A stretch of DNA of 64,000 nucleotides, taken from contig JACJID010000001.1 in NCBI GenBank assembly GCA_014138725.1, forward strand, positions 2,108,001 through 2,172,000, in the 5' to 3' direction. The stretch is from Kutzneria viridogrisea (GTDB lineage: Bacteria; Actinomycetota; Actinomycetes; Mycobacteriales; Pseudonocardiaceae). A model generated the notes under the pieces. That model did not search any database. It saw nothing but the letters and a program-made list of their open reading frames with translations, and had not been told where the DNA came from. Positions 1 to 64,000 of this stretch are shown here, piece by piece; position 1 is the stretch's first letter, and each line of letters opens with the position of its first letter. A program made the translations under genes and the position numbers.

Positions 1-142
1 TGCCCAGACCTGCCCGGTAGGCCCCCGCGATCGCCTCGATCACCGACCCAGGCAGCTGCGTGCCCGCCGCCCCGTCCAGGTACGCGTGGCCGTCGGCCAG
101 CGCCGGATACCCCGCACGAACCTTGCTCACGTCATAGGTCAC
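1..142 (-). CDS. Cysteine desulfurase-like protein, 5' end only
   Basis: The reverse strand reads from a GTG at 142 as VTYDVSKVRAGYPAL then YLDGAAGTQLP, the characteristic beginning of the cysteine desulfurase-like branch of class V PLP aminotransferases. In these proteins a short N-terminal helix precedes the D-G/N-A-A-G type substrate loop. Only about 47 codons are inside the window, so the PLP lysine and catalytic cysteine cannot be checked. It is divergent from the carboxyltransferase gene, with a 17 bp gap that must hold both starts. The family assignment rests on this N-terminal motif alone; a selenocysteine-lyase-like role is equally possible. Confidence 0.7.
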   Translation of the reverse strand, partial: MTYDVSKVRAGYPALADGHAYLDGAAGTQLPGSVIEAIAGAYRAGLG

Positions 143-159
143 CAAGCGAAACTAACGGC

Positions 160-1716
160 GTGACCGAGGACTGGACATCCGCCGTCGAGGAGATCGAGCG
201 CCGCCGCGCACTGGCCGCCCAGCTCGGCGGACCCGACAAGATCGCCCGCCAGCACAGCAGCGGACGCCGCACCGTGCGCGAACGCATCGACCGGCTCGCC
301 GACCCCGGCAGCTTCCAGGAGATCGGCGCCCTCACCGGGTTCGGCACCTACGGCGAGGACGGCAGCCTGGACACCGTCCAGCCCGCCAACTTCGTCACCG
401 GCACCGCCCGCGTGCACGGCCGCAAGGTGGTGCTGGGCGCCGACGACTTCACCGTCCGCGGCGGCTCCGGCGACGCCATGATCTACGCCAAGCAGATCTA
501 CTCCGAACAGCTCGCCGGCCAGTACCGGCTGCCGCTGATCCGCCTGCTCGACGGGGCCAGCGGCGGGGGCAGCGTCAAGATGGCCGCCCAGTCCGGCTTC
601 ACCTACGTCCCGGTCAACCCCGGCTGGGACCACGTCGTGCACAACCTGTCCACCGTGCCCGTGGTCGCGGCCTGCCTCGGCCCCGTCGTGGGGCTGGGCG
701 CCGCCCGCGCGGTCATGTCCCACCTGTGCGTCTTCGTGGACGGCCTGGCCCAGCTCTTCGTCGCCGGACCACCCGTGGTGCGCGGCGGCACAGGGGAGCA
801 GGTCAGCAAGGACGAACTCGGCGGCACCGACATCCACCGCCGCAACGGCTCGGTGGAACGCGTCGTGACCAGCGAGGACGAGGCCTTCACCGTCATCGGC
901 CAGTTCCTGTCCTACCTGCCCGACAGCGTGCACGCCCTGCCGCCGGCCACCGCGGGCGCCGACCCCGCCGACCGCCGCGAGGAGTCACTGCTCTCCGCCG
1001 TGCCCCGCGACCCCCGCCGCCCCTACCGGATCCAGCCGATCCTGGACGCCGTGTTCGACACCGGCTCGGTGTTCCGCTACGCCGAGTACGGCGGCGCCAC
1101 CGTCACCGCACTGGCCCGGCTGGACGGCCACCCCGTCGGCGTGCTCGCCACCGACCCCTACCGCGGCGGCACCCTCTCGGCCACCGGCGCCCAGGCCCTC
1201 ACCCGGCTCGTGGAGCTCTGCGAGACCTTCCACCTGCCCATCGTCAGCCTCACCGACCAGGCGGGCATGACCATCGGCCCGGCCGCCGAACGCGCGGGCA
1301 CCCTGCGCGCCGGGGCCCGCGCCATCGCCACCGTCTACCAGGCCCGCGTGCCCCAGGCCGAGGTCATCCTGCGCCGCGTCTACGGGGTCGGCGGCGCGGG
1401 CATCGTCAACCGCCACCGCGTCCACCGCGGCTGGGCCTGGCCCTCCGGGGACTGGGGCTCACTGCCCACCAAGGGCGGCATCGAGGCCGCCTTCCGCGCC
1501 GAACTGGCCACCAGCCCCGACCCCGCCGCCGAGATCGACCGCATCCACGCCCAGCTCAGCGCCATCGCCTCCCCGTTCCGCACCGCCGAGCACTTCGGCG
1601 TGCAGGACCTCATCGACCCCCGCGACACCCGCGCCCTGCTCTGCGACTGGGTACACGACGCCTACCGGCTGCTACCCGAACTGCTGGGGCCGCCAGCATG
1701 GGGGAGCAGGCCGTAG
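160..1716 (+). CDS. Acyl-CoA carboxylase, carboxyltransferase (beta) subunit
   Basis: A 518-residue carboxyltransferase of the propionyl/acetyl-/methylcrotonyl-CoA carboxylase family, which moves the carboxyl group from biotin to an acyl-CoA. The N-terminal signature is visible as GRRTVRERIDRLADPGSF, followed by a first crotonase-fold domain with GASGGGSVKM near residue 130 and a second domain containing TDQAGMTIGPAAE. The GTG start at 160 gives the usual family N-terminus; length is normal. No biotin carboxylase or biotin carrier gene is adjacent, so the alpha subunit must come from elsewhere. The exact acyl-CoA substrate cannot be told from the sequence. Its stop lies 15 bp before the next start, suggesting co-transcription with the helicase fusion gene. 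Confidence 0.88.
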   Translation: MTEDWTSAVEEIERRRALAAQLGGPDKIARQHSSGRRTVRERIDRLADPGSFQEIGALTGFGTYGEDGSLDTVQPANFVTGTARVHGRKVVLGADDFTVRGGSGDAMIYAKQIYSEQLAGQYRLPLIRLLDGASGGGSVKMAAQSGFTYVPVNPGWDHVVHNLSTVPVVAACLGPVVGLGAARAVMSHLCVFVDGLAQLFVAGPPVVRGGTGEQVSKDELGGTDIHRRNGSVERVVTSEDEAFTVIGQFLSYLPDSVHALPPATAGADPADRREESLLSAVPRDPRRPYRIQPILDAVFDTGSVFRYAEYGGATVTALARLDGHPVGVLATDPYRGGTLSATGAQALTRLVELCETFHLPIVSLTDQAGMTIGPAAERAGTLRAGARAIATVYQARVPQAEVILRRVYGVGGAGIVNRHRVHRGWAWPSGDWGSLPTKGGIEAAFRAELATSPDPAAEIDRIHAQLSAIASPFRTAEHFGVQDLIDPRDTRALLCDWVHDAYRLLPELLGPPAWGSRP

Positions 1717-1731
1717 TGCACTATCGGACCG

Positions 1732-4743
<3,012 letters not shown>

Positions 4744-4770
4744 CGAGCCCACGGGGCAGCGCCACCCCGC

Positions 4771-4820
4771 CGTGAAGGTGGCTTTCACTGCGCTCAACGC
4801 AGCGAAAGCCACCTTCACGG
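4771..4820. repeat. Intergenic palindrome, type 1 (copy 1)
   Basis: A long inverted repeat between two convergent genes. Arms CGTGAAGGTGGCTTTC and GAAAGCCACCTTCACG are perfect over 16 bp, then one mismatch, five more pairs, and a CTCAA loop. There is no T-run. The same arms recur at 9817 and 31126. Placement between convergent stops suggests a bidirectional transcription terminator or an inserted palindromic repeat. Confidence 0.85.
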
Positions 4821-4838
4821 CACCCGCACCCAGTCGGC

Positions 4839-6188
4839 TCACCGCGAAGTGCACCGCAGCGGCGGCAACTCCGGGTCGTCACCCAGGGCCGAACCCACCA
4901 ACCCGAAACTCGTCGACCCGTGCGCGGCCAGCACCGCGTTCCAACTCGCGTTGCGCACCGTCACCACCGACCCGCGCTGCACCACCTGACCGTTCCACAG
5001 CGAGCTGATCCGGTGCCCACCCGGCAAGGTCCAGCTCACCTCCCAGCCCGACAACTGCTGCGCGCCCCGGTTCGTCACGACCACCGCCACCTGGTAGCCG
5101 GTCGACCACGAGCTCTCCTGCACATACCGCGCCTCACACCCCGCCGACACCGGCCGCGCCACCGAGGTCGTGGTCGCGCTCGCCGCAGCGGGCAAGGTCA
5201 CCACCGAGGGCGGCGCGCCCGACACCGCCGAGACCTGCACCCGAACCAGCGACCGCGCCGCCACCACCACACCCGCCGCCACCACCAGACCACCAATAGC
5301 CGCCGCCACCCGCATCGACGCACGCCGCTGCCGCGGGATCCGCGCGGGCTCCGGAGCCGGCATCGGCTGAGTGTCCGCGGGCAGCGACAACTCCAACCGC
5401 CGGGCCACCTCCGCCATCGACGGCCTCGCCAGCGGATCGGCCCGCAGCATCTCCATCAGCAACGGCCCCAGGAAGCCCGCCCGCCGCGGCGGCGCCACCT
5501 CACACGCCGCCACCACGTGCAACAACGCGATCGCGTTGTCCGCCATACCGAACGGCGGACGCCCCTCCAACGCCGCGTACAGGGTCGACCCCAGCGAGAA
5601 CACGTCCGCCGCGAACCCGCCCTGACCGCCCTTGGCCACCTCCGGCGCCAGGTACGCGGGCGTGCCGACCAGGATGCCCACCGCCGTCACCGAACTGTCG
5701 CCCGGCACCCGCGCGATACCGAAGTCCGCGATCTTCGCCGTACCGTCCTCGGTGAGCAACACGTTGTCCGGCTTCACATCCCGGTGCAGCACCCCGGCCT
5801 CATGCGCGGCGGCCAAGCCCGCGGCCACCTGAGCACCGATCGCCGCCGCCCGCCGAGGAGACAACACCCCCTCCGCCTCCACCACCTCGGACAGGCTGCG
5901 CGCGGGCAGGTACTCCATCACCAGGCACGGCCTGCCCCCGTGCTCGGTCACGTCATGCACCGCGATCACGTGCGGGTGCCGCAACCGCGCGGTGAGCCGC
6001 GCCTCGCGCACCGCCCGCGCCGACGCCTCCCGACTGGCCTCCGGCGAACTGCCCTCGGTCAGCAACTTGATCGCGACGACCCGGTTCAGCCGCTCGTCCC
6101 GCGCCCGCCACACCACACCCATGGCGCCACTGCCGAGCACCTCCGTCAGCCGGTACCTGCCCCCGATCAGCTCACCGCATTCGCTCAC
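4839..6188 (-). CDS. Membrane Ser/Thr protein kinase with C-terminal CBM2 module
   Basis: A 449-residue protein if the GTG at 6188 is used, which places the kinase domain at the usual distance from the N-terminus. Residues 13-265 are a complete Hanks-type kinase: glycine loop LGSGAMGVVW at 18-27, catalytic Lys41, HRDVKPDN at 135-142, DFG at 155-157. A single membrane helix spans about 293-311. The outside portion is not PASTA but a carbohydrate-binding module family 2 fold: Cys351 and Cys446 bracket it and Trp361, Trp398 and Trp416 occupy the positions of the exposed CBM2 tryptophans. The predicted role is sensing polysaccharide or a cell-wall polymer. It is the last gene of a leftward operon. 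The start is uncertain because a longer open frame reaches 6239 and no good ribosome site is seen. Confidence 0.87.
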   Translation of the reverse strand: MSECGELIGGRYRLTEVLGSGAMGVVWRARDERLNRVVAIKLLTEGSSPEASREASARAVREARLTARLRHPHVIAVHDVTEHGGRPCLVMEYLPARSLSEVVEAEGVLSPRRAAAIGAQVAAGLAAAHEAGVLHRDVKPDNVLLTEDGTAKIADFGIARVPGDSSVTAVGILVGTPAYLAPEVAKGGQGGFAADVFSLGSTLYAALEGRPPFGMADNAIALLHVVAACEVAPPRRAGFLGPLLMEMLRADPLARPSMAEVARRLELSLPADTQPMPAPEPARIPRQRRASMRVAAAIGGLVVAAGVVVAARSLVRVQVSAVSGAPPSVVTLPAAASATTTSVARPVSAGCEARYVQESSWSTGYQVAVVVTNRGAQQLSGWEVSWTLPGGHRISSLWNGQVVQRGSVVTVRNASWNAVLAAHGSTSFGLVGSALGDDPELPPLRCTSR

Positions 6189-6220
6189 GACTGTGCATAC
6201 GCACGCCACGCCCGTCCGGC

Positions 6221-7147
6221 TCAGACCCCGAACCAGCACTGCGCGAGCTGCTCCAGACCAGCACCCGCGGGCACCGGCACCTCACGCAGGAACCAGGCCA
6301 GGTCGCAGTACCGGTGCACCAGCGTCCAGGCCAGCAACCGGCGCGACAGCTCAGGACCCAGCTCGCCAGGGGAGTAGCCGTACGCCGACAACAGGCACCG
6401 CAACGCCGCCGCGTCACCCCGCGTCACGAACAACCCCACCGCCACGAACTCGTACTCCCGACCACCTCCCATCGCAGGCTCGAAATCGAACAACCCCGAC
6501 AACCGCCAGTCCTCCGGCGACACCAGCAGGTGATCGCCCATCACCTCGGTGTGCAGCAGCACCGGCGCCCCACCCGGCACCACCACCTGCTCCAGGAAAG
6601 CAGGTACCCCCGACAACAACCGCTCGTCCGCGCCCAGCGCCCGCTGCCGCGCCACACACCCCGCCCGCTGCTCCGCCAACCACCCCGACCAGTCCGCGGG
6701 CCCCAGACCGTCCACAACGGGCACCTCGTGCAACGCCGCCAGCGACTCACCGACCTGCGCCGCAACCGAGGCCCGCTCGGCAACCCCCAGCGAGGACCAC
6801 ACCGCCGACAACGCCACACCCCGCAGCCTGCGCATCACCACGTAGGCCCACCCGGCCACCTCGCCCACCGCGACGACCCCCGGCGTCGGGACCGGCAACC
6901 TCCCCGCCACCGCACCCAGCACCCGGCTCTCCACCCCGGCCTCACCGGCGAACACCGGCGGGTACAGCTTCAGCACCAGGTCCTCGCCCACGGCGTACAC
7001 CGGCAGCGACCCCGACTCGAACCGCTGCACCGCACCCGACAGCCCGGCCTGGGCACACACCGCCCCGACCACCGGCCGTAGCGCCACCTCGTCCCTGGCC
7101 ACGACACGGAACCGCGCCTCGGTGTCCGCCAGCGGAAACCCACTCAT
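6221..7147 (-). CDS. Aminoglycoside phosphotransferase-family kinase
   Basis: A 308-residue protein of the APH/choline kinase-like fold. An ATP-binding lysine is seen in LVLKLY at Lys60 and the metal-binding aspartate in GLFDFEP at 221. The catalytic loop reads LLHTEVMGDHLLVS at 197-210, so the usual HxDxxxxN is altered at both key places (Asp to Glu201, Asn to His206). Activity is therefore uncertain and the substrate may differ from classical aminoglycosides. The ATG at 7147 overlaps the stop of the acetyltransferase gene in an ATGA, indicating translational coupling. Neighbours are two other small-molecule modifying enzymes, which favours a detoxification or tailoring role, as an inference. 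Confidence 0.8.
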   Translation of the reverse strand: MSGFPLADTEARFRVVARDEVALRPVVGAVCAQAGLSGAVQRFESGSLPVYAVGEDLVLKLYPPVFAGEAGVESRVLGAVAGRLPVPTPGVVAVGEVAGWAYVVMRRLRGVALSAVWSSLGVAERASVAAQVGESLAALHEVPVVDGLGPADWSGWLAEQRAGCVARQRALGADERLLSGVPAFLEQVVVPGGAPVLLHTEVMGDHLLVSPEDWRLSGLFDFEPAMGGGREYEFVAVGLFVTRGDAAALRCLLSAYGYSPGELGPELSRRLLAWTLVHRYCDLAWFLREVPVPAGAGLEQLAQCWFGV

Positions 7148-7632
7148 GCGCACTCCGACCTGCCTACCCTCAGGTGCTTCACGAAGAAGTGGTCCCGGTA
7201 CGGCCCCGAGGCGAACGGCTCCACCTCCACGTAGCCCTGCCGCGCGTACAACGCACGCGCCTCCACCAGGTCCTTACGAGTGTCCAACCGCACCGCGCTC
7301 ACCCCGAGCCGCAAAGCCTGCGCCTCCACCTCGTCCAACAGGGCCGCACCACCACCGGTCCCACGCGCGAACGGCCGCACGAACATCCGAGTCACCTCGG
7401 CGACCTCGGGGGAGTGCGACCGCAACCCGACACAGCCCGCCGCACGGCCCTCGAACCAGCCCACCAGGAACACCGGCAGACCCGCACTGGGATCCACCAC
7501 CAGTTGGTGATCGACCTCCGCCACCGTGGCCGGACGGCCGAAGTAGCGCCCGATGATGTCGGTGAAGTACTCCCGCAGAAGTCCCGCCGCCACCGGATCA
7601 CCCACCGGCACCACCCGCACCGACCAGCTCAC
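7144..7632 (-). CDS. GNAT-family N-acetyltransferase
   Basis: A 162-residue single-domain GNAT protein. Motif B/A-like features are visible: VTRMFVRPFARGTGGGAALLDEV contains the R-x-x-G-x-G/A acetyl-CoA pyrophosphate loop, and ARALYARQGYVEV is the typical C-terminal strand-helix. The GTG at 7632 was chosen because it forms a GTGA overlap with the upstream glycosyltransferase stop; the open frame extends further upstream but that part reads as a shadow of the glycosyltransferase gene. The substrate is unknown; operon partners are a glycosyltransferase and an APH-like kinase. Confidence 0.83.
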   Translation of the reverse strand: MSWSVRVVPVGDPVAAGLLREYFTDIIGRYFGRPATVAEVDHQLVVDPSAGLPVFLVGWFEGRAAGCVGLRSHSPEVAEVTRMFVRPFARGTGGGAALLDEVEAQALRLGVSAVRLDTRKDLVEARALYARQGYVEVEPFASGPYRDHFFVKHLRVGRSECA

Positions 7633-8768
7633 GACCGAACCCCCTCCAGCAGGTGCAGTGCGTGCTCCACACCCGGCAACCCGTCGATCTCCACCCGCAG
7701 CCGCTCCGCGGCGACCCGGTAGCCCGGCTCCGACAGCACCGCCGACACGGCCGCACCGACCTCCGCCGACGAAGCCAGCAGCGCGTCCAACACGACCCCG
7801 ACGCCCAGGTCTGCACACCGGTCCGCGTTGTGCGGCTGATCCGCGCCCATCGGCACCAGCACCATTGGCAGCCCGTGCGCCAGCGCCCCGATCACACTGC
7901 CCGAACCGCCGTGCGACACCACCGCGTCGCAGCGGGGCAGCACCAGGCCCTGCGGCACGTACTGCTCCACCCGCACGTTAGGCGGCTGCGGCCCCAACTC
8001 CGCGGGGTCGAACCCCGACCCGACCGTGGCGATCACGTTCACCGGCAGCTCCGCCAACCCCGCGAGCACCCGCTCGTACAGGTCACCGCACTCCAGGTTG
8101 AAGATCGTCCCCAGGGTGAAGTACACCGTGGGCTGGTCCGGCAGCCCGACCAGCCACGGGGGAGCGGCCGCCCCTTTGTCCACCGCCAACTCCGGTCGAA
8201 CAGCGTGCACTGTGGACGGAGCGGGATGCGCCGGATGCCGGAAACTGGGCGGGAACGGGGCGAGCACGAGGTTCCGGTGCAGCATCCTCAGCTCGGGATC
8301 GGGCGGCAACCCGTGCACGGCGCGCAGCTCGTTCAGCGGCTCAACCAACAACTCCGTGCGGCAGAACGCCCCGGAGGCCGTCACCTCGACGCGGGCATAG
8401 GGCAGCCCCAGCCGCTCCGCGGCGATCACGCTGCCGAAGTCCACCTCCTCGATCACGAGCAGGTCCGGCCGCCACTGGGCGCACAACTCCAGCAGACCGG
8501 CAGCCCGCAACCCGGCGCGGCGCCGCGCGAAGTTCTCCGTGAGCACCCGCTCCTCGTGCGCCACATCCAATGCCACCAACGGTGTGCGCTGCGGCTTGTG
8601 CGAACCGCCGACACCGATGCCGTGCACGGGGAACTCGGTCACGGCACCGGTGAACCAGGGCTCGCCGGTGAACGCCACGGTGTGGCCAGCCGCCCGAGCG
8701 GCCCGCGCGATCGGTACCAGGGGTTGGTAGTGCCCGTTGCCGCCGACAAAGGTGAAAAGGATGCGCAC
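7629..8768 (-). CDS. MGT-type glycosyltransferase (GT1 family)
   Basis: A 379-residue GT-B fold enzyme of the macrolide/UDP-glycosyltransferase type. The N-terminus MRILFTFVGGNGHYQPLVP is the acceptor-domain signature, and the C-terminal nucleotide-sugar motif appears as CDAVVSHGGSGSVIGALAHG followed by GADQPHNADRC. Such enzymes glycosylate macrolides, polyketides or aromatic metabolites, either in biosynthesis or in self-protection. It heads a four-gene leftward operon with acetyltransferase, APH-like kinase and a membrane Ser/Thr kinase, with overlapping or short junctions. No polyketide genes are adjacent, so a resistance role is at least as likely as biosynthesis. Confidence 0.87.
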   Translation of the reverse strand: MRILFTFVGGNGHYQPLVPIARAARAAGHTVAFTGEPWFTGAVTEFPVHGIGVGGSHKPQRTPLVALDVAHEERVLTENFARRRAGLRAAGLLELCAQWRPDLLVIEEVDFGSVIAAERLGLPYARVEVTASGAFCRTELLVEPLNELRAVHGLPPDPELRMLHRNLVLAPFPPSFRHPAHPAPSTVHAVRPELAVDKGAAAPPWLVGLPDQPTVYFTLGTIFNLECGDLYERVLAGLAELPVNVIATVGSGFDPAELGPQPPNVRVEQYVPQGLVLPRCDAVVSHGGSGSVIGALAHGLPMVLVPMGADQPHNADRCADLGVGVVLDALLASSAEVGAAVSAVLSEPGYRVAAERLRVEIDGLPGVEHALHLLEGVRS

Positions 8769-8873
8769 CGGCCAGAACCTAGCCGGACACGGGGGAGCGG
8801 TTCACCCCAATTCCCGCCCGGCGGTGGGGTAGTGTTGCCAGCGAGAACGGATCTACCTCAGGAGGTGAGACCC

Positions 8874-8927
8874 ATTACTGCTCGTGCAGGCAGGGTGCTC
8901 TCGCCTCGAGTGTTCCGATCCAGGTGA
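8874..8927 (+). CDS. Possible ATT-initiated leader peptide
   Basis: A perfect Shine-Dalgarno AGGAGGTG at 8860-8867 is followed six bases later by ATT at 8874, opening a 17-codon frame (ITARAGRVLSPRVFRSR) whose TGA overlaps the GTG of the downstream methyltransferase. No ATG, GTG or TTG lies at a suitable distance from this ribosome site. ATT starts are known for infC, so this could be an infC-like start region captured here, or a translationally coupled leader. No experimental or homology support is available from the sequence alone. Confidence 0.35.
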   Translation: MTARAGRVLSPRVFRSR

Positions 8928-9736
8928 GCACGAGAGCGCCCGAAGGCATTCGGAAAGGCGCTCCCATCATCGCCACGATCATCGCGAGGCTTCGTGCCGT
9001 CGGCTGTGTCTTCGCCGAGGACGAGGCGCAGTTGCTCGCCGGGGCCGCGCGGACCCCGGAGAACCTCGCCGCCATGGTCGACCAGCGGATCTCCGGTCTG
9101 CCGCTGGAACACGTCCTGGGCTGGGCGGAGTTCTGTGGCTTGCGCGTCGCCGTCGACCCAGGGGTCTTCGTGCCTCGTCGACGCACTGAATTCCTTGTCA
9201 GACAAGCAGTTCAGCGGGCGAGGGCAGTGTCATCACCCGTTGTGGTGGACCTGTGCTGCGGCTCCGGGGCCGTGGGCGCCGCGCTGGTGGCGGCCCTGAG
9301 CCGGGTCGAGTTGCATGCCGTGGACATCGATCCCGTGGCGGTGCGGTGTGCGCGCCGCAACCTGCAAGGCCACCAGGTGTACGACGGAGACCTGTACGAG
9401 CCGTTGCCGAGTTCGCTGCGTGGTCGGATCGACGTGTTGGTCGCCAACGCGCCATACGTGCCGACTGGGGCGATCGGGCTGTTGCCGCCGGAGGCCCGGG
9501 AGCACGAGCCGCTGGTGGCGTTGGACGGCGGCGCGGACGGGTTGGACGTGCAACGGCGGGTGGCTGTCGAGGCCGTGTCCTGGTTGGCCCCGGGCGGGCA
9601 CCTGCTCGTGGAGACCAGCGTGCAGCAGGCTCCGCAGTCCGTGCGCATCTTCGCCGACTGTGGACTGGCGCCGAGCGTGGCCGTCTCCGAGGAGCTGGGG
9701 GGCACCGTCGTGCTGGGCCGGAAACGCACTACTTAA
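8924..9736 (+). CDS. PrmC/HemK-related protein methyltransferase (NAPY variant)
   Basis: A 270-residue class I SAM methyltransferase. Motif I is VVDLCCGSGAVGAAL and the acidic SAM-ribose residue follows in VDIDPVAV. The substrate motif is VANAPYVP, so the canonical NPPY of PrmC and other glutamine/adenine N-methyltransferases is NAPY. This matches the PrmC-related subfamily with unknown substrate (TIGR03704 type). An N-terminal helical region and the EHVLGWAEF stretch correspond to PrmC's release-factor-binding part. The GTG at 8924 overlaps the stop of a possible ATT-started leader. It probably methylates a protein glutamine; the target is not known. Confidence 0.82.
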   Translation: MSTRAPEGIRKGAPIIATIIARLRAVGCVFAEDEAQLLAGAARTPENLAAMVDQRISGLPLEHVLGWAEFCGLRVAVDPGVFVPRRRTEFLVRQAVQRARAVSSPVVVDLCCGSGAVGAALVAALSRVELHAVDIDPVAVRCARRNLQGHQVYDGDLYEPLPSSLRGRIDVLVANAPYVPTGAIGLLPPEAREHEPLVALDGGADGLDVQRRVAVEAVSWLAPGGHLLVETSVQQAPQSVRIFADCGLAPSVAVSEELGGTVVLGRKRTT

Positions 9737-9816
9737 CATAATGTAGATTATCGGTCATTCGGGTACCTGGGAGAACGTGCCTGCGAGAGGGCCTGTTCAG
9801 GGCTTCTCCGGCGTGG

Positions 9817-9865
9817 CGTGAAGGTGGCTTTCACTGCACTCAACGGAGCGAAAGCCACCTTCACG
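9817..9865. repeat. Intergenic palindrome, type 1 (copy 2)
   Basis: Perfect 16 bp arms (9817-9832 and 9850-9865), identical to those at 4771-4820, with a slightly different inner stem and loop. It lies between the convergent methyltransferase and M48 protease genes. Confidence 0.85.
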
Positions 9866-9895
9866 GCGTCCCTGGGCGGGCTGGCCGGCTCGCGA

Positions 9896-9943
9896 TGGCG
9901 CCGTTTGGGACGGTTCAACGCCCTGAACGGCACCTTCATGGCA
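9896..9943. repeat. Degenerate intergenic palindrome, type 2
   Basis: The right arm CTGAACGGCACCTTCATGGC resembles the arms of the hairpins at 57905 and 59946, while the left arm (GATGGCGCCGTTTGGGACGG) has several mismatches. It is best read as a decayed copy next to an intact type 1 copy. The rest of the 313 bp gap (9737-10049) shows no gene. Confidence 0.6.
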
Positions 9944-10049
9944 TCGGGTGGCCCCCGGCGGCGGCTTCACGTGAGGTATCGCCGCAGGTCAGGCCCCAGC
10001 TGTCCGGACATTTCATGGATAATCGCCATTATGCATCGAACCGGACAAA

Positions 10050-12647
10050 TCACCCGACCGCGTGCTCGGTTGCCTGCTTGATCTGCGCCAGCGTCTCGCC
10101 CAGGTGCGCCACCCCGTCACGGAAGCTGCTCGTCATCAGCGCGGAGTTCCCCGTCTGGTCGCGGTAGACCTTGACGCACTCCCCTGCCGCGGTGGTCAAC
10201 TCCGTCAGCGCCGAGGTCCAACTCCCCCGTAACCGCGCTACGGGCGGCTTCGGGAACTCCTCCGCCCTGCGCAGCACGGGTTGCAGGTCGGCGCAGCCCG
10301 AGACGATCCGTTCCAGGTTCTCGGTGCTGAAGTTCTGCAAGGCCGTGTTGTTCGCCGTGCCCACCGCGGTGAACGTGTCCATGCCGCCGCCGTAGATCCA
10401 GATGTTGACGGCTTCGGTCTCGTTCATGGCCAGGCTGGTCGGTTCCGGCGGCAGCAGCGGTGCGGCCCCGTTCGCGGTCGGCCACCAGATCACCGCGAAG
10501 GCCGACACCGCCACGACCCCGGCCAGGACCAGCCGTCCCGGGCGAGCCGCCCGCACCGGGCGGTCCCGGCGCGGGCGTACCAGCGCTACGGCCAGTACGG
10601 TCACGGCCGTACCGGCGAACGGCAGCACCTGCAGCGGGCGGGCCGCCACGATGCTGTCGACCTGGCCGCCAGCGGTCCAGTGCAGGGCCCAGATCCCCAG
10701 GCAGGCGAGAACCCCGAGCGTCCACGTTGCCAGCGCGGCCGTGCTCCAGTCGGCGCGTCGCAGCACGAGCAGGGCCAGCACGAACTGAACGACCACGGCC
10801 GCGGCGATCTCCCAGGCCGTCAGGACGAGGGCGAATTCGGCGCCGCCCCGGCCCGTGGCGGCCAGGCGCAGCACCGCGACCAGCACGGCCCAGGACAGGG
10901 TGCCGACGCCTGCCGCGAGCAGGCCCAGTCGCACCCGGCGGCCGGGGTCCGACGCCAGCAGCAGCGGCACGAGCCAGAGGGCGGCCAGCGCGGCGGCGGT
11001 GAGGATCCGGTCCTCGTTGAGCAGGAACGGCACCACCACGGTGTCGATGACCTGTGCGTCGAGCAGGGACCAGGCCGTGCCGTGCGCGTAGCCCTCCAAC
11101 AGGGCGACCGCGGGCTGCACGTAGGACTGCCACAGGACGTCCCCGGCCTGGGCGACGCGGATCCAGCCGAGGCAGCTCACGCAGACGAGCAGCACAGCCG
11201 CCGCGGCGGCCAGGCCGCGCCAGGTGCGCACCCCCTCGCCGAGCAGGCGTGCGCAGTGGCCTGCCCACACGCAGACCAGCGCTGACACACCGATCAGCAC
11301 CGCGGAGACCGCCAGCTTGAGCAGGGAGGGCTGTAGGACGTACTCCCCCGCCTCCTGTAGTTGCAGGTACATGCCCAGCGCGAGGCCCAGGCCCATGGCG
11401 GCGCCGGGCAGGGCGAACACCCCGCGTGCGGTACCGCCTGCGCGGAGGTGGGCGGCGCCGCGCCAGGCGATGACGCAGACCAGGGCGCCGACGGCGATGC
11501 CCCAGACGTAGCGCATGACGGTGAAGGACTCGTTGCCGCTGTGGTACCAGCTGACGGAGCTCAGCCCGGACACGAGGTGCGCCCAGGCGAGCTGGATGGC
11601 CAGGCCGCTGGCGAGCACCTCCCAGAAGCCGGGGCGCAGCAGGGACTTCGGGTCGCGCATGGCGGCCTCGCGGGCGGCCCGGCTGGGGTGGGTGGCGATC
11701 CAGCTGAGCACCCGGCGGAGGCGTGGTTGTTCGGCCAGCGCGCGGTACGGGTCGGTGGTGCCGGTCCAGGTGGCCACGAGCGCGTCGGCGTAGCGCTCGC
11801 GGGAGCGGAGCACGGCGGTGCGGGCGAGGTAGACCAGTAGGACCAGTGCGGCCAGGCGGACGGCCAGTCCGAGGGTGACGGGTCCGGTCAGCGGCAGCAG
11901 GGTGGGCGGGTGCCAGGGGTCGGCGGAGAGCAGGAACGGGTCGATCGTGACGAGCAGGTACGGGAGGAGGCCGATGATCAGGAAGGCGCGCCAGGTGGCG
12001 AGCGTGGCGTAGGTGGTGGCGATGTCGTTGTTGCGGACGTGCGCCAGTTCGTGCAGGACGACGGCCTCGAAGGTGGGGCGGTCGTGGTCGAGCAGGGCGA
12101 CCAGTCCGGCGTCCAGGCAGACCCGTGGGCGGCGGCGGTGTCCGAAGGCGACTCCCCCGGCGCGCAGGCTGCTGGCGTCGAGCAGGAACTCGGGAGGTTT
12201 GGCCAGTCCGGCGGTGGCGACGAGTTCGGTGAGCGGTTCGCGGAGTTTGTCCCACAGTGCGGGGAGCTGGTCGATGCGTTGGAGGCGGGAGCGGCGCACG
12301 CGCCAGGCTGGGCGGGCGTAGTAGATCGCGACGGCGGCCAGCGCGAGCAGCAGGAGTCCGGTGAGCAGCCAGCCGAGCCTGGGTAGGAACAGTGCGGACA
12401 TGCACTCGCGGTAGGTGTTCCACTTGGACTCGTCGGGGTCGGGGGTGGCCCCGCTGGTGAGGTACAGGTTGGCGCGGACCTGGCAGTGCGCGTCCTCGGT
12501 GAAGGTGGCGACGGGCCAGATCGTGGCGAAGACCCCGTAGATGTGCAGGGTGGAGGCGAGGGTCAGTACGACGAGTGTGGCGAAGCGCTGGGTGGTGCCG
12601 GAGGGCACGCGCAGGATCGCCGTGGCCGCGGGTCTGTCCGCCGCCAC
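10050..12647 (-). CDS. M48-family zinc metallopeptidase, multi-spanning membrane protein
   Basis: An 865-residue protein. An N-terminal membrane helix and a second at about 90-110 precede a peptidase M48 domain with the zinc motif HELAH at 199-203 and the usual following helix. The rest (about 210-700) contains many hydrophobic segments, far longer than HtpX or Ste24 proteins, and ends with a hydrophilic domain of about 150 residues predicted to lie on one face of the membrane. It may act in membrane-protein quality control or signalling by proteolysis; the substrate is unknown. The GTG start lies 4 bp after the stop of the small gene at 12652, so the two are co-transcribed leftward. Confidence 0.83.
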   Translation of the reverse strand: MAADRPAATAILRVPSGTTQRFATLVVLTLASTLHIYGVFATIWPVATFTEDAHCQVRANLYLTSGATPDPDESKWNTYRECMSALFLPRLGWLLTGLLLLALAAVAIYYARPAWRVRRSRLQRIDQLPALWDKLREPLTELVATAGLAKPPEFLLDASSLRAGGVAFGHRRRPRVCLDAGLVALLDHDRPTFEAVVLHELAHVRNNDIATTYATLATWRAFLIIGLLPYLLVTIDPFLLSADPWHPPTLLPLTGPVTLGLAVRLAALVLLVYLARTAVLRSRERYADALVATWTGTTDPYRALAEQPRLRRVLSWIATHPSRAAREAAMRDPKSLLRPGFWEVLASGLAIQLAWAHLVSGLSSVSWYHSGNESFTVMRYVWGIAVGALVCVIAWRGAAHLRAGGTARGVFALPGAAMGLGLALGMYLQLQEAGEYVLQPSLLKLAVSAVLIGVSALVCVWAGHCARLLGEGVRTWRGLAAAAAVLLVCVSCLGWIRVAQAGDVLWQSYVQPAVALLEGYAHGTAWSLLDAQVIDTVVVPFLLNEDRILTAAALAALWLVPLLLASDPGRRVRLGLLAAGVGTLSWAVLVAVLRLAATGRGGAEFALVLTAWEIAAAVVVQFVLALLVLRRADWSTAALATWTLGVLACLGIWALHWTAGGQVDSIVAARPLQVLPFAGTAVTVLAVALVRPRRDRPVRAARPGRLVLAGVVAVSAFAVIWWPTANGAAPLLPPEPTSLAMNETEAVNIWIYGGGMDTFTAVGTANNTALQNFSTENLERIVSGCADLQPVLRRAEEFPKPPVARLRGSWTSALTELTTAAGECVKVYRDQTGNSALMTSSFRDGVAHLGETLAQIKQATEHAVG

Positions 12648-12651
12648 GGGC

Positions 12652-13116
12652 TCAGCGCCCCTGGTCGAGCAGGATGCGCACGACCTCGGCGACCTTGCCT
12701 GCCAGTGCCGGGTCCTTGGTGAGCTTCTCCACGGCCTGCCGGGCCTGTTCGCTGGCCTCCTCGCACAGTTCGGGGGTCAGTTCGGGGACGGGCTGGTCTT
12801 CGGTCTTCTTGCGGCGCAGGCGTTTGAGCAGGCCGCCCGCCTTGGTGACGGCGAGTTCGCCCGCCTTGTCGACGAGGTGCTCGTAGATCGAGGTGGCCAC
12901 GGCCAGTGCTACTGGTGAGAGCACCAGTACGGCGGTGTCGATGCCTGATCCGAGCACGGCGCCGGGTCGGCCGCGGTCGGCGAGGACCTTGCGCGGGTCG
13001 TGCAGGTATGCCTGGCTGATCGGCTCGAACAGGGCCAGTTCCTCGGGGGCCAGTTCGGTGACGATGCCTCGGCCGAGGGTGAGCACGAACTGTTCGGATG
13101 CGGATGATTCGGTCAT
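12652..13116 (-). CDS. Uncharacterised 154-residue protein
   Basis: Not recognised. The product starts MTESSASEQFVLTLGRG, is acidic at the N-terminus, has one moderately hydrophobic stretch (DTAVLVLSPVALAVATSIYEHLV, about residues 59-81), a basic patch LLKRLRRKK and a charged helical C-terminus with many Glu/Lys. It is the first gene of a two-gene leftward unit with the M48 membrane protease and starts 93 bp from the divergent amidase gene. A peripheral or single-pass partner of the protease is possible but unproven. Confidence 0.7.
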   Translation of the reverse strand: MTESSASEQFVLTLGRGIVTELAPEELALFEPISQAYLHDPRKVLADRGRPGAVLGSGIDTAVLVLSPVALAVATSIYEHLVDKAGELAVTKAGGLLKRLRRKKTEDQPVPELTPELCEEASEQARQAVEKLTKDPALAGKVAEVVRILLDQGR

Positions 13117-13208
13117 CTACTCCCCCTGTGTGCGACAGGCTGATCGTCGCGCGCGGCAATGGGGTTGTTACTCGGCCGTTCGGGGTTGACTGGATCTTCT
13201 GACTTACA

Positions 13209-14612
13209 GTGCCCGATGTGACATCCGAGCGAGTACATGCGTTCACCGGTGACGTGCTGGGTGATCTTGATGCGGTGGGGGTCGCCGAGCTGGTGCGGTC
13301 CGGTGAGGTCAGTGCGGCTGAGGTGGCCGGGGCCGCGGTGGCGCGTGCCGAGCTGGTCGACCCCAAGCTGCGGGCGGTGGCGTTCCCTGCCTACGACCGG
13401 GTGTCGGCGGCTGGCGGGTTGCTGGCTGGGGTGCCGACGTTCGTGAAGGACAACACCGATGTACGCGGGCTGCCTTCGGGGCATGGTTCGGCGGCGCTGC
13501 GGCCCGGGCCTGCGAAGCGGGATGCTGGGTTCGCGCGGCAGTACCTGAGTTCGGGTGTGACGGTGCTGGGCAAGAGCCGGTTGCCGGAGTTCGGGTTCAA
13601 CGCGTCGACGGAGTTCGCTGGTGCTGAGCCGACTCGCAATCCGTGGCACACGGCGTACTCCGCGGGGGCGTCCTCGGGTGGTGCCGCGGCTTTGGTGGCC
13701 GCGGGGGTGGTGCCGATCGCGCACGCCAACGACGGTGGTGGGTCGATCCGCATTCCGGCGGCGTGTTGCGGGTTGGTGGGGTTGAAGCCGACTCGGGGCC
13801 GGTTGGTGGCCAACGAGCAGGGCAGGTCGTTGCCGATCGACCTGGTGTCGGACGGGGTGGTGTCGCGGTCGGTGCGGGACCAGGCGGCGTTCTACGCGGC
13901 TGCGGAGCGGTACTGGCGCAATCCGCAGTTGCCGGAGTTGGGGTTGGTGGAGGGGCCTGGGCGGCGGCGGTTGCGGATCGGGTTGGTGGTCGACTCCCCC
14001 GCTGGTGTGCGGGCCTGTCCTCGGACGGCTGAGGTGGTGGCGGAGACCGCTTCGGTGTTGGAGGGGTTGGGGCACCGGGTGGAGCCGGTGGTGGTCCCGA
14101 TCGACGGGCGGTTCGTGGCGGACTTCACGGCGTACTGGGGCATGTTGTCGTTCCTGGTGTCGGTGACGGGCAAGGTGGTGCTGGATCGGTCCTTCCAGGC
14201 GAGCCGGATGGACGGGTTGAGCCAGGGGCTGCGCGGGCTGTTCCGGTCCAGGTTGTTGGCGGCGCCGGGCATGCTGTACCGGTTGTCGCGGGTGCGACGG
14301 GATTACGCGCGGATGTTCGAGCGGGTGGACCTGGTGCTGTCGCCGGTGCTGGCGCACGTGACTCCGTTGCTGGGGCACCTGAGTCCGACTGTGCCGTTCG
14401 AGGAGTTGTTGACGCGGTTGCAGTCCTATGTGGCCTACACGCCGTTGAACAACGTGTCGGGCGGTCCGGCGATCTCGGTGCCGATGGGTGCGACGGCGGA
14501 GGGACTACCCGTTGGGGTGCAGTTCTCGGCGGCGCACGGGGCGGAGCGCACCCTGTTGGAGCTGGCCTTCGAGCTGGAGGCGGCACGTCCTTGGCGGCGC
14601 ATCCAGGACTGA
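13209..14612 (+). CDS. Amidase-signature family hydrolase
   Basis: A 467-residue amidase with the Ser-cisSer-Lys triad visible: Lys80 in TFVKDNTD, the GASSGG motif at 153-158 and Ser179 in NDGGGSIRIPA. The amidase signature runs through about residues 70-200 and the C-terminus ends with the typical GLPVGVQF segment. These enzymes hydrolyse carboxylic amides; GatA of the tRNA amidotransferase belongs to the same family, but no gatB/gatC is nearby. The GTG start at 13209 is directly before TSERVHAF. Substrate unknown. Confidence 0.85.
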   Translation: MPDVTSERVHAFTGDVLGDLDAVGVAELVRSGEVSAAEVAGAAVARAELVDPKLRAVAFPAYDRVSAAGGLLAGVPTFVKDNTDVRGLPSGHGSAALRPGPAKRDAGFARQYLSSGVTVLGKSRLPEFGFNASTEFAGAEPTRNPWHTAYSAGASSGGAAALVAAGVVPIAHANDGGGSIRIPAACCGLVGLKPTRGRLVANEQGRSLPIDLVSDGVVSRSVRDQAAFYAAAERYWRNPQLPELGLVEGPGRRRLRIGLVVDSPAGVRACPRTAEVVAETASVLEGLGHRVEPVVVPIDGRFVADFTAYWGMLSFLVSVTGKVVLDRSFQASRMDGLSQGLRGLFRSRLLAAPGMLYRLSRVRRDYARMFERVDLVLSPVLAHVTPLLGHLSPTVPFEELLTRLQSYVAYTPLNNVSGGPAISVPMGATAEGLPVGVQFSAAHGAERTLLELAFELEAARPWRRIQD

Positions 14613-14642
14613 CTTGTCAGGGGTGTGCGGTACAAGATCCAC

Positions 14643-15623
14643 ATGAAGGTTGTGGATGCCCAGCTGGAGTTCTTCGCGGCCCGCCGTCCGCGTAAGGACT
14701 CGCCGCACACGACGGCCGCGTACCGGCGTGACCTGGCGGTGATCACCGAGTTGCTGGTGGCCGAGACCGGGGTGCCGGTCGAGGAGTTGGTTGTCGAGCA
14801 GTTGACGGCCCCCGCGCTGCGTGCGGTGTTCGGGGTGTTCGCGGACAGCCATGCGAAGAGTTCGGTGCTGCGGGCGTGGTCGACCTGGAACCAGTTCCTG
14901 ACCTTCTGTGTGGCCGACGAGTTGCTGGCGGGCAACCCGATGGGTGCGGTGGCGCGGCCGAAGACCCCGCCGTTGGTGCCCAAGCCGTTGCGGGGTGAGG
15001 ACACGCCGGAGCGGTTGCTGGCCTCGGCGGCGGCCGGTGAGCGCAAGGCGCGGGACCCGTGGCCGGAGCGGGACGTGCTGGTGCTGGCGTTGGGGCTGGT
15101 GGCGGGGTTGCGGTCGGCGGAGATGCGGCGGTTGTCGGCGTCCTCGCTGGTGGGGCGGTCCGGGGAGATGCGGTTGCACGTGCACGGCAAGGGCAGCCGG
15201 GACCGGTCGATCCCGGTGCAGCCCGCGATGGAGCGGCTCATCGAGGGGTACCTGGACTCGTGTCGTCGCCGGTTCCCGCGTGAGCGGTTCGGGCGTAGTT
15301 CCCCGTTGTTGCGGGACCGGTCGGGTGAGCCGATCGGTCGTGGGGCCTTGGACTACCTGGTGAAGTCCTGTTACCGGTGGGCGGGGTTGAACGACCGGGT
15401 GCCGGTGGGGGCGAACCTGCACGCGTTGCGGCACACCTTCGCCACGCGGTTGGCCGAGGACGGGGCGAGTGCCTCGGAGATCATGGCGTTGCTGGGGCAC
15501 GCGAGCCTGGCGACGAGCCAGAACTACATCGAGGCCACGGGCAGGGAGCAGCGGGCCGCCGCGGCCAGCAACCGGACGTACCGGGTGCTGGACGAGGTGG
15601 CCGACCGCTCCCCTGGGCCGTGA
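14643..15623 (+). CDS. Tyrosine recombinase/integrase
   Basis: A 326-residue XerC/D-type site-specific recombinase. The N-terminal SAM-like domain contains TTAAYRRDLAVITELL, and the catalytic domain carries GLRSAEMRRL (first Arg), the beta-hairpin Lys in VHGKGSRDR, HALRHTFATRLAEDG (His-x-x-Arg) and LGHASLATSQNYIEA with His and nucleophile Tyr. All catalytic residues are present. The ATG at 14643 is preferred over in-frame GTG codons at 14625. No attachment-site repeat, excisionase or phage gene is seen nearby, so this is a lone recombinase. Its stop abuts the EamA gene stop (TGATCA). Confidence 0.87.
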   Translation: MKVVDAQLEFFAARRPRKDSPHTTAAYRRDLAVITELLVAETGVPVEELVVEQLTAPALRAVFGVFADSHAKSSVLRAWSTWNQFLTFCVADELLAGNPMGAVARPKTPPLVPKPLRGEDTPERLLASAAAGERKARDPWPERDVLVLALGLVAGLRSAEMRRLSASSLVGRSGEMRLHVHGKGSRDRSIPVQPAMERLIEGYLDSCRRRFPRERFGRSSPLLRDRSGEPIGRGALDYLVKSCYRWAGLNDRVPVGANLHALRHTFATRLAEDGASASEIMALLGHASLATSQNYIEATGREQRAAAASNRTYRVLDEVADRSPGP

Positions 15624-16493
15624 TCAGTCGAAGGCGAGTACCAGGATGCCCGCGCCGAGCACGGCCAGCCCGGTCCAGGACAGGGCTGGCAGGTGTTCGC
15701 CGGTGACGAGGATGCCGAGCACGGTGGCGACGGCGGGTTCGAGCAGGGTGAGGGTGGCGGCCACGGCGGCTGTGGTGTGGCGCAGGCCGTGGCCGAACAG
15801 CAGGTAGGCGAGGAAGGTGGTGATCAGGGCGAGGTGCGCGGCCACGGCGGCGCCTCGAGGGGTGGTGAGCCAGACGGGCTGGGACAGCAGCACGACGGGC
15901 AGGGTGAGCAGGGCGGCTCCGCCGAACATGGAGCCGACCGCGCCCCGGGCGTCGGCGCCCTGGTCGATCAGGTGTGCGCCGATGACGGTGTAGGCGGCGT
16001 AGGCCAGTCCGGCGAGTAGTGCGAGCAGGATGCCGGTGGGGTTGAGGTGTGTGCTGCCTTCGGCGCCGATGACCAGCACCGCGCAGCCGAGCACGGCGGC
16101 GGTGGTGGCCAGTGCCCAGCGCCGGGTGAGCCGGTGGCCGTGTAGGAGGTGGGCGAGCAGGCCGGTGAAGACGGGGCCGCTGCCGAGGGTGAGCACGGTG
16201 GCCACGGCGACTCCGGTGCTGGCCACGGCCGGGTAGAAGCTGAGCGGGTAGGTGGCGACGGCTGCGGCGCCGAGCAGGACGAGTGGCTGGCGGGTGAGTA
16301 GCAGGCGCAGGCCTGCTCGGGAGGTGAGCAGCAGTAGGGCGCCGCCGAGGGTGAGCCCGGCCGCGCCGACGATCAGGGCTGGGGCTCCGGCGGGTGCCAG
16401 TGAGCTGGCGGTTCCGGTGGTGCCCCACAGCACCGAGGCGATGAGGATCGCGGCGGTCGCGGACGGGCGTGACTGTGACGACTGGGTGGACAC
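15624..16493 (-). CDS. EamA/DMT-family transporter
   Basis: A 289-residue protein with ten hydrophobic segments arranged as two EamA repeats, starting at SATAAILIASVLWGTTGTAS and ending TGLAVLGAGILVLAFD. The family exports amino acids, metabolites or drugs. The first repeat ends near the loop LHGHRLTRRW and the second begins around NPTGILLALLAGL. A 6 bp inverted repeat CGAATC/GATTCG (16512-16536) lies just upstream of the start and may be regulatory. Substrate cannot be inferred. Confidence 0.85.
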   Translation of the reverse strand: MSTQSSQSRPSATAAILIASVLWGTTGTASSLAPAGAPALIVGAAGLTLGGALLLLTSRAGLRLLLTRQPLVLLGAAAVATYPLSFYPAVASTGVAVATVLTLGSGPVFTGLLAHLLHGHRLTRRWALATTAAVLGCAVLVIGAEGSTHLNPTGILLALLAGLAYAAYTVIGAHLIDQGADARGAVGSMFGGAALLTLPVVLLSQPVWLTTPRGAAVAAHLALITTFLAYLLFGHGLRHTTAAVAATLTLLEPAVATVLGILVTGEHLPALSWTGLAVLGAGILVLAFD

Positions 16494-16647
16494 GGGTGTG
16501 CGCTCCAGGGGCGAATCGACTCCGAACGGGGATTCGTCTCCGGGCGCGCGAGGGTGTGCCGCGAGTGCGGCTGGTCAGCGAGTGCTGTGGTGCCTGCTCG
16601 TGCGCCCGGTCAGGCGGCGAGAGGCGGGGTGACAGCGCGCCAGTACG

Positions 16648-17124
16648 TCATGGCTGTGAGGTTAGCAGTCGGTGCCGCCACAGCAGTTCGGTTCCGTGCT
16701 GGCCGAGTGGTTGGAAGCCGAGGCGGGCGGCGAGCGCGGCGCTGCGGGTGTTGTCGGGATGGTGGCGGAGGTCGACGTGCGGTGCGCCGATGCGGCGGGC
16801 TTGGTCGAGCAGTGCGCGGGTGGCGCGGGTGGCGATGCCCCGGCCGGTGTGGTCGGGGTGCAGCCAGTAGGCCAGTTCGGTGGCGTTCTCGGTGGTGATC
16901 AGGCAGGCGTTGCCGATGGGGGTCGGGTGTCCCGTGGTGAGGATCGCGTAGTTGTAGGACTTGCCGGTGGCCCAGTTGCGCAGTGCGCGGTCGAGGAAGG
17001 CGGTGGGCTGCCAGGTCATCCACGGGCCGAGGCGGCCGGCGACGGCTTCGAGTGCGGGCAGGTCGGTGGGCTGCCAGGGGCGCAGGGTGAGCTCGTCGAG
17101 GTGCAGTGGGTGTTCGGGGCTCAT
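16648..17124 (-). CDS. GNAT-family N-acetyltransferase (RimJ-like)
   Basis: A 158-residue acetyltransferase of the Acetyltransf_3 type: LTLRPWQPTDLPALEAV at the N-terminus, AYWLHPDHTGRGIATRATRAL with the Q/R-x-x-G-x-G/A acetyl-CoA loop, and RSAALAARLGFQPLGQ near the end. The ATG at 17124 overlaps the TGA of the TetR gene (ATGA), so both are one unit; the regulator may therefore control this enzyme. The longer open frame upstream is a shadow of the TetR gene. The substrate may be an alpha-amino group or small amine. Confidence 0.84.
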   Translation of the reverse strand: MSPEHPLHLDELTLRPWQPTDLPALEAVAGRLGPWMTWQPTAFLDRALRNWATGKSYNYAILTTGHPTPIGNACLITTENATELAYWLHPDHTGRGIATRATRALLDQARRIGAPHVDLRHHPDNTRSAALAARLGFQPLGQHGTELLWRHRLLTSQP

Positions 17125-17723
17125 GGGCGGGTGGCCAGGGTGAAGGTGTCGGCGAGTTGGCGGCCGTACTCCTCGGCGTCCAGGGTGGGGTCGGCGCAGA
17201 GCCGGTTCACGGTGGCGTCGATGGCGCCGACGGCGGCCAGGGCCATGGCGTGTGGGTTGAACTTGCCGAACTCCCCCGCGGCCTGTCCGGCGCGCAGGTG
17301 CTTGGTGAACTCCTCGAGCCGGTCGTCGATCTCGCTGGGGGTGGCGATCGTGCGGGCGTTGCCCAGCACCTGCACCAGGGCGCGGACGTGCTCGGGGTGG
17401 GCGCGGACCAGGTCCATGTTGCAGGCCAGGCGGACGCGCATGATCTCGACGTAGCCCTTGGCGGCCTCCATGCGGGGGCTCATGTACCGGTCGGCCACGG
17501 CGATCGCCTCGGCGACGACCTCGCGCATCAGGTCGTCCTTGCCCTTGAAGTGGTAGGAGATCATGCCGGTGCTGCTCAGCCCGGCGTGCTCGGCGATGCG
17601 GGCGAACGTCGCCGCGGCGTAGCCCTGTTCGGCGATCACCTCGATGGCGGAGCGCACGATCTGCGCGCGCCGGGCGCTCTCGGTGAAGGTCCGCCCGTCC
17701 TTCGCCCCGTCCTTTGCTCGCAT
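17121..17723 (-). CDS. TetR-family transcriptional regulator
   Basis: A 200-residue repressor. The N-terminal helix-turn-helix domain is IVRSAIEVIAEQGYAAATFARIAEHAGLSSTGMISYHFKGKDDLMREV, with the diagnostic YHF-x-K-x-D/E-x-L segment. The C-terminal ligand domain is alpha-helical with no obvious metal or cofactor site. An ATG at 17723 is preferred to the TTG two codons upstream. It is divergent from the methyltransferase at 17768, with a CGGGC-N5-GCCCG inverted repeat in the 44 bp gap, which may be its operator. The downstream GNAT gene is translationally coupled. Confidence 0.86.
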   Translation of the reverse strand: MRAKDGAKDGRTFTESARRAQIVRSAIEVIAEQGYAAATFARIAEHAGLSSTGMISYHFKGKDDLMREVVAEAIAVADRYMSPRMEAAKGYVEIMRVRLACNMDLVRAHPEHVRALVQVLGNARTIATPSEIDDRLEEFTKHLRAGQAAGEFGKFNPHAMALAAVGAIDATVNRLCADPTLDAEEYGRQLADTFTLATRP

Positions 17724-17734
17724 GAGCAATGTCT

Positions 17735-17758
17735 AGCACGGGCGTTCTGCCCGACTAG
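17735..17758. promoter_or_regulatory. Candidate TetR operator
   Basis: The short divergent gap contains CGGGC (17739-17743), a five-base spacer and GCCCG (17749-17753), flanked by CTAG on both sides with a one-base offset. A TAGGAT at 17757-17762 lies six bases before the GTG of the methyltransferase, consistent with a leaderless transcript whose -10 overlaps this site. Confidence 0.4.
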
Positions 17759-17767
17759 GATGCGCCG

Positions 17768-18397
17768 GTGGATCCGGCCGAGCAGTTCCTGCGCGCCAAC
17801 ACCGAGTTGACGCCGACCCCGCTGGTGCCGGAGGTCTCGCTGCACCTCGCCGTGGACATCGAGGCCCTGTGGCAGCTCACCGGCGGGGACGAGCCGCCGT
17901 TCTGGGCGTTCGCGTGGGCTGGGGGCCAGGGGGTGGCCCGGTACCTGCTGGACTCGCCCTCGGCGGTGGCAGGGCGGTCGGTGTTCGACCTCGCGTGCGG
18001 GTCGGGGCTGGTGGGTATCGCGGCGAGCGTGGCTGGGGCCGAGTCGGTGGTCTGTTGCGACGTGGATCCGCTGGCGGGGGTCGCGGCGCGGGTCAACGCC
18101 GCGGCGAACGGGGTCGCGGTGGGTGTGCGGGTCGCCGATGTGTTGGACGGGCCGGTGGACGCCCAGGTCGTGGTGGCCGGTGACGTGTTCTACGACCGCG
18201 ACATGGCTGAGCGCGTGTGGCCGTTCCTGGCGCGGGTCGCTGCTGGCGGCGCTGCGGTGCTGGTCGGTGACCCGAGTAATCGTCCGTACCTGCCTCGGCG
18301 GCGGTGTGTGGCGGTCGCGGAGTACGTGGTGCCGGTGACTCGTGAGCTCGAGGGTGTGCGTGAGCTGGTGACGACGGTGTGGCGGGTGGCGGGGTGA
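17768..18397 (+). CDS. Class I SAM methyltransferase (METTL20/ETFB-lysine type)
   Basis: A 209-residue methyltransferase. Motif I is VFDLACGSGLVGIAA, the acidic loop is CCDVDPLA, and the post-motif VVVAGDVFYDRDMA resembles the (D/E)xxY pattern of family 16 protein-lysine methyltransferases. The N-terminus PFWAFAWAGGQGVARYLL, with FWAFAW before motif I, is typical of the ETFB-lysine/NNMT-like branch. A protein lysine substrate is thus plausible but not shown. It is divergent from a TetR gene that may control it. Confidence 0.78.
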   Translation: MDPAEQFLRANTELTPTPLVPEVSLHLAVDIEALWQLTGGDEPPFWAFAWAGGQGVARYLLDSPSAVAGRSVFDLACGSGLVGIAASVAGAESVVCCDVDPLAGVAARVNAAANGVAVGVRVADVLDGPVDAQVVVAGDVFYDRDMAERVWPFLARVAAGGAAVLVGDPSNRPYLPRRRCVAVAEYVVPVTRELEGVRELVTTVWRVAG

Positions 18398-18432
18398 GTG
18401 GCGGCCAGCCCCGAGAGGAAGCCGCCCCCCGA

Positions 18433-19215
18433 TCAGGCGAAGAACTCGGCGAGCAGTGGGGCCAGCACGGCGGGGTCGACCTGGTGGCTCTGACCGTCGA
18501 GCACCTGGTGGCGGGCGTGTGGAACGGCCTGGGCCACGGCGAGGCTGCCCGCGTGCAGCTCGGGTGAGGTGTCGGCACCGGTGAGGACGAGGGTGGGCAC
18601 TGTGATGCGGGCGGCGCGTTCGCGGGGCACGCGGGCGTCGCCGACGATGGCCATGTCGTAGGCGAGGGTGGGGGCGATGGCCTCGAACTGGGGCCAGGCC
18701 GGGGAACGCCGCATCCCGGCGATGGCGACGGCGGGCACGCCGACCCGGGTCATGAACAGTTCGACGGCGTCTGCTCTGCGGTCGGCGGCCAGCAGTGCGT
18801 CGAGGTCGCGGTTGAACTTCGCGGCGGCGGCGAGGTCGCCGTCCGGTTCGTTGGTGAACGGCGGCTCGTACAGCGCGAGCTTGGTCACCGGCAGGCCGCT
18901 GGCGACGGCCTCCATGGCCAGGATGGCGCCGGAGGACATGCCGTACAGGTGCGCGGAGCCACCGGCCTCGGTGATCAGCGCGGCGATGTCCTCGACCTCG
19001 CGCCGCACGGCGTAGGGCGCGGTGTCCCCGCTCTGGCCTCGGCCACGCCGGTCGTAGGCGTACACGGTGAACTGCGGTGCGAGTAGTTCGGCTAGCGGCA
19101 GCATACCGCCGAACGCGCGGTGGCAGTTGGCGCCGTCGACCGCGATCAGCGCGGGACCGTGCCCGTGCGTCTCGTAGGCGATCTTCGTGCCGTCCGCTGA
19201 GGTGATCGTGCCCAT
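18433..19215 (-). CDS. Alpha/beta-fold hydrolase
   Basis: A 260-residue hydrolase. The oxyanion strand region is ALIAVDGANCHR in place of HG(G), the nucleophile elbow is LYGMSSGAIL with a Ser, and the distal His lies in LDGQSHQVDP. The cap domain spans about residues 115-185. The ATG at 19215 follows a plausible GGAAGG ribosome site; the frame upstream is a shadow of the oxidoreductase gene on the other strand. The natural substrate is unknown. Confidence 0.83.
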   Translation of the reverse strand: MGTITSADGTKIAYETHGHGPALIAVDGANCHRAFGGMLPLAELLAPQFTVYAYDRRGRGQSGDTAPYAVRREVEDIAALITEAGGSAHLYGMSSGAILAMEAVASGLPVTKLALYEPPFTNEPDGDLAAAAKFNRDLDALLAADRRADAVELFMTRVGVPAVAIAGMRRSPAWPQFEAIAPTLAYDMAIVGDARVPRERAARITVPTLVLTGADTSPELHAGSLAVAQAVPHARHQVLDGQSHQVDPAVLAPLLAEFFA

Positions 19216-19287
19216 GTGTGTTCCCTTCCGTCGGTGTGCAGACCACGCGGCGCGCTGGAACTCATCGGTGGCCGTAGGGTTTGGTGC

Positions 19288-19746
19288 ATGCCCACCATCG
19301 CCACGAGCACCGAGGTCGACCGGCAGGCCCTGCTGGAGTTCCTGCGGGTGCGCCACCGCGCCATTCTCATCACGACCAGGGCGGACGGCAGCCCGCAGTC
19401 CTCGCCGGTGTCCTGCGGGGTCGACGGGCAGGGCCGCATCGTGGTGTCGACCTACCCGGAGCGGGCCAAAGCCGCGAACGTGCGCCGTGACGAGCGGGTG
19501 TCGGTCTGCGTGCTGTCGGAGGACTGGAACGGCCCGTACGTGCACGTGGACGGGCGCGGTGAGGTGCTGGAGCTGCCGGAGGCCATGGAGCCGCTGGTGG
19601 ACTACTACCGCGGCATCGCGGGCGAGCACCCGGACTGGGACGAGTACCGGGCGGCCATGCGGCGCCAGGGCAAGTGCCTGATCCGGGTGGAGCCGCTGCG
19701 CTGGGGCCCGATCGCGACCGGTGGCTTCCCCGCGCGGCTGGCCTGA
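19288..19746 (+). CDS. PPOX-class flavin/F420-dependent oxidoreductase
   Basis: A 152-residue single split-barrel protein of the pyridoxamine 5'-phosphate oxidase superfamily. It begins VDRQALLEFLRVRHRAILIT, has TRADGSPQSSPVSCGVD for strand pairing and cofactor contacts, and STYPERAKAANVRRDERV, the phosphate-binding Lys/Arg segment typical of actinobacterial F420- or FMN-binding members. Length is normal. It lies 72 bp from the divergent hydrolase gene. Reaction and substrate unknown. Confidence 0.82.
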   Translation: MPTIATSTEVDRQALLEFLRVRHRAILITTRADGSPQSSPVSCGVDGQGRIVVSTYPERAKAANVRRDERVSVCVLSEDWNGPYVHVDGRGEVLELPEAMEPLVDYYRGIAGEHPDWDEYRAAMRRQGKCLIRVEPLRWGPIATGGFPARLA

Positions 19747-19752
19747 CCCAGG

Positions 19753-20469
19753 TCAGCTGGCCCAGGCCCCGCCCCAGCCGATCGGGTCCTGCAACAGGGT
19801 GCTGACCGTGCCGAACGGGTCGGCGATGGCCGCCAGCAGGCCGGTCTCCACCTCGCGGGGCTCGATCAGCACGGTGCCGCCCGCGAGTACGGCGGCGTCG
19901 GTGGCCGCCTCGATGTCGCTCACCGCGAAGTAGGTCATCCAGGTGGTGCCGACCCCGGCGGCGGTGGCGGCGTCGATGAGCAGCCTGCCCGCGATGGCCC
20001 GCTCACCGGGTGTGTCCTCGTCGCTGGCGACGGTGTGCAGTGCGAACGGCTTGATGTCGCGGGCCTGCCCGGCGGCGCGGGTGGCCCAGCCCAGTTCGCG
20101 GTTCCAGTAGTCGTCGGTGGCCGTGGCGGTCATCAGCTCGATCCAGCAGGGCTCACCGTGGCGGGGCGGCGGCGCGAACGGTCCGTGCCGCACCCGGCCG
20201 GGGTCGAGGGTGGCGGAGATCCCGGCCGGATCGGTGAGCAGGGCGCTGGGGCGCCCGCCGAACACCGCGTGCCAGCCGGTGGTCTCCCAGCTGGTGGGCG
20301 GGCGGACCAGCACGGCGAGCCGGTCACCGACCCAGCAGCGCAGTGTGCCGTCCTCGGCGGTCATCACGATCCAGCCGAACAGCTGCCGGTAGTGCTCGGC
20401 GGCCGAGGCCGGGTCGGTGGCCCGCAGTTCGATGCGGCGCAAGCCCCTGATTGGTCCGTCCTCGGCCAC
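19753..20469 (-). CDS. Two-domain VOC (glyoxalase/bleomycin-resistance fold) protein
   Basis: A 238-residue protein with two vicinal-oxygen-chelate modules: residues 1-115 start GLRRIELRATDPASAAEHYRQLFGW, and residues 115-238 end IADPFGTVSTLLQ. Metal-ligand positions are not all conserved, so it may be a binding protein instead of an enzyme. Similar proteins are annotated as VOC family or CFP32-like. No functional partner is adjacent. Confidence 0.8.
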   Translation of the reverse strand: MAEDGPIRGLRRIELRATDPASAAEHYRQLFGWIVMTAEDGTLRCWVGDRLAVLVRPPTSWETTGWHAVFGGRPSALLTDPAGISATLDPGRVRHGPFAPPPRHGEPCWIELMTATATDDYWNRELGWATRAAGQARDIKPFALHTVASDEDTPGERAIAGRLLIDAATAAGVGTTWMTYFAVSDIEAATDAAVLAGGTVLIEPREVETGLLAAIADPFGTVSTLLQDPIGWGGAWAS

Positions 20470-20520
20470 TGCGGTCGGGTCCCCCTGCGATCGCGCGCGG
20501 CGGCGGGCCGCGCTGGAGTG

Positions 20521-22599
20521 CTACTGGAAGCGCCGACCATCCTCTGCCGTCACGGTGTGCCCGGACAATGCTCCATCCGGTCCATCCGTCGCGGGCAGCA
20601 CGTTGCGCAGCGGTCGCGGCTTGCCGAGATGGAAGCCCTGGCCCACGCTGACCCCCAGCTTGGCCAGCATCTCCACCTGCGCGGGCCGCTCGACCCACTC
20701 GGCGACCACCGACAGCCCGAAGCCGCGGGCGATCTCCAGGATGCCCGAGACGAGCACCGCGTCCCGGCCGCCGGTGTCGATGCCGCGCACGAACTCGCCG
20801 TCGATCTTCAGGCCGGTGATCGGCAGGTGCTTGAGGTGCACGAAGGAACCGAAGCCGGCGCCGAAGTCGTCCAGGGCGATGCGGCAGCCGGTGGCGCGGA
20901 CCTGGTTGGCCAGGTTGCGGGCGGCGTCCAGGTTGGTCACCGCGGCGGTCTCGGTGATCTCGAAGCCGAGCCTGCCCGGTGCGACCCCGGAGGAGGCCAG
21001 CCGGTCCAGCACGAAGTCGGCGAAGTCCTCGTCCTCCAGGGTGCGGCCGGAGACGTTGACGTCGAAGCGCAGGTTCGGGTCGGGGTGGGCGACCAGCGCG
21101 TCGATGGCCTTGCCGAACACCCAGCGGTCGATCTCCAGTACGAGGTCGCTCTTCTCGGCCGCGGGCAGGAAGTCCGCGGGGCCCAGCAGGGGCAGCTGCC
21201 CGTCCTCCAGGCGCAGCAACAGCTCGTAGCCCAGGGTGCGGCCGGAGTCCAGCGCCACGATGGGCATCGCGTGCAGCGCGAGGTTGCCACGGTCCAGTGC
21301 CTTGCGCAGCCGGTCCTGCACCGACACGCGTTTGGCGGTGTCGGCGTAGTGCGCGGGGTCGTAGACGGTGACCCGGTTGCGCCCGGCCGCCTTGGACGCG
21401 TACAGGGCCAGGTCGGCGTTGGCCAGCACGGCCTCCCAGCCCTCGCCGGAGGAGAACCCGGCCACGCCGGTGCTGACCGTCATGCGGGTGGTGGTGCCCC
21501 CGGCGACCAGCGGCAGCCCGGCCACCGCGTCCCGCAGGCGTGCCGCCACGTGGGCGGCCTCGCTCTCGGGGCAGCCGGGCAGCACCACGGCGAACTCGTC
21601 CCCGCCGAGCCGTCCCAGCAGTTGCCCCTCGTGCAGGCGCTCGCGCAGTGCGGAGGCCATCGTGCGCATGACCCGGTCGCCGACGGCGTGTCCGCGCAGG
21701 TCGTTGACGTCCTTGAAGTTGTCCAGGTCCAGCAGCAGCAGTGAGCCGGTGCCGCCGGTGGCCAGGTGCCGCTCCAGCTCACGGGTCAGCGCGCGCCGGT
21801 TGGGCAGCCCGGTGAGCGGGTCCTCCTCGGCGAGCTGGCGCAGTTCGTCCTGGAGCCTGCGGTCCTGGGTGACGTCGTGGCAGGTGCCCATCATGCGCAC
21901 CGGCTGGTCCCGGTCGTCGCAGATGACCTCGCCGAAGCACTCGAAGACCCGTTCCGCGCCGCCGACGAGCATGCGGTGGGTGTAGGCGAACCGGTCCCCG
22001 CTCTCCCCCGCGACGCCCAGTGCGTGCTCGATCATGCCCCGGTCGTCGGGGTGGATCAGCTGGATGTAGCCGGCGTAGTCCAGTTCGGTGCCCGGTTCCA
22101 GGCCGAACAGCTCCAGCAGGCCGTCCGACCAGAGCACCCGGTCGGTGGCCATGTCCCACTCCCAGTTGCCCATCCGGCCGAGCACCTGGGCCCTGCGCAG
22201 GGCGTTGGCCTGCTGGGTGGCCTCCAGCTCGCGGTCCCGCCACGCGGTGACGTCCATGATCCGGTAGAGCAGTTCCCCGCCCGGGGGCAGCGGGGTGCAG
22301 TTGATCTCCAGCCAGCGGTGCGGCGCGCCGTCCTCGGTGGTGGTCTGTAGCACCAGCCCGGTCTGCGGGGTCTCCGGGGCGCCGGGGAGCAGGGCGGTCA
22401 GCGAGCGGCCGATCGCCTGGTCCGCGGGCACGCCGACGAGAGTGCCCAGCGCTGGGTTCGCCCAGTGCAGTCTTCCGTGCAGGTCCGTGACACCGAATCC
22501 GACGTCCGCGCAGTGCAGGACGTGGTTGTGCACGGCGCCGTGGTCCACCACGTGCTCCTCCTCGCCACCCGGCGCCATCGTTGTCGGTTCACCGGCCAC
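20521..22599 (-). CDS. PAS-PAS-GGDEF-EAL cyclic-di-GMP enzyme
   Basis: A 692-residue soluble protein. Two PAS-like domains occupy about residues 25-265; the second begins LRRAQVLGRMGNWEWDM. Then comes a diguanylate cyclase domain with an intact GGDEF near residue 329, and an EAL phosphodiesterase domain. Its catalytic signature is GYELLLRLEDG (ELL in place of EAL), FEITE, ALDDFGAGFG and LKIDGEF, so metal and base residues look complete. The inhibitory RxxD site before GGDEF is absent (HEGQ). Both synthesis and breakdown of c-di-GMP are possible, controlled by the PAS sensors. No transmembrane segment is visible. The GTG at 22599 or the ATG at 22578 may be the start. Confidence 0.88.
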   Translation of the reverse strand: MAGEPTTMAPGGEEEHVVDHGAVHNHVLHCADVGFGVTDLHGRLHWANPALGTLVGVPADQAIGRSLTALLPGAPETPQTGLVLQTTTEDGAPHRWLEINCTPLPPGGELLYRIMDVTAWRDRELEATQQANALRRAQVLGRMGNWEWDMATDRVLWSDGLLELFGLEPGTELDYAGYIQLIHPDDRGMIEHALGVAGESGDRFAYTHRMLVGGAERVFECFGEVICDDRDQPVRMMGTCHDVTQDRRLQDELRQLAEEDPLTGLPNRRALTRELERHLATGGTGSLLLLDLDNFKDVNDLRGHAVGDRVMRTMASALRERLHEGQLLGRLGGDEFAVVLPGCPESEAAHVAARLRDAVAGLPLVAGGTTTRMTVSTGVAGFSSGEGWEAVLANADLALYASKAAGRNRVTVYDPAHYADTAKRVSVQDRLRKALDRGNLALHAMPIVALDSGRTLGYELLLRLEDGQLPLLGPADFLPAAEKSDLVLEIDRWVFGKAIDALVAHPDPNLRFDVNVSGRTLEDEDFADFVLDRLASSGVAPGRLGFEITETAAVTNLDAARNLANQVRATGCRIALDDFGAGFGSFVHLKHLPITGLKIDGEFVRGIDTGGRDAVLVSGILEIARGFGLSVVAEWVERPAQVEMLAKLGVSVGQGFHLGKPRPLRNVLPATDGPDGALSGHTVTAEDGRRFQ

Positions 22600-22617
22600 T
22601 GGGCAAGCCCGAGTAGG

Positions 22618-22965
22618 TCACCGCAGACGTTCCAACCCGTTCGCGGTGCCCGCCAGTTCGCTGGCCATGGCGTGCAACTCGGCCGGGGAGGCGCCGTCGG
22701 CGGCCGCCGTGGCGATGTCCTCGGCGGCGCAGCGCAGCAGGTAGAGGCGGTCCTGGAGGTCGGCGATCTCGGTGGCCGAGAGCACCACGGCGTCCTCTGG
22801 CAGGCCGCCGCGCTGCACGGCCGAACGCCGTTCGTAGGCGCGCTGCCTACAGGTCTGCGCGCAGTACTGCCTTCTGCGACCGTACTGCCCGTCCTCGGGC
22901 AGGGTGCGTCCGCACCACGCGCAGTGGCGTACGGAGTTGCGCCGCCTGGCGCTTGTGACCTCCAT
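22618..22965 (-). CDS. Small zinc-finger-like protein
   Basis: A 115-residue protein with an N-terminal putative zinc site: CAWCGRTL then YCAQTCRQRAYERR, a CxxC...CxxxC arrangement followed by a basic helix, as in a class of small actinobacterial DNA-binding proteins. The C-terminal 65 residues form an amphipathic alpha-helical region. It lies 18 bp upstream of the c-di-GMP gene on the same strand and is probably co-transcribed. No precise function is recognised. Confidence 0.7.
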   Translation of the reverse strand: MEVTSARRRNSVRHCAWCGRTLPEDGQYGRRRQYCAQTCRQRAYERRSAVQRGGLPEDAVVLSATEIADLQDRLYLLRCAAEDIATAAADGASPAELHAMASELAGTANGLERLR

Positions 22966-23032
22966 GGGCGGCGAGGTTATCCGGCTACCGGCTGGTCATC
23001 ACAACGCCACGCCGCTGGTGCAGACTCAGCGC

Positions 23033-23812
23033 GTGCGAGATCAGCATCCTTACCTGTCCGGGCCGAGTCCGCGCGCGTTCGCCCACCGCGGCTGGCACCT
23101 CGACGAGCTGCACGGCATGGAGAACTCGCTCAGCGCGTTCCGGCGCGCGGCTGACGAGGGGTTCCGCTACGTGGAGACCGACGTGCAGGCCACCTCGGAC
23201 GGGGTGGTCGTGGTGCAGCACGACGAGGTGCTGGACCGGACCACCGACCGCACCGGGCGGATCCCCGACCTGCCCTGGACGCAGGTGGGAGCGGCGAAGG
23301 TGGGGGGCAGGGAGGAGATCCCCCGGCTGGAGGCGGCGCTGGAGGAGCTGCCCGGGCTGATGTTCAACATCGATGTCAAGGCGGACAACGCCGTGTGGCC
23401 GGTGCTGGAGGTGCTCCAGCGGACCAACGCCTGGGACCGCGTGTGCCTGGCCTCGTTCTCCGACAAGAGGCTGGCGACCCTGCGCAGGCACGCCGGGGAG
23501 AAGTTGATCACATCCATGGGGCCGCTGACGGTGGCCGCGCTGTGGTCCAGCGGCTGGGCGTCGTGGCTGGGCACCGGCCGGTTCGTGCAGGGCGCGATGG
23601 CCCAGGTGCCGGTGCGGCAGGGGCCGCTGCGCGTAGTGGACGAGCGGTTCGTGCGCACGGCCGTGGCGCGCGGGCTGGAGGTGCACGTGTGGACCGTGGA
23701 CGAGCAGGCGCAGATGCGTGAGCTGCTCGACCTGGGTGTGCACGGCTTGGTCACCGACCGGCCCGACCTGTTGCGCGAGGTGCTGCGCTCGCGGGGGCAG
23801 TGGCCCGAGTAG
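23033..23812 (+). CDS. Glycerophosphodiester phosphodiesterase
   Basis: A 259-residue GDPD-family TIM-barrel enzyme that hydrolyses glycerophosphodiesters to glycerol-3-phosphate and an alcohol. The catalytic residues are visible: AHRGWHLDELHGMENSLSAF (His, Arg, Glu), ETDVQ (Glu, Asp) and HDEVLDRTT (His). The GTG at 23033 gives the usual short N-terminus; the open frame extending upstream to 22904 overlaps the zinc-finger gene in antisense and is rejected. No signal peptide, so cytoplasmic. Confidence 0.88.
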   Translation: MRDQHPYLSGPSPRAFAHRGWHLDELHGMENSLSAFRRAADEGFRYVETDVQATSDGVVVVQHDEVLDRTTDRTGRIPDLPWTQVGAAKVGGREEIPRLEAALEELPGLMFNIDVKADNAVWPVLEVLQRTNAWDRVCLASFSDKRLATLRRHAGEKLITSMGPLTVAALWSSGWASWLGTGRFVQGAMAQVPVRQGPLRVVDERFVRTAVARGLEVHVWTVDEQAQMRELLDLGVHGLVTDRPDLLREVLRSRGQWPE

Positions 23813-23825
23813 TTCACTCGACCCG

Positions 23826-23846
23826 ATGTATCGCGGCGCGATATAT
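23826..23846. promoter_or_regulatory. Candidate PadR operator over the promoter
   Basis: A 21 bp near-perfect palindrome: TATCGCG-G-CGCGATA (23829-23843) is perfect and flanking AT pairs extend it with one mismatch. The resulting ATGTAT...ATATAT ends resemble PadR sites. A -10-like TATATA (23842-23847) overlaps it, with a -35-like TCGACC 18 bp upstream, and the ATG follows about nine bases after the -10, implying a leaderless mRNA and autorepression. Confidence 0.55.
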
Positions 23847-23855
23847 ACTCGGGTC

Positions 23856-24188
23856 ATGAGTGTGCGGGGCATGTCGGAGCAGACCTTGCTGGTGCTGACC
23901 GCGCTGGCCGAACAGCCGCTGCACGGCTACGCCATCGTCAAGGCCGTGCATGAGCTGTCCGGGGGACGGCTGGAGCTGCGGGTCGGCACGCTCTACGGGG
24001 TGCTGGACCGGCTGGTCGCCGACGGCTGGGCCGAGCGTGACCGGGAAGAGGTGCACCAGGGCCGTCTGCGGCGCTACTACCGGCTCACCGGGGACGGCCT
24101 GCGGGCACTGGCCGCCGAGGTGACTCGGCTGGAGGCCACCGTGCGGGCGGCCAGCACCGTGCTGCGAGCTGTCGGGGGGTTGGCATGA
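23856..24188 (+). CDS. PadR-family transcriptional regulator
   Basis: A 110-residue PadR protein. The winged helix carries the hallmark LLVLTALAEQPLHGYAIVKAV and LRVGTLYGVLDRLVADGWAE, followed by a YYRLTGDG wing. The C-terminal dimerisation helix is short, as in PadR-s1 type regulators. It overlaps the next gene by an ATGA, so it is co-translated with a membrane protein of a type frequently paired with PadR. A palindrome over its own promoter suggests autoregulation. Confidence 0.87.
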   Translation: MSVRGMSEQTLLVLTALAEQPLHGYAIVKAVHELSGGRLELRVGTLYGVLDRLVADGWAERDREEVHQGRLRRYYRLTGDGLRALAAEVTRLEATVRAASTVLRAVGGLA

Positions 24189-25096
24189 CCAGCAGGCTGG
24201 AGAACCGCTACCGGGTGCTGCTGCGGGCGCTGCCCGAGTGGTACCGCGCCGAACGCGAGCAGGAGATGCTCGCGGTCTGGCTGGCCGAGCGCACCGACGA
24301 GCTGGACCTGGAGTACGGCTGGCCGGGCTGGGCGGAGACCCGGTCGCTGCTCGGGCTCGCGCTGCGCACCCGCCTGTCGGGCCCGCCCCGCTCGGCGGCG
24401 CTGGGCGACGCGGTGCGGCTGGTGGCGTTGATCGGCCTGCTGGTCCAGGTGGGGCTGGGCACGGCCTACGCGGTGAACATCGTCCTGTCCCCCGTCGCCG
24501 ACCTCCTGGCGCTGGTGCTCGACCTGCTCCTGGCGGTCGGCTCGGTCGGGGCCTTGGCCTCGCTGGCCACCGGCAGGCGCGTGCAGGGGCTCGTGCTCGG
24601 CCTGGTCGCGCTGGTGCCCTCACTGCTGGGCCTGGCCTCGCACCCGGCGCTGTGGGCGATCGCCAACGCCTTGCCCGAGTGGGCGACTGCGCTGTGCCTG
24701 GTGCTGGGCTACCACCGCGAGGCGCCCCTGCCGAAGGCCCGGCCCTGGTTGACGGCCACGGCGCTGGCCAGCGGGCTCGGCGCCGCGTGGTGGGGTGCCC
24801 TGTCGCTGCTGCCCAGGGACGGCTCGGCGCTGTGGGTGCAGGTCGACCTGGGTGTGGCGCCCGGCTGGGCGTTGTCGCTTGCCGGGCTCGTGCTGCTGGT
24901 GCGCCCGCGTCCGGCCGCGCGCCTGGCGGTGGCGGCGAGCCTGCTCCTGCTGTTGCCGGAACGACTCGTGCTGCTGTCCCAGTTCTCGGTGGTGCTGCCC
25001 CAGGCCGTCACGATGGCGGTGCTGGCCATGGCCCTGGGCGTGGCGGGCCTGCGCGACCTGCGTCGGCTGCCCGGCACGCCACCGGCCCTGGCCTGA
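24185..25096 (+). CDS. PadR-coupled multi-spanning membrane protein
   Basis: A 303-residue protein. The N-terminal 60 residues (YRVLLRALPEWYRAEREQEMLAVW) resemble the soluble prefix often found on actinobacterial PadR-associated membrane proteins. After residue 75 there are about seven hydrophobic segments, for example LVALIGLLVQVGLGTAYAVN and LALVLDLLLAVGSVGAL. No transporter or enzyme motif is seen. Being translationally fused to PadR, it is probably the regulated effector. It ends in TGATCA, directly abutting the stop of the convergent methyltransferase. Confidence 0.8.
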   Translation: MTSRLENRYRVLLRALPEWYRAEREQEMLAVWLAERTDELDLEYGWPGWAETRSLLGLALRTRLSGPPRSAALGDAVRLVALIGLLVQVGLGTAYAVNIVLSPVADLLALVLDLLLAVGSVGALASLATGRRVQGLVLGLVALVPSLLGLASHPALWAIANALPEWATALCLVLGYHREAPLPKARPWLTATALASGLGAAWWGALSLLPRDGSALWVQVDLGVAPGWALSLAGLVLLVRPRPAARLAVAASLLLLLPERLVLLSQFSVVLPQAVTMAVLAMALGVAGLRDLRRLPGTPPALA

Positions 25097-25939
25097 TCAG
25101 TCCTTGCGGGCGGCGTACACCGTGCGGGCCGCCAGCAGGAACACGTCGGGGCGCCGCATCAGCCCGGCCGGGTCCTCGGGGTCGAGCAGCCGCGCGATGA
25201 CTGCCTGGTCCTCCTCGTCGAGCAGGCCGTCGGCGATCTTGTGGTGCACCCGGTCCAGCCAGTCGCGCAGGTGCTCACGGACCTTGGTGTCGACCGGGGC
25301 GGGCAGGTCCACCAGGAAGCTGCGGGTGGCGCCGGAGCCCAGTCCGGCGGCGGCCAGCATGCCCGGCCAGTCCTCCACCTCGGCGCTGTGGCTCGGCAAC
25401 TCCACCCGCATCCGCGTGAACCACAGGTCGGTGGCCGCGGCGATGCGGGTCAGCAGCCCGGGACGGCCGATGCCGATGTCGCGCGGCAGGTAGCGCGCGG
25501 GCAGCCCGCCCTCGGCCACCGCCAGCACCCCGCCGGGCCGCAGCAGCTTGGCCAGCGCCGTGAGTGCGCCCTGCTGGTCGCCGAGGTGGTGCATGGCCTG
25601 GCTGGTCCAGATCAGGTCCGCCTCGCCCAGTTCCGTGAAGCCCTCGGGCAGCTCGGCGTGGAGCGTGCCGATCGTGACGCCGAGCCGGTCGGCCCGGGTC
25701 CGGGCGCGCTCCAGCAGCGCGGCGGAGCCGTCCACGGCGACCACCTCCGCCTCGGGGAAGACCTCGGCCCACACGCAGGTCGCCACGCCCGGGCCGCTGC
25801 CCACGTCCAGCACCCGGCGCACCGGCACCTCGCGTTCGGCCAGCCACTGCGCGGCCTGCCGCACCGCGCTCTCGTACACCTCGCCCTCGCGCTCGATCAT
25901 GACGGCCATCTGATCCCAGTTGAACTTGGTGTCGGTCAT
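25097..25939 (-). CDS. SAM-dependent methyltransferase
   Basis: A 280-residue class I methyltransferase. Motif I is RVLDVGSGPGVATCVWA, the acidic residue lies in VVAVDGSAAL, and motif III/IV is DLIWTSQAMHHLGDQQGAL followed by LLRPGGVLAVAEGG. The C-terminal 100 residues are helical and resemble small-molecule methyltransferases. The ATG at 25939 gives MTDTKFNW; the upstream open frame is likely non-coding. The substrate is unknown; no biosynthetic partner is adjacent. Confidence 0.84.
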   Translation of the reverse strand: MTDTKFNWDQMAVMIEREGEVYESAVRQAAQWLAEREVPVRRVLDVGSGPGVATCVWAEVFPEAEVVAVDGSAALLERARTRADRLGVTIGTLHAELPEGFTELGEADLIWTSQAMHHLGDQQGALTALAKLLRPGGVLAVAEGGLPARYLPRDIGIGRPGLLTRIAAATDLWFTRMRVELPSHSAEVEDWPGMLAAAGLGSGATRSFLVDLPAPVDTKVREHLRDWLDRVHHKIADGLLDEEDQAVIARLLDPEDPAGLMRRPDVFLLAARTVYAARKD

Positions 25940-26088
25940 GCGGCGAGCGTGCACCCCACAGGCCGTCACTGACAAACTTCGTTGCCGAAACCGCAAAAAA
26001 CTGGCGGTAACGAGTTGGTTCCAGCCGAGGGCGGTCCGGTTGGCACACTGGCATGGTGCACTGGTCGTCACACAGAGCTGGAGAACTG

Positions 26089-26598
26089 ATGACTTACCCC
26101 GGTGGGCAGTACGGCGAGCAGCCGCTGTTCGGCAACGAGCAGACCCAGTACCTGCCGGTGGAGCCGCCGCAGCCCAAGCGCACCGGCATGATCGTGATGG
26201 TGATCGTCGTGGCCCTGGTGCTGGTCGGCGGGGTGGGCGTCGGACTGCTCTACGTCAACGAGACCCAGCGCACCGCCCAGCTCACCGCCCAGCTGGCCGA
26301 GAAGGACCGCTCCACCGCGGACAAGGACAAGGCCATCGCCACGGCGAACAAGGCCGCCGAGGACGCCAAGACCCAGGCGCAGTCCGCCCTCACCCAGATC
26401 CAGGAGGCCAAGGCCCAGGCCCAGGACGCGCAGTCGAAGTTGCAGGCCGCCCTGGACGCCAAGACCGCCGCCGAGGCCAAGGTCAGCGCGCTGACCGGCT
26501 GCGCCCAGGCGGGCAAGGACCTGGTCGCGGCCACCGACAGCCACGACGACTCCCGGCTCGGCGACCTCGGCAACGCCCTGCTCGCCGCCTGCCGCTGA
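26089..26598 (+). CDS. Single-pass membrane protein with coiled coil
   Basis: A 169-residue protein: a Gln/Pro-rich cytoplasmic N-terminus (about 1-30), one transmembrane helix TGMIVMVIVVALVLVGGVGV at about 33-52, then a long alanine/lysine/glutamine coiled coil (about 60-140) ending in a short tail with two Cys (GCAQAGKDL and LAAC). The ATG is preceded by GGAG at about eight bases. It resembles secreted or membrane-anchored coiled-coil proteins of unknown role; a disulfide-closed tail is plausible. Confidence 0.75.
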   Translation: MTYPGGQYGEQPLFGNEQTQYLPVEPPQPKRTGMIVMVIVVALVLVGGVGVGLLYVNETQRTAQLTAQLAEKDRSTADKDKAIATANKAAEDAKTQAQSALTQIQEAKAQAQDAQSKLQAALDAKTAAEAKVSALTGCAQAGKDLVAATDSHDDSRLGDLGNALLAACR

Positions 26599-26611
26599 CC
26601 GGCGCCCCGCC

Positions 26612-27235
26612 TCAGTCCGCCGGCGGTGCCAGGTACCGGGTGAGCATGGCCACCAGCTCCTCCTCGAACTGCCCCAGGTCCACCGGCTCGTGTCCGGCGA
26701 TCACCTTGTGCACGACCAGTTCCACCGTGTTCACCACGATCCGCGCCGCGACCTGCGGGTTGCCAACGCGGACCTCGGGGTACCGCTCGAACAGGGCGCT
26801 CACGTAGGCCACGCGTTCCCGCTCGTACTCCCCGATCTTCCTGACCAGCTCGGGCGAGTTCGGCGTCTCCTCGATCATCACCCGCAACAGCTGGGGCGCG
26901 TCCAGGTGGTTCTGGACGGCCACGTGCACGAACACGCGCAGCACGCCCTCGATGGTGTCCGGCAGCTCGCCGGCCTGGTGGCGGCGCAGCTCGGCCTCGC
27001 CCGTGTCGAGGTGGCGCGAGACCAGCTCGACGAGGATGGCGTCCTTGTTCGGGTAGTACTGGTACAGCGATCCGATCGACACCCGGGCCCGCTCGGCGAT
27101 GCGGTTGGTGGTGCCCGCGGCGTAGCCGTGCTCGGCGAAAACCTGAGCAGCCGCGGCGAGGATGCGCTGCCGGGTCAGCTCGCCCCGGACCTGCTTGGGC
27201 TGTTTGCGCGGGTCCAGCGCCCGTCGTCCGGTCAT
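26612..27235 (-). CDS. TetR-family transcriptional regulator
   Basis: A 207-residue repressor with the TetR helix-turn-helix RILAAAAQVFAEHGYAAGTTNRIAERARVSIGSLYQYYPNKDAILVEL, including the family hallmark YQYYPNKD. The C-terminal ligand domain is helical. The ATG at 27235 is preceded by GGGAGG eight bases upstream. It is divergent from the PPOX flavoprotein and reductase genes, which it most likely controls. Confidence 0.87.
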   Translation of the reverse strand: MTGRRALDPRKQPKQVRGELTRQRILAAAAQVFAEHGYAAGTTNRIAERARVSIGSLYQYYPNKDAILVELVSRHLDTGEAELRRHQAGELPDTIEGVLRVFVHVAVQNHLDAPQLLRVMIEETPNSPELVRKIGEYERERVAYVSALFERYPEVRVGNPQVAARIVVNTVELVVHKVIAGHEPVDLGQFEEELVAMLTRYLAPPAD

Positions 27236-27257
27236 CGTGGACCTCCCTGTCCCGGCC

Positions 27258-27304
27258 GTGAAAAGCGAGTAGCCCACGAAGCGAGCTATTGCTCATAATA
27301 ACCC
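27258..27304. promoter_or_regulatory. Divergent promoter region with operator-like repeats
   Basis: The 70 bp gap between the TetR and PPOX genes holds two direct copies of AAGCGAG (27263-27269 and 27279-27285) and an inverted GAGC-N4-GCTC (27283-27294). A -10-like CATAAT (27294-27299) precedes the GTG at 27306 by six bases, suggesting a leaderless transcript. TetR binding here is an inference. Confidence 0.4.
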
Positions 27305-27305
27305 T

Positions 27306-27944
27306 GTGACCAGCACCAATACTCTCACCCGTCGGCCGAGAAGGCTGTCGGCCGCCCAGGTCCGGCAGCGGCTGGGCGAGCCCGAGCCGATGGTCGCGAA
27401 CAAGATCATCGACCACGTGGACGAGTACGTCCGCCTCTTCATCGCGCACGCGCCGTTCCTGGCCATGGCCACCGCCGACGCCCACGGCCGCGCCGACTGC
27501 TCCCCGCGCGGTGACTACCCCGGGTTCGTGAAGGTCCTCGACGAGTACACCCTCGCGATCCCGGACCGGCCCGGCAACAAGATCGCCGACTCCTTCCGCA
27601 ACCTCGCCGAGAACGACGGCGTCGGCCTGCTGTTCCTCATCCCCGGCCTGCGCGAGACCCTGCGGGTCAACGGCCGCGGCTACGCCACCGACGAGCCCGA
27701 GGTGCTCGCGCGGATGCAGACCGAGGCGAGCGAACCCGAGCTGGCGATCGTGGTGGAGGTGGCGGAGGCCTACTTCCACTGCGGGCGGGCACTGGTCCGC
27801 TCCCGGCTGTGGGACCCGGCCAGCCAGGCACTGGCCCAGGAGCTGCCGCCCGCCGGGGAGATCGCCGCCGCGCAGCTGAAGGTGGACATCAACCCGGAGT
27901 TGCTCGGACAGAGCCTCGAAGAGGCTTACCGCAAGCTGTACTGA
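27306..27944 (+). CDS. PPOX-type FMN-binding flavoprotein (DR2398-like)
   Basis: A 212-residue protein of the pyridoxamine 5'-phosphate oxidase-like FMN family. Typical features are FIAHAPFLAMATADAHGRADCSPRGDYPGFV near residue 48, and AIPDRPGNKIADSFRNL, the FMN phosphate-binding segment. The C-terminal third has a conserved AYFHCGRALVRSRLWDP. The next gene, a flavin/iron-sulfur reductase, starts 10 bp after it, so the pair may form a small redox system: reductase feeding electrons and FMN protein acting on a small toxic substrate. Substrate unknown. Confidence 0.84.
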   Translation: MTSTNTLTRRPRRLSAAQVRQRLGEPEPMVANKIIDHVDEYVRLFIAHAPFLAMATADAHGRADCSPRGDYPGFVKVLDEYTLAIPDRPGNKIADSFRNLAENDGVGLLFLIPGLRETLRVNGRGYATDEPEVLARMQTEASEPELAIVVEVAEAYFHCGRALVRSRLWDPASQALAQELPPAGEIAAAQLKVDINPELLGQSLEEAYRKLY

Positions 27945-27954
27945 TCGGATCGCC

Positions 27955-28872
27955 ATGACGCTGACCCAACGGATCGTCCTGGAACACCTCGACCGGGTCG
28001 CCGAGGACGTGCTCTCGCTGACCCTGCGCGGGGCGCACGGCCCACTGGCCCGCTGGAAGCCGGGCGCCCACATCGACCTGTCCTTGCCGAACTGGCTCAC
28101 CCGCCAGTACTCGCTGTGCGGGGACCCGGCCGACCGCGAGCACTACCGCATCGCCGTGCGCCACGAGCGGCTCAGCCGTGGCGGCTCGGACTACATCCAC
28201 CGCTATCTCAAGGCGGGGCGGGAACTGGACATCTCGTTGCCGCGCAACAACTTCCCCCTGGTTCCCGCCCGGGAGTACCTCTTCCTGGCCGGGGGCATCG
28301 GCATCACCGCCGTCGTGCCGATGCTGCGTGCCGCCCACGAGCGCGGCACGCCCGCGCGACTGGTCTACGTCGGGCGGTCCACCGCCACCATGCCCTTCGT
28401 CGAGCAACTGCGCTCCAGCTACGGGGATTCGGTGACCATCGTGGACACCGAGCGCGAGCAGCGCCCGGACCTGGGCCTGCTCAGCGCCGGTCTCGGGCCG
28501 TCGGCAGTGGTCTACTGCTGCGGTCCGGCGAGCATGATCGCCGCAGCCGAGTCCGTCTTCGACCCCGGTCAGCTGCACACCGAGCGGTTCCGGCCCGCGA
28601 GGAGGACCTTCGCGCCCAACACGGCCTTCACCGCCGTCTGCGCCCGCTCGGGGCGGGAGGTGCAGGTGCCCGCGGACGAGTCGCTGCTGGACGCGCTGAA
28701 CCACGCCGGCCTCCCGGTGCCCTCCGGCTGCCGGGAAGGGGTGTGCGGCAGCTGCGTCCTCACCGTCCTGGAGGGCGAGCCCGAACACCGCGACGAGATC
28801 GGTGCCGACCGGAGCCAGGTGGCCGCCTGCGTGTCCCGCTCCCGGTCGCCCCGGCTCGTCCTCGATCTGTGA
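27955..28872 (+). CDS. PDR/VanB-type ferredoxin oxidoreductase
   Basis: A 305-residue reductase with three domains in the phthalate dioxygenase reductase order: FMN/FAD-binding barrel (RQYSLCGDPADREHYRIAV), NAD-binding domain (FLAGGIGITAVVPML, YCCGPASM), and a C-terminal plant-type 2Fe-2S domain with CREGVCGSC plus a distal Cys (VAACVSRS). It transfers electrons from NAD(P)H to an oxygenase or flavoprotein. No Rieske oxygenase is nearby; the neighbouring FMN-type protein is the most likely partner. It belongs to the TetR-controlled unit. Confidence 0.88.
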   Translation: MTLTQRIVLEHLDRVAEDVLSLTLRGAHGPLARWKPGAHIDLSLPNWLTRQYSLCGDPADREHYRIAVRHERLSRGGSDYIHRYLKAGRELDISLPRNNFPLVPAREYLFLAGGIGITAVVPMLRAAHERGTPARLVYVGRSTATMPFVEQLRSSYGDSVTIVDTEREQRPDLGLLSAGLGPSAVVYCCGPASMIAAAESVFDPGQLHTERFRPARRTFAPNTAFTAVCARSGREVQVPADESLLDALNHAGLPVPSGCREGVCGSCVLTVLEGEPEHRDEIGADRSQVAACVSRSRSPRLVLDL

Positions 28873-28893
28873 ACGCGACGGTGGAACTGCTGC

Positions 28894-30105
28894 TCACAGC
28901 GTGACGGTCGGCTCCACCGTCGCCGTGGGCACGGTCAGCACGGCGTCGAAGGCCTCGCGCAGCGGGGTCCGCACGGTGCCGCGCTGCGCGCGGATCCGGT
29001 CCAGTACGAGGTCCTCGGGTTGGTGGCGCAGGTCGGACAGGCTCAGCCCCAGTCCAGCCGCCAGGGCAGCGGCCTCCACGCTGCCGGGTTCGGGCGCCGC
29101 GGCGGGCACGACCTCGACCCGGAAGCCGACCGGTGAGTCGGGGTCCAACTCCATGTCGGGCACCTGCTCGGCGGTGCTGGTGACCGCGATGGCCCGGTAG
29201 TCGGACCCGTACCGGCGGGCCAGGTGCTGGCCCAGTGGCAGGGTCGCCAGCGCCCCGCCGTAGTGCACGGGGGTTTTCTGGATGTGCACGTTGTGCGCGA
29301 ACAGCACGACCCGGGCGCCGGGCTCGGCGTGCGCGAGGTGCCAGTCCAGCGAGTCGGCCAGGTAGACCTCGCGGGCGGAGGTGTCGGCTGTCAACCCGGC
29401 GCCACCACGCACCTCGGAGATGGCGCGGAACATGTAGTCGGTCTGCCGTGCGCCGAGCACGTGGTGCACGGCCTGGTCGAACCGGTACTGGCCGCCGCGC
29501 TCCACGAGCAGCGGCTCCACGGCGAGCAGGCGCTGGTGCAGCCGACCCAGCCTGGCTGACAGGTCGTCCCGCACCGCCTTGTCCAGCTTGAGCCACGCGG
29601 GACCGGCCGCCGCCGCGGAGCCGCTGGCGAACTCGCGGGCGGTCCGCAATGCGCCCTCGACCATCGGCACGGCCTGCGGATCGACCTCGCGCAGGTAGTC
29701 GGCGACCGGTTCGAGCGCGGGCAGCAGGGTGCCACCGGCCGCGGGCAGATCCAGTCCGGCGAACCGCACACCCAGGTCGCGATCGCGCAGCCAGTGCATC
29801 AGCTCGCCCGCGCCCCACTTCACGGCCGTCTCGTCCAGTTCCGGTTCCTCGCCGCGCAGCCAGCGGTCCACGGCGAAGCCTTCGCTGAAGCCGTACTCGT
29901 AGGCCAGCACGGAAAACCCGCAGCGCTGTACGAGGAAGCGCAGCAGGCGCTGCCTGGCGTGGTTGAACTCCCGCACGAAGTGGGCGCTCTCACCGACGGC
30001 CACGACGCGGGCGGTGTCGATCAGCTCACGCAGCGGTTCCAGGTCGTCCAGCGGGGCGTCGGGGTCCATGGTGGTCAGGCGGGTCGCGTTCAGCTGGGGT
30101 GCCAC
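28894..30105 (-). CDS. Erythromycin esterase-family protein
   Basis: A 403-residue protein with the EreA/EreB fold. Catalytic-site features are visible: ARVVAVGESAHFVREFNHARQRLLRFL holds the Glu-x-x-His and second Glu, and VVLFAHNVHIQKTPVHYGG holds the His-Asn-x-His site. Classical members hydrolyse macrolactones; many homologues have other substrates such as succinoglycan-related esters. The GTG at 30105 gives the longest form, an ATG at 30069 a shorter one. It is divergent from the WYL regulator, which may control it. Confidence 0.86.
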   Translation of the reverse strand: MAPQLNATRLTTMDPDAPLDDLEPLRELIDTARVVAVGESAHFVREFNHARQRLLRFLVQRCGFSVLAYEYGFSEGFAVDRWLRGEEPELDETAVKWGAGELMHWLRDRDLGVRFAGLDLPAAGGTLLPALEPVADYLREVDPQAVPMVEGALRTAREFASGSAAAAGPAWLKLDKAVRDDLSARLGRLHQRLLAVEPLLVERGGQYRFDQAVHHVLGARQTDYMFRAISEVRGGAGLTADTSAREVYLADSLDWHLAHAEPGARVVLFAHNVHIQKTPVHYGGALATLPLGQHLARRYGSDYRAIAVTSTAEQVPDMELDPDSPVGFRVEVVPAAAPEPGSVEAAALAAGLGLSLSDLRHQPEDLVLDRIRAQRGTVRTPLREAFDAVLTVPTATVEPTVTL

Positions 30106-30126
30106 CCGACCGACCGTAACAGGGTC

Positions 30127-30145
30127 CAGGACCGGAACTGTCCTG
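30127..30145. promoter_or_regulatory. Candidate WYL-regulator operator
   Basis: A perfect inverted repeat CAGGAC-N7-GTCCTG sits in the 62 bp divergent gap between the esterase and the WYL gene, close enough to block both promoters. Confidence 0.45.
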
Positions 30146-30167
30146 AATTACTGACACACTGGCGCCC

Positions 30168-31133
30168 GTGTTGGAGACCTCCGCGAGGCTGCTGCGACTG
30201 CTGTCGCTGTTGCAGGCACGCCTGGACTGGACCGGCCCGGAACTGGCCGAGCGGCTGGAGGTGGACGTGCGCACGATCCGCCGCGACGTGGACCGGCTGC
30301 GCTCCCTGGGCTACCCGGTGCACGCCGAGCCGGGGGTCGCGGGCGGCTACCGGCTCGGCGCGGGCGCGGCGCTGCCCCCGCTGCTGCTGGACGACGAGGA
30401 GGCCGTGGCGGTCGCGGTGGGGCTGCGCACGGCGGCGGTGGGCGGGGTCTCGGGCATCGAGGAGACCTCGATCCGGGCCCTGGCCAAGCTGGAGCACGTG
30501 CTGCCCTCGCGGCTGCGGCACCGGGTCGCGGCCCTGCAGTCCGCGGTGGTGCCGGTGACCGGTTACGGGCCGAAGGTGGACGCCGCCGCGCTGGCGCTGG
30601 TGGCCGGGGCCTGCCGGGACCACCAGCGCCTGCGCTTCGACTACCGCTCACACGAGGGGCAGGCCAGCCGTCGGCTGGTGGAGCCGCACAGCCTGGTGCA
30701 CACCGGCCGCCGCTGGTACCTGCTCGCCTGGGACACCGAGCGCGCCGACTGGCGCACCTTCCGCATGGACCGGGTCGAGCCGCGCACGCCCACCGGCCCG
30801 CGGTTCAGCCCGCGCACCCCGCCCGAGGACGTGGCCACGCACGTCTCGCGCGGGGTCAGCCAGGGCGTCTACCGGTACCAGGGCCGGTTCCTGGTGCACG
30901 CCCCGCTGGAGCGGGTGGCGGAGAAGGTCACGCCCACCTCGGGCATGCTGGAGCCGGTGGACGAGAACACCTGCCTGCTGCACGCGGGCGGCAACTCGCT
31001 GGACGGGCTGACCGTCTACATCGGACTGCTCGGCTTCGGCTTCGAGGTGCTCGACCCGCCGGAGCTGGTGGCGCACATGCGCGCCTTCGCCGAGCGGATC
31101 ACCAGGGCCAGCGGCACACCACCGGTCGCGTGA
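30168..31133 (+). CDS. WYL-domain transcriptional regulator
   Basis: A 321-residue regulator: N-terminal winged helix (RLLRLLSLLQARLDWTGPELAERLEVDVRTIRRDVDRLRSLGYPV), a central linker, then a WYL ligand-binding domain with the WYLLAWD core (GRRWYLLAWDTERADWRTF, about residues 180-198) and a C-terminal WCX-type extension. Such regulators respond to nucleotides or other ligands. It probably controls itself and the divergent erythromycin-esterase-like gene. Its stop codon lies inside a long hairpin. Confidence 0.88.
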   Translation: MLETSARLLRLLSLLQARLDWTGPELAERLEVDVRTIRRDVDRLRSLGYPVHAEPGVAGGYRLGAGAALPPLLLDDEEAVAVAVGLRTAAVGGVSGIEETSIRALAKLEHVLPSRLRHRVAALQSAVVPVTGYGPKVDAAALALVAGACRDHQRLRFDYRSHEGQASRRLVEPHSLVHTGRRWYLLAWDTERADWRTFRMDRVEPRTPTGPRFSPRTPPEDVATHVSRGVSQGVYRYQGRFLVHAPLERVAEKVTPTSGMLEPVDENTCLLHAGGNSLDGLTVYIGLLGFGFEVLDPPELVAHMRAFAERITRASGTPPVA

Positions 31134-31180
31134 AGGTGGCTTTCACTGCGCCCAGCGCAGTGAAAGCCACCTTCACGCGA
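31126..31180. repeat. Intergenic palindrome, type 1 (copy 3)
   Basis: The most perfect copy: 26 bp arms (31126-31151 and 31155-31180) around a CCA loop, with the same core as at 4771 and 9817. It overlaps the WYL stop codon and originally separated that gene from a convergent gene whose 3' end was later broken by the Tn3 element. Confidence 0.88.
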
Positions 31181-31182
31181 CG

Positions 31183-31220
31183 TCAGTTGAAGTCCACGTG
31201 GCTCAGCCACAGGTCCAGCA
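31183..31220 (-). pseudogene. 3' tip of the gene interrupted by the Tn3 element
   Basis: The reverse strand here encodes DLWLSHVDFN followed by TGA. Joining it across the 5 bp duplication to the fragment at 34257-34362 restores one continuous reading frame, ...DGDQALLDLWLSHVDFN-stop. This is direct evidence for insertion of the intervening 3.0 kb. Confidence 0.75.
31216..31220. repeat. Target-site duplication CAGCA, left copy
   Basis: CAGCA directly abuts the left terminal repeat, and the same five bases (34257-34261) abut the right terminal repeat. Five base pairs is the usual duplication of Tn3-family transposition. Confidence 0.8.
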
Positions 31221-31258
31221 GGGGTGGGAACCGAATACGCCAGAAAGGGGCTGTGGCG
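31221..31258 (+). repeat. Tn3 terminal inverted repeat, left
   Basis: Reads GGGGTGGGAACCGAATACGC and on to 31258; matches the reverse complement of 34219-34256 at 34 of 38 positions. Confidence 0.82.
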
Positions 31259-31291
31259 AAAGACAACATCCTTATCCTTGGTGGACCTTCG

Positions 31292-31334
31292 GTGTTGGCA
31301 TCAGACGCGAAGGCTTCGCGTCTGATGCCAACAC
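31292..31334. repeat. Perfect 43 bp palindrome inside the Tn3 element
   Basis: Two 21 bp arms meet at a single central base (31313); the arms start GTGTTGGCATC and end ...GATGCCAACAC. A second hairpin, CCGGCTGTC/GACAGCCGG, follows at 31339-31365. This lies between the left transposon end and the amidase stop and could be the amidase terminator, a recombination site, or a relic of another element. Confidence 0.8.
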
Positions 31335-31365
31335 GATCCGGCTGTCGAGGCGACTGGACAGCCGG

Positions 31366-31452
31366 CATGTCCGGTCCCGCGTGCCAGGCCGCGGGCGTCA
31401 GGGCCAGGCCCCGGCCCTCGCTCGTGATCCGCACCTCGTCCTCGACGGACAT
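31366..31452 (-). pseudogene. Unidentified coding remnant
   Basis: Downstream of the amidase stop the reverse strand reads MSVEDEVRITSEGRGLALTP and a few more codons with coding-like composition, then runs into the hairpins. It looks like the start of a truncated gene but I do not recognise it. It may instead be chance open frame. Confidence 0.3.
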
Positions 31453-31465
31453 CCGGTAGTACGCC

Positions 31466-32917
31466 CTACCTCGGTGCCTGGAAGCCGCCGATCTTCTGCT
31501 CGAGCAGTTCGGCCAGCCGCAGCGGGGTGCGGTCCTCGAACATCGGGCCGATGAGCTGCACCCCCACCGGCAGGCCCTCAGGGGACCGGCCCGCTGGTAT
31601 GGCGGTGGCGGGCAGGCCGGGCATGGTGGCCAGACCGGCCCAGACGAGCTGGTCGAAGTACGGGTACTCGACGCCGTCGATGTCGATCCGGCGTTCCAGC
31701 GGATTGGGGTTGTGGTCGTGCGGGAACGCGGGAGTCGGCGTGATCGGACACACCACGGCATCGAACTCGGCGAACAGCTGCCGCCAGCCGTGGCGGTGGA
31801 GTTCGCGGCGGTTGTTCGCCTCGATCCAGTCGCGGTGGCTGAACACCATGGCGCGCAGCCGCGCCGCGTCGAGACTCTGGTCGTCCGCGCTCAGTCCGGC
31901 GGCGCGGGTCACCAGCTGCTCGTAGGAGTCGACGGGAAAACGTGCGACGGAGCCCGAAAACTGCAACTGCGTGTAAAGCATGGCGGCTTCGGTCAGGTCG
32001 GGCAGCAGCGGAGTGTGTCGTTCGACGCGGGCGCCGCCGTCGGCAAGCGCGTCGGCCACCCGGTTCACGCCCGCCCGCACAGCGGACCCGGTCGGAATGA
32101 GCGGATGCTCGTTGAGGACCAGGACCCGGAAGTCGCCGAGCCGCTCGTGGCGCGCGGGCGGCAGCGCCACGTTGTGCGCCTTGCCGAGCGTCAGTGGGTC
32201 CGGTCCGGCCATGACGTCGAGCAGGAGCGTGAGGTCGCGGGCGGTGCGCGCCATCGGACCGACGACGGCGAGGTCGAGGTCGACCGGCAATGCCGGCGCG
32301 GGAGGCGCGACCATGCCGCGGGTTGCCGCCAGTCCGAGTGTCGGCTTGTGCGCATAGATGCCGCAGAAATGCGCGGGGGTGCGCAGCGAACCGGCGAGGT
32401 CGGAGCCGATGGACAGCGCGCCGAATCCGGACGCCAGGGCCGCCGCTGATCCACCGGAGGATCCACCCGGCGTGCGATCGTGCTCCCACGGATTGTTGGT
32501 GGTGCCGTAGATCTCGTTGAAGCTCTGGATATCTTGCAGCCCCAAGGGCACATTGGTCTTGCCCAGCACCACCGCGCCCGCGGCCTTGAGCCGCGACACC
32601 TGTACCGCGTCCTCGGCCGGCACATAGTCCCGGTGTTGCGGCATGCCCCAGGTCGTGGGCAGCCCAGCCATGTTGTAGGACTCTTTGACCGTCACCGGAA
32701 TACCGAGCAGCGGCCGGACCTCGCCACGGGCGCGCGCCTGGTCGGCACCGCGCGCGGCGGCCCGCGCACGGTCGAAGTCCGGCACACAGATCGCGTTGAT
32801 CACCTTGTCGTCGCGCTCGATACGGGCAATCGCCTCATCGGTCAGTTCCGCCGAGGTCACGTCACCGGCACGCAACGCGGCCGCCAACTCTTCGGCCGTC
32901 TGAAAACTCCACTCCAT
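31466..32917 (-). CDS. Amidase, passenger gene of the Tn3 element
   Basis: A 483-residue amidase-signature enzyme. The Ser-cisSer-Lys triad is visible: PVTVKESYN (Lys near 77), GGSSGG near 154-159 and SDLAGSLRTPA (Ser). The N-terminus MEWSFQTAEELAAALRAG and the C-terminus GLPVGVQLIGPMFEDRTPLRLAELLE are canonical. Length is normal, and the gene seems intact. It is not closely similar to the amidase at 13209. Its codon usage is noticeably less extreme in third-position GC than neighbouring genes, fitting acquisition on the transposon. The substrate is unknown; aryl- or alkyl-amide hydrolysis is possible. Confidence 0.86.
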   Translation of the reverse strand: MEWSFQTAEELAAALRAGDVTSAELTDEAIARIERDDKVINAICVPDFDRARAAARGADQARARGEVRPLLGIPVTVKESYNMAGLPTTWGMPQHRDYVPAEDAVQVSRLKAAGAVVLGKTNVPLGLQDIQSFNEIYGTTNNPWEHDRTPGGSSGGSAAALASGFGALSIGSDLAGSLRTPAHFCGIYAHKPTLGLAATRGMVAPPAPALPVDLDLAVVGPMARTARDLTLLLDVMAGPDPLTLGKAHNVALPPARHERLGDFRVLVLNEHPLIPTGSAVRAGVNRVADALADGGARVERHTPLLPDLTEAAMLYTQLQFSGSVARFPVDSYEQLVTRAAGLSADDQSLDAARLRAMVFSHRDWIEANNRRELHRHGWRQLFAEFDAVVCPITPTPAFPHDHNPNPLERRIDIDGVEYPYFDQLVWAGLATMPGLPATAIPAGRSPEGLPVGVQLIGPMFEDRTPLRLAELLEQKIGGFQAPR

Positions 32918-33288
32918 GAATCCGACCCTAGAGGCCTCTGAAGCAGGTCATAAAATGCCGCTTCGCGCAACGGGATAGACGTCTCAACTCATCATGTTGC
33001 TCTCCGGCCACAGACAATTCGCCCGACCGCTGGCCATGGCGACGCGCGGCGGCATGGCACACCTACGGAGATGGTCACGACGGAGGCGCCCCAGCGCCCC
33101 GATCGATGGCGATATGACACGGGCACCCACCCCAACCAACGATTGCCGCGCACCGTGATTCTCATAAATGACCAGTTGTGACAGTTCTGCGAACCGCTTG
33201 ATCCGGGCCGAGGATCCCCAGGTCGCGATTCGCACAACACCTCTCACTACTTCCCCTGGTTTTGACAGGGTTCTGAGAGACTGGAGGT
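32918..33288. other. Gene-free stretch inside the Tn3 element
   Basis: 371 bp between the amidase start and the resolvase start, with visibly lower GC than the surroundings. An open frame on the reverse strand (32984-33247) encodes 87 residues that I do not recognise. CTCTCA (33241-33246) and TGAGAG (33274-33279) form an inverted repeat immediately before the resolvase and TTGACA occurs at 33262; this would be the expected place for a res site, but no res subsites can be assigned. Confidence 0.4.
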
Positions 33289-33757
33289 ATGCGACTCGGA
33301 CCCAAGGATGCCGCGGCCGCGGTCGAACGCCACCCCTGCCCGCAATGCGACGTCCCTGTCGGCAGCGCTTGCCGCACCCGCGCCGGGAAAACCGCCGCGA
33401 AGTACCACACCGCCCGCTTCATCCTCGTACCCGCGCTACGCGACGAGCTCACCGTGCCCGTCCCGGCCGATCGCGCGCCGGGCAAGAAGGGGGTGCAGGG
33501 AGCGGAGGTCGCCGCAGCAGCACCGGAGACGACCGGGGCGCCGATCCGGATCGGCTACGCCCGCTGCTCGACGGCCACCCAGGAGTTGCAGAGCCAGCTC
33601 GACGCGTTGGCGGCGGCGAAGCGCACGCGGGTGTTCTCCGAGAAGATCAGCACCCGCATCAAGTTCCGCCCTGAGCTGGAGAAGGCGCTCACGCTCGCCC
33701 ACGAGATCAAGACCGCCGCACCGGACCAGCCGGTCATCCTCACCGTGCACGAGATGA
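33289..33757 (+). pseudogene. tnpR: Serine resolvase TnpR, 3'-truncated
   Basis: The product starts with a putative zinc-binding module (HPCPQCDVPVGSACRTRAGK) and then a resolvase catalytic domain IRIGYARCSTATQELQSQLDAL with the nucleophile Ser, and KISTRIKFRPELEKAL. Homology ends at VILTVHEM near 33756; the frame then runs on in unrelated sequence to 34050 because it reads antisense through the transposase fragment. The helix E and DNA-binding domain are missing, so it should be inactive for resolution. Zinc-module resolvases of this kind accompany actinobacterial Tn3 elements. Confidence 0.78.
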
Positions 33758-33769
33758 CCGGAGTTGACC

Positions 33770-34123
33770 TCCGTGCGGATCGCCGACTCGGCGACCGCCC
33801 GCACCTTCGCCGCCTCGTACTTCACGCCCAGGTGCTCACGCACGAACTGCCGATGCCGTTTCGCGGTCCGATCCGCGTCAGTCTCCGCCGCCACCTCGTC
33901 CGGCAGCCCCAACACGCTGCGGACCTGGTCGACCACCACAGCGGGCACGTCCGTCAGCTTCGGGAAGTAGCCGAGCCGCTGATACGACTTCAGCCGCACC
34001 ACCAGACTGATCGTTCTGAGTCTTGCCGCGTGCCCCCGCCGTCAGGCTGAACGCCTCGACCAGCTCCCGCCCGGACACCATCCGCTTGAACCGCGGGTAG
34101 GCAGTCCGATCGATCGACGCCAC
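33770..34123 (-). pseudogene. tnpA: Tn3-family transposase TnpA, 5' fragment with frameshift
   Basis: The reverse strand begins GTG at 34123 as MASIDRTAYPRFKRMVSGREL, then after a frameshift near 34020 continues in another frame as VVRLKSYQRLGYFPKLTDVP and DRTAKRHRQFVREHLGVKYE. These are the N-terminal (DUF4158) domain of Tn3 transposases. Homology stops at AESAIR near 33775, where the sequence joins the truncated resolvase. The DDE catalytic domain, several hundred residues further on, is entirely absent. Confidence 0.8.
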
Positions 34124-34218
34124 ACCCGCTACCCCAGCAAGATCACAACCCGGACAGCAAGACCTTAGCCACCCCCGCCGCCCTCACCACAGACCGGCCC
34201 TGACCAGCACCGGAACCT

Positions 34219-34256
34219 CACCGCGGCCCCTTTCTGGCGTAGTCGGTTCCCACCCC
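34219..34256 (-). repeat. Tn3 terminal inverted repeat, right
   Basis: On the reverse strand it reads GGGGTGGGAACCGACTACGC and onward, matching the left end at 34 of 38 positions. It also adds a false C-terminus (GVGTDYARKGPR-stop) to the interrupted gene. Confidence 0.82.
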
Positions 34257-34362
34257 CAGCAGGGCCTGGTCCCCGTCGACCTCCAGGCTGCGCGCGTCCC
34301 TGACGTCCGCGAGGAGCAGCTCGGTCTGGGTGAGGATCTCGGTGCAGCGCCGGGCGAGTCCA
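34257..34362 (-). pseudogene. 3' fragment of an interrupted and 5'-truncated gene
   Basis: The reverse strand encodes HGLARRCTEILTQTELLLAD and on to DGDQALL, then enters the transposon. The frame has no start codon: a TGA just upstream lies at the end of the ABC ATPase gene. So the gene had lost its 5' part before or apart from the insertion. CAGCA at 34257-34261 is the right target duplication. The family is not recognised. Confidence 0.6.
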
Positions 34363-34368
34363 TGCCGC

Positions 34369-35313
34369 CTAACCTGTCACGGCGTGGCAGGCCACCGCAG
34401 GCGTTCGGCCGCCACCGAGCACCGCGAGGTCCACCGAGGAACAGCGGTGGCCGATCTGCTCGTCCAGGCCGGCGGCCAGCAGCGGGCAGCGCGGATGGAA
34501 GCGGCAGCCCGAGGGCACCCGCGAGGGGTCGGGCGTCTCCCCCGCCAGCACCATGGGCTCGCGCTCGGACTCGGGCAGCACCGACAGCAGGGCCTGGGTG
34601 TACGGGTGGCGCGGCGCGGTGAGCACCTGCTCCACCGGCCCGGTCTCCACGATCCGCCCCAGGTACATCACCGCGACCCGGTCGGCGATGTTCCACGCCA
34701 GCCCCAGGTCGTGCGTGACGACCAGCGCCGCCAGGCCCAGTTCCTCGCGCAGGCGCAACAACAGGGCCAGGATCTCCCCGCGCACCGAGGCGTCCAGCGA
34801 GGCCACCGGCTCGTCGGCGATCAGCACGCCGGGGTCCAGCGCGAGCGCGCCCGCGATCACCACGCGCTGGCGCTGCCCGCCGGACAGCTCGTGCGGCACC
34901 TTGTCGAAGAACCGCTCCGGCGGGCGCATCCCGGCCTGGGACAGCGCGCGGGCCACCAGCTCCCGCTCGTCCCCGGGCACCTTGTGGATGCGCAGGCCCT
35001 CGGCCACCGACTCGTACACGCTGTGCCGGGGGTTGAGCGCCCCGGTCGGGTCCTGCAGCACCAGCTGCGCGCGACGGCGGTAGGCGCGCAGCCCACGGGT
35101 GCCCGACGGCAGCGGCTCGCCCTCGAACAGCACCCGGCCCGCGGTGGGCCGTTGCAGGCCGAGCAGGGTCCTGGCCAGGGTGGTCTTGCCGCAGCCGGAC
35201 TCGCCGACCAGCGCGATGATCTCGCCAGCGGCGATGTCCAGGTCCACCCCGTCCACCGCGCGCGCCGAGCCGTAGCTCACCGACACGCCCTCGGCCCGCA
35301 GCAACGCCGTCAC
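34369..35313 (-). CDS. Dipeptide/oligopeptide ABC transporter ATPase (DppF/OppF type)
   Basis: A 314-residue ABC ATPase: Walker A GESGCGKTT near residue 38-46, signature HELSGGQRQRVVIAGAL, Walker B GVLIADEPVASLD and the switch His in VTHDL. The C-terminal oligopeptide-transporter extension contains the Cys-rich RFHPRCPLL segment typical of Opp/Dpp ATPases, which can bind an iron-sulfur cluster. The GTG start overlaps the stop of the partner ATPase (GTGA). It powers import with the paired ATPase, two permeases and the binding protein upstream. Confidence 0.9.
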   Translation of the reverse strand: MTALLRAEGVSVSYGSARAVDGVDLDIAAGEIIALVGESGCGKTTLARTLLGLQRPTAGRVLFEGEPLPSGTRGLRAYRRRAQLVLQDPTGALNPRHSVYESVAEGLRIHKVPGDERELVARALSQAGMRPPERFFDKVPHELSGGQRQRVVIAGALALDPGVLIADEPVASLDASVRGEILALLLRLREELGLAALVVTHDLGLAWNIADRVAVMYLGRIVETGPVEQVLTAPRHPYTQALLSVLPESEREPMVLAGETPDPSRVPSGCRFHPRCPLLAAGLDEQIGHRCSSVDLAVLGGGRTPAVACHAVTG

Positions 35314-36281
35314 GCCTCCACCTCCAGCACACAGGCCACCGACCGGTCGCCGACCGCCCGCAGCCGCACGTCGGTGTCCGAACAGGTCTCCAGCGCGGAC
35401 GGGCAGCGCGGGTGGAACGGGCAGCCGCCCGGCAGCTGCGCGGGGTCGGGCGGATCACCGGGCAGCCCGCGCGGGGCCAGCCGCGAGGCCGGGTCCCCGA
35501 TCGTCGGGAACGCCGCGGCCAGCGCCTTGGTGTACGGGTGCGCGGGGTGGCGCAGCACCTGCTCGGACGGGCCCAGTTCCACGATGCGGCCCGCGTACAT
35601 CACCGCCAGCCGGGCACAGGTGGAGCCGAGCACCGACAGGTCGTGGCTGATCATCAGCAGCCCGATGTCCAGCTCGTCCACCAGTCGCGACAGCAGGGTC
35701 AGCACCTGGGCCTGCACCATGACGTCCAGCGCGGTGGTCGGCTCGTCGGCGATCACCAGCCCCGGCTCGCAGGCCAGCGCCATCGCGATCATCACCCGCT
35801 GACGCTGCCCGCCGGACAGCTCGTGCGGGTAGGCCGAGGCCCGCCGCGCGGGCAGCCCGACCTGCTCCAGCAGTTCGCCCACCCGTGCGGAGACCTTGTT
35901 GTCGGGCCGGGAGGAGTGCAGGCGGATCGGTTCGGCGATCTGTTCGCCCACCCGCTGCACGGGGTTGAGCGCGTGCATGGCGCCCTGGAACACCACGGAG
36001 GCCTGCGCCCAGCGCACCGCCCGCAGCCCGCCCCAGCTCATCGCCCGCACGTCCTCGCCCGCGAGCAGCACCTGGCCGCCCAGTTCGGCGTTGCGCGGCA
36101 GCAGCCGCAGCACCGCCATCGCCAGCGTGGACTTGCCGCAGCCCGACTCCCCGGCAAGGCCCAGGGTCTGCCCGGCCTCCAGCCGCAGGTCCACCCCGCG
36201 CACCGCGGGCACCAGGCCCTGCGCGGTCCGGTAGGAGACCGTGGCCTCGCGCAGTTCCAGCAAGGGGTCGTTCAACGCCAC
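35310..36281 (-). CDS. Dipeptide/oligopeptide ABC transporter ATPase (DppD/OppD type)
   Basis: A 323-residue ABC ATPase: Walker A GESGCGKST, signature HELSGGQRQRVMIAMAL, Walker B GLVIADEPTTALD and SHDLSVLG. The C-terminal extension PFHPRCPSALETCSD has three Cys in the pattern of Opp/Dpp ATPases. The GTG at 36281 gives MALNDPLLEL. It is separated from the upstream permease by 70 bp that contain a palindrome, but it still belongs to the same leftward transport operon. Confidence 0.9.
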   Translation of the reverse strand: MALNDPLLELREATVSYRTAQGLVPAVRGVDLRLEAGQTLGLAGESGCGKSTLAMAVLRLLPRNAELGGQVLLAGEDVRAMSWGGLRAVRWAQASVVFQGAMHALNPVQRVGEQIAEPIRLHSSRPDNKVSARVGELLEQVGLPARRASAYPHELSGGQRQRVMIAMALACEPGLVIADEPTTALDVMVQAQVLTLLSRLVDELDIGLLMISHDLSVLGSTCARLAVMYAGRIVELGPSEQVLRHPAHPYTKALAAAFPTIGDPASRLAPRGLPGDPPDPAQLPGGCPFHPRCPSALETCSDTDVRLRAVGDRSVACVLEVEA

Positions 36282-36297
36282 ACCTCGCTAGCGCTCG

Positions 36298-36311
36298 GCG
36301 CAGCGCTGCGC
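36298..36311. repeat. Intercistronic palindrome GCGCAGC/GCTGCGC
   Basis: A perfect 14 bp palindrome between permease and ATPase genes; next to it (36330-36345) GCTCGC is directly repeated. This may be an mRNA processing or attenuation point within the operon. Confidence 0.5.
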
Positions 36312-36351
36312 GCCGGCCCTGTGTTGAATGGTTCGCTCGCAAGCTCGCTCA

Positions 36352-37248
36352 CTAGCGCTCCCTGAGCCTCGGGTTGAGCACGCTCTCCAGGGCACGCCCG
36401 CACACCATGAACGCCAGCACGATCACCGCGATGGCCAGGCCCGGCGGCAGCAGGTACCACCAGGCCCCGAAGGTCACCGCCCCGCTGAGCATCGCGCTGT
36501 TGAGCATCGTTCCCCAGGAGGCGGCGCTCGGGTCGCCAAGGCCGAGGAAGGACAGGGTGGACTCGGCGATGATCGAGCTGGCCACGGTCAGCGTGGTGTT
36601 GGCGAACACCAGCGGCAGCACCGCGGGCAGCACGTGCCGCCCGATCACGTGCAGGTGCCCGGCGCCCAGTGCCCAGGCCCGCTCGATGTAGGGCCGCGAC
36701 TCCACGCTCAGCGTCTGCGCGCGGACCAGCCGGGCCGTGGTGGGCCAGGAGGTCACGCCGATGGCCAGCACGATGGCGAAGATCCCGCGATCGAGCACTG
36801 TGGACAGTGCGATGGCCAGCACCAGTGAGGGCAGCACCAGGAAGAAGTCGGTGGCCCGGGTCAACACGGCGGCCACCCAGCCGCCGAAGTGGGCGGTGGC
36901 CACGCCGAACAGGGTGCCGATGCCCACCGACACCAGGGTGGCCAGCACGCCCACGAGCAGGGAGATCCGCGCGCCCCACCACAGCTGTAGTAGTACCGAC
37001 CGGCCGAGTTCGTCGGTGCCCAGCAGGTAGGTGCCGCTGGGTGGCTGCAACCGGCCGCCGGTGGCCTGGGTCGGGTCCAGGCCCGCGGCGTCGGTCAGCA
37101 CCGGGGCCAGCAGGGCCAGCCCGATGATCAGCACCAGCACCGCGAGGCCGATGACCCCGCCGCGGTCACGCAGGAACTGCCGCCACACCGTGGCGGCGGC
37201 CGCACGGCGCCGCCGCCAGGTGATCGCGGCCGGAGTAGTACTCGTCAT
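36352..37248 (-). CDS. Dipeptide ABC transporter permease (DppC type)
   Basis: A 298-residue inner-membrane permease. An N-terminal membrane helix at VIGLAVLVLIIGLALLAPV is followed by the DppC hallmark YLLGTDELGRSVL and five further segments. The EAA loop is recognisable as ERAWALGAGHLHVIGRHVLP. The N-terminal OppC_N domain is present. It overlaps the DppB-type permease gene by ATGA at 37245. Confidence 0.9.
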   Translation of the reverse strand: MTSTTPAAITWRRRRAAAATVWRQFLRDRGGVIGLAVLVLIIGLALLAPVLTDAAGLDPTQATGGRLQPPSGTYLLGTDELGRSVLLQLWWGARISLLVGVLATLVSVGIGTLFGVATAHFGGWVAAVLTRATDFFLVLPSLVLAIALSTVLDRGIFAIVLAIGVTSWPTTARLVRAQTLSVESRPYIERAWALGAGHLHVIGRHVLPAVLPLVFANTTLTVASSIIAESTLSFLGLGDPSAASWGTMLNSAMLSGAVTFGAWWYLLPPGLAIAVIVLAFMVCGRALESVLNPRLRER

Positions 37249-38258
37249 GCGGCACGCACCCTCGGATCGATCACCCGGTACAGCAGGTCGGCGACCAGGT
37301 TCATCACCAGCACCGCACCGGCCAGCACGATGAACGTGCCCTGCAACAGCGGCAGGTCACGGGAGTTGATCGCCTTGAAGGTCAGCTGGCCCAGACCGGG
37401 CCAGGAGAACACCGTCTCCACGGTGACCGCCCCGGAGACCACCATGCCCAGGTTGAGGAAGATCAGCGTGACGGTGGGCAGCAGCGCGTTGGGCACGGCG
37501 TGGCGGCGGCGCACCAGGTCGTCGCGCAGGCCCTTGGCGCGGGCGGTGGTCAGGTAGTCGGCGTTCATCTCCTCCAGCAGGGAGGAGCGCATCACCAGCA
37601 GGTACTGCGCGTAGATGACGGCGACCAGGGTCAGGCAGGGCAGGGCCAGGTGGTGCAGCAGGTCCAGCGCCTGCGGCAGCAGCCCCGGCGGGGTGGCCGG
37701 GTCGATGATGCCCTGGCTGGGGAACAGCGTGCCGGTGACGGTCAGCAGCACCATGCCCAGCCAGAACGTGGGCGCCGACCACAGCAGCAGGGCGATACCG
37801 GTGGAGGCGCGGTCGAACCGGCTGCCGCGCCGCCACCCGCCCCGCACGCCCAGCCACAGGCCGAGCGCCGCGGCGATCACCGTCGCGGTGCCGACCAGCA
37901 GCAGGGTGGGGCCGACCCGGTCCAGGATCAGGTCCAGCACCGGCTGGCGGTAGTTGTAGGACTGGCCGAGGTCCCCGCGCAGCAACCCGCCGAGGTAGCG
38001 CAGGAACTGCACCGGCAGCGGGTCGTCCAGGCCGAGCTGCGCGCGCAGCTCGGCCAGCCGGGCGGGGTCCACCGGGGCGTCCCTGGTGATGGTCTTGACC
38101 GGGTCGCCGGGCAGCACGCGGAACAGGAAGAAGCCCAGCACCACGACCAGCACCAGGCTGACCAGCGCGCCACCGACCTTGGTGGCCACGTAGCGCAGCG
38201 TGCCGCGACCGGCGCCCCGGGTCGGTTCCACGACCTCGGGGCTGAGCGCGTTGGTCAT
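37245..38258 (-). CDS. Dipeptide ABC transporter permease (DppB type)
   Basis: A 337-residue permease: first helix GGALVSLVLVVVLGFFLFRVLPGDP with the family motif FRVLPGDP, a periplasmic domain with QLGLDDPLPVQFLRYLGGLL, then five more helices. The EAA loop is YLTTARAKGLRDDLVRRRHAVPNAL. It pairs with the DppC-type protein to form the translocation channel. It begins only 7 bp after the binding-protein gene, so all five genes are one operon. Confidence 0.9.
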   Translation of the reverse strand: MTNALSPEVVEPTRGAGRGTLRYVATKVGGALVSLVLVVVLGFFLFRVLPGDPVKTITRDAPVDPARLAELRAQLGLDDPLPVQFLRYLGGLLRGDLGQSYNYRQPVLDLILDRVGPTLLLVGTATVIAAALGLWLGVRGGWRRGSRFDRASTGIALLLWSAPTFWLGMVLLTVTGTLFPSQGIIDPATPPGLLPQALDLLHHLALPCLTLVAVIYAQYLLVMRSSLLEEMNADYLTTARAKGLRDDLVRRRHAVPNALLPTVTLIFLNLGMVVSGAVTVETVFSWPGLGQLTFKAINSRDLPLLQGTFIVLAGAVLVMNLVADLLYRVIDPRVRAA

Positions 38259-38265
38259 CGCCGGA

Positions 38266-40065
38266 TCATTCCCTCTCGTCGGCGGTGCTCTTGCGGCGGC
38301 GGCTGACCACCAGCAGCACCACGCCCGCCACGACCACGACGGCCACCACGATGCCGATCACCAGCCCGGTCGGGGTGACGCCGGAGCTGGTGCCGGCCGC
38401 CGCGGGCACGGCCTTGTAGTAGCCCCAGTAGCCGTTCTGGCCGGTGATCACGCCACCGGGGTTGGGCTGCACGGCGAAGGAGCTGAACCGGTCGGAGCGG
38501 TAGGCCTCCAGCTGGTCGGGGTAGGCGAAGGTCACCGAGGTGGCCAGCTCGGCGAGCCGCTGCTGGGCCTGCTTGACCTCCTGCACCCGCTTGCCCTCGT
38601 CCAGTTCGGACAGCTGGGCCTTGTAGAGCTGGTCGTACTGCTCGTCGCAGGTGAAGGTCTCGGTGGTGCCGCTCTTGCCCTCGGCGTCGGGCAGGGCCGC
38701 GCAGGTCTGCAGGGTCAGCACCGCGTCCGGATCGGGGTTGACCCCCCAGGTGCTGAAGGACAGGTCGTAGTTGCCCGCGGTGGTGACGTCACCGAGCTTG
38801 TCCCCGGACACCAGCTGCACGTCCACCGGGATGCCCAGCTGACCCAGCCAGCTCTTGAGGTACTGGCCGTTGGGGTTGTCGGTGGGCTGGCCGCTGTCGC
38901 CGATCAGGCGCAGGGTCAGCGGCTTGCCCTCCTTGTCCAGCCGCTTGCCGTCCGGGCCCTTGCGGTACCCGGCCTCGTCCAGGGTGCGGTTGGCCGCGGC
39001 CAGGTCGAAGGTGCGCTGCTGGTTGGTGGACCACTTGCTGAACACCGGCGGGATGTAGCTGGACCCGGGCTCGGCGTAGCCCCCGTAGGACTTGTCCACC
39101 AGGGTCTTGGCGTCGATGGCCTGCGCGATGGCCTGGCGCAGTTTGACGTCACGCAGCGCCGGGTTGCCGTCCCCGATGGGCTGGCGGGTGTTGGTCTGCG
39201 CGCCCGGGTTGATGATCAGGTCGTTGAAGCGGCGGCCCACCGCCTTGTTGGTGGTGATGCCGTCCTTGCCCTTGAGCGTGTCGAACTGGGCGGCGGTGAG
39301 CTTGCTGACCAGGTCCACGTCGCCCTTGATCAGGGCCTGCGCGGCGGCGTCGGTGTTGTCGTAGTGGTAGAAGTCCACCTCGTCCACGGTGGCCTTGCCG
39401 CGCCAGAAGTTCGGGTTGGCCTTCAGCTTGACGTACTGGTCCGGCTTGTAGTCGACCAGCGTGAACGGGCCGCTGCCCACCACCGGGAAGTCCAGGTTGG
39501 TGTAGTTGACGAGCTTGTCCACCTTGGATGCCCACACGTGCTCGGGCACGATCGGCACGTCCAGCGCCAGCATGGTGGCCTGGGGCTGCTTGGTCCTGAC
39601 CACCAGCGTCGTGTCGTCTGGTGCGGTCACGGTGTCGAAGTTGCTGACGAAGTTGCCGTTGGCGGTGCGGGCCACGGCGTTGGTCAGCATCAGGTTGTAG
39701 GTGAAGGCGACGTCCTTGGCCGTGATCGGCTTGTCGTCGGACCACTTCATGCCCTGGCGGATCTTGAACGTCCAGGTGAGCTTGTCCGTGCCGACCTGCC
39801 AGCTCTCCGCCAGGCCCGGGACGGGGTGCTGGTCGGTCTGGTCGTAGGCGGTGAGGAACTCGTACATCATGCGGCCGATCTCGGTGTCGGCCTGGTGGTA
39901 GGCGAGGAACGGGTTGAGCGAGGCGACGGCGGTGGTCACCGCCACCCGGAGCACCTTGCTGTCCGCCGCGTGCGCCTGAGGCGCACCCACCCCCGTGACC
40001 GCCGGCGTGCCGAGTGCCGCGCAGGCGGCCACGGCAAGGCATACTCCGATTCTCCTCATGCGCAT
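38266..40065 (-). CDS. Peptide ABC transporter substrate-binding protein with C-terminal anchor
   Basis: A 599-residue family 5 extracellular binding protein. The signal peptide MRMRRIGVCLAVAACAALG ends near PQAHAAD and lacks a clear lipobox. The body has WKI/WTFKIRQGMKWSDDKPITAKDV, the SBP_bac_5 signature. Unusually, it closes with a transmembrane helix (about 564-588, GLVIGIVVAVVVVAGVVLLVV) and RRRK, so the protein is probably held by a C-terminal anchor in place of a lipid. The ATG at 40065 has GGGGAG upstream; a TTGACA -35 lies at the palindromic operator. Confidence 0.9.
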   Translation of the reverse strand: MRMRRIGVCLAVAACAALGTPAVTGVGAPQAHAADSKVLRVAVTTAVASLNPFLAYHQADTEIGRMMYEFLTAYDQTDQHPVPGLAESWQVGTDKLTWTFKIRQGMKWSDDKPITAKDVAFTYNLMLTNAVARTANGNFVSNFDTVTAPDDTTLVVRTKQPQATMLALDVPIVPEHVWASKVDKLVNYTNLDFPVVGSGPFTLVDYKPDQYVKLKANPNFWRGKATVDEVDFYHYDNTDAAAQALIKGDVDLVSKLTAAQFDTLKGKDGITTNKAVGRRFNDLIINPGAQTNTRQPIGDGNPALRDVKLRQAIAQAIDAKTLVDKSYGGYAEPGSSYIPPVFSKWSTNQQRTFDLAAANRTLDEAGYRKGPDGKRLDKEGKPLTLRLIGDSGQPTDNPNGQYLKSWLGQLGIPVDVQLVSGDKLGDVTTAGNYDLSFSTWGVNPDPDAVLTLQTCAALPDAEGKSGTTETFTCDEQYDQLYKAQLSELDEGKRVQEVKQAQQRLAELATSVTFAYPDQLEAYRSDRFSSFAVQPNPGGVITGQNGYWGYYKAVPAAAGTSSGVTPTGLVIGIVVAVVVVAGVVLLVVSRRRKSTADERE

Positions 40066-40096
40066 CGCGCACTCCCCTTCCCCATGGTTGGCAAGA

Positions 40097-40138
40097 AGTA
40101 ACCACCAGTCACGGCAGTGTGTCAACAATTGTCGACAA
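40097..40138 (-). promoter_or_regulatory. Transporter promoter with overlapping palindromic operator
   Basis: On the reverse strand, TTGACA (40120-40125) is followed after 17 bases by GTTACT (40097-40102). Overlapping the -35 is TGTCAACAATTGTCGACA (40120-40137), an 18 bp palindrome with one mismatched pair and containing the GntR-like TTGTCGACAA. It could repress both the transporter and the divergent peptidase genes; the regulator is not encoded next to it. Confidence 0.55.
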
Positions 40139-40165
40139 CTCGTACCAACCCGTAACGTACCGAGG

Positions 40166-40993
40166 GTGCGAATCCTGATCTCAGCGGACATGGAAGGTGC
40201 CACCGGAGTCACGTGGCCCGCCGACGTGGAACCGGGAACCGAGCAGTGGCAGCGGTTCCGCCGGATGTTCACCGGGGACGTCAACGCCTGCGTGCGGGGC
40301 CTGTGCCAGGGCGGCGCCACCGAGGTGCTGGTCAACGAGGCCCATGACACCCAGCGCAACCTGCTGCTGGAGGACCTGGACGGCCGGGCCGCCATGCTCA
40401 CCGGCAAGCACAAGCCGCTGTCGATGATGCAGGGCGTGAACTCCGGTGTGGACGGTGTGGTGTTCCTCGGCTACCACACCGCGGCGGGCACGCAGGGCGT
40501 GCTGTCGCACACCTATCTGGGCAACTCCATCACCGGGGTCTGGCTGGACGGGGTGCTGGCCAGCGAGGGCAGGCTCAACGCCGCCATGGCCGCCGAGCAC
40601 GGCGTACCGGTGCTCCTGGTGACCGGGGACGACCTGACCTGCGCCGACGCCGCCGACTACGCGCCGGGAGCCCGGCAGGCCGCGGTCAAGGAGTGCGTCA
40701 GCCGGTACTCGGCGATCTGCCTGCCGCCCCAGCGCACCGCCGAACTGATCGAGCGGGAGGCCGCCGCCGCCATGGCAGGGGCCGGGCGGGTGCCCGGTAC
40801 GCCGGGGCCGCACCGCATCGAGGTGGAGTTCGACGCCGCGCACCTGGCCTCCGCCGCGGCGATCGTGCCCACCGTGGAGCAGGTCTGTCTGCTGCGCGTG
40901 GGATTCGACGCGGTGTCCATGACCGAGGCGATGAAGGCGTTCAAGGTGGTCACGGCAATCGCCGCCGGCGCGGTGGAAAAGGTGTACGGATGA
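40166..40993 (+). CDS. M55-family D-aminopeptidase (DppA-like)
   Basis: A 275-residue zinc aminopeptidase. The N-terminus VRILISADMEGATGVT holds the metal-binding Asp and Glu of M55 enzymes; VNEAHDTQRNLL and FLGYHTAAGTQGVLSHT carry the conserved His residues, and GVPVLLVTGDD is also conserved. These enzymes release D-amino acids from peptides such as D-Ala-D-Ala. The GTG at 40166 gives the family's typical start. Divergent from the peptide transporter and overlapping an M20 peptidase gene by ATGA, it suggests a cell-wall or D-amino-acid peptide scavenging module as in the Bacillus dpp operon. Confidence 0.88.
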   Translation: MRILISADMEGATGVTWPADVEPGTEQWQRFRRMFTGDVNACVRGLCQGGATEVLVNEAHDTQRNLLLEDLDGRAAMLTGKHKPLSMMQGVNSGVDGVVFLGYHTAAGTQGVLSHTYLGNSITGVWLDGVLASEGRLNAAMAAEHGVPVLLVTGDDLTCADAADYAPGARQAAVKECVSRYSAICLPPQRTAELIEREAAAAMAGAGRVPGTPGPHRIEVEFDAAHLASAAAIVPTVEQVCLLRVGFDAVSMTEAMKAFKVVTAIAAGAVEKVYG

Positions 40994-42276
40994 TCCCGGT
41001 CGAACAGCTCTGCTCGGAACTGATCCGCTTCGACACGACCAACCGGGGCCGTGGCGACAGCGAGGGTGAGCGCGAGGCCGCGGAGTACGTGGCCGCGCAC
41101 CTGGCCGCGGCCGGGCTGGAGCCCACCCTGCTGGAGCTCAAGCCACGGCGCACCAACGTGATCGCCAGGGTCAGCGGGTCCGAGCCCGGCCTCGAGCCGC
41201 TGCTGGTGCACGCCCACCTGGACGTGGTGCCCGCCGAGCCCGCGGACTGGGCCGTGCACCCGTTCTCCGGGGAGATCCGGGACGGCTACGTCTGGGGCCG
41301 CGGCGCGGTGGACATGAAGGACATGGTCGCCATGCTGCTGCGCGTGCTGGCCGACTGGCACGCGCAGGGCCGGGGTCCGCGCCGGGACGTCGTGCTGGCC
41401 TTCGTCGCCGACGAGGAGGACAACGGGGACTACGGCGCGCACTGGCTGGTCGCCGAGCACCCCGAGCTGTTCGCGGACTGCGGGGCGGCGATCAGCGAGT
41501 CCGGGGGCTACACCTACCACGTCGGCGGCGTGCACCTGTACCCCGTGGGCACGGCCGAGCGGGGGACCTCGCACGTGCGGTTGACCGCGCGCGGGCGTGC
41601 CGGGCACGGCTCACGGCGCAACGAGGACAACGCCGTCACCAAACTCGTCGGGGCCGTGCAGCGCATCGCCGAGCACCGCTGGCCGATCCGGCTCACCCCG
41701 GCCGTGCAGGCCTTCCTGGAGCGCTCCGGTGCCGCGCTGGGCGTCGAGGTCGACCTGTCCGATGTGGACGGTACCGTGGCCAGGCTGGGCAAGGCGGGCC
41801 CGCTGGTGGAGTCCACTGTACGCAACAGCACCACGCCCACCGTGCTGCGCGCCGGGTACAAGACCAACGTCATCCCCAGCACCGCCGAGGCCGAGATCGA
41901 CGTGCGGGTGCTGCCGGGCACCGAGGAGGAGCTGTTCGCCGAGCTGCGCAGGCTGGCCGGTCCCGGGGTCGAGGTGGCGGCGATCAGCCCGCAGGGCCCC
42001 GTGCAGGCGCCGATCGACTCGCCCTGGTTCGAGGCGATGGCCGCCGCGCTGCGCTCCCAGGACCCGCGGGCGGTGGTCGTGCCCTACTGCCTTGGCGGCG
42101 GCACCGACGCCAAGGCGTTCGACAAGCTCGGCATCCCCGGTTACGGCTTCGCCCCGCTGTGGCTGCCCGAGGGCTTCGACTACCGCGGCATGGCGCACGG
42201 GGTGGACGAGCGGGTTCCGGTGGAGGGCCTGCACTTCGGCGCGCGCGTGCTCGACCACCTGCTGTCGAACTGTTGA
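40990..42276 (+). CDS. M20-family metallopeptidase
   Basis: A 428-residue dinuclear zinc peptidase. LLVHAHLDVVPAEP carries the first His-x-Asp, GRGAVDMKDMVAMLL the bridging Asp, AFVADEEDNGDYG the catalytic and metal Glu, and GGGTDAKAF near the C-terminus a metal-site His-replacing region. The dimerisation domain is inserted at about 200-320 (RGRAGHGSRRNEDNAV). M20 members hydrolyse dipeptides or N-acyl amino acids. It is translationally coupled to the M55 gene. Confidence 0.87.
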   Translation: MIPVEQLCSELIRFDTTNRGRGDSEGEREAAEYVAAHLAAAGLEPTLLELKPRRTNVIARVSGSEPGLEPLLVHAHLDVVPAEPADWAVHPFSGEIRDGYVWGRGAVDMKDMVAMLLRVLADWHAQGRGPRRDVVLAFVADEEDNGDYGAHWLVAEHPELFADCGAAISESGGYTYHVGGVHLYPVGTAERGTSHVRLTARGRAGHGSRRNEDNAVTKLVGAVQRIAEHRWPIRLTPAVQAFLERSGAALGVEVDLSDVDGTVARLGKAGPLVESTVRNSTTPTVLRAGYKTNVIPSTAEAEIDVRVLPGTEEELFAELRRLAGPGVEVAAISPQGPVQAPIDSPWFEAMAAALRSQDPRAVVVPYCLGGGTDAKAFDKLGIPGYGFAPLWLPEGFDYRGMAHGVDERVPVEGLHFGARVLDHLLSNC

Positions 42277-42340
42277 GCGGAGCTCGGGTACTGAGCAGCA
42301 TGTCCACCTCTGGTCACTGACGATGTCCTGCCCGGTGGCG

Positions 42341-42369
42341 GGGAAAAGCGGCGTCTTCGGGGTTTTCCC
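42341..42369 (+). terminator. Hairpin after the peptidase operon
   Basis: GGGAAAA (42341-42347) pairs with TTTTCCC (42363-42369), giving a U-containing 3' arm. The remaining 42277-42565 has no recognisable gene and presumably contains the promoter for the cobalamin-binding protein. Confidence 0.5.
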
Positions 42370-42565
42370 TTGCCTGGGGCCAAGTTCGCTCGCGGGCTTG
42401 GGTGCCGCGTGCACTGAGGACCCAGTGGTAGCTTCCGGTTGCGGCGAGGAGCATGAGTCGGCAAACGGCTTGGTCACAAGCACACGCCGCGGTTCCCGGC
42501 GTGGTGAACCCGTCCGGCGATGTCCTCCTCGCTCACGACGGACCGTCCACAGAAGGGGTGACCCC

Positions 42566-43591
42566 ATGCTTGCGCTACTCGCTGCCCGCAGCAGACTGCT
42601 CGCCGCCCTGCGCACCGCCGACGAGCACCGGGCGCTGTCGGAGGCCCGGCGGCTGATCGACGGGGGGATGAGCCTGTCCGCGCTGCTGCTCGACGTCATC
42701 GCACCGGTACAGGACGACATCGGCAAGCTGTGGCAGGAGGCCAGACTGACCATCGCCGAGGAGCACGTCGCCACGCTGATCAGCGAACGCATCATAGCCC
42801 TCGCCTCGATCCCGGACGACGCCACCACCACCAGTCCGAGCCGGGGCTACGTGGTGGTGGCGTGTGTGGAGGGTGAGTTCCACACCATGCCTGCCCGCAT
42901 CCTCACCGAGGTCCTGCGGGTGCACGGCTGGCACACGACCTTCCTGGGCGCCAGCATGCCCACCGACTACCTCGTCTCCTACGTGGAGCAGAACCGCCCG
43001 TCCGCGGTCGGCCTGAGCTGCACCATGTCCAGCAACCTGCCGCGCGCCCACAAGGCGATCACCGCCTGCGGGGAGCTGGGCATGGCCGTGTTCGTGGGCG
43101 GTCGCGGTTTCGGCTCACACGGTCAGTGGGCCCGCTCGTTGGAAGTCACGACCTGGGCGACCGACGCGCTCAACGCGCTGGGCGTCATCGACCAGATCCA
43201 CGCGGACTGGTCACCCTCCCCCAGCAGCGCCCGAGGCGCGGACACCGAGTACGCGAGCCTGCGCGCGATGCGCAGCGAACTGTTCTCCACCGCGCTCTCG
43301 GCGCTCGACTCCTACTTCCCGCTGACCAGCGACGACGACCCGCGCTACGACACGGCGGTCGACGACCTCAGCCACACCCTCGACTTCCTCATCGCGGCGG
43401 TCTACCTCGACGAACCCGGGCTGTTCACCGAGTTCCTGGCGTGGACCGCCGAGGTCCGCCTGAGCCGCCAGATCAGCCTGCGCACCATTCCCCGCGCCCT
43501 CGGCGCCCTGGAGCCCGCGCTCGGCAACTGCCCGCGGACCGCCGCCATCGTGGACGAGGGCCAGCGCCTCTACGCGCAACTGAACCACTAG
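42566..43591 (+). CDS. Cobalamin-binding protein with CarH/LitR-type W-x9-EH motif
   Basis: A 341-residue protein. Residues 1-85 form a helical bundle like the cap of methyltransferases and CarH photoreceptors; Trp56 followed by Glu66-His67 gives the W-x9-EH motif that positions and, in CarH, ligates the upper face of adenosylcobalamin. Residues 93-215 are a B12-binding Rossmann domain with VEGEFHTMPA where His106 matches the lower ligand of DxHxxG (here ExHxxP). The remaining 125 residues are helical and unrecognised. No DNA-binding MerR domain is present, so it should act on a partner and not directly on DNA. Light or cobalamin sensing is an inference. Confidence 0.8.
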   Translation: MLALLAARSRLLAALRTADEHRALSEARRLIDGGMSLSALLLDVIAPVQDDIGKLWQEARLTIAEEHVATLISERIIALASIPDDATTTSPSRGYVVVACVEGEFHTMPARILTEVLRVHGWHTTFLGASMPTDYLVSYVEQNRPSAVGLSCTMSSNLPRAHKAITACGELGMAVFVGGRGFGSHGQWARSLEVTTWATDALNALGVIDQIHADWSPSPSSARGADTEYASLRAMRSELFSTALSALDSYFPLTSDDDPRYDTAVDDLSHTLDFLIAAVYLDEPGLFTEFLAWTAEVRLSRQISLRTIPRALGALEPALGNCPRTAAIVDEGQRLYAQLNH

Positions 43592-43677
43592 CCTCGATCT
43601 TGCGCGAGGGTCCGGCAGCTTTGTCGGACCCTGTTGCGCAGCAGGTAGTGGGCCGCGCGGATCAGGTCCTCGTTCAC
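43588..43677 (-). CDS. Possible 29-residue translationally coupled peptide
   Basis: The GTG at 43677 overlaps the deazaflavin reductase stop in a GTGA, opening [20 protein letters not shown] and nine more codons. The stop interlocks with the convergent stop of the cobalamin gene (CTAG). It may be real or a remnant of a larger gene; no family is recognised. Confidence 0.25.
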
Positions 43678-44156
43678 GACGGTGGGGCGTCTGCCGTCCC
43701 TGCCGCGGACGCGGGCTCCAGGACGAAGACGGGGATCACACGGTCGGTCTTCTCCTGGTATTCGGCGTACGGCGGATACGCGGCGACCGCGCGCTCCCAC
43801 CACTCGGCCCTCTCGTCTCCGGTGATCTCACGGGCCGTCATGTCCTGGCGTACGGGTCCGTCCTGGAGCTCCACTTGCGGGTCGGCCTTGACGTTGAAGT
43901 ACCAGACCGGGTGACGCGGGAAGCCGGCCTTCGAGGCCACGGCCGCGTACCGCCCCTCGTGCTCCACGCGCATCAGCGGGATCTTGCGGATCTTGCCGCT
44001 CATCGCGCCCCGCGTCGTGAGAATGACGACGGGCAGGCCCGTGTCCCAGAGCGTCGTCCCCTGCCTGCCGCCCGAACTCTCATACAGCTCGACCTGGTCG
44101 CGCACCCACCGCGCTGGGCTCGGCTCGTACTCGCCCTCGAGAGGCATCGTGGTCAC
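43674..44156 (-). CDS. Deazaflavin (F420)-dependent nitroreductase-family protein
   Basis: A 160-residue DDN-type protein: [17 protein letters not shown] at the N-terminus, [48 protein letters not shown] and a conserved [22 protein letters not shown]. These are the hallmarks of F420H2-dependent split-barrel reductases in mycobacteria and relatives. Natural substrate not known, possibly quinones. An ATG at 44147 is an alternative start. The 157 bp gap to the next gene contains no clear feature. Confidence 0.88.
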
Positions 44157-44313
44157 CCTGTCCTCGCGTACGGATCATGTTGCGCAGTTCGTCACAGGCG
44201 CCGCGCGGATTCATCCTGGTGATGATGTCGGTCCAGGGCCAGTGTCCCAGCTCAGGAGCACTTCTCGCATTCCTGATCAAGTGCTGGACGGCCCGCCTCA
44301 GGAAAGCCCGAGG

Positions 44314-45726
44314 CTAGTGCCTGCCGGTGACGATCCTGTCGATGGCCAGCCCGAGTCGGCCGTACTTCTCGGTGTAGAACACGGGGATGACGCCCGGCGG
44401 GTCGGCGGGCCGGTCGACGTCCACGTAGTCGGTGCCCAGGTTGCAGAACACGGCGACCACGTAGTGGCGTCCGGGCTTGCCGGGCAGGGAGTGCACGATG
44501 CCCGCATCGCTGCCGGTGGTGTCGGTCCAGCCCGTCTTGTGTGCGAAGCTCACTTCCGCGGCGGCATCGCAGGGCCGAGTGTCCTGGCCGTACACGGCGT
44601 CGCCCACGGTCATGGTGCCGTCGGCGGGGTTGACCCAGCGCTGCGGGGTCAGCTGCGGGATGCCCGGCGCGGGGTAGCCGCGGCCGCACCAGTTCGTGGT
44701 GGACAGCATCTCGTTGTGGCCCTGCTCGCCGAGGGTCTTCAGGAGGAACTTCCGTGAGCTCGCGCTGAGCACCTCACGGGTGACCGCCTTGCCCGCCGGG
44801 GTGGTCCACAGGGTGCCGGGCCCGCCGTTGACGGCCAGCAACAGCTTGGCGGTGTCGATGGCGCTCATGTTCGCGCCGATCCAGTGCGCCCCGGTGCCCG
44901 GGTCGGTGCCGGTGAGCATCAGCGTGGGCAGGCCCAGGTCCACGAAGCCCTTGTTCATGGCGTCCACGGCCTTGAGGTCGTGCAGCATCTTGATCAGAGC
45001 GCAGGAGGACTCGTTCTTCGACATGGTGATCATCTCGTCGAGGAACTGCCGTACCGGCTTGGTCTCCGGCCCGCCGCAGGTCTCGCTGACGGTGCTGGGC
45101 CGGTACGCGTAGTCGGCGTCCAGGTCGACCTTGCCCTGGTCCACCAGGCGCAGCACGCCGAAGCCGACCATCAGCTTGAGCACCGAGGCCGGGAACGGGG
45201 AGGAGAAGTCGATCGGGGCCCGCTCCCGGCCGGGCAGCACGTCGCGGGTGCCCTTGCCGCCGTTGGTGTCCCACTCGGTGTCGTCCCACCACCGGTACCG
45301 GACCTGGTCGGTGGACAGGCTCTTCGCGTTGAGCGGCACCACGACCCCGTGCGGGTACTGCGGGCTGAGCAGTACGTCGGCCATGGCCACCGGGCGTCCC
45401 GCCTGGTCCAGCTCGATCACCGCGGCGTCCATGTTCGGCGTCTGGTGCAGCGGCTTGGGCTCGGCGGCCAGGCCGCGCCGCCGAGCCAGCTCCGCGGGGG
45501 CCGGGTCGTACTTGTCCCGCGCACCGGATCGGGCCAGTGCCGAGGAGGACCCGGGCGGGGTGGTGTCCAGCACGTTCTTGAAGTCCTGGGCGTCGATCGC
45601 GGCACGCAGCGCCTCGGCCAGCCCCGCGCTCGGTACCGGCGCTCCTGCCTGCGCGGGGGCGGTGCTTCCGGTGACCGCCGCGGCGGTGAGCAGGGCGGTG
45701 CAGGTCAGCAGCCGGCGGTGGCTCAT
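44314..45726 (-). CDS. Exported class A beta-lactamase-like serine hydrolase
   Basis: A 470-residue secreted protein. The signal peptide is MSHRRLLTCTALLTAAAVTG...APAQA. The penicillin-binding fold has Ser181-x-x-Lys184 (PFPASVLKLM), an SxN-like SKNESS and KTG in SFAHKTGWTD. A 150-residue N-terminal extension precedes the catalytic domain, longer than in ordinary beta-lactamases, so a D,D-peptidase or other cell-wall role is possible. The ATG at 45726 has GGGGAGG nine bases upstream. Several Cys in the C-terminal half may form disulfides. Confidence 0.85.
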   Translation of the reverse strand: MSHRRLLTCTALLTAAAVTGSTAPAQAGAPVPSAGLAEALRAAIDAQDFKNVLDTTPPGSSSALARSGARDKYDPAPAELARRRGLAAEPKPLHQTPNMDAAVIELDQAGRPVAMADVLLSPQYPHGVVVPLNAKSLSTDQVRYRWWDDTEWDTNGGKGTRDVLPGRERAPIDFSSPFPASVLKLMVGFGVLRLVDQGKVDLDADYAYRPSTVSETCGGPETKPVRQFLDEMITMSKNESSCALIKMLHDLKAVDAMNKGFVDLGLPTLMLTGTDPGTGAHWIGANMSAIDTAKLLLAVNGGPGTLWTTPAGKAVTREVLSASSRKFLLKTLGEQGHNEMLSTTNWCGRGYPAPGIPQLTPQRWVNPADGTMTVGDAVYGQDTRPCDAAAEVSFAHKTGWTDTTGSDAGIVHSLPGKPGRHYVVAVFCNLGTDYVDVDRPADPPGVIPVFYTEKYGRLGLAIDRIVTGRH

Positions 45727-45796
45727 CCGGTGGAACCTCCCCAAGTGGTGGAAGGTTCATCTTCTCCGTTGGAGCCGAGCCCCGCTCACCCGGGGG

Positions 45797-47131
45797 TCAG
45801 CGCACCGCGCCGGTGACCAACCAGGTCGTGCCCCGCGCGCGCCACACCAGCGCCACCAGGCGGGCGAGCACCCACACACCGATGGCCAGCCACAGGGTGA
45901 CCAGCCCGCCGCCCAGCAGGTACACCACCAGGGCCGCGGGCAGGAACACCACGGTGGTGACGACCCCGGCCAGGGCCAGGTAGCGCATGTCCCCCGCGCC
46001 GATCAGCACCCCGTCCAGCACGAACACCGGACCGGCCAGCGGTTGCAGCAGCGCCACGACGATCAGGGCGTCCAGCAGCAGCGACCGCACGGCCGGGTCG
46101 GTGGTGAACAGGGCGGGCAGCAGGCCGCGGGTGGCCAGCAGCAGCACCGCGAACAGCACACCGCAGGCCAGGCCCCACTGGGTCATCCGCCAGGTGGCCG
46201 ACCGGGTGCCCACCACGTCGCCCGCGCCAAGGAACCGGCCGGTGATCGCCTGCCCGGCCACGGCGATGGCGTCCAGGGCCAGCGCCAGCAGCCACCACAC
46301 CTGGAAGCTCACCTGGTACGCGGCGATGTCGGCGTCACCCATCCGCGTGGCCACGACGGTGCCCACGATCAGCACCACGCGCAGCGACAGTGTGCGGATC
46401 ACCAGGTTGAAGCCCGCCTTCGCGCTGGCGCGCAGCCCGGCGGCGTCCGGCCACACCGGCACCCCGTGCCGTCGCGCCCCGCGCAGCACCGCGAGCACGT
46501 ACACCAGCCCGCCCACGCTCTGCGCCAGCACCGTGCCCAGCGCTGACCCGGCGATGCCCCAGCCGAAGCCGAACACGAACGCGGCGTTGAGCGCGGCGTT
46601 GGCGGCGAACATGCCCACCGAGACCACCAGCGGGGTGCGGGTGTCCTGCAGGCCGCGCAGCACCCCGGTGCCCGCCAGCGTGACCAGCATGCCGGGCACG
46701 CCGAACAGGCTGATCCGCAGGTAGATCTCCGCCTGCGGGGCGACCGCCGCCGAGGCGCCGAACGCCTCCACGATCCACGGGGTCAGTGGCCAGCCCACCG
46801 CGATCACCGCCAGGCCGATGCCCACCGCCAGCCAGACCCCGTCCACGCCCTGGCGGATCGCCGCGGCCAGGTTGCCCGCACCGACCTGCCTGGCCACCGC
46901 CGCGGTCGTGCCGTAGGCGAGGAACACGCAGACGTTGATCAGCGTGCCCAGCGCCTGGCTGGCCACGCCCAGACCACCCAGTGGGGCGGTGCCCAGGTGG
47001 CCCACGATGGCCGAGTCGGTGAGCAGGAACAGCGGTTCGGCGACCAGCGCGCCGAACGCGGGCAGCGCCAGCCGCAGGATCTCCCTGTCGTGCGCCCTGT
47101 GCTGCTTTCCGGTGGCCGGTGGCCGGGTCAT
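45797..47131 (-). CDS. MATE-family efflux transporter (NRPS operon exporter)
   Basis: A 444-residue multidrug and toxic compound extrusion protein of the DinF/NorM type with twelve hydrophobic segments in two six-helix halves: ILRLALPAFGALVAEPLFLL with the family's AEPLF/L, GHLGTAPLGGLGVA, and second-half counterpart RTLSLRVVLIVGTVVATRMG. Uses Na+ or H+ antiport. It overlaps the thioesterase gene by ATGA, placing it last in the six-gene NRPS operon. The likely job is to export the operon product or protect the producer. Confidence 0.88.
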   Translation of the reverse strand: MTRPPATGKQHRAHDREILRLALPAFGALVAEPLFLLTDSAIVGHLGTAPLGGLGVASQALGTLINVCVFLAYGTTAAVARQVGAGNLAAAIRQGVDGVWLAVGIGLAVIAVGWPLTPWIVEAFGASAAVAPQAEIYLRISLFGVPGMLVTLAGTGVLRGLQDTRTPLVVSVGMFAANAALNAAFVFGFGWGIAGSALGTVLAQSVGGLVYVLAVLRGARRHGVPVWPDAAGLRASAKAGFNLVIRTLSLRVVLIVGTVVATRMGDADIAAYQVSFQVWWLLALALDAIAVAGQAITGRFLGAGDVVGTRSATWRMTQWGLACGVLFAVLLLATRGLLPALFTTDPAVRSLLLDALIVVALLQPLAGPVFVLDGVLIGAGDMRYLALAGVVTTVVFLPAALVVYLLGGGLVTLWLAIGVWVLARLVALVWRARGTTWLVTGAVR

Positions 47132-47841
47132 CGCTGCCCCTCAGGTGTGCGGTGCGCGCGCAGCGCGGTGCTGATCACGTCCAGGAACCGTGCCCGCGCG
47201 GTACGCGGGAAGAAGTGGTCGCCGGGCAGCTGGTGCGCGACGAACGGGCCGATCGTGCACTCCCGCCAGGCCAGCACCGAGGGCCAGGACACCGCCGTGT
47301 CCCCGCTGCCGCCGAACGCGGTGATCGGGCAGCGCAGCACTGGACCCGGCCGGTAGCTGTAGTGGTCGGACATGCCGAAGTCCGCGCGCAGCACCGGCAG
47401 TAGCAGCTCCATGAGTTCCTCGCTGGCCAGCACGGCCTGCGGTGTGCCGCCCATGCCGTACAGCCTGGCGCGGAACTGCGCCTCGTCCTGCTCCGAGCCG
47501 GGCGGCAGCTTGGGCGGGCGCATCGCCCCGCGCGCGGACACCGTGACCAGGTGCCGCACCGTGCGGCCGTGCCGCTGTTCCAGGCGCAGTGCCACCTCGA
47601 AGGCAAGGAACGCGCCGAAGCTGTAGCCCAGCAGGGCCACCGGCTCCTCGGCCTGAGCGAGCACGGTCTCGGTGAGCTCGTCGGCCAGCGCGGGCAGGTC
47701 GGTGGCGGGCGCCTCGCGGTAGCGCCCGCCCCGACCCGGCAGCTCCAGCGGGTGCACGCGGATCTGCTCCGGCAGGTCGGCCTGCCAGTCGTCGAAGATC
47801 CGCGCGGAACCGCCCGCGTAGGGCACGCAGAACAGCCTCAT
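47128..47841 (-). CDS. Type II thioesterase of the NRPS operon
   Basis: A 237-residue alpha/beta thioesterase of the GrsT type. The N-terminus MRLFCVPYAGGSARIFDDW is diagnostic, the nucleophile elbow is LLGYSFGAFLA with Ser74, and the catalytic His lies in LPGDHFFP near 216. Such enzymes remove mis-primed groups from carrier domains, or release products when no TE domain exists. The NRPS here has no C-terminal TE, so release by this enzyme is possible. ATG overlaps the stop of the MetRS-like gene. Confidence 0.9.
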   Translation of the reverse strand: MRLFCVPYAGGSARIFDDWQADLPEQIRVHPLELPGRGGRYREAPATDLPALADELTETVLAQAEEPVALLGYSFGAFLAFEVALRLEQRHGRTVRHLVTVSARGAMRPPKLPPGSEQDEAQFRARLYGMGGTPQAVLASEELMELLLPVLRADFGMSDHYSYRPGPVLRCPITAFGGSGDTAVSWPSVLAWRECTIGPFVAHQLPGDHFFPRTARARFLDVISTALRAHRTPEGQR

Positions 47842-49256
47842 GTCGCGTACCTGGTGCGCAGGCGCTCGGTCAGGCCCGGCAACAGCGGCCCGGCCAGTAC
47901 CGCGATGGCCCGCAGCCCGTGCCAGGCCAGGTCCGGGTCGGTGGACGCCCGGGCCGCCAGCAGGGCCAGCAGGTTCGCGGTGGACTGCGCGGCCTGGCGC
48001 AGGCTGAAGGTCTCCAGCGCGTAGGCACGTCGCATCCGATGACGATAGCGGCGCAGCAGGGCCGGTTCGGGTCCGTCGACCGGGTGGTGCCCGGCCAGCG
48101 CGGCCTCCACCCGCGCCAGCGGCTCGCGCAGTCCGGCGTCCACGGCCTTGACGAACTCCGCCTCGGTGAAGTTGGCGGTCTGCTGCTCGGGGTTGTGCAG
48201 CGCCAGGTAGAACCGGGCGCTGTCGGCCCCGTGCTTGACCAGCAGGTCCCGCGCCCAGATCAGGTGCCGCCTGCTCGTGGAGAACTTCGACCCGTCCAGG
48301 TGGTAGAACTCGTTGGTGATGATCGCGGTGGGCGTGAGCAGCCCGCCGTGCGCGAGCGCCAGCCCCAGGTGCGCCAGCGAGAAGTAGAACGTGTTGTCGT
48401 AGCCGAGGAACTGCACCAGCTCGTACCCGGAGCCGGCCTGCCAGTCGGCGCCCGCGATCCCGGCCATGTGGGTCAGGCCCGGCAGCATCTCCGCCCACAC
48501 GTTGAACACCTGCCCGCCGAAGCCCGCCAACGGCACGGACACGCCCCAGTCGGCGGGGTAGGTCACCGGGAAGTCCGGCAGCGGACGGGACAGCATCTCC
48601 CGCACGAAACCCAGCACGCGCGGGCGCATCGTGTCCCGGTGCTCGGCGTAGAACCGCACGAACTGCTCGCGGTAGTCCTCCAGCGGCAGCACCAGGATCG
48701 GCACCTCGCGCTGCTCCACCTCGGCCGCGGCGCGCACCCCGGTGCTCTGCCCGTACAGCAGCGAGTCCACGTCGTTGGGGTGCCCGCAGGTCTCGCAGAT
48801 CGCCCCGCAGGTGGCCGCGAAGCACTCCGGGCAGTACCCGGTTACGAACGCCTCCAGCAGGTACCGCCCGGTCCGCTGGCAGTAGGGGAAGCGCCAGGTG
48901 CGCCGCACGAGCTTGCCCCGCTGGTACAGCTCGGTGAAGAAGCCGCGCACATGCCGCAGGTAGGCCCGGTCGGGGCTGGTGAACGCGTCCAGCTCGATCT
49001 CCGCCAGGCGCAGCGTCTCGCGGATCTGCTCGGTGCAGCGCGCCGCCAGCACCTCCGGCGCCTGCTCCACGGCCTGCGCGGTGGTGACCACGTAGGTCTG
49101 GTGGTCGTCTCCGCCGCTGACGTAGCGCGCCTGGTTGCCCAACAGCCGCTGCGCCCGGCAGAACACGTCGGCGCCCAGGTAGGGCCCGGACAGGTGGCCG
49201 ACGTGCAGGTCCCCGTTGGTGGTCGGCGGGGTCGCGGTCACCAGGAACCGCCTCAC
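47838..49256 (-). CDS. Stand-alone MetRS-like protein, probable hydrazine-synthetase component
   Basis: A 472-residue class I aminoacyl-tRNA synthetase homologue closest in motif layout to methionyl-tRNA synthetase: HVGH (HIGH) at 18-21, KFSTS (KMSKS) near 321-325, and a four-Cys zinc knuckle region with CPEC and CETC. The C-terminal anticodon domain is shortened and degenerate. In Spb40, Tri28, PyrN and ForK a MetRS-like domain adenylates an amino acid (for example glycine) and esterifies it to an N-hydroxylated Lys/Orn, after which a cupin domain makes the N-N bond. The neighbours here are precisely a cupin and an N-monooxygenase. GTG at 49256 was chosen because of its GTGA overlap with the cupin gene; the frame stays open upstream to 49490. 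Confidence 0.85.
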   Translation of the reverse strand: MRRFLVTATPPTTNGDLHVGHLSGPYLGADVFCRAQRLLGNQARYVSGGDDHQTYVVTTAQAVEQAPEVLAARCTEQIRETLRLAEIELDAFTSPDRAYLRHVRGFFTELYQRGKLVRRTWRFPYCQRTGRYLLEAFVTGYCPECFAATCGAICETCGHPNDVDSLLYGQSTGVRAAAEVEQREVPILVLPLEDYREQFVRFYAEHRDTMRPRVLGFVREMLSRPLPDFPVTYPADWGVSVPLAGFGGQVFNVWAEMLPGLTHMAGIAGADWQAGSGYELVQFLGYDNTFYFSLAHLGLALAHGGLLTPTAIITNEFYHLDGSKFSTSRRHLIWARDLLVKHGADSARFYLALHNPEQQTANFTEAEFVKAVDAGLREPLARVEAALAGHHPVDGPEPALLRRYRHRMRRAYALETFSLRQAAQSTANLLALLAARASTDPDLAWHGLRAIAVLAGPLLPGLTERLRTRYAT

Positions 49257-49609
49257 GAGGCCTCCCCGAGCGGGCCCATCGACCACACCGACACCAGCTC
49301 CCACTCCTCGGTGGGCGAGCCGTTCTCGAAGTAGTGCACCTGCCCGGACCCGACCACCAGCGCGTCCCCGGGCCCCAGGTCCACCACCTGCCCGTCCACG
49401 TGTGCCACCCCGCTGCCGCGCACCACGTAGAACTGCTCGTGGTCCACGTGCGAGTGCGGGGTGGACACCGAGCCGGGTGCCACGACGCACACACCCATGC
49501 CGGTGTCCGAGGGCTCGGAACTGCCCCAGGGCAGGATCCGGCGGAACGCGCAGCCGTACACGTCGTGGAACTGCGACTCGGCGCGGCGCTGGACCTTGAA
49601 CTCACTCAT
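49253..49609 (-). CDS. Cupin, probable N-N-bond-forming component
   Basis: A 118-residue single-cupin protein. Both cupin motifs match exactly: GSVSTPHSHVDHEQFYVVRG (G-x5-HxH-x3-E-x6-G) and the second ending GQVHYFEN (P/G-x-G-x2-H-x3-N), giving a complete 3-His/1-Glu metal site. In fused hydrazine synthetases a zinc-binding cupin domain rearranges the ester made by the MetRS-like domain into an N-N bond. Here the cupin is a separate gene. It overlaps the monooxygenase stop (ATGA) and its own stop overlaps the MetRS-like start (GTGA). Confidence 0.86.
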   Translation of the reverse strand: MSEFKVQRRAESQFHDVYGCAFRRILPWGSSEPSDTGMGVCVVAPGSVSTPHSHVDHEQFYVVRGSGVAHVDGQVVDLGPGDALVVGSGQVHYFENGSPTEEWELVSVWSMGPLGEAS

Positions 49610-50940
49610 GCGTCGGCTCCTTCCAGGGGTGCGGGAACGGGGGTGAGCGCCCCGGCGCCGAAGGTGGCGTCGAGGATGTCCACGGCGCGGTGCGCGAGCA
49701 GGGACAGCAGGGTGCTGGTCAGCCCGTGGCTGTGCTCGGCGGCGCCGTGCAGGAACACCTTGGGCCGGAACCCGTCCGTGGTCTGCACCGAGTAGTCCCG
49801 GCGCACCAGGGGCGTGCCGTCGGCCTCACGCACCAGGTGCGGATCCAGGTCGGTGAGCAGGTCCCGGGCCTCGCGGAAGTCGTAGCCGGTGGCCAGCACC
49901 ACCCCGTCGTAGCGGTCGTGCGCGGTGTGGCCGGTGAGCAGGTCGCGCGCGGCCACACAGACCAGTGTGTCGTCCACGCTGGCGCCGAGCAGTTCGGTGA
50001 ACCTGCTCAACCGCAGCCGCAGCCCGCCGTGCACCCGCTGGTCGTAGAGCAACCGGGCGATGGCCTGGATGTCCTCCTCGTCCACGGCGCCGTAGTTGGT
50101 GATCCGCAGCTGGTCCAGGATCGCCCGGCGCTGCTCGGGGCCCGCGCCGTGGAACAGGTCCACCGACTCCGGGTTGAAGATCTCGTTGGCCAGCGGGCTG
50201 CTGTTGGCGGGCATCAGCGCGAACCCGCGGTGCGCCAGGGTGACCTGTGCTGCGGGGAACTCGGCCACCAGGTACTGGAAGATCTCCGCGGCGCTCTGCC
50301 CGGCACCGACCACCAGGAACCGGTAGGGCAGTGCGGTGCCGCGCCCGCGGTACGGCTCGATGCCGCGCAGGAACCGGCTGCTGTGCCACACCGCCCCGGA
50401 CTCCAGCGCGGCGGGCGCCACCCCGGGTGGGATGGCGGGCCGCCCGCCCGGGGCCAGGGACAGGTGCTCGGCGGACACCGTGCGCGGGCGGCCCGCCGGG
50501 TCGAGCAGGTCCACCTCCAGGTGGCCGACGGACCCGTCCTGGCCGAGGACCGGGCGGATCGCCTGGGCCGTGCAGTTGTAGGAGACGTACGGGGACAGTT
50601 GGGCGGCGACCCAGCGGAAGTAGTCGGCGTACTCCCGCCGGGTCGGGTGCAGTGTGCCCAGGTTGAGGAACTGCTCCAGCCGCCCCTTGCGGACCAGGTA
50701 GTTGGTGAAGGTGTACGGGCTGGTCGGGTCGTGCGGGGTGACCAGGTCCTTGAGGAAGGCCACTTGCATGCGCGCACCGTCCAGCAGCATGTCCGGGTGC
50801 CAGGCGAACTCCGGCCTGGACTCCAGGCAGTGCACCCTGGTCCGCACCGAGGACGGCCGGGTGGAGTCGCACACCGCGCTCAGCGACAGGTGGGACGGGC
50901 CGAAGCCGATGCCGAGCAGGCCGTAGCGCCGTGTGCCCAT
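49606..50940 (-). CDS. L-lysine/L-ornithine N-monooxygenase
   Basis: A 444-residue flavin-dependent N-hydroxylating monooxygenase (IucD/PvdA/SidA family). FAD loop GIGFGPSHLSL at 10-20, substrate-site region FAWHPDMLLDGARMQVAFLKDLVT, NADPH loop VVGAGQSAAEI near 215-225 and the C-terminal ATGYDF motif are all visible. It converts the side-chain amine of lysine or ornithine into a hydroxylamine. In an ordinary siderophore cluster this leads to hydroxamates; next to cupin and MetRS-like genes it more probably provides the N-hydroxy substrate for N-N bond formation. Lysine versus ornithine cannot be decided from sequence alone. Starts 5 bp after the NRPS stop. Confidence 0.9.
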   Translation of the reverse strand: MGTRRYGLLGIGFGPSHLSLSAVCDSTRPSSVRTRVHCLESRPEFAWHPDMLLDGARMQVAFLKDLVTPHDPTSPYTFTNYLVRKGRLEQFLNLGTLHPTRREYADYFRWVAAQLSPYVSYNCTAQAIRPVLGQDGSVGHLEVDLLDPAGRPRTVSAEHLSLAPGGRPAIPPGVAPAALESGAVWHSSRFLRGIEPYRGRGTALPYRFLVVGAGQSAAEIFQYLVAEFPAAQVTLAHRGFALMPANSSPLANEIFNPESVDLFHGAGPEQRRAILDQLRITNYGAVDEEDIQAIARLLYDQRVHGGLRLRLSRFTELLGASVDDTLVCVAARDLLTGHTAHDRYDGVVLATGYDFREARDLLTDLDPHLVREADGTPLVRRDYSVQTTDGFRPKVFLHGAAEHSHGLTSTLLSLLAHRAVDILDATFGAGALTPVPAPLEGADA

Positions 50941-50945
50941 GTCCG

Positions 50946-53900
50946 CTACCTGGTCGCCAGCTGACGGACCGTGCCGTCCTCGGTGAACAGTTCCCGCAGG
51001 GTGAAGGCGAAGCCCCGCTCCTGGGCCAGCGCCACCAGCTTCAGCGCCGCCAGCGAACTGCCGCCCAGCTCCAGGAACGGGGCCTGGGCGTCGACCTGCG
51101 CCACGCCGAGCACCTCCGACCACAGCGCGGCCAGTTCGACCTCGCGCGGGGTCTGCGGCGCCACGGGCTCACCGGCCTGGCGGGCCGGAACCGGTTGCGG
51201 CGCGGGCACTTCCCGGCCGGGCACGGCCTCGGCGACCAGCCCGGTGAGCTTGCCGACCGAGTCCGTGCCGCCGCTGGCGATGGCCGCCAGCACCTCGCGC
51301 AGCGCGCCCATCACGGCGTCCACCGAGGCGGCGTCGAAGTAGGCCGTGTCGTACTCCACCTGGAAGGACAGCTGGCCCTCCGCGGTGACGCCGACCGTGA
51401 ACGGGTAGTTGGTCCAGCCGAAGTTCTCCTCGTGCCGCACCGCGACCCCGGCGTGGGCCTCCCAGCCGATGCCGTGCGGGATGTTCTCGAAGATCAGCAG
51501 CGACTCGAACAGCGGGCGCCCGCTGGGCAGGTCGGGGTGCTGCTGGATCAGCGGCAGCGGGTAGTGGTCGTTGGCGCGGGCGTCGACCTGGGTGCGCTGC
51601 ACCTGGCGCAGCCACGCGCCCAGCGACTGCTCGGGGTCCAGCGGCAGGCGCATCGGCAGGATGTTGACGAAGATGCCGACCATCTCCTCCACCCCGGGCA
51701 GGGCCACCGGCCGGTGCGTGATCGTCATGCCGAAGCAGACGTCCTGCCGCCCGCTGATGCCGCCGATGACGGCCGCCCACGCGGCCTGCACCAGGGAGTT
51801 CAGCGTCAGCTGGTTGGCCCGCCCGTACGCGGTGAGCTGCTCGGTGAGCTGCTCGCCCATCGGGTACCTGGCCGCGGCGTGCATGTCCTGCCTGCTCGCG
51901 GACAGGCCCTGCGGCACCGCGCTGCCGATCGAGGTCGGGCCCTGGAACCCGGCCAGATGGGCCAGCCAGTAGTCGCGGGCCGAGTCGGTGTCCTGCTGGC
52001 CCACGTAGGACACGTAGTCGCTGAACGGCCGGGTGGTGGGCAGCTCGGCGGACACGCCGTCCCGCTCGGCCCGGTAGTTCTCCAGCGAGTCGCGCAGCAT
52101 GAGGAACAGCGACCACACGTCCAGGATCAGGTGGTGGTAGCTCATCACCAGCTGGCAGCGCGCCGGTCCGGTGCGGATCACGGTGAGCCGGAACAGCGGG
52201 GCGTGCTCGTAGGTGTAGCCGCGCGCCCGGTCCTCAGCCAGGTGCGCCACCAGGCGGGCGCGCAGTTCGGCCGGGTCCTCGGTGTCGGTCCAGTCCAGCA
52301 CCACCCACTCCAGCTCGGCCTGCCGCTGCACGACCTGCACCGGGTTGGCCAGCCCTCGGGTGGCGATCCAGATGCGCAGGATCTCGTGCCGGTCCACGAC
52401 CTGCTGCCAGGCCCGCCGGTACACCTCCAGGTCCAGCTCCCCGGTCAGCGTGTACAGGAACTGCTCCACGTAGACCCCGGAGTCGGGGTCGAGCAGCGAG
52501 TGGAACAGCATGCCCTTCTGCATCTCGGTGAGCGGGTAGACCTTCTCGATGCCCGCCGGGTCCTCGGCCAGGCGCAGCATGGCCTCGTGGTCCTCGTGCG
52601 TGGTGGCGAAGCCCGTCGGGGTGAAGTCCGTGCCCTGGGCCCCGCTGCGCCGGGCGCCCTCGATGTGCGCGGCCATCTCCGCGACGGTGGGCGTGGCGAA
52701 CACCTGGGTCGCGGTCAGGCCCAGCCCCTCGCGGTTGGCCCGCGCACTGATCATGAAGCCCTGGATGGAGTCCCCGCCCAGCGCGAGGAAGTTGTCGTGC
52801 ACGCCGACCCTGGGCACCGACAGCACCTCGGCCCACAACTGGCACAGGCTGGTCTCCAGCTCGGTGCGCGGGGCGGTGTAGTCCTCCACCAGCTCCAGCC
52901 GCGAACCCTCCAGTTCGGACAGTGCCTGCCGGTCCACCTTGCCGTTGTGGGTCAGCGGCAGCGCGTCGAGCACCAGGAAGCTCGCGGGCACCATGTACTC
53001 CGGCAACCGCCCGGCCAGGTGCTCGCGCAGCCGCGCCGCCGTCGGCGGGGTGCCCGCACAGGTCAGGTGGGCCACCAGCCGCTGGTGGCCGCCGACCCCG
53101 CGGCGCCCCGAGGCCACCGCCCCGGTGACCCCGGGCACCTCCTTGAGCCGGGCCTCCACCTCGCCCAGCTCCACCCGGTACCCGGCGATCTTGACCTGGT
53201 CGTCCAGCCTGCCCAGCAGCTCGATCCGCCCGTCCGAGGCGATCCGGCTCAGGTCCCCGGTGCGGAAGACCCTGCCCTGCGCGGTGTCGGTGAACTTCGC
53301 CGCGGTCAGCTCGGGCAGCCGGTCGTAGCCCTCGGCGATGCCCACCCCGGACAGGCACAGCTCCCCGGTCTGACCCTGCGGCACCTCACGCAACTGCTCG
53401 TCGAGCACGCGTGGGGTCAGCTCGGCCGGGAAACCCACCGGGACGAATCCCTCGTACGCCGTTCCGGGTAAACATTCCCAGTAGGCGCCGTAGAGCGCCT
53501 CGGTGAGCCCATACACGTTGAAAAGCCTCGCCGGAAGACCGGTCGCGAAATACTTCTCCGGAAGGTCGCCCGGCATGCCGTCACTGCTGCAGAAGACGTA
53601 TTTGAGCGAGGTGTTAGCCGTGAATTCGGCACTGTCCAGCATGCCCGACAACAACGCCGGTACCACCATCAACGTGGTCACCCGACCGCTGTTGACCAGG
53701 CTCACCAACCGGTCCGGGTCCTTGTGCTCACCCGGCGGGACGATCACCGCGGTTCCACCGGACAGCACCGGCCAGAACACCTCGCGGACCAGGTTGGTGA
53801 TGCTCAGCGTGGTGCGCAGCAGGTGCCGGTCGCCCGGCTCCAGCGGGAACGTGGACTGCAACCAGCGCTGGCCGCTGAGCAGCGCGCGGTGGCTGAGCAC

Positions 53901-54377
53901 CACGCCCTTGGGCGTCCCGGTGGAACCGGAGGTGTAGAAGACGAACGCCAGCGCGTCCTCCGGGAGGTCCACCCGGACGAAGCCGGTCGTGGCCTCGGCA
54001 AGGTCCTCCACGGCCACGGTGCGCACCCCGGCCGGGTAGCGGGCGCCGAGCAGGGCGCGCTCGGTCAGCACCACCTGGGCCTGCGAGAACTCCAGGATCG
54101 CCGAACGCCGCTCGTCGGGGTCCTCGGGGTCGACCGGCACGCAGACCGCGCCGCAGCGCAGCAGCCCGAACAGCGCGGGCAGCAGGTCCAGCGAGCGCGA
54201 CAGGTGCAGGCCGACCCGGTCACCGGGGCGCACCCCGTGCCCGGCCAGCCCGGCTGCCACCCGGTCGGCGGCGGCGTCCACCTCGCCGTAGGCGGTGCTC
54301 GCCTCACCCAGCACGGCGGCGGTCGCCTGTGGTGTGCCCTGGGCCTGTGCGGTCAGCAGATCGTGCAGGAACGGCAT
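50946..54377 (-). CDS. Non-ribosomal peptide synthetase, A-T-C-T
   Basis: A 1143-residue NRPS. Adenylation domain 1-505: A3 FVFYTSGSTGTPKG at 145-158, A5 NVYGLTE at 287-293, A7 RTGDL, A8 KIAGYRVELGEVE and Lys480 in A10. Alignment of SITNLVREVF (192-201) to the A4 motif puts Thr194 where the amino-group-binding Asp235 (GrsA numbering) normally sits. Carrier 1 at 505-575 with GGDSI (Ser537); condensation domain about 612-1045 with HHLILDV at 748-754; carrier 2 at 1075-1143 with GGSS (Ser1108). There is no thioesterase domain. The ATG at 54377 is the first plausible start; upstream sequence looks non-coding. Confidence 0.9.
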   Translation of the reverse strand: MPFLHDLLTAQAQGTPQATAAVLGEASTAYGEVDAAADRVAAGLAGHGVRPGDRVGLHLSRSLDLLPALFGLLRCGAVCVPVDPEDPDERRSAILEFSQAQVVLTERALLGARYPAGVRTVAVEDLAEATTGFVRVDLPEDALAFVFYTSGSTGTPKGVVLSHRALLSGQRWLQSTFPLEPGDRHLLRTTLSITNLVREVFWPVLSGGTAVIVPPGEHKDPDRLVSLVNSGRVTTLMVVPALLSGMLDSAEFTANTSLKYVFCSSDGMPGDLPEKYFATGLPARLFNVYGLTEALYGAYWECLPGTAYEGFVPVGFPAELTPRVLDEQLREVPQGQTGELCLSGVGIAEGYDRLPELTAAKFTDTAQGRVFRTGDLSRIASDGRIELLGRLDDQVKIAGYRVELGEVEARLKEVPGVTGAVASGRRGVGGHQRLVAHLTCAGTPPTAARLREHLAGRLPEYMVPASFLVLDALPLTHNGKVDRQALSELEGSRLELVEDYTAPRTELETSLCQLWAEVLSVPRVGVHDNFLALGGDSIQGFMISARANREGLGLTATQVFATPTVAEMAAHIEGARRSGAQGTDFTPTGFATTHEDHEAMLRLAEDPAGIEKVYPLTEMQKGMLFHSLLDPDSGVYVEQFLYTLTGELDLEVYRRAWQQVVDRHEILRIWIATRGLANPVQVVQRQAELEWVVLDWTDTEDPAELRARLVAHLAEDRARGYTYEHAPLFRLTVIRTGPARCQLVMSYHHLILDVWSLFLMLRDSLENYRAERDGVSAELPTTRPFSDYVSYVGQQDTDSARDYWLAHLAGFQGPTSIGSAVPQGLSASRQDMHAAARYPMGEQLTEQLTAYGRANQLTLNSLVQAAWAAVIGGISGRQDVCFGMTITHRPVALPGVEEMVGIFVNILPMRLPLDPEQSLGAWLRQVQRTQVDARANDHYPLPLIQQHPDLPSGRPLFESLLIFENIPHGIGWEAHAGVAVRHEENFGWTNYPFTVGVTAEGQLSFQVEYDTAYFDAASVDAVMGALREVLAAIASGGTDSVGKLTGLVAEAVPGREVPAPQPVPARQAGEPVAPQTPREVELAALWSEVLGVAQVDAQAPFLELGGSSLAALKLVALAQERGFAFTLRELFTEDGTVRQLATR

Positions 54378-54646
54378 GCGGGAAACACCAGCTTCCGGAT
54401 CGTCGTCACTGACAGGCGCGGACGTGCGAATACAAACGCGAGTCGTACCGAGGACGGAAACTATTGTGACTCCCCAGTCATACCTCGGCTCATATGACGG
54501 TACCGGTAACGGGGATCCGCGCAATGCGCCCTTCGGGTGTAGGTCAAACGGCACGACGCCCATTGTTGCCCTACTGGATGCCCATCGGTACCTCGTGGTG
54601 GGCGGGCATGTTGTGGCAGGATTCGCGAAACGCGCGCTCGGTCCGG
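54378..54646. other. Upstream region of the NRPS operon
   Basis: About 270 bp between the NRPS start and the L,D-transpeptidase stop, with lower GC than the flanks and no coding-like frame. It must contain the operon promoter; I cannot pick convincing -35/-10 boxes or an iron box (no clear TTAGGTTAGGCTAACCTAA-like element), which argues against ordinary iron-regulated siderophore control. Confidence 0.5.
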
Positions 54647-55213
54647 TCAGCGCACCGCTATGTCGATGACCGGGTGCTCTGACGGGTCCAACCAGTCCAG
54701 CAGTGTCCTGAGTTCGGCCACCGGTATCGCCACACAGCCCGCCGTCGGCCCGCCGCCCGTGACGTGCAGGAAGAAGGCCGAGCCCGCACCGGGCACGACC
54801 GGGCTCCGGTTGTAGTCGATCACGACGGCGTGGTCGTACACGGCACCCGACCTGCCCAGCGCCTCACCGGCCGACTCGTCGAACGGGCACCCGCCCGCCT
54901 GGCAGCGCTGGTAGGTGTTGTAGAGCGGGGAAGCCGGATCGGACACCCACCAGTCGGCGGCGTCGATCTCCCGATAGGGCAGCCGGGTTCGCACGGGCAG
55001 GTGGCCGAAGCCCTCGGTCAGCGGCCACACCCCGGCCGGGGTACGGGCACTGGACTCGCTCGCGCGGCCGATGCCCTGGCTGCCGACGAAGGCCCGCACC
55101 GGGTCCAGCACACGCCGCCAACAGCCCGCGCCGCGCTGCCAGGCGGTCAACACCGCTGTGGTGGCCCGCTCGTGCTCGGCGCGCACGGTGATCACCTGCC
55201 CGGCGCGGCCCAT
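54647..55213 (-). CDS. L,D-transpeptidase-family (YkuD) protein
   Basis: A 188-residue protein whose catalytic motif is FFLHVTGGGPTAGCVAIP, the YkuD His...Ser/Thr-x-Gly-Cys site with the nucleophile Cys near 172. Upstream GVWPLTEGFG matches the family's T-P-x-G-x-Y/F strand. L,D-transpeptidases cross-link peptidoglycan (3-3 links) outside the membrane, yet no signal peptide or membrane helix is seen in this start; the true start may lie elsewhere or export may be non-classical. It follows the response regulator gene by 9 bp and may be co-expressed with the two-component pair. Confidence 0.82.
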   Translation of the reverse strand: MGRAGQVITVRAEHERATTAVLTAWQRGAGCWRRVLDPVRAFVGSQGIGRASESSARTPAGVWPLTEGFGHLPVRTRLPYREIDAADWWVSDPASPLYNTYQRCQAGGCPFDESAGEALGRSGAVYDHAVVIDYNRSPVVPGAGSAFFLHVTGGGPTAGCVAIPVAELRTLLDWLDPSEHPVIDIAVR

Positions 55214-55222
55214 GGCGGCAGC

Positions 55223-55870
55223 CTAGCCCGGGGTGATGAAGCCCGATTCGTAGGCGGTGATCACGGCTTGGGTGCGGTCGCGCGCACCCAGCTTGGTCAG
55301 CACGTTGCCCACATGCGTCTTGACCGTCTCCACGCTGACCACGAACTGCTCGGCGATCTCCGCGTTGGACATGCCCTTGGCGATCAGCCGCAGCACCTCG
55401 GCCTCGCGGTCGGTCAGCTGCACCCCGCGCAGCGCCGTGTCCCGGTGCGGCGTCCGGTGCGCGGCCAGCCCCCGGATCGCGGCCGGGAACAGCAGCGAGT
55501 CCCCGTTGGCCACCGTCCGCACCGCCTGCACGATCTCCGCGGGCCGCGCGCGTTTGAGCAGGAAGCCACTGGCCCCGGCGCGCAGCGCGTCGTAGACGTA
55601 GTCGTCGTTCTCGAAGGTCGTCACCACCAGCACCTTCGGCGGTGACTGCATGGTGGACACCAGGTGCTGGGTCGCCTGGATTCCGTCCACCGCGGACATC
55701 CGCACGTCCATCAGCACCACGTCCGGCCGCAGCCTGGCCACCACGGCCGCCACCTCGGCCCCGTCGGTGCACTCACCGACCACGCACAGGTCCGGCTCAG
55801 CGTCGATGATCGCCCGCAGCCCGGTGCGGATCAGGTCCTCGTCGTCGACCAGGACGACCGTGGTCGTCAT
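55223..55870 (-). CDS. NarL/LuxR-type response regulator
   Basis: A 215-residue response regulator: receiver with VLVDDEDLIR, phosphoacceptor Asp55 in VVLMDVRM, conserved Lys in SGFLLKRA, then a C-terminal LuxR helix-turn-helix LTDREAEVLRLIAKGMSNAEIAEQF and VKTHVGNVLTKLGARDRTQAV. The ATG at 55870 overlaps the stop of its kinase gene (ATGA). It binds DNA as a dimer when phosphorylated; the 21-bp-phased array upstream of the kinase gene is a candidate but unproven target. Confidence 0.92.
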   Translation of the reverse strand: MTTTVVLVDDEDLIRTGLRAIIDAEPDLCVVGECTDGAEVAAVVARLRPDVVLMDVRMSAVDGIQATQHLVSTMQSPPKVLVVTTFENDDYVYDALRAGASGFLLKRARPAEIVQAVRTVANGDSLLFPAAIRGLAAHRTPHRDTALRGVQLTDREAEVLRLIAKGMSNAEIAEQFVVSVETVKTHVGNVLTKLGARDRTQAVITAYESGFITPG

Positions 55871-57108
55871 GCCCCGGCCCGCAGCGGCAGCCGCACGCAG
55901 ACCCGCCACTGCCCGTCCTCGGCGCCCGCGCTGAACCGCCCGCGCAGCACCGTGACCCGCTCCCGCATGCCCGCCAACCCCCTGCCGCCGCCGTCCCGGT
56001 CCGCGCCGCCCGCGGTGCCGAGCGGGTTGACCAGTTCCAGTTCCAGGTTGCCCAGCAGCACCGCGATGCGCAGCGTCACCGGGACCTTACCGGCATGGCG
56101 TAGCGCGTTGGTCAGCCCCTCCTGCACGATCCGGTACGCCTCCCTGGACACCGCGAGCGGAACCGAGGACAGCTCACCGGCCAGCTCCTCGTGCACCGTG
56201 ACGCCCGCGGACCTCGTGGTGGCCAACAGCTGTGGCAGTTCGTCCAATGTGGGCTGTGGCGCGGTGCTCGTGCTGGCCTCCCGCAGCAGTCCCAGCACGT
56301 GGTCCAGGTCCGCCAGCGCCGCGCGGCCCGCCTCCTCGATCGCCAGCAGCGCGCGGTCGGCGAACTCCGGGTCGGTGGCCAGCACCCGGCGGGCCGCACC
56401 GGCCTGGATCGTGGTGATCGTCAGCGCGTGGCCCACCGAGTCGTGCAGCTCCCTGGCGAGTCGGTTGCGCTCGGCGAGCAGCGTGGCCTGGCGCTCCAAC
56501 TCGGCGACGCGCTCACTGGGCGTGGGCCCGAGCAGCGCGGGCACGGCGCGCATGAGCACCACGCCAAGGCCCGCGCCGAGGTAGATCGCGGACACGATCA
56601 GCGTGACGCCCAGCAGCGGGATCCAGGCGCTGGACCAGCCGTGCTGGAGGGTCCAGCGGGCCACGCCCACGTCCAGCACCGGCACGTCGGCCAGCGGGGT
56701 GAGCAGGAACCCGATGCCGATCGGCACGGCGAACAGCGCCGCCGCGGCCGCTACGCCACCCAGTAGCAGGTGCAGCACGTACCAGGTGGCGGTGCGCCAG
56801 CGAACCTCCCAGCTGTAGCCCCCGCCCGTGGGCACCGTGAACGACAAGCCGAGCAGGGCCCGCACCGCGGCGGCCTCGACGATGCGCACGGCGGACAGGA
56901 ACGCGGTCAGCACCGGGGGCAGCACGAACAGCAACGGGGTGACGATCAGGTACGGCAGCCCGGGCAACTGCTGGTGCAGCACGGTGTTCACGGTCAGCTC
57001 GATGGCTAGGTAGAAAAACAGCAGGGCGGCGCCCAGCAGCAGGTACACCCAGCGGCGGTAGGTGGAGCCGCTGACCAGTGGTCCGAACACCACCCCGAGC
57101 CGTGACAC
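55867..57108 (-). CDS. Membrane histidine kinase (NarL-partner type)
   Basis: A 413-residue sensor kinase. About six N-terminal hydrophobic segments (for example WVYLLLGAALLFFYLAIEL and GVTLIVSAIYLGAGLGVVLM) form the sensor domain, followed by a HisKA_3 dimerisation helix LARELHDSVGHALTI with His near 220, and an HATPase with REAYRIVQEGLTNALRHAG and GRGLAGMRERV. The GTG at 57108 starts VSRLGVVFG; the open frame upstream runs through a repeat array and is not believed. It phosphorylates the co-translated response regulator. The signal is unknown. Confidence 0.9.
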   Translation of the reverse strand: MSRLGVVFGPLVSGSTYRRWVYLLLGAALLFFYLAIELTVNTVLHQQLPGLPYLIVTPLLFVLPPVLTAFLSAVRIVEAAAVRALLGLSFTVPTGGGYSWEVRWRTATWYVLHLLLGGVAAAAALFAVPIGIGFLLTPLADVPVLDVGVARWTLQHGWSSAWIPLLGVTLIVSAIYLGAGLGVVLMRAVPALLGPTPSERVAELERQATLLAERNRLARELHDSVGHALTITTIQAGAARRVLATDPEFADRALLAIEEAGRAALADLDHVLGLLREASTSTAPQPTLDELPQLLATTRSAGVTVHEELAGELSSVPLAVSREAYRIVQEGLTNALRHAGKVPVTLRIAVLLGNLELELVNPLGTAGGADRDGGGRGLAGMRERVTVLRGRFSAGAEDGQWRVCVRLPLRAGA

Positions 57109-57134
57109 CCCGCAATCCTGCCACGCCCCACCAC

Positions 57135-57285
57135 GAGTCCCGCTCACACGCACACGAGTCCCGCTGACCGGCGCGCGAGTCCCGTCCTGGGGCGGCCGAG
57201 TCCCGCTCACCGCGGCGGTACCGCCCCCGGCTGGACGGGACTCGGTGTCGGCTGAGCGGGACTCGCGCGCCGGAGGGCGGGACTC
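57135..57285. repeat. 21-bp-phased GAGTCCCG array, four direct and three inverted
   Basis: GAGTCCCG occurs at 57135, 57156, 57177 and 57198 (exactly 21 bp apart), and its complement CGGGACTC at 57236, 57257 and 57278 (again exactly 21 bp apart). The last copy overlaps the LOG-gene stop codon. The array fills the gap upstream of the histidine kinase gene. Two helical turns of spacing put every copy on the same DNA face. It could be a multi-site regulator target or a foldback structure. Confidence 0.85.
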
Positions 57286-57868
57286 AGTTGGTGGTCTTGA
57301 GCCACTTGCGGTCGGGGGCGTGCCAGTCGCGCAGCGCGGGCAGCAACTCGGTGACCTCGTCGACCACCAGCAGCGCCTCGCGGAACCCGGCACGGATGAA
57401 CCCCGTGTCCACCATGTGGTCCACCGCCTTCACCAGCGGCTGCCAGAAGCCCGCCACGTCCAGCAGGGCCACCGGCTTGCCGTGCAGGCCGAGCTGCTGC
57501 CAGGTCCAGACCTCGAACAGCTCCTCCAGCGTGCCCGCACCACCGGGCAGCGCCACGAAGGCGTCGGCGGCCTCGGCCATCACCGCCTTGCGCTCGTGCA
57601 TGGAGCCGACGACCTCCAGGCGAGTCAGCCCCGAGTGGCCCACCTCCAGGTCGACCAGCGACTGCGGGATGACCCCGTGCACCTCGCCGCCCGCGGCCAG
57701 CGCCGCGTCGGCCACCACACCCATCAGCCCGACCCGCGCCCCGCCGTAGACCAGGCCCAGGCCCTCGGTGGCCAGCAGTCTGCCCAGGTCCTCGGCGGCC
57801 TGGGCGTACGTCGGGGAGTTGCCCGTTGAGGAGCCGACGAAGACTGCGACGCGCGACAGGGATCCCAT
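57284..57868 (-). CDS. LOG-family nucleotide 5'-phosphate phosphoribohydrolase
   Basis: A 194-residue Rossmann protein of the LOG/TIGR00730 family. The signature [16 protein letters not shown] is complete, and [16 protein letters not shown] and [15 protein letters not shown] carry the nucleotide-binding loops. LOG enzymes cleave ribose 5-phosphate from cytokinin or other nucleoside monophosphates; the bacterial physiological substrate is often simply AMP-like. Normal length. It is monocistronic or leads into the array upstream of the histidine kinase. Confidence 0.9.
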
Positions 57869-57904
57869 GATCGCACCTTAGCGGGCAGCGCGACCAGGAC
57901 GTGC

Positions 57905-57953
57905 CATGAAAGTGCCGTTTGAGGCGTTGAACGCCAGGAAGGGCACTTTCATG
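57905..57953. repeat. Intergenic palindrome, type 2 (copy 1)
   Basis: CATGAAAGTGCC (57905-57916) pairs with GGCACTTTCATG (57942-57953), and an inner GGCG-TTGAA-CGCC adds to the stem. Located between two leftward genes; it overlaps the last codons of the dioxygenase gene. Confidence 0.85.
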
Positions 57954-58701
57954 ACGCCTGCCCCGTGAGGGCGGTGCGGATGGCGAGTTCGACTGGGGAC
58001 GAGCCCTGTGCGATGTCGAACGGGCCCGCGGGCTGCAACGGGGGCTGGGCCATGAACCTGGGGCGGGTGCCGTGGTGCGGCTGGGCGGCGTGCACCAGGA
58101 AGGGATGGCACAGGTACACGTCGCCAGGGGAGCCGGTGGCGAGCACGGTGGGCCGGTGGGCGGAGACCTGGTCAACCTCGGCGGCGATGGTGAACGGGGA
58201 GGCGCCGGTCTCGCCGAAGCGGGCGAGCACCGGCGGCACGTCCAGGTGCGAGCCCACGCGGATCCTGGTGGGGGCCTCCTGCGGGCCGACCTCGCTGAAC
58301 AGGAACAGCATCAGCAGCGCCCGCTCGCGCGAGGACACGTTGGCGTGGTACTGCGTGGCGCCCTCGGGCAGGAAGCTGGCCTCGATGTGCCAGCCCGCGT
58401 CGTCGGGTTCCTCCTCGTGCGGGAAGCGCAGCGGGAAGGACCCGAGCGAGCGGCGTGGCAGCCACCGGCCGGGCCCGACCAACTCGTCGAACGCGGCGTG
58501 CAGCGCCGGGGTGTTGGCCGCCTCGATGAACGGGGGTTCGGTGCGGTCGAACACCCAGTGCACCGGCTTGGTCCACGTGCCGGGGTCCTGGGGATCGCAG
58601 CCGGTCTGCCGCCAGAGGATCTCGGCGCAGGCCGACGCGGTGTCCACCGGGAAGGCGCCTTCGACCTTGACGAAGCCGTCCGCGAGGAACTGATCACGCA
58701 T
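57949..58701 (-). CDS. PhyH-like Fe(II)/2-oxoglutarate dioxygenase
   Basis: A 250-residue phytanoyl-CoA dioxygenase-family protein: FLADGFVKVEGAFP at the N-terminus, WHIEASFLPEG where the iron motif HxD should be (here His-x-Glu), CHPFLVHAAQPHHGTRPRF with the distal His and the 2-oxoglutarate-binding Arg. The Asp-to-Glu change may keep iron binding. The family hydroxylates lipids, amino acids or metabolites. The ATG at 58701 starts MRDQFLADG; another ATG at 58716 is five codons upstream. No biosynthetic partner is adjacent. The stop region lies in a palindrome. Confidence 0.8.
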   Translation of the reverse strand: MRDQFLADGFVKVEGAFPVDTASACAEILWRQTGCDPQDPGTWTKPVHWVFDRTEPPFIEAANTPALHAAFDELVGPGRWLPRRSLGSFPLRFPHEEEPDDAGWHIEASFLPEGATQYHANVSSRERALLMLFLFSEVGPQEAPTRIRVGSHLDVPPVLARFGETGASPFTIAAEVDQVSAHRPTVLATGSPGDVYLCHPFLVHAAQPHHGTRPRFMAQPPLQPAGPFDIAQGSSPVELAIRTALTGQAS

Positions 58702-58737
58702 CGGGCCATGGTGCACGGTGAAACCGGCTGGCGCAGC

Positions 58738-59934
58738 TCAGTTTTTCGCCGTGACGATCCGCTGGGCGTTGTCCTGGACCCGGCGCAGCAGCGCGTGCAG
58801 CATGTCCTTCTCCTGGGCGGAGAACCCGGCCAGCAGGTCCTCCTCGACCCGCTCCTGCACGGCCCACAGCGCCGCGATGGCCTGCTCCCCGTGCCCGGTG
58901 ATCACCGCCTGTTCCTCGTCGGAGCTCAGGTAGCCCAGTTCGGCCATCGGCGACAGCGCGGCGGCCAACTCCCCCGCGTCCACCCCGAGGTCGCGGCGCA
59001 GCTGCGCCAGCGGGGTGGACCGCTCGCAGGCCAGCACCATCAGCAGCACGACCTGGCTGCTGTCCAGGTCGCCGACCTCGCGCAGCCGGGTGTCCAGCGC
59101 CTGCCGCACCAGGGCCCCGGCCACGTTGATCTCGCGGCCCAGGGTGTCGCGGATCCGGTCGGTCAACATGGCCAGCACCATCCTCATGCGCAGCTCGTAG
59201 ATGCTGATGCCGGTCGCCACCCCGACGTTGAGCGATTCCACCGCCCCCGCCATGGGGATCTGCACCACCAGGTCGGCGGCGTCCACAGTGGCCTGATCAA
59301 CACCCGCGGTCTCGTTGCCCACGACCAGCGCCACCCGGCCGCCCCGCAGCGGCGCCAGCGACTGCAACCGGGTGCCGCGCGGGCTCGTCACCACCACCTG
59401 GAACCCCTTGGCCTGCAACGACTTCACCGCCGCTACCGGGCTGTCGAACCGGCGCACCGCGGCACCGAGCACGGCGCCACGCGAGGCGTCGAGCACCCGC
59501 CGCGAGCCCAGGTCGGTCTCGTCGTCGGTCAGCACCACGTCGCGCACGCCCAGGGCGCGGGCCGTGCGCACGATCGTGCCGAGGTTGCCCGGGTCGGCGA
59601 CCCGGTCGCACACCACGGCGAAGTCCCCGTACGGCTCGTCGGCGCCGAGTTCGACGGGCAGCCGCACCACGGCGAGCCAGCTCACCGGCTTGGCGCTGCC
59701 AGTGACCTTGCGCAGCAGGCCGTCACGGACCTGGTGCGCGGCGACGCCGGCGGCCAGCAGGTCGGCCGGTGGTGGCTCGGCGCACAGCACGTGGTCCACC
59801 TCCGCGCCCGCGGCCAGCACCTGGCGGATCAGGCTCGGACCCTCCACCAGGCAGCGGCCCGCCGCGAGCCGCCCGGCCCTGGTCGTCAGCGCGCGGGCGG
59901 CGGCGATCAGCTCGTCCTTGATCGACTCGATCAC
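58738..59934 (-). CDS. SpoU rRNA/tRNA methyltransferase fused to a MarR-like domain
   Basis: A 398-residue fusion. Residues 1-245 are a SpoU/TrmH 2'-O-ribose methyltransferase with VADPGNLGTIVRTARALG, LVVGNETAGVD and IPMAGAVESLNVGVATGI, the three SPOUT motifs forming the knotted SAM site. Residues 255-398 resemble a MarR winged helix: INVAGALVRQALDTRL, DLDSSQVVLLMVLACERST, LAQLRRDLGVDAGELAAALSPMAELGYLSSD and a final coiled helix. GTG at 59934 is used because a hairpin overlaps any longer start. RNA modification coupled to DNA or ligand sensing is possible; the combination is unusual. Confidence 0.83.
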   Translation of the reverse strand: MIESIKDELIAAARALTTRAGRLAAGRCLVEGPSLIRQVLAAGAEVDHVLCAEPPPADLLAAGVAAHQVRDGLLRKVTGSAKPVSWLAVVRLPVELGADEPYGDFAVVCDRVADPGNLGTIVRTARALGVRDVVLTDDETDLGSRRVLDASRGAVLGAAVRRFDSPVAAVKSLQAKGFQVVVTSPRGTRLQSLAPLRGGRVALVVGNETAGVDQATVDAADLVVQIPMAGAVESLNVGVATGISIYELRMRMVLAMLTDRIRDTLGREINVAGALVRQALDTRLREVGDLDSSQVVLLMVLACERSTPLAQLRRDLGVDAGELAAALSPMAELGYLSSDEEQAVITGHGEQAIAALWAVQERVEEDLLAGFSAQEKDMLHALLRRVQDNAQRIVTAKN

Positions 59935-59945
59935 GCGCCGATCGT

Positions 59946-59998
59946 GCCATGAAAGTGCCGTTGCTGGCATTCAGCGCCAGCAACGGCACTTTCATGGC
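59946..59998. repeat. Intergenic palindrome, type 2 (copy 2)
   Basis: Perfect 22 bp arms (59946-59967 and 59977-59998) beginning GCCATGAAAGTGCC, with a nine-base centre. It separates the SpoU fusion start from the SDR gene stop and is the most regular type 2 copy. Confidence 0.88.
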
Positions 59999-60005
59999 AT
60001 CGCGC

Positions 60006-60785
60006 TCACGCCTGCAAGCCGCCGTCCACGCGCAGGACGGTGCCGGTGACGTAGGAGGACCTGTCGCTGAGCAGCCAGGCGGCGGCCTGGGCGATCTCCT
60101 CGGGGGCGGCCGCACGGCGCAGCGGGGTCCGCGCCGCGATCTGTTCGACGACACCGGGCGAGTGCGACTCCCAGGTTTGGATCATCTCGGTGAGCGTGCT
60201 GCCGGGGGCGATCGCGTTGACGCGGATGCCTTCGGGCCCGTAGGTGACGGCGGCGGACTCGGTGAGGCTGTTGACGGCCCGCTTCATCGCGCCGTACGCG
60301 GGCAGTTCGGGGTTGCCCATCAGGCTGCCGACGCTGGAGTTGTTGACGATGGCCCCGGTACCCGCGGTGGCGCGGATGGCGGCGACCTCGGCGACCATGG
60401 CCAGCCACGGGCCCTTGAGGTTCACGGCGTAGAGGCGGTCGAAGTCGGCCTCCAGCGCCTGGTCCATGGGGCCGGGCGGCGCGATCGTCGCGCCGTTGTT
60501 GAAGGCCACGTCGAGGCGGCCGTACAGCAGCACGGCCTGGTCGACGGCGGCGCGCACGCTGTTGGCCTCGGCAAGGTCGCACACGATGTAGTCGGCGGTC
60601 CCTCCTGCCGCCCGGATCTCCTCGGTCACGGTCCTGAGCTGGTCCTCGGTCCGGGCCGCGAGCAGCACGCGGGCGCCTTCACGGGCGAACAGCCGCGCCG
60701 CGGCGGCGCCGATGCCACGCCCCGCGCCGGTGATGAAAGCGACCTTGTCAGTCAGCAGGCCGAGGCTGTTCACGGTGTTGTTCAT
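60006..60785 (-). CDS. SDR-family oxidoreductase
   Basis: A 259-residue classical short-chain dehydrogenase: NAD(P) loop TGAGRGIG at 19-26, NNGA near 91, catalytic Ser in NNSSVGS and YGAMK (Tyr-x3-Lys) near 163-167, and the C-terminal SSYVTGTVLRVDGGLQA. Uses NAD(P)H to reduce or oxidise a hydroxy/keto group; the substrate is unknown. It is divergent from the XRE regulator and shares a 45 bp palindromic operator, so it is probably the regulator's target. Confidence 0.9.
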   Translation of the reverse strand: MNNTVNSLGLLTDKVAFITGAGRGIGAAAARLFAREGARVLLAARTEDQLRTVTEEIRAAGGTADYIVCDLAEANSVRAAVDQAVLLYGRLDVAFNNGATIAPPGPMDQALEADFDRLYAVNLKGPWLAMVAEVAAIRATAGTGAIVNNSSVGSLMGNPELPAYGAMKRAVNSLTESAAVTYGPEGIRVNAIAPGSTLTEMIQTWESHSPGVVEQIAARTPLRRAAAPEEIAQAAAWLLSDRSSYVTGTVLRVDGGLQA

Positions 60786-60807
60786 GACCTCAACCCTCGA
60801 GCGGGCT

Positions 60808-60852
60808 GGTGGGTGCTAGCCAGGTACCGGTCGTACCTGGCTAGCACCCACC
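60808..60852. promoter_or_regulatory. 20 bp perfect inverted-repeat operator
   Basis: GGTGGGTGCTAGCCAGGTAC (60808-60827) is followed by CGGTC and the exact reverse complement (60833-60852). It fills the divergent gap between SDR and XRE genes and is an almost certain regulator-binding site for one or both promoters. Confidence 0.7.
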
Positions 60853-60872
60853 TGTGCTTTCACAATGGGGAT

Positions 60873-61724
60873 GTGGACAGGCAAGAGCTGGCTGCTTTCC
60901 TGCGCAGCAGGCGCGAGCGGATCGCCCCCTCCGACGTGGGGTTGCCCGCCGGGCAGCGCAGACGCACGCCAGGGCTGCGCCGTGACGAGGTGGCGCAGCT
61001 GGCGTTCATCTCGACCGAGTACTACACGCGGTTGGAGCAGGCCCGCGGTCCGCGCCCCTCGCGGGAGGTGCTGGCCGGTCTTGCCAGGGCGCTGCGCCTG
61101 ACCGACGCCGAGCGCGCCCACGCCCACCACCTGGCCGGTGTCCCGCCGGGCCCACTGCCCGGGCCCTCACGCCAGGTGCGCCAGAGCATCCTCGACCTGA
61201 TCAGCCGGTTGCCGCAGGCCGCGGCCATGGTGCTGTCCGCGACGCACGAGGTGATCGCCTGGAACGACCTGGCCGCCGCGCTCATGGAGGACTTCTCGGC
61301 GCTGCCCCGGCGCGACCGCAACCTCGTGCGCCGTGTGTTCCTCGGGCCGCGCACAGGGGATCAGCGGATGTACGGGGTGTCCGACGTCGAGGAGTTCGCC
61401 CGCACCTCGGCCCAGAGCCTGCGCGCCACCGCGGCCCGCTACCCCGAGGACCCCGAAATCACCGAACTGGTGGACGACCTGCTCGCCGGGAGCGAGGAGT
61501 TCCGCCAGCTGTGGGAGTCCCACGACGTGAGCGCCGAGCCCACCCTGTGCAAGACCTTCCAGCACCCGCTGGTCGGAGCGATCACCGTGAACTGCGACGT
61601 CCTGCACATCACCGACCGGGACCAGCACCTCGTGATCTACACCACCGCCCCCGGCTCATCCTCCGAGCAGGCGCTGCGACTGCTCTCCGTCGTCGGCACG
61701 CAGCGCTTGGACGTTCCTGGTTGA
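60873..61724 (+). CDS. XRE-type regulator with MmyB-like ligand domain
   Basis: A 283-residue regulator. Residues 1-75 form the XRE helix-turn-helix (LAAFLRSRRERIAPSDVGLP, RRTPGLRRDEVAQLAFISTEYYTRLEQARGPRPS), where GLRRDEVAQLA...YYxRLEQ is the hallmark. Residues 95-283 match the MmyB-like ligand-binding domain, with PAAMVLSATHEVIAWNDLAAAL and the C-terminal TAPGSSSEQALRLLSVVGTQ. The GTG at 60873 is favoured. Such regulators often control an adjacent divergent SDR gene, as here. Its 3' end overlaps the convergent aminotransferase by 69 bp. Confidence 0.9.
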   Translation: MDRQELAAFLRSRRERIAPSDVGLPAGQRRRTPGLRRDEVAQLAFISTEYYTRLEQARGPRPSREVLAGLARALRLTDAERAHAHHLAGVPPGPLPGPSRQVRQSILDLISRLPQAAAMVLSATHEVIAWNDLAAALMEDFSALPRRDRNLVRRVFLGPRTGDQRMYGVSDVEEFARTSAQSLRATAARYPEDPEITELVDDLLAGSEEFRQLWESHDVSAEPTLCKTFQHPLVGAITVNCDVLHITDRDQHLVIYTTAPGSSSEQALRLLSVVGTQRLDVPG

Positions 61725-62846
61725 CCTGATCCATCCCCGCAGCGCGTCCAGTGCGGGCTCGGGATCGCGCCGACCCACGCCGATCCGGAACCGGTCGGCG
61801 GGCACCGGGGTCAGGCGGGAGGCGAACACCTCGCCGGGGACCAGCAGTACGCCGACCTCTTCCACGGCGCGGCGGCAGAACTCCGTGGCGCCCTCGGTGC
61901 CGAGGTAGCGCGGGAAGCACACGCAGCCGCCCTCGGGCGGGGCGAACTCGAACAGCTCGGCGAACTCCGCGAAGAAGTCCTGGAACACCGGCAGGTTCGC
62001 GGCGATCAGCGCGCGGTTCTCGGTGAGGATCCGCTCGCGGGCCTTGATCGCGATCCGGGCGAGCACCTCACTGGGCCCGGCGTTGCAGATCGTCGTGTAG
62101 TGCTTGGCACGCTCCAAAGTGGACAGCAACTCCCTGTCCTGGCAGGCGATCCAGCCCACGCGCAGCCCGGGCAGCCCCAGGGACTTGGAGGTCACGCCGA
62201 CCGAGAGCGCGCGCGGGGAGAGCTCGGCGGCCTGCGGCAGCGTCCTGGCGGGGTCCAGTTCCAGGCCGCGGTACACCTCGTCGCTGAACACGCGCACCCC
62301 GCGGGCGTCGCACTCGGCGAGCAGGCGCCGGAACTCGGCGGGCTCGACCAGGGCGCCGGTCGGGTTGTTGGGGAAGTTGACGGCGACCAGCACGGTGTTG
62401 GGGCGCACCGCGTCCAGGACGGCGTCGACGTCCAACGCCCAGTTCCGCTCGGGGTCCAGCGCCACGCCGGTGACCTCGCAGCGCGACAGCGGCACGGTTT
62501 CGGCCGACTGGTAGCCGGGCGTCACCACCACCGCGTGGTCGCCGGGGCCGAGCAGTGCGGTCAACGCCAGGTAGATGGCCTCTTCGGCCCCGGCGAAGCA
62601 CAGCACCTCGCCCGCGTCCAACCCGGTGTAGCCGCTGGCGATGGCCTCGCGCAGCAGCGGGTCGCCCCAGGTCTCGCGGTAGCCCAGGTCCAGGTCGCGC
62701 CACGCGGCCAGGTCCTGTTCGTCGGCCAGGGCCAGCAGGTCGGTGACGGTCCGGGTCTGCGCGTCGGAGGCGGTGAGGTGGTGGCGGGCGGTGAACTCCC
62801 AGCGGGCGAAGTAGGTCTCCAGCCGGAACTCGGGCAGCACGGTCAT
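61656..62846 (-). CDS. PLP-dependent aminotransferase, class I/II
   Basis: A 396-residue fold-type I aminotransferase. NFPNNPTGALVEPAEF contains the substrate-orienting Asn, FSDEVYRGLEL the PLP-pyridine Asp and Tyr, TSKSLGLPGLRVGW the Schiff-base Lys, and the distal substrate Arg is in RFRIGVGR. The N-terminus LETYFARWEFTARHHL is typical of an MalY-distant alanine/capreomycidine-synthase-like subgroup. The amino donor cannot be predicted. ATG overlaps the stop of the DauR-like regulator (ATGA), which thus likely controls it. The C-terminal 23 codons run antisense through the XRE gene end. Confidence 0.86.
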   Translation of the reverse strand: MTVLPEFRLETYFARWEFTARHHLTASDAQTRTVTDLLALADEQDLAAWRDLDLGYRETWGDPLLREAIASGYTGLDAGEVLCFAGAEEAIYLALTALLGPGDHAVVVTPGYQSAETVPLSRCEVTGVALDPERNWALDVDAVLDAVRPNTVLVAVNFPNNPTGALVEPAEFRRLLAECDARGVRVFSDEVYRGLELDPARTLPQAAELSPRALSVGVTSKSLGLPGLRVGWIACQDRELLSTLERAKHYTTICNAGPSEVLARIAIKARERILTENRALIAANLPVFQDFFAEFAELFEFAPPEGGCVCFPRYLGTEGATEFCRRAVEEVGVLLVPGEVFASRLTPVPADRFRIGVGRRDPEPALDALRGWIRSTRNVQALRADDGEQSQRLLGG

Positions 62847-63436
62847 GCGGGCGCACCTCCGGAGCGCAACTCGGCGAGCAGGGCGTACAGGGTGGACCGG
62901 GACACGTGCAGCGCGCGGGCCACCACGGGCACGGCCTTGCGCACGGTGAACACCCCGGCGTGGTCGAGTTCGGCCAGCACCGCCACGCGGTCGGCGCGGT
63001 CCCACTGGTCCACCGGCCTGCCGCGCTCGCGCACGGCGGCGCCGACGGCGAGGTTGATCCGCTCGACCCAGTCGTGTTCGAACAGGGACTCGGGGCGGGC
63101 CGTGACCGGTGCGGCGAACGCGCTGAGCAGGGCCACGGCCTGGTCCAGCGGGGTGCGGTCCAGGTTCACGCAGAGCACGGCGGTGGGTCGGCCCGACTCG
63201 TCGCGGAGCACGGCGCTGACCGAGGACAGCCGCCTGCCGTCGGGCAGCAGCTTCTCGTACGGCCCGAGCACGTCCTCGCCCTCGGGCAGCTCGCCCAGCA
63301 GCGAACGGTCGCCGACGACCCGGCCGGACACCGGGTTCCAGATGCCGGTGATCCGGTCCGTCACGGGGTCGTGCAGCACCACCTCGGCGTGCGGGCCGAG
63401 CAGCCGTGCGATCGCCTCGCACACCGTTGACCACAT
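62843..63436 (-). CDS. DauR/YheO-like PAS-HTH regulator
   Basis: A 197-residue regulator: an N-terminal YheO-like PAS domain (LLGPHAEVVLHDPVTDRITGIWNP...VLRDESGRPTAVLCVNLD) and a C-terminal helix-turn-helix (FTVRKAVPVVARALHVSRSTLYALLAEL). The founding member DauR senses D-arginine and controls an amino-acid catabolic dehydrogenase operon. The downstream, overlapping gene is an aminotransferase, so amino-acid (possibly D-amino-acid) metabolism is a reasonable guess. Two TGGAC-N5-GTCCA sites upstream suggest autoregulation. Confidence 0.85.
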   Translation of the reverse strand: MWSTVCEAIARLLGPHAEVVLHDPVTDRITGIWNPVSGRVVGDRSLLGELPEGEDVLGPYEKLLPDGRRLSSVSAVLRDESGRPTAVLCVNLDRTPLDQAVALLSAFAAPVTARPESLFEHDWVERINLAVGAAVRERGRPVDQWDRADRVAVLAELDHAGVFTVRKAVPVVARALHVSRSTLYALLAELRSGGAPA

Positions 63437-63439
63437 GGC

Positions 63440-63473
63440 CTGGACACTACGTCCAGACTGGACTGTTTGTCCA
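63440..63473. promoter_or_regulatory. Two tandem TGGAC-N5-GTCCA operators
   Basis: TGGAC-ACTAC-GTCCA (63441-63455) and TGGAC-TGTTT-GTCCA (63459-63473) lie 18 bp apart just upstream of the regulator start at 63436. A third half site TGTCCA follows at 63479. The identical spacing and half sites strongly imply dimer binding. Confidence 0.6.
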
Positions 63474-63488
63474 ACAACTGTCCAACGT

Positions 63489-64000
63489 CTATCCGCGCTG
63501 ACGGGCCGCCTCGTAGAGCACCACGCTGCCCGCGGTGGCGGCGTTGAGCGAGCTGGCCGCCCCGCCGATCGGGATCGACACCACGGTGTCGCACGCCTCG
63601 CGCCAGGCCGCGCTCATGCCCGCGGTCTCGTTGCCCACCACCAGCAGGGTCGGGCCGGTCAGGTCGTGCCGGTCGACCCGCACGGTGCCGTGCTCGTCGG
63701 TGCCGACCACCTGCACCGCCACGTCCTGCGCGCGGACCCAGCCCAGCACCGCGGCGGCCGACTCGGCGCGGACCACCGGCAGGGCGAACAGCGAGCCGGT
63801 ACTGGCCCGCACCGCCTTGGGGTCGTACACGTCGGCGGCGTGCCCGGACACGATCACGCAGTGCGCGCCGAACGCGTCGGCCGAACGCACGAGCGTGCCC
63901 ACGTTGCCCGGGCTGGTCGGCCGGTCGAAGACCACGCCCAGGAAGTCCGACGCCACCACGACATCGCCCAGGTCCTCGGCGGGCAGCGCCACCACGGCGA
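63489..64000 (-). CDS. SpoU/TrmH-family RNA methyltransferase, 5' end outside window
   Basis: The visible 170 residues cover the SPOUT catalytic domain: PTSPGNVGTLVRSADAFGAH (motif 1), LLVVGNETAGMSAAW (motif 2) and SIPIGGAASSLNAATAGSVVLYEAARQ (motif 3), ending in a stop at 63489. It is a second SpoU gene, separated by three others from the SpoU-MarR fusion. Most of the N-terminal substrate-binding domain lies beyond the window edge. It transfers a methyl group to a ribose 2'-OH of rRNA or tRNA; the target nucleotide cannot be told. Confidence 0.88.
   Translation of the reverse strand, partial: AVVALPAEDLGDVVVASDFLGVVFDRPTSPGNVGTLVRSADAFGAHCVIVSGHAADVYDPKAVRASTGSLFALPVVRAESAAAVLGWVRAQDVAVQVVGTDEHGTVRVDRHDLTGPTLLVVGNETAGMSAAWREACDTVVSIPIGGAASSLNAATAGSVVLYEAARQRG

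What the first reader, a model, noticed from the sequence alone, without database searches (positions are those of the whole stretch)
45797..54377. Compact operon for N-N bond chemistry: NRPS, N-monooxygenase, cupin, MetRS-like, TE, MATE
Directly seen: six leftward genes with 5 bp or overlapping junctions encoding these families. Known: Lys/Orn N-hydroxylase plus a cupin-MetRS protein makes hydrazines (Spb38/Spb40; Tri28, PyrN and ForK are homologous). Inference: the operon hydroxylates Lys or Orn, joins it to an amino acid through an N-N bond, then builds and exports a small peptide-like metabolite. No Spb39-like oxidase for cleaving the hydrazine is in the operon, so the amino acid-hydrazine itself may be incorporated.
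Basis: partly seen in the sequence, partly recalled or inferred. Interest (0 to 1): 0.92.

Follow-up and report, generated by a model that had tools for sequence, protein, structure and literature searches.

The report
Compact operon predicted to make hydrazines
A tight block of six genes in an actinomycete looks like a small factory that joins two amino acids through a rare nitrogen-nitrogen bond and passes the product to a peptide-building enzyme with an unusual selector; the bond-forming part is a known kind of enzyme, the way it is used may not be.

Summary
The six genes are real, leftward and tightly packed (45797-54377). NMO, cupin and MetRS-like protein look like a split cupin/MetRS hydrazine synthetase with its N-hydroxylase: the cupin keeps the metal set and catalytic Glu; the MetRS-like protein keeps its ATP motifs, has lost the anticodon-reading residues and groups with cupin-linked homologues. 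Split pairs are published, so the N-N core is a new member of a known family. Three other loci (two on Streptomyces plasmids) carry the same six genes in the same order. Seven more share the NRPS-NMO-cupin-MetRS core but add a second NRPS, an ATP-grasp and a decarboxylase-like gene. New here: the NRPS adenylation domain has Thr in place of Asp235 in 11 of 11 sequences; among 362 Streptomyces genomes its four close relatives are in the four genomes with a close MetRS homologue; and homologues of known hydrazine-cleaving enzymes were found near 0 of 11 clusters. I infer that the NRPS takes up the uncleaved hydrazine amino acid. The amino acids joined, the product and its role are unknown; nothing was assayed. 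The TE is a stand-alone enzyme, and the last carrier domain has no A domain of its own.

The parts
50946..54377 (-). NRPS, 1143 aa, A-T-C-T; A-domain code T N R V F S V Y G K with Thr in place of Asp235; both carriers keep the Ser (GGDS 534, GGSS 1105); C domain HHxxxD at 748
49606..50940 (-). Lysine/ornithine-type flavin N-hydroxylase, 444 aa
   Evidence: best solved relatives: MbtG 276 bits, KtzI 249, ornithine monooxygenase 3s5w 242
49253..49609 (-). Stand-alone cupin, 118 aa; H52, H54, E58, H92 match PyrN H50, H52, E56, H90
47838..49256 (-). MetRS-like amino acid ligase, 472 aa; HVGH and KFSTS motifs and D50 (E. coli D52 position) kept, anticodon-reading residues lost
47128..47841 (-). Stand-alone (type II-like) thioesterase, 237 aa, GYSFG
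45797..47131 (-). MATE-family exporter, 444 aa

Best explanation
A biosynthetic operon built on a split cupin/MetRS hydrazine synthetase. (1) The NMO hydroxylates the side-chain amine of Lys or Orn. (2) The MetRS-like enzyme adenylates a second amino acid, probably small, and transfers it to the hydroxylamine oxygen instead of tRNA. (3) The zinc cupin rearranges this ester to an N-N bond. (4) The NRPS A domain, which has no Asp to hold an alpha-amine, loads the N-N-linked amino acid, probably uncleaved, on its first carrier, and the C domain joins it to a residue on the second carrier. (5) The stand-alone TE releases or edits, and the MATE protein exports. Steps 1-3 are inferred from homology to assayed enzymes with catalytic residues kept; I give them about 0.88. 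Step 4 with an uncleaved hydrazine is about 0.4; step 5 is family-level inference. Nothing was assayed.
For: Families. Cupin metal set and catalytic Glu present. The assayed cupin RHS1 (WP_007299751.1) sits with NMO and MetRS-like genes in Rhodococcus DK180; its role and that of PyrN are in PMC8664883. MetRS-like protein: 10-row clade at 100/100 with types I and II, inside a 47-row fork at 100/99 of MetRS-like proteins; the anticodon residues N, R, W are kept in 3 of 3 true MetRS and read R, A, T here. Trio linkage: same-strand NMO within 6 kb in 46 of 46 loci found by MetRS similarity, same-strand cupin in 41 of 46. A domain: Thr235 in 11 of 11, Asp235 in 16 of 16 next-nearest domains examined, of 19 listed. 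The four hits at 75-76% identity to this A domain in 362 Streptomyces genomes are the four genomes with a close MetRS homologue. Homologues of cleaving enzymes: 0 of 11 clusters at E 1e-4, against 25 of 43 other MetRS-like loci at E 1e-10, 20 of 38 without the query sources.
Against: No activity data. The window cupin aligns only weakly to RHS1 (single-sequence phmmer E 0.0025; rank 39 by fold). RHS1's own MetRS partner, the only assayed one compared, is on a very long branch (3.34), scores lower against the window protein (135 bits, 31%) than two true MetRS do (154 and 151 bits, 29%), and aligns Ala where the window has D50. One cupin-linked MetRS-like protein, L127, falls beside the true MetRS (83/83, long branch). 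The predicted MetRS structure failed (pLDDT 48). A cleaving enzyme could be encoded elsewhere in the 10.2-Mb genome; I did not search the whole genome for one. Asp235 is also missing in A domains for hydroxy, keto and aryl acids and in the Phe-activating McyG, so Thr235 does not prove a hydrazine substrate. What loads the second carrier has not been identified.
Confidence: 0.75

Rival explanations
1. Same N-N core, but the hydrazine is cleaved by an oxidase or dehydrogenase encoded elsewhere, and the NRPS pathway uses the resulting free hydrazino acid, as azaserine and triacsin do.
For: In the review passages I read, the characterised pathways whose later steps are described cleave or convert the hydrazine. 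Thr235 would also suit an alpha-hydrazino acid.
Against: No homologue of the L133 FAD oxidase and saccharopine dehydrogenases, the L132 saccharopine dehydrogenase, the L131 and L136 FAD oxidases or the L012 DAO-like oxidase in 11 of 11 clusters, nor in about 15 kb more upstream and 12.5 kb more downstream of three type I loci, although 20 of 38 other MetRS-like loci have one.
Confidence: 0.3
2. The NRPS A domain activates an unrelated non-amino acid (hydroxy, keto or aryl acid), and the hydrazine enters as the nucleophile taken up by the C domain or the second carrier.
For: Loss of Asp235 is described for hydroxy, keto and aryl acid A domains; the C domain and the second carrier need a partner and no second A domain is present in the operon.
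Against: None of the six genes looks like a maker of such an acid, and the genes shared by both cluster types are only NRPS1, NMO, cupin and MetRS-like. In the 362 genomes searched the A domain occurs only with the hydrazine genes.
Confidence: 0.25
3. A hydroxamate siderophore operon: the NMO product is acylated, and the cupin and MetRS-like genes are accessories.
For: Among solved proteins the NMO scores best against MbtG, then KtzI and an ornithine monooxygenase.
Against: A same-strand cupin and an NMO sit within 6 kb of the MetRS-like gene in 41 of 46 loci. The antiSMASH metallophore rule uses a MetRS-like gene to exclude ornithine-monooxygenase hits (PMC12971057, passages). No uptake gene is among the six, but I ran no dedicated search beyond them.
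Confidence: 0.06
4. The MetRS-like gene is a second MetRS giving self-resistance.
For: Class I MetRS catalytic domain.
Against: Anticodon residues lost, best NCBIfam MetRS score 246 bits against a cut-off of 553, overlapping its cupin and TE neighbours, and two other MetRS-like frames in the genome, on C6 and C10, the first with housekeeping-looking neighbours (judged by eye).
Confidence: 0.02

Closest known systems
Split cupin/MetRS pairs: RHS1 and partner of Rhodococcus jostii (assayed); listed pairs such as Dpn5-Dpn6, Kit1-Kit2, Bac1-Bac2, Ral1-Ral2
   Same: Separate cupin and MetRS-like genes near an NMO; metal-binding spacing and catalytic Glu kept
   Different: RHS1 has Asp63 where this cupin has H52. 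Its partner uses Glu and, by alignment at 31% identity, has Arg at the E. coli H301 position where this clade has Phe. The RHS1-type locus L132 has a saccharopine dehydrogenase; this operon has none. The other listed pairs could not be compared (sequences not held)
PyrN, Spb40, Tri28, AzsN didomain hydrazine synthetases
   Same: Same two catalytic domains and expected reaction
   Different: Fused in those, split here; in the passages read, the s56-p1, triacsin and azaserine routes go on through hydrazinoacetate
Azaserine cluster (azs) and its match on S. lavendulae pSA3239 (L133)
   Same: NMO, cupin and MetRS-like parts and an NRPS; azs also has a thioesterase, AzsB
   Different: azs uses an FAD oxidase, acyltransferase, AMP-dependent ligase and a Cy-A-CP NRPS (passages); here an A-T-C-T NRPS with Thr235
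Type I relatives (L008-L011, L088-L090)
   Same: NMO, cupin and MetRS-like proteins at 63-71% identity, A domain at 76-77%; same A-domain code except position 331
   Different: Add a second NRPS with A code D L F T L S L W S K, a EutQ-like cupin, an ATP-grasp and a diaminopimelate-decarboxylase-like protein; no TE or MATE homologue in the seven loci of about 20 kb, one TE hit (36%) further downstream of one

Membership tests
Cupin/MetRS-like hydrazine synthetase | Cupin with metal-binding residues and catalytic Glu (PyrN H50/H52/E56/H90; RHS1 D63/H65/E69/H103) | tested here: met
   H52, H54, E58, H92; reference residues
Cupin/MetRS-like hydrazine synthetase | MetRS-like domain with ATP-binding motifs but no tRNA role | tested here: met
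   HVGH, KFSTS kept; N391/R395/W461 equivalents lost (E. coli residue numbers recalled). tRNA independence itself not testable here
Cupin/MetRS-like hydrazine synthetase | Adjacent flavin N-hydroxylase of the Lys/Orn type | tested here: met
Cupin/MetRS-like hydrazine synthetase | Groups with assayed members in a tree, not with true MetRS | tested here: inconclusive
   Groups with cupin-linked homologues, but the only assayed member in the tree (RHS1's partner) is on a branch of 3.34 and its place is unsure, and L127 falls with true MetRS
Cupin/MetRS-like hydrazine synthetase | ATP-dependent N-N bond formation, zinc in the cupin | not testable with these tools
   needs purified proteins
Canonical methionyl-tRNA synthetase | Anticodon-reading residues and NCBIfam equivalog score | tested here: not met
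Hydrazinoacetate (Spb38-39-40) pathway | Spb39/AzsM-type FAD oxidase that cleaves the hydrazine | tested here: not met
   No hit at E 1e-4 in the 64-kb window; the whole genome was not searched
alpha-Amino-acid A domain | Asp at GrsA position 235 | tested here: not met
   Thr194 of the NRPS, and Thr in 11 of 11 sequences; an exception to the rule, McyG with Val, is known
Type II thioesterase | Stand-alone thioesterase with GxSxG, similar to RifR, YbtT, surfactin TE subunit | tested here: met
   that these are type II enzymes is recalled
Hydroxamate siderophore NRPS | Acylation of the hydroxylamine, uptake genes | not tested
   No dedicated search; the MetRS-like gene argues against

The most novel reading that the evidence does not exclude
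The A domain is the first of a class that selects an intact, two-headed hydrazine amino acid (two amino acid skeletons joined side-chain N to alpha-N), so that the N-N bond becomes a branch or bridge inside a peptide. Arg at position 239 could hold the second carboxylate and Thr at 235 replaces the unneeded amine clamp. Both cluster types would then elaborate one common building block.
Probability: 0.35. Interest if true: 0.75.

Novelty: new variant of a known kind. Interest (0 to 1): 0.52.

Why it matters
The N-N core is not new, but a six-gene operon with one single-A NRPS is a very small hydrazine-to-peptide system and easy to express whole. If the uncleaved hydrazine is loaded, it would add a building block type to NRPS chemistry and a selectivity code for finding more. 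The four type II and seven type I clusters give a ready comparison.

Tried and rejected
Structure of the MetRS-like protein: predicted from seven sequences, pLDDT 48, not used. Fold search with the cupin model: many cupins score alike, RHS1 only rank 39, so fold was not used as proof. Lys versus Orn: MbtG scores above KtzI and an ornithine monooxygenase, but this was not taken as an answer. The second amino acid: the pocket lacks the Arg aligned in RHS1's Glu-using partner and shares V, W, M with the azaserine-type enzyme L133, which suggests a small residue such as Gly or Ala; I hold this loosely, as the eight published pocket residues were not readable here. Flanking genes (beta-lactamase-like 44314-45744, L,D-transpeptidase-like 54647-55213): no homologue beside the other three type II loci, so left out of the operon. 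C-domain subtype was not tested (only lists solved relatives) and is not used.

Literature: from the listings (open-access library; two searches listed only 20 of 46 and 25 of 63 papers) I saw no paper whose title or abstract start describes this gene set. One search (PDB codes of the nearest solved MetRS-like chains) found nothing; one search was for A domains. The 2024 mining study behind Dpn5-Dpn6 and Kit1-Kit2 was not read, so overlap with it cannot be excluded.
Full report
What is there. Six leftward genes at 45797-54377 encode an A-T-C-T NRPS, an N-hydroxylating monooxygenase (NMO), a stand-alone cupin, a MetRS-like protein, a thioesterase and a MATE exporter. Junctions are 5 bp or 4-bp overlaps. 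No other NMO, cupin or MetRS hit was found in window 1-45000 or 55301-64000 (E 1e-4). In the genome (10.25 Mb, unnamed) the MetRS-like protein matches itself and, far weaker, a frame on C6 (32%) that looks like the housekeeping MetRS by its neighbours, one on C10, and parts of two other synthetase-like frames.

Is it a hydrazine synthetase? The published family couples an N-hydroxy amino acid to an amino acid: the MetRS-like part makes an unstable ester, the zinc cupin rearranges it to an N-N bond, and the two parts occur fused or separate (PMC8664883, parts 1-4 of 7 of the text read; PMC11705231, passages and section 15 read). The window cupin has H52, H54, E58 and H92 at the positions of PyrN H50, H52, E56, H90. 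In 48 aligned cupins H54, E58 and H92 are in 48 of 48 and H52 in 46 (fused rows L121 and L123 were left out, N-terminal pieces of L133 and L135 added). The alignment slips by one residue at RHS1, whose Asp63, His65 and Glu69 have the same spacing. With a profile that left RHS1 out, the RHS1 structure 5uqp is third among solved chains, E 6e-16, behind 4rd7 and plu4264. By single sequence the match is weak, E 0.0025, and by fold RHS1 ranks 39th.

The MetRS-like protein keeps the HIGH and KMSKS motifs and the Asp that holds the alpha-amine in MetRS. At the anticodon-reading positions all three true MetRS have N, R, W; the window has R, A, T. In a 56-row tree (L128 not included) it sits in a 10-row clade (100/100) inside a 47-row fork (100/99) of MetRS-like proteins. 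Against this: the tree has long branches, above all RHS1's partner (3.34), whose place is unsure; that partner scores 135 bits against the window protein, less than two true MetRS (154, 151), and aligns Ala at the Asp; and L127, which has a cupin and NMOs nearby, falls beside true MetRS (83/83). A same-strand NMO lies within 6 kb of the MetRS-like gene in 46 of 46 loci, a same-strand cupin in 41 of 46 (L093, L095 and L116-L118 gave none by this test).

Distribution. MetRS-like hits at E 1e-60, the window's own genome included in the first two, are in 82 of 390 genomes of the family, 15 of 394 drawn from the class and 71 of 392 of one genus. That genus is Streptomyces, judging by two contigs whose match starts equal those in named records, one also equal in length. 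Close homologues (64-70%) are rare: 4 of those 392, four more in a scan of named genomes and two on Streptomyces plasmids.

Two cluster types. Type II is the window operon: NRPS, NMO, cupin, MetRS-like, TE, MATE in the same order in L091 (unnamed Streptomyces), L128 (S. nigrescens plasmid SNP1) and L129 (S. angustmyceticus plasmid p1). Type I (L008-L011, L088-L090) shares NRPS1, NMO, cupin and MetRS-like genes and adds a second NRPS, a EutQ-like cupin, an ATP-grasp and a decarboxylase-like gene (functions of the added genes judged by eye from sequence, not by a profile search).

The NRPS. Aligned to LgrA, the A domain has Thr at GrsA position 235, where Asp holds the alpha-amine. The code T N R V F S V Y x K is the same in 11 of 11 type I and II sequences except at position 331. 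In 362 Streptomyces genomes, with four candidates scored per genome, 23 have a hit at E 1e-95: four at 75-76% identity, the same four genomes that hold a close MetRS homologue, and 19 at 41-45%; the 16 of those 19 that came as loci all have Asp235. Loss of Asp235 is known for hydroxy, keto and aryl acids and for one Phe domain (PMC11253843, passages). So the domain is unusual and tied to the hydrazine genes, but the substrate is not proved. The second carrier has no A domain in the operon; how it is loaded is unknown.

Is the hydrazine cleaved? I searched with the azaserine-type FAD oxidase and two saccharopine dehydrogenases of L133, the saccharopine dehydrogenase of L132, FAD oxidases of L131 and L136 and the DAO-like oxidase of L012. 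None hit any of the 11 clusters at E 1e-4 (the window's 64 kb and ten loci of 20-25.5 kb), while 25 of 43 other MetRS-like loci hit at E 1e-10, 20 of 38 without the five source loci. L008-L011 and L088-L090 begin at or inside NRPS1, so I fetched about 15 kb upstream and 12.5 kb further downstream of L088-L090, and 17 kb upstream of L091: again no cleaving-enzyme hit; the one hit was a TE. The upstream side of L008-L011 was not seen. A cleaving enzyme elsewhere in the genome, or of another family, is not excluded.

The TE is closest to stand-alone thioesterases, RifR and YbtT among the named ones. It may edit, or release the product.

Verdict. The enzyme family is known, including split pairs. 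New, as far as the searches above reach, are the operon type and the constant Thr235 A domain tied to it. My best reading, that the intact hydrazine is the NRPS building block, is a testable inference.

Noticed in passing
L106, L116, L117, L120, L121 (MetRS-like genes): In these five MetRS-like proteins the position of the Asp that holds the alpha-amine (E. coli D52) is Gln or His and the Trp at 253 is Asn, Asp or His (four further members of the same tree clade were not printed). Four of the five have an FAD oxidase homologue in the locus. They may act on a different substrate, though RHS1's working partner also aligns a non-Asp there.
   Followed up: no
PDB 4rd7 and 4mv2/4q29 (not in the window): Two solved cupins named only as Cupin 2 protein (Salinispora) and plu4264 (Photorhabdus) score above RHS1 with the profile of these cupins and may be N-N-forming cupins.
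   Followed up: no
L131 and hits H5-H8, H13: NMO, cupin and MetRS-like genes sit on a plasmid typed as conjugative of onion-associated Pantoea ananatis; cupin and MetRS-like annotations also lie under the matches on three other Pantoea plasmids and one Klebsiella variicola plasmid.
   Followed up: partly
   Followed up: partly
L136 (Deinococcus ficus plasmid pDFI1): An NMO-cupin-MetRS-like trio with two FAD-dependent oxidoreductases and three ATP-grasp genes in Deinococcus, far from actinomycetes.
   Followed up: no
L132 (Rhodococcus DK180), 1875-4665: The gene of the assayed cupin RHS1 lies between a lysine 2,3-aminomutase and a luciferase-like monooxygenase, hinting at beta-lysine or further oxidation in that pathway.
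   Followed up: no
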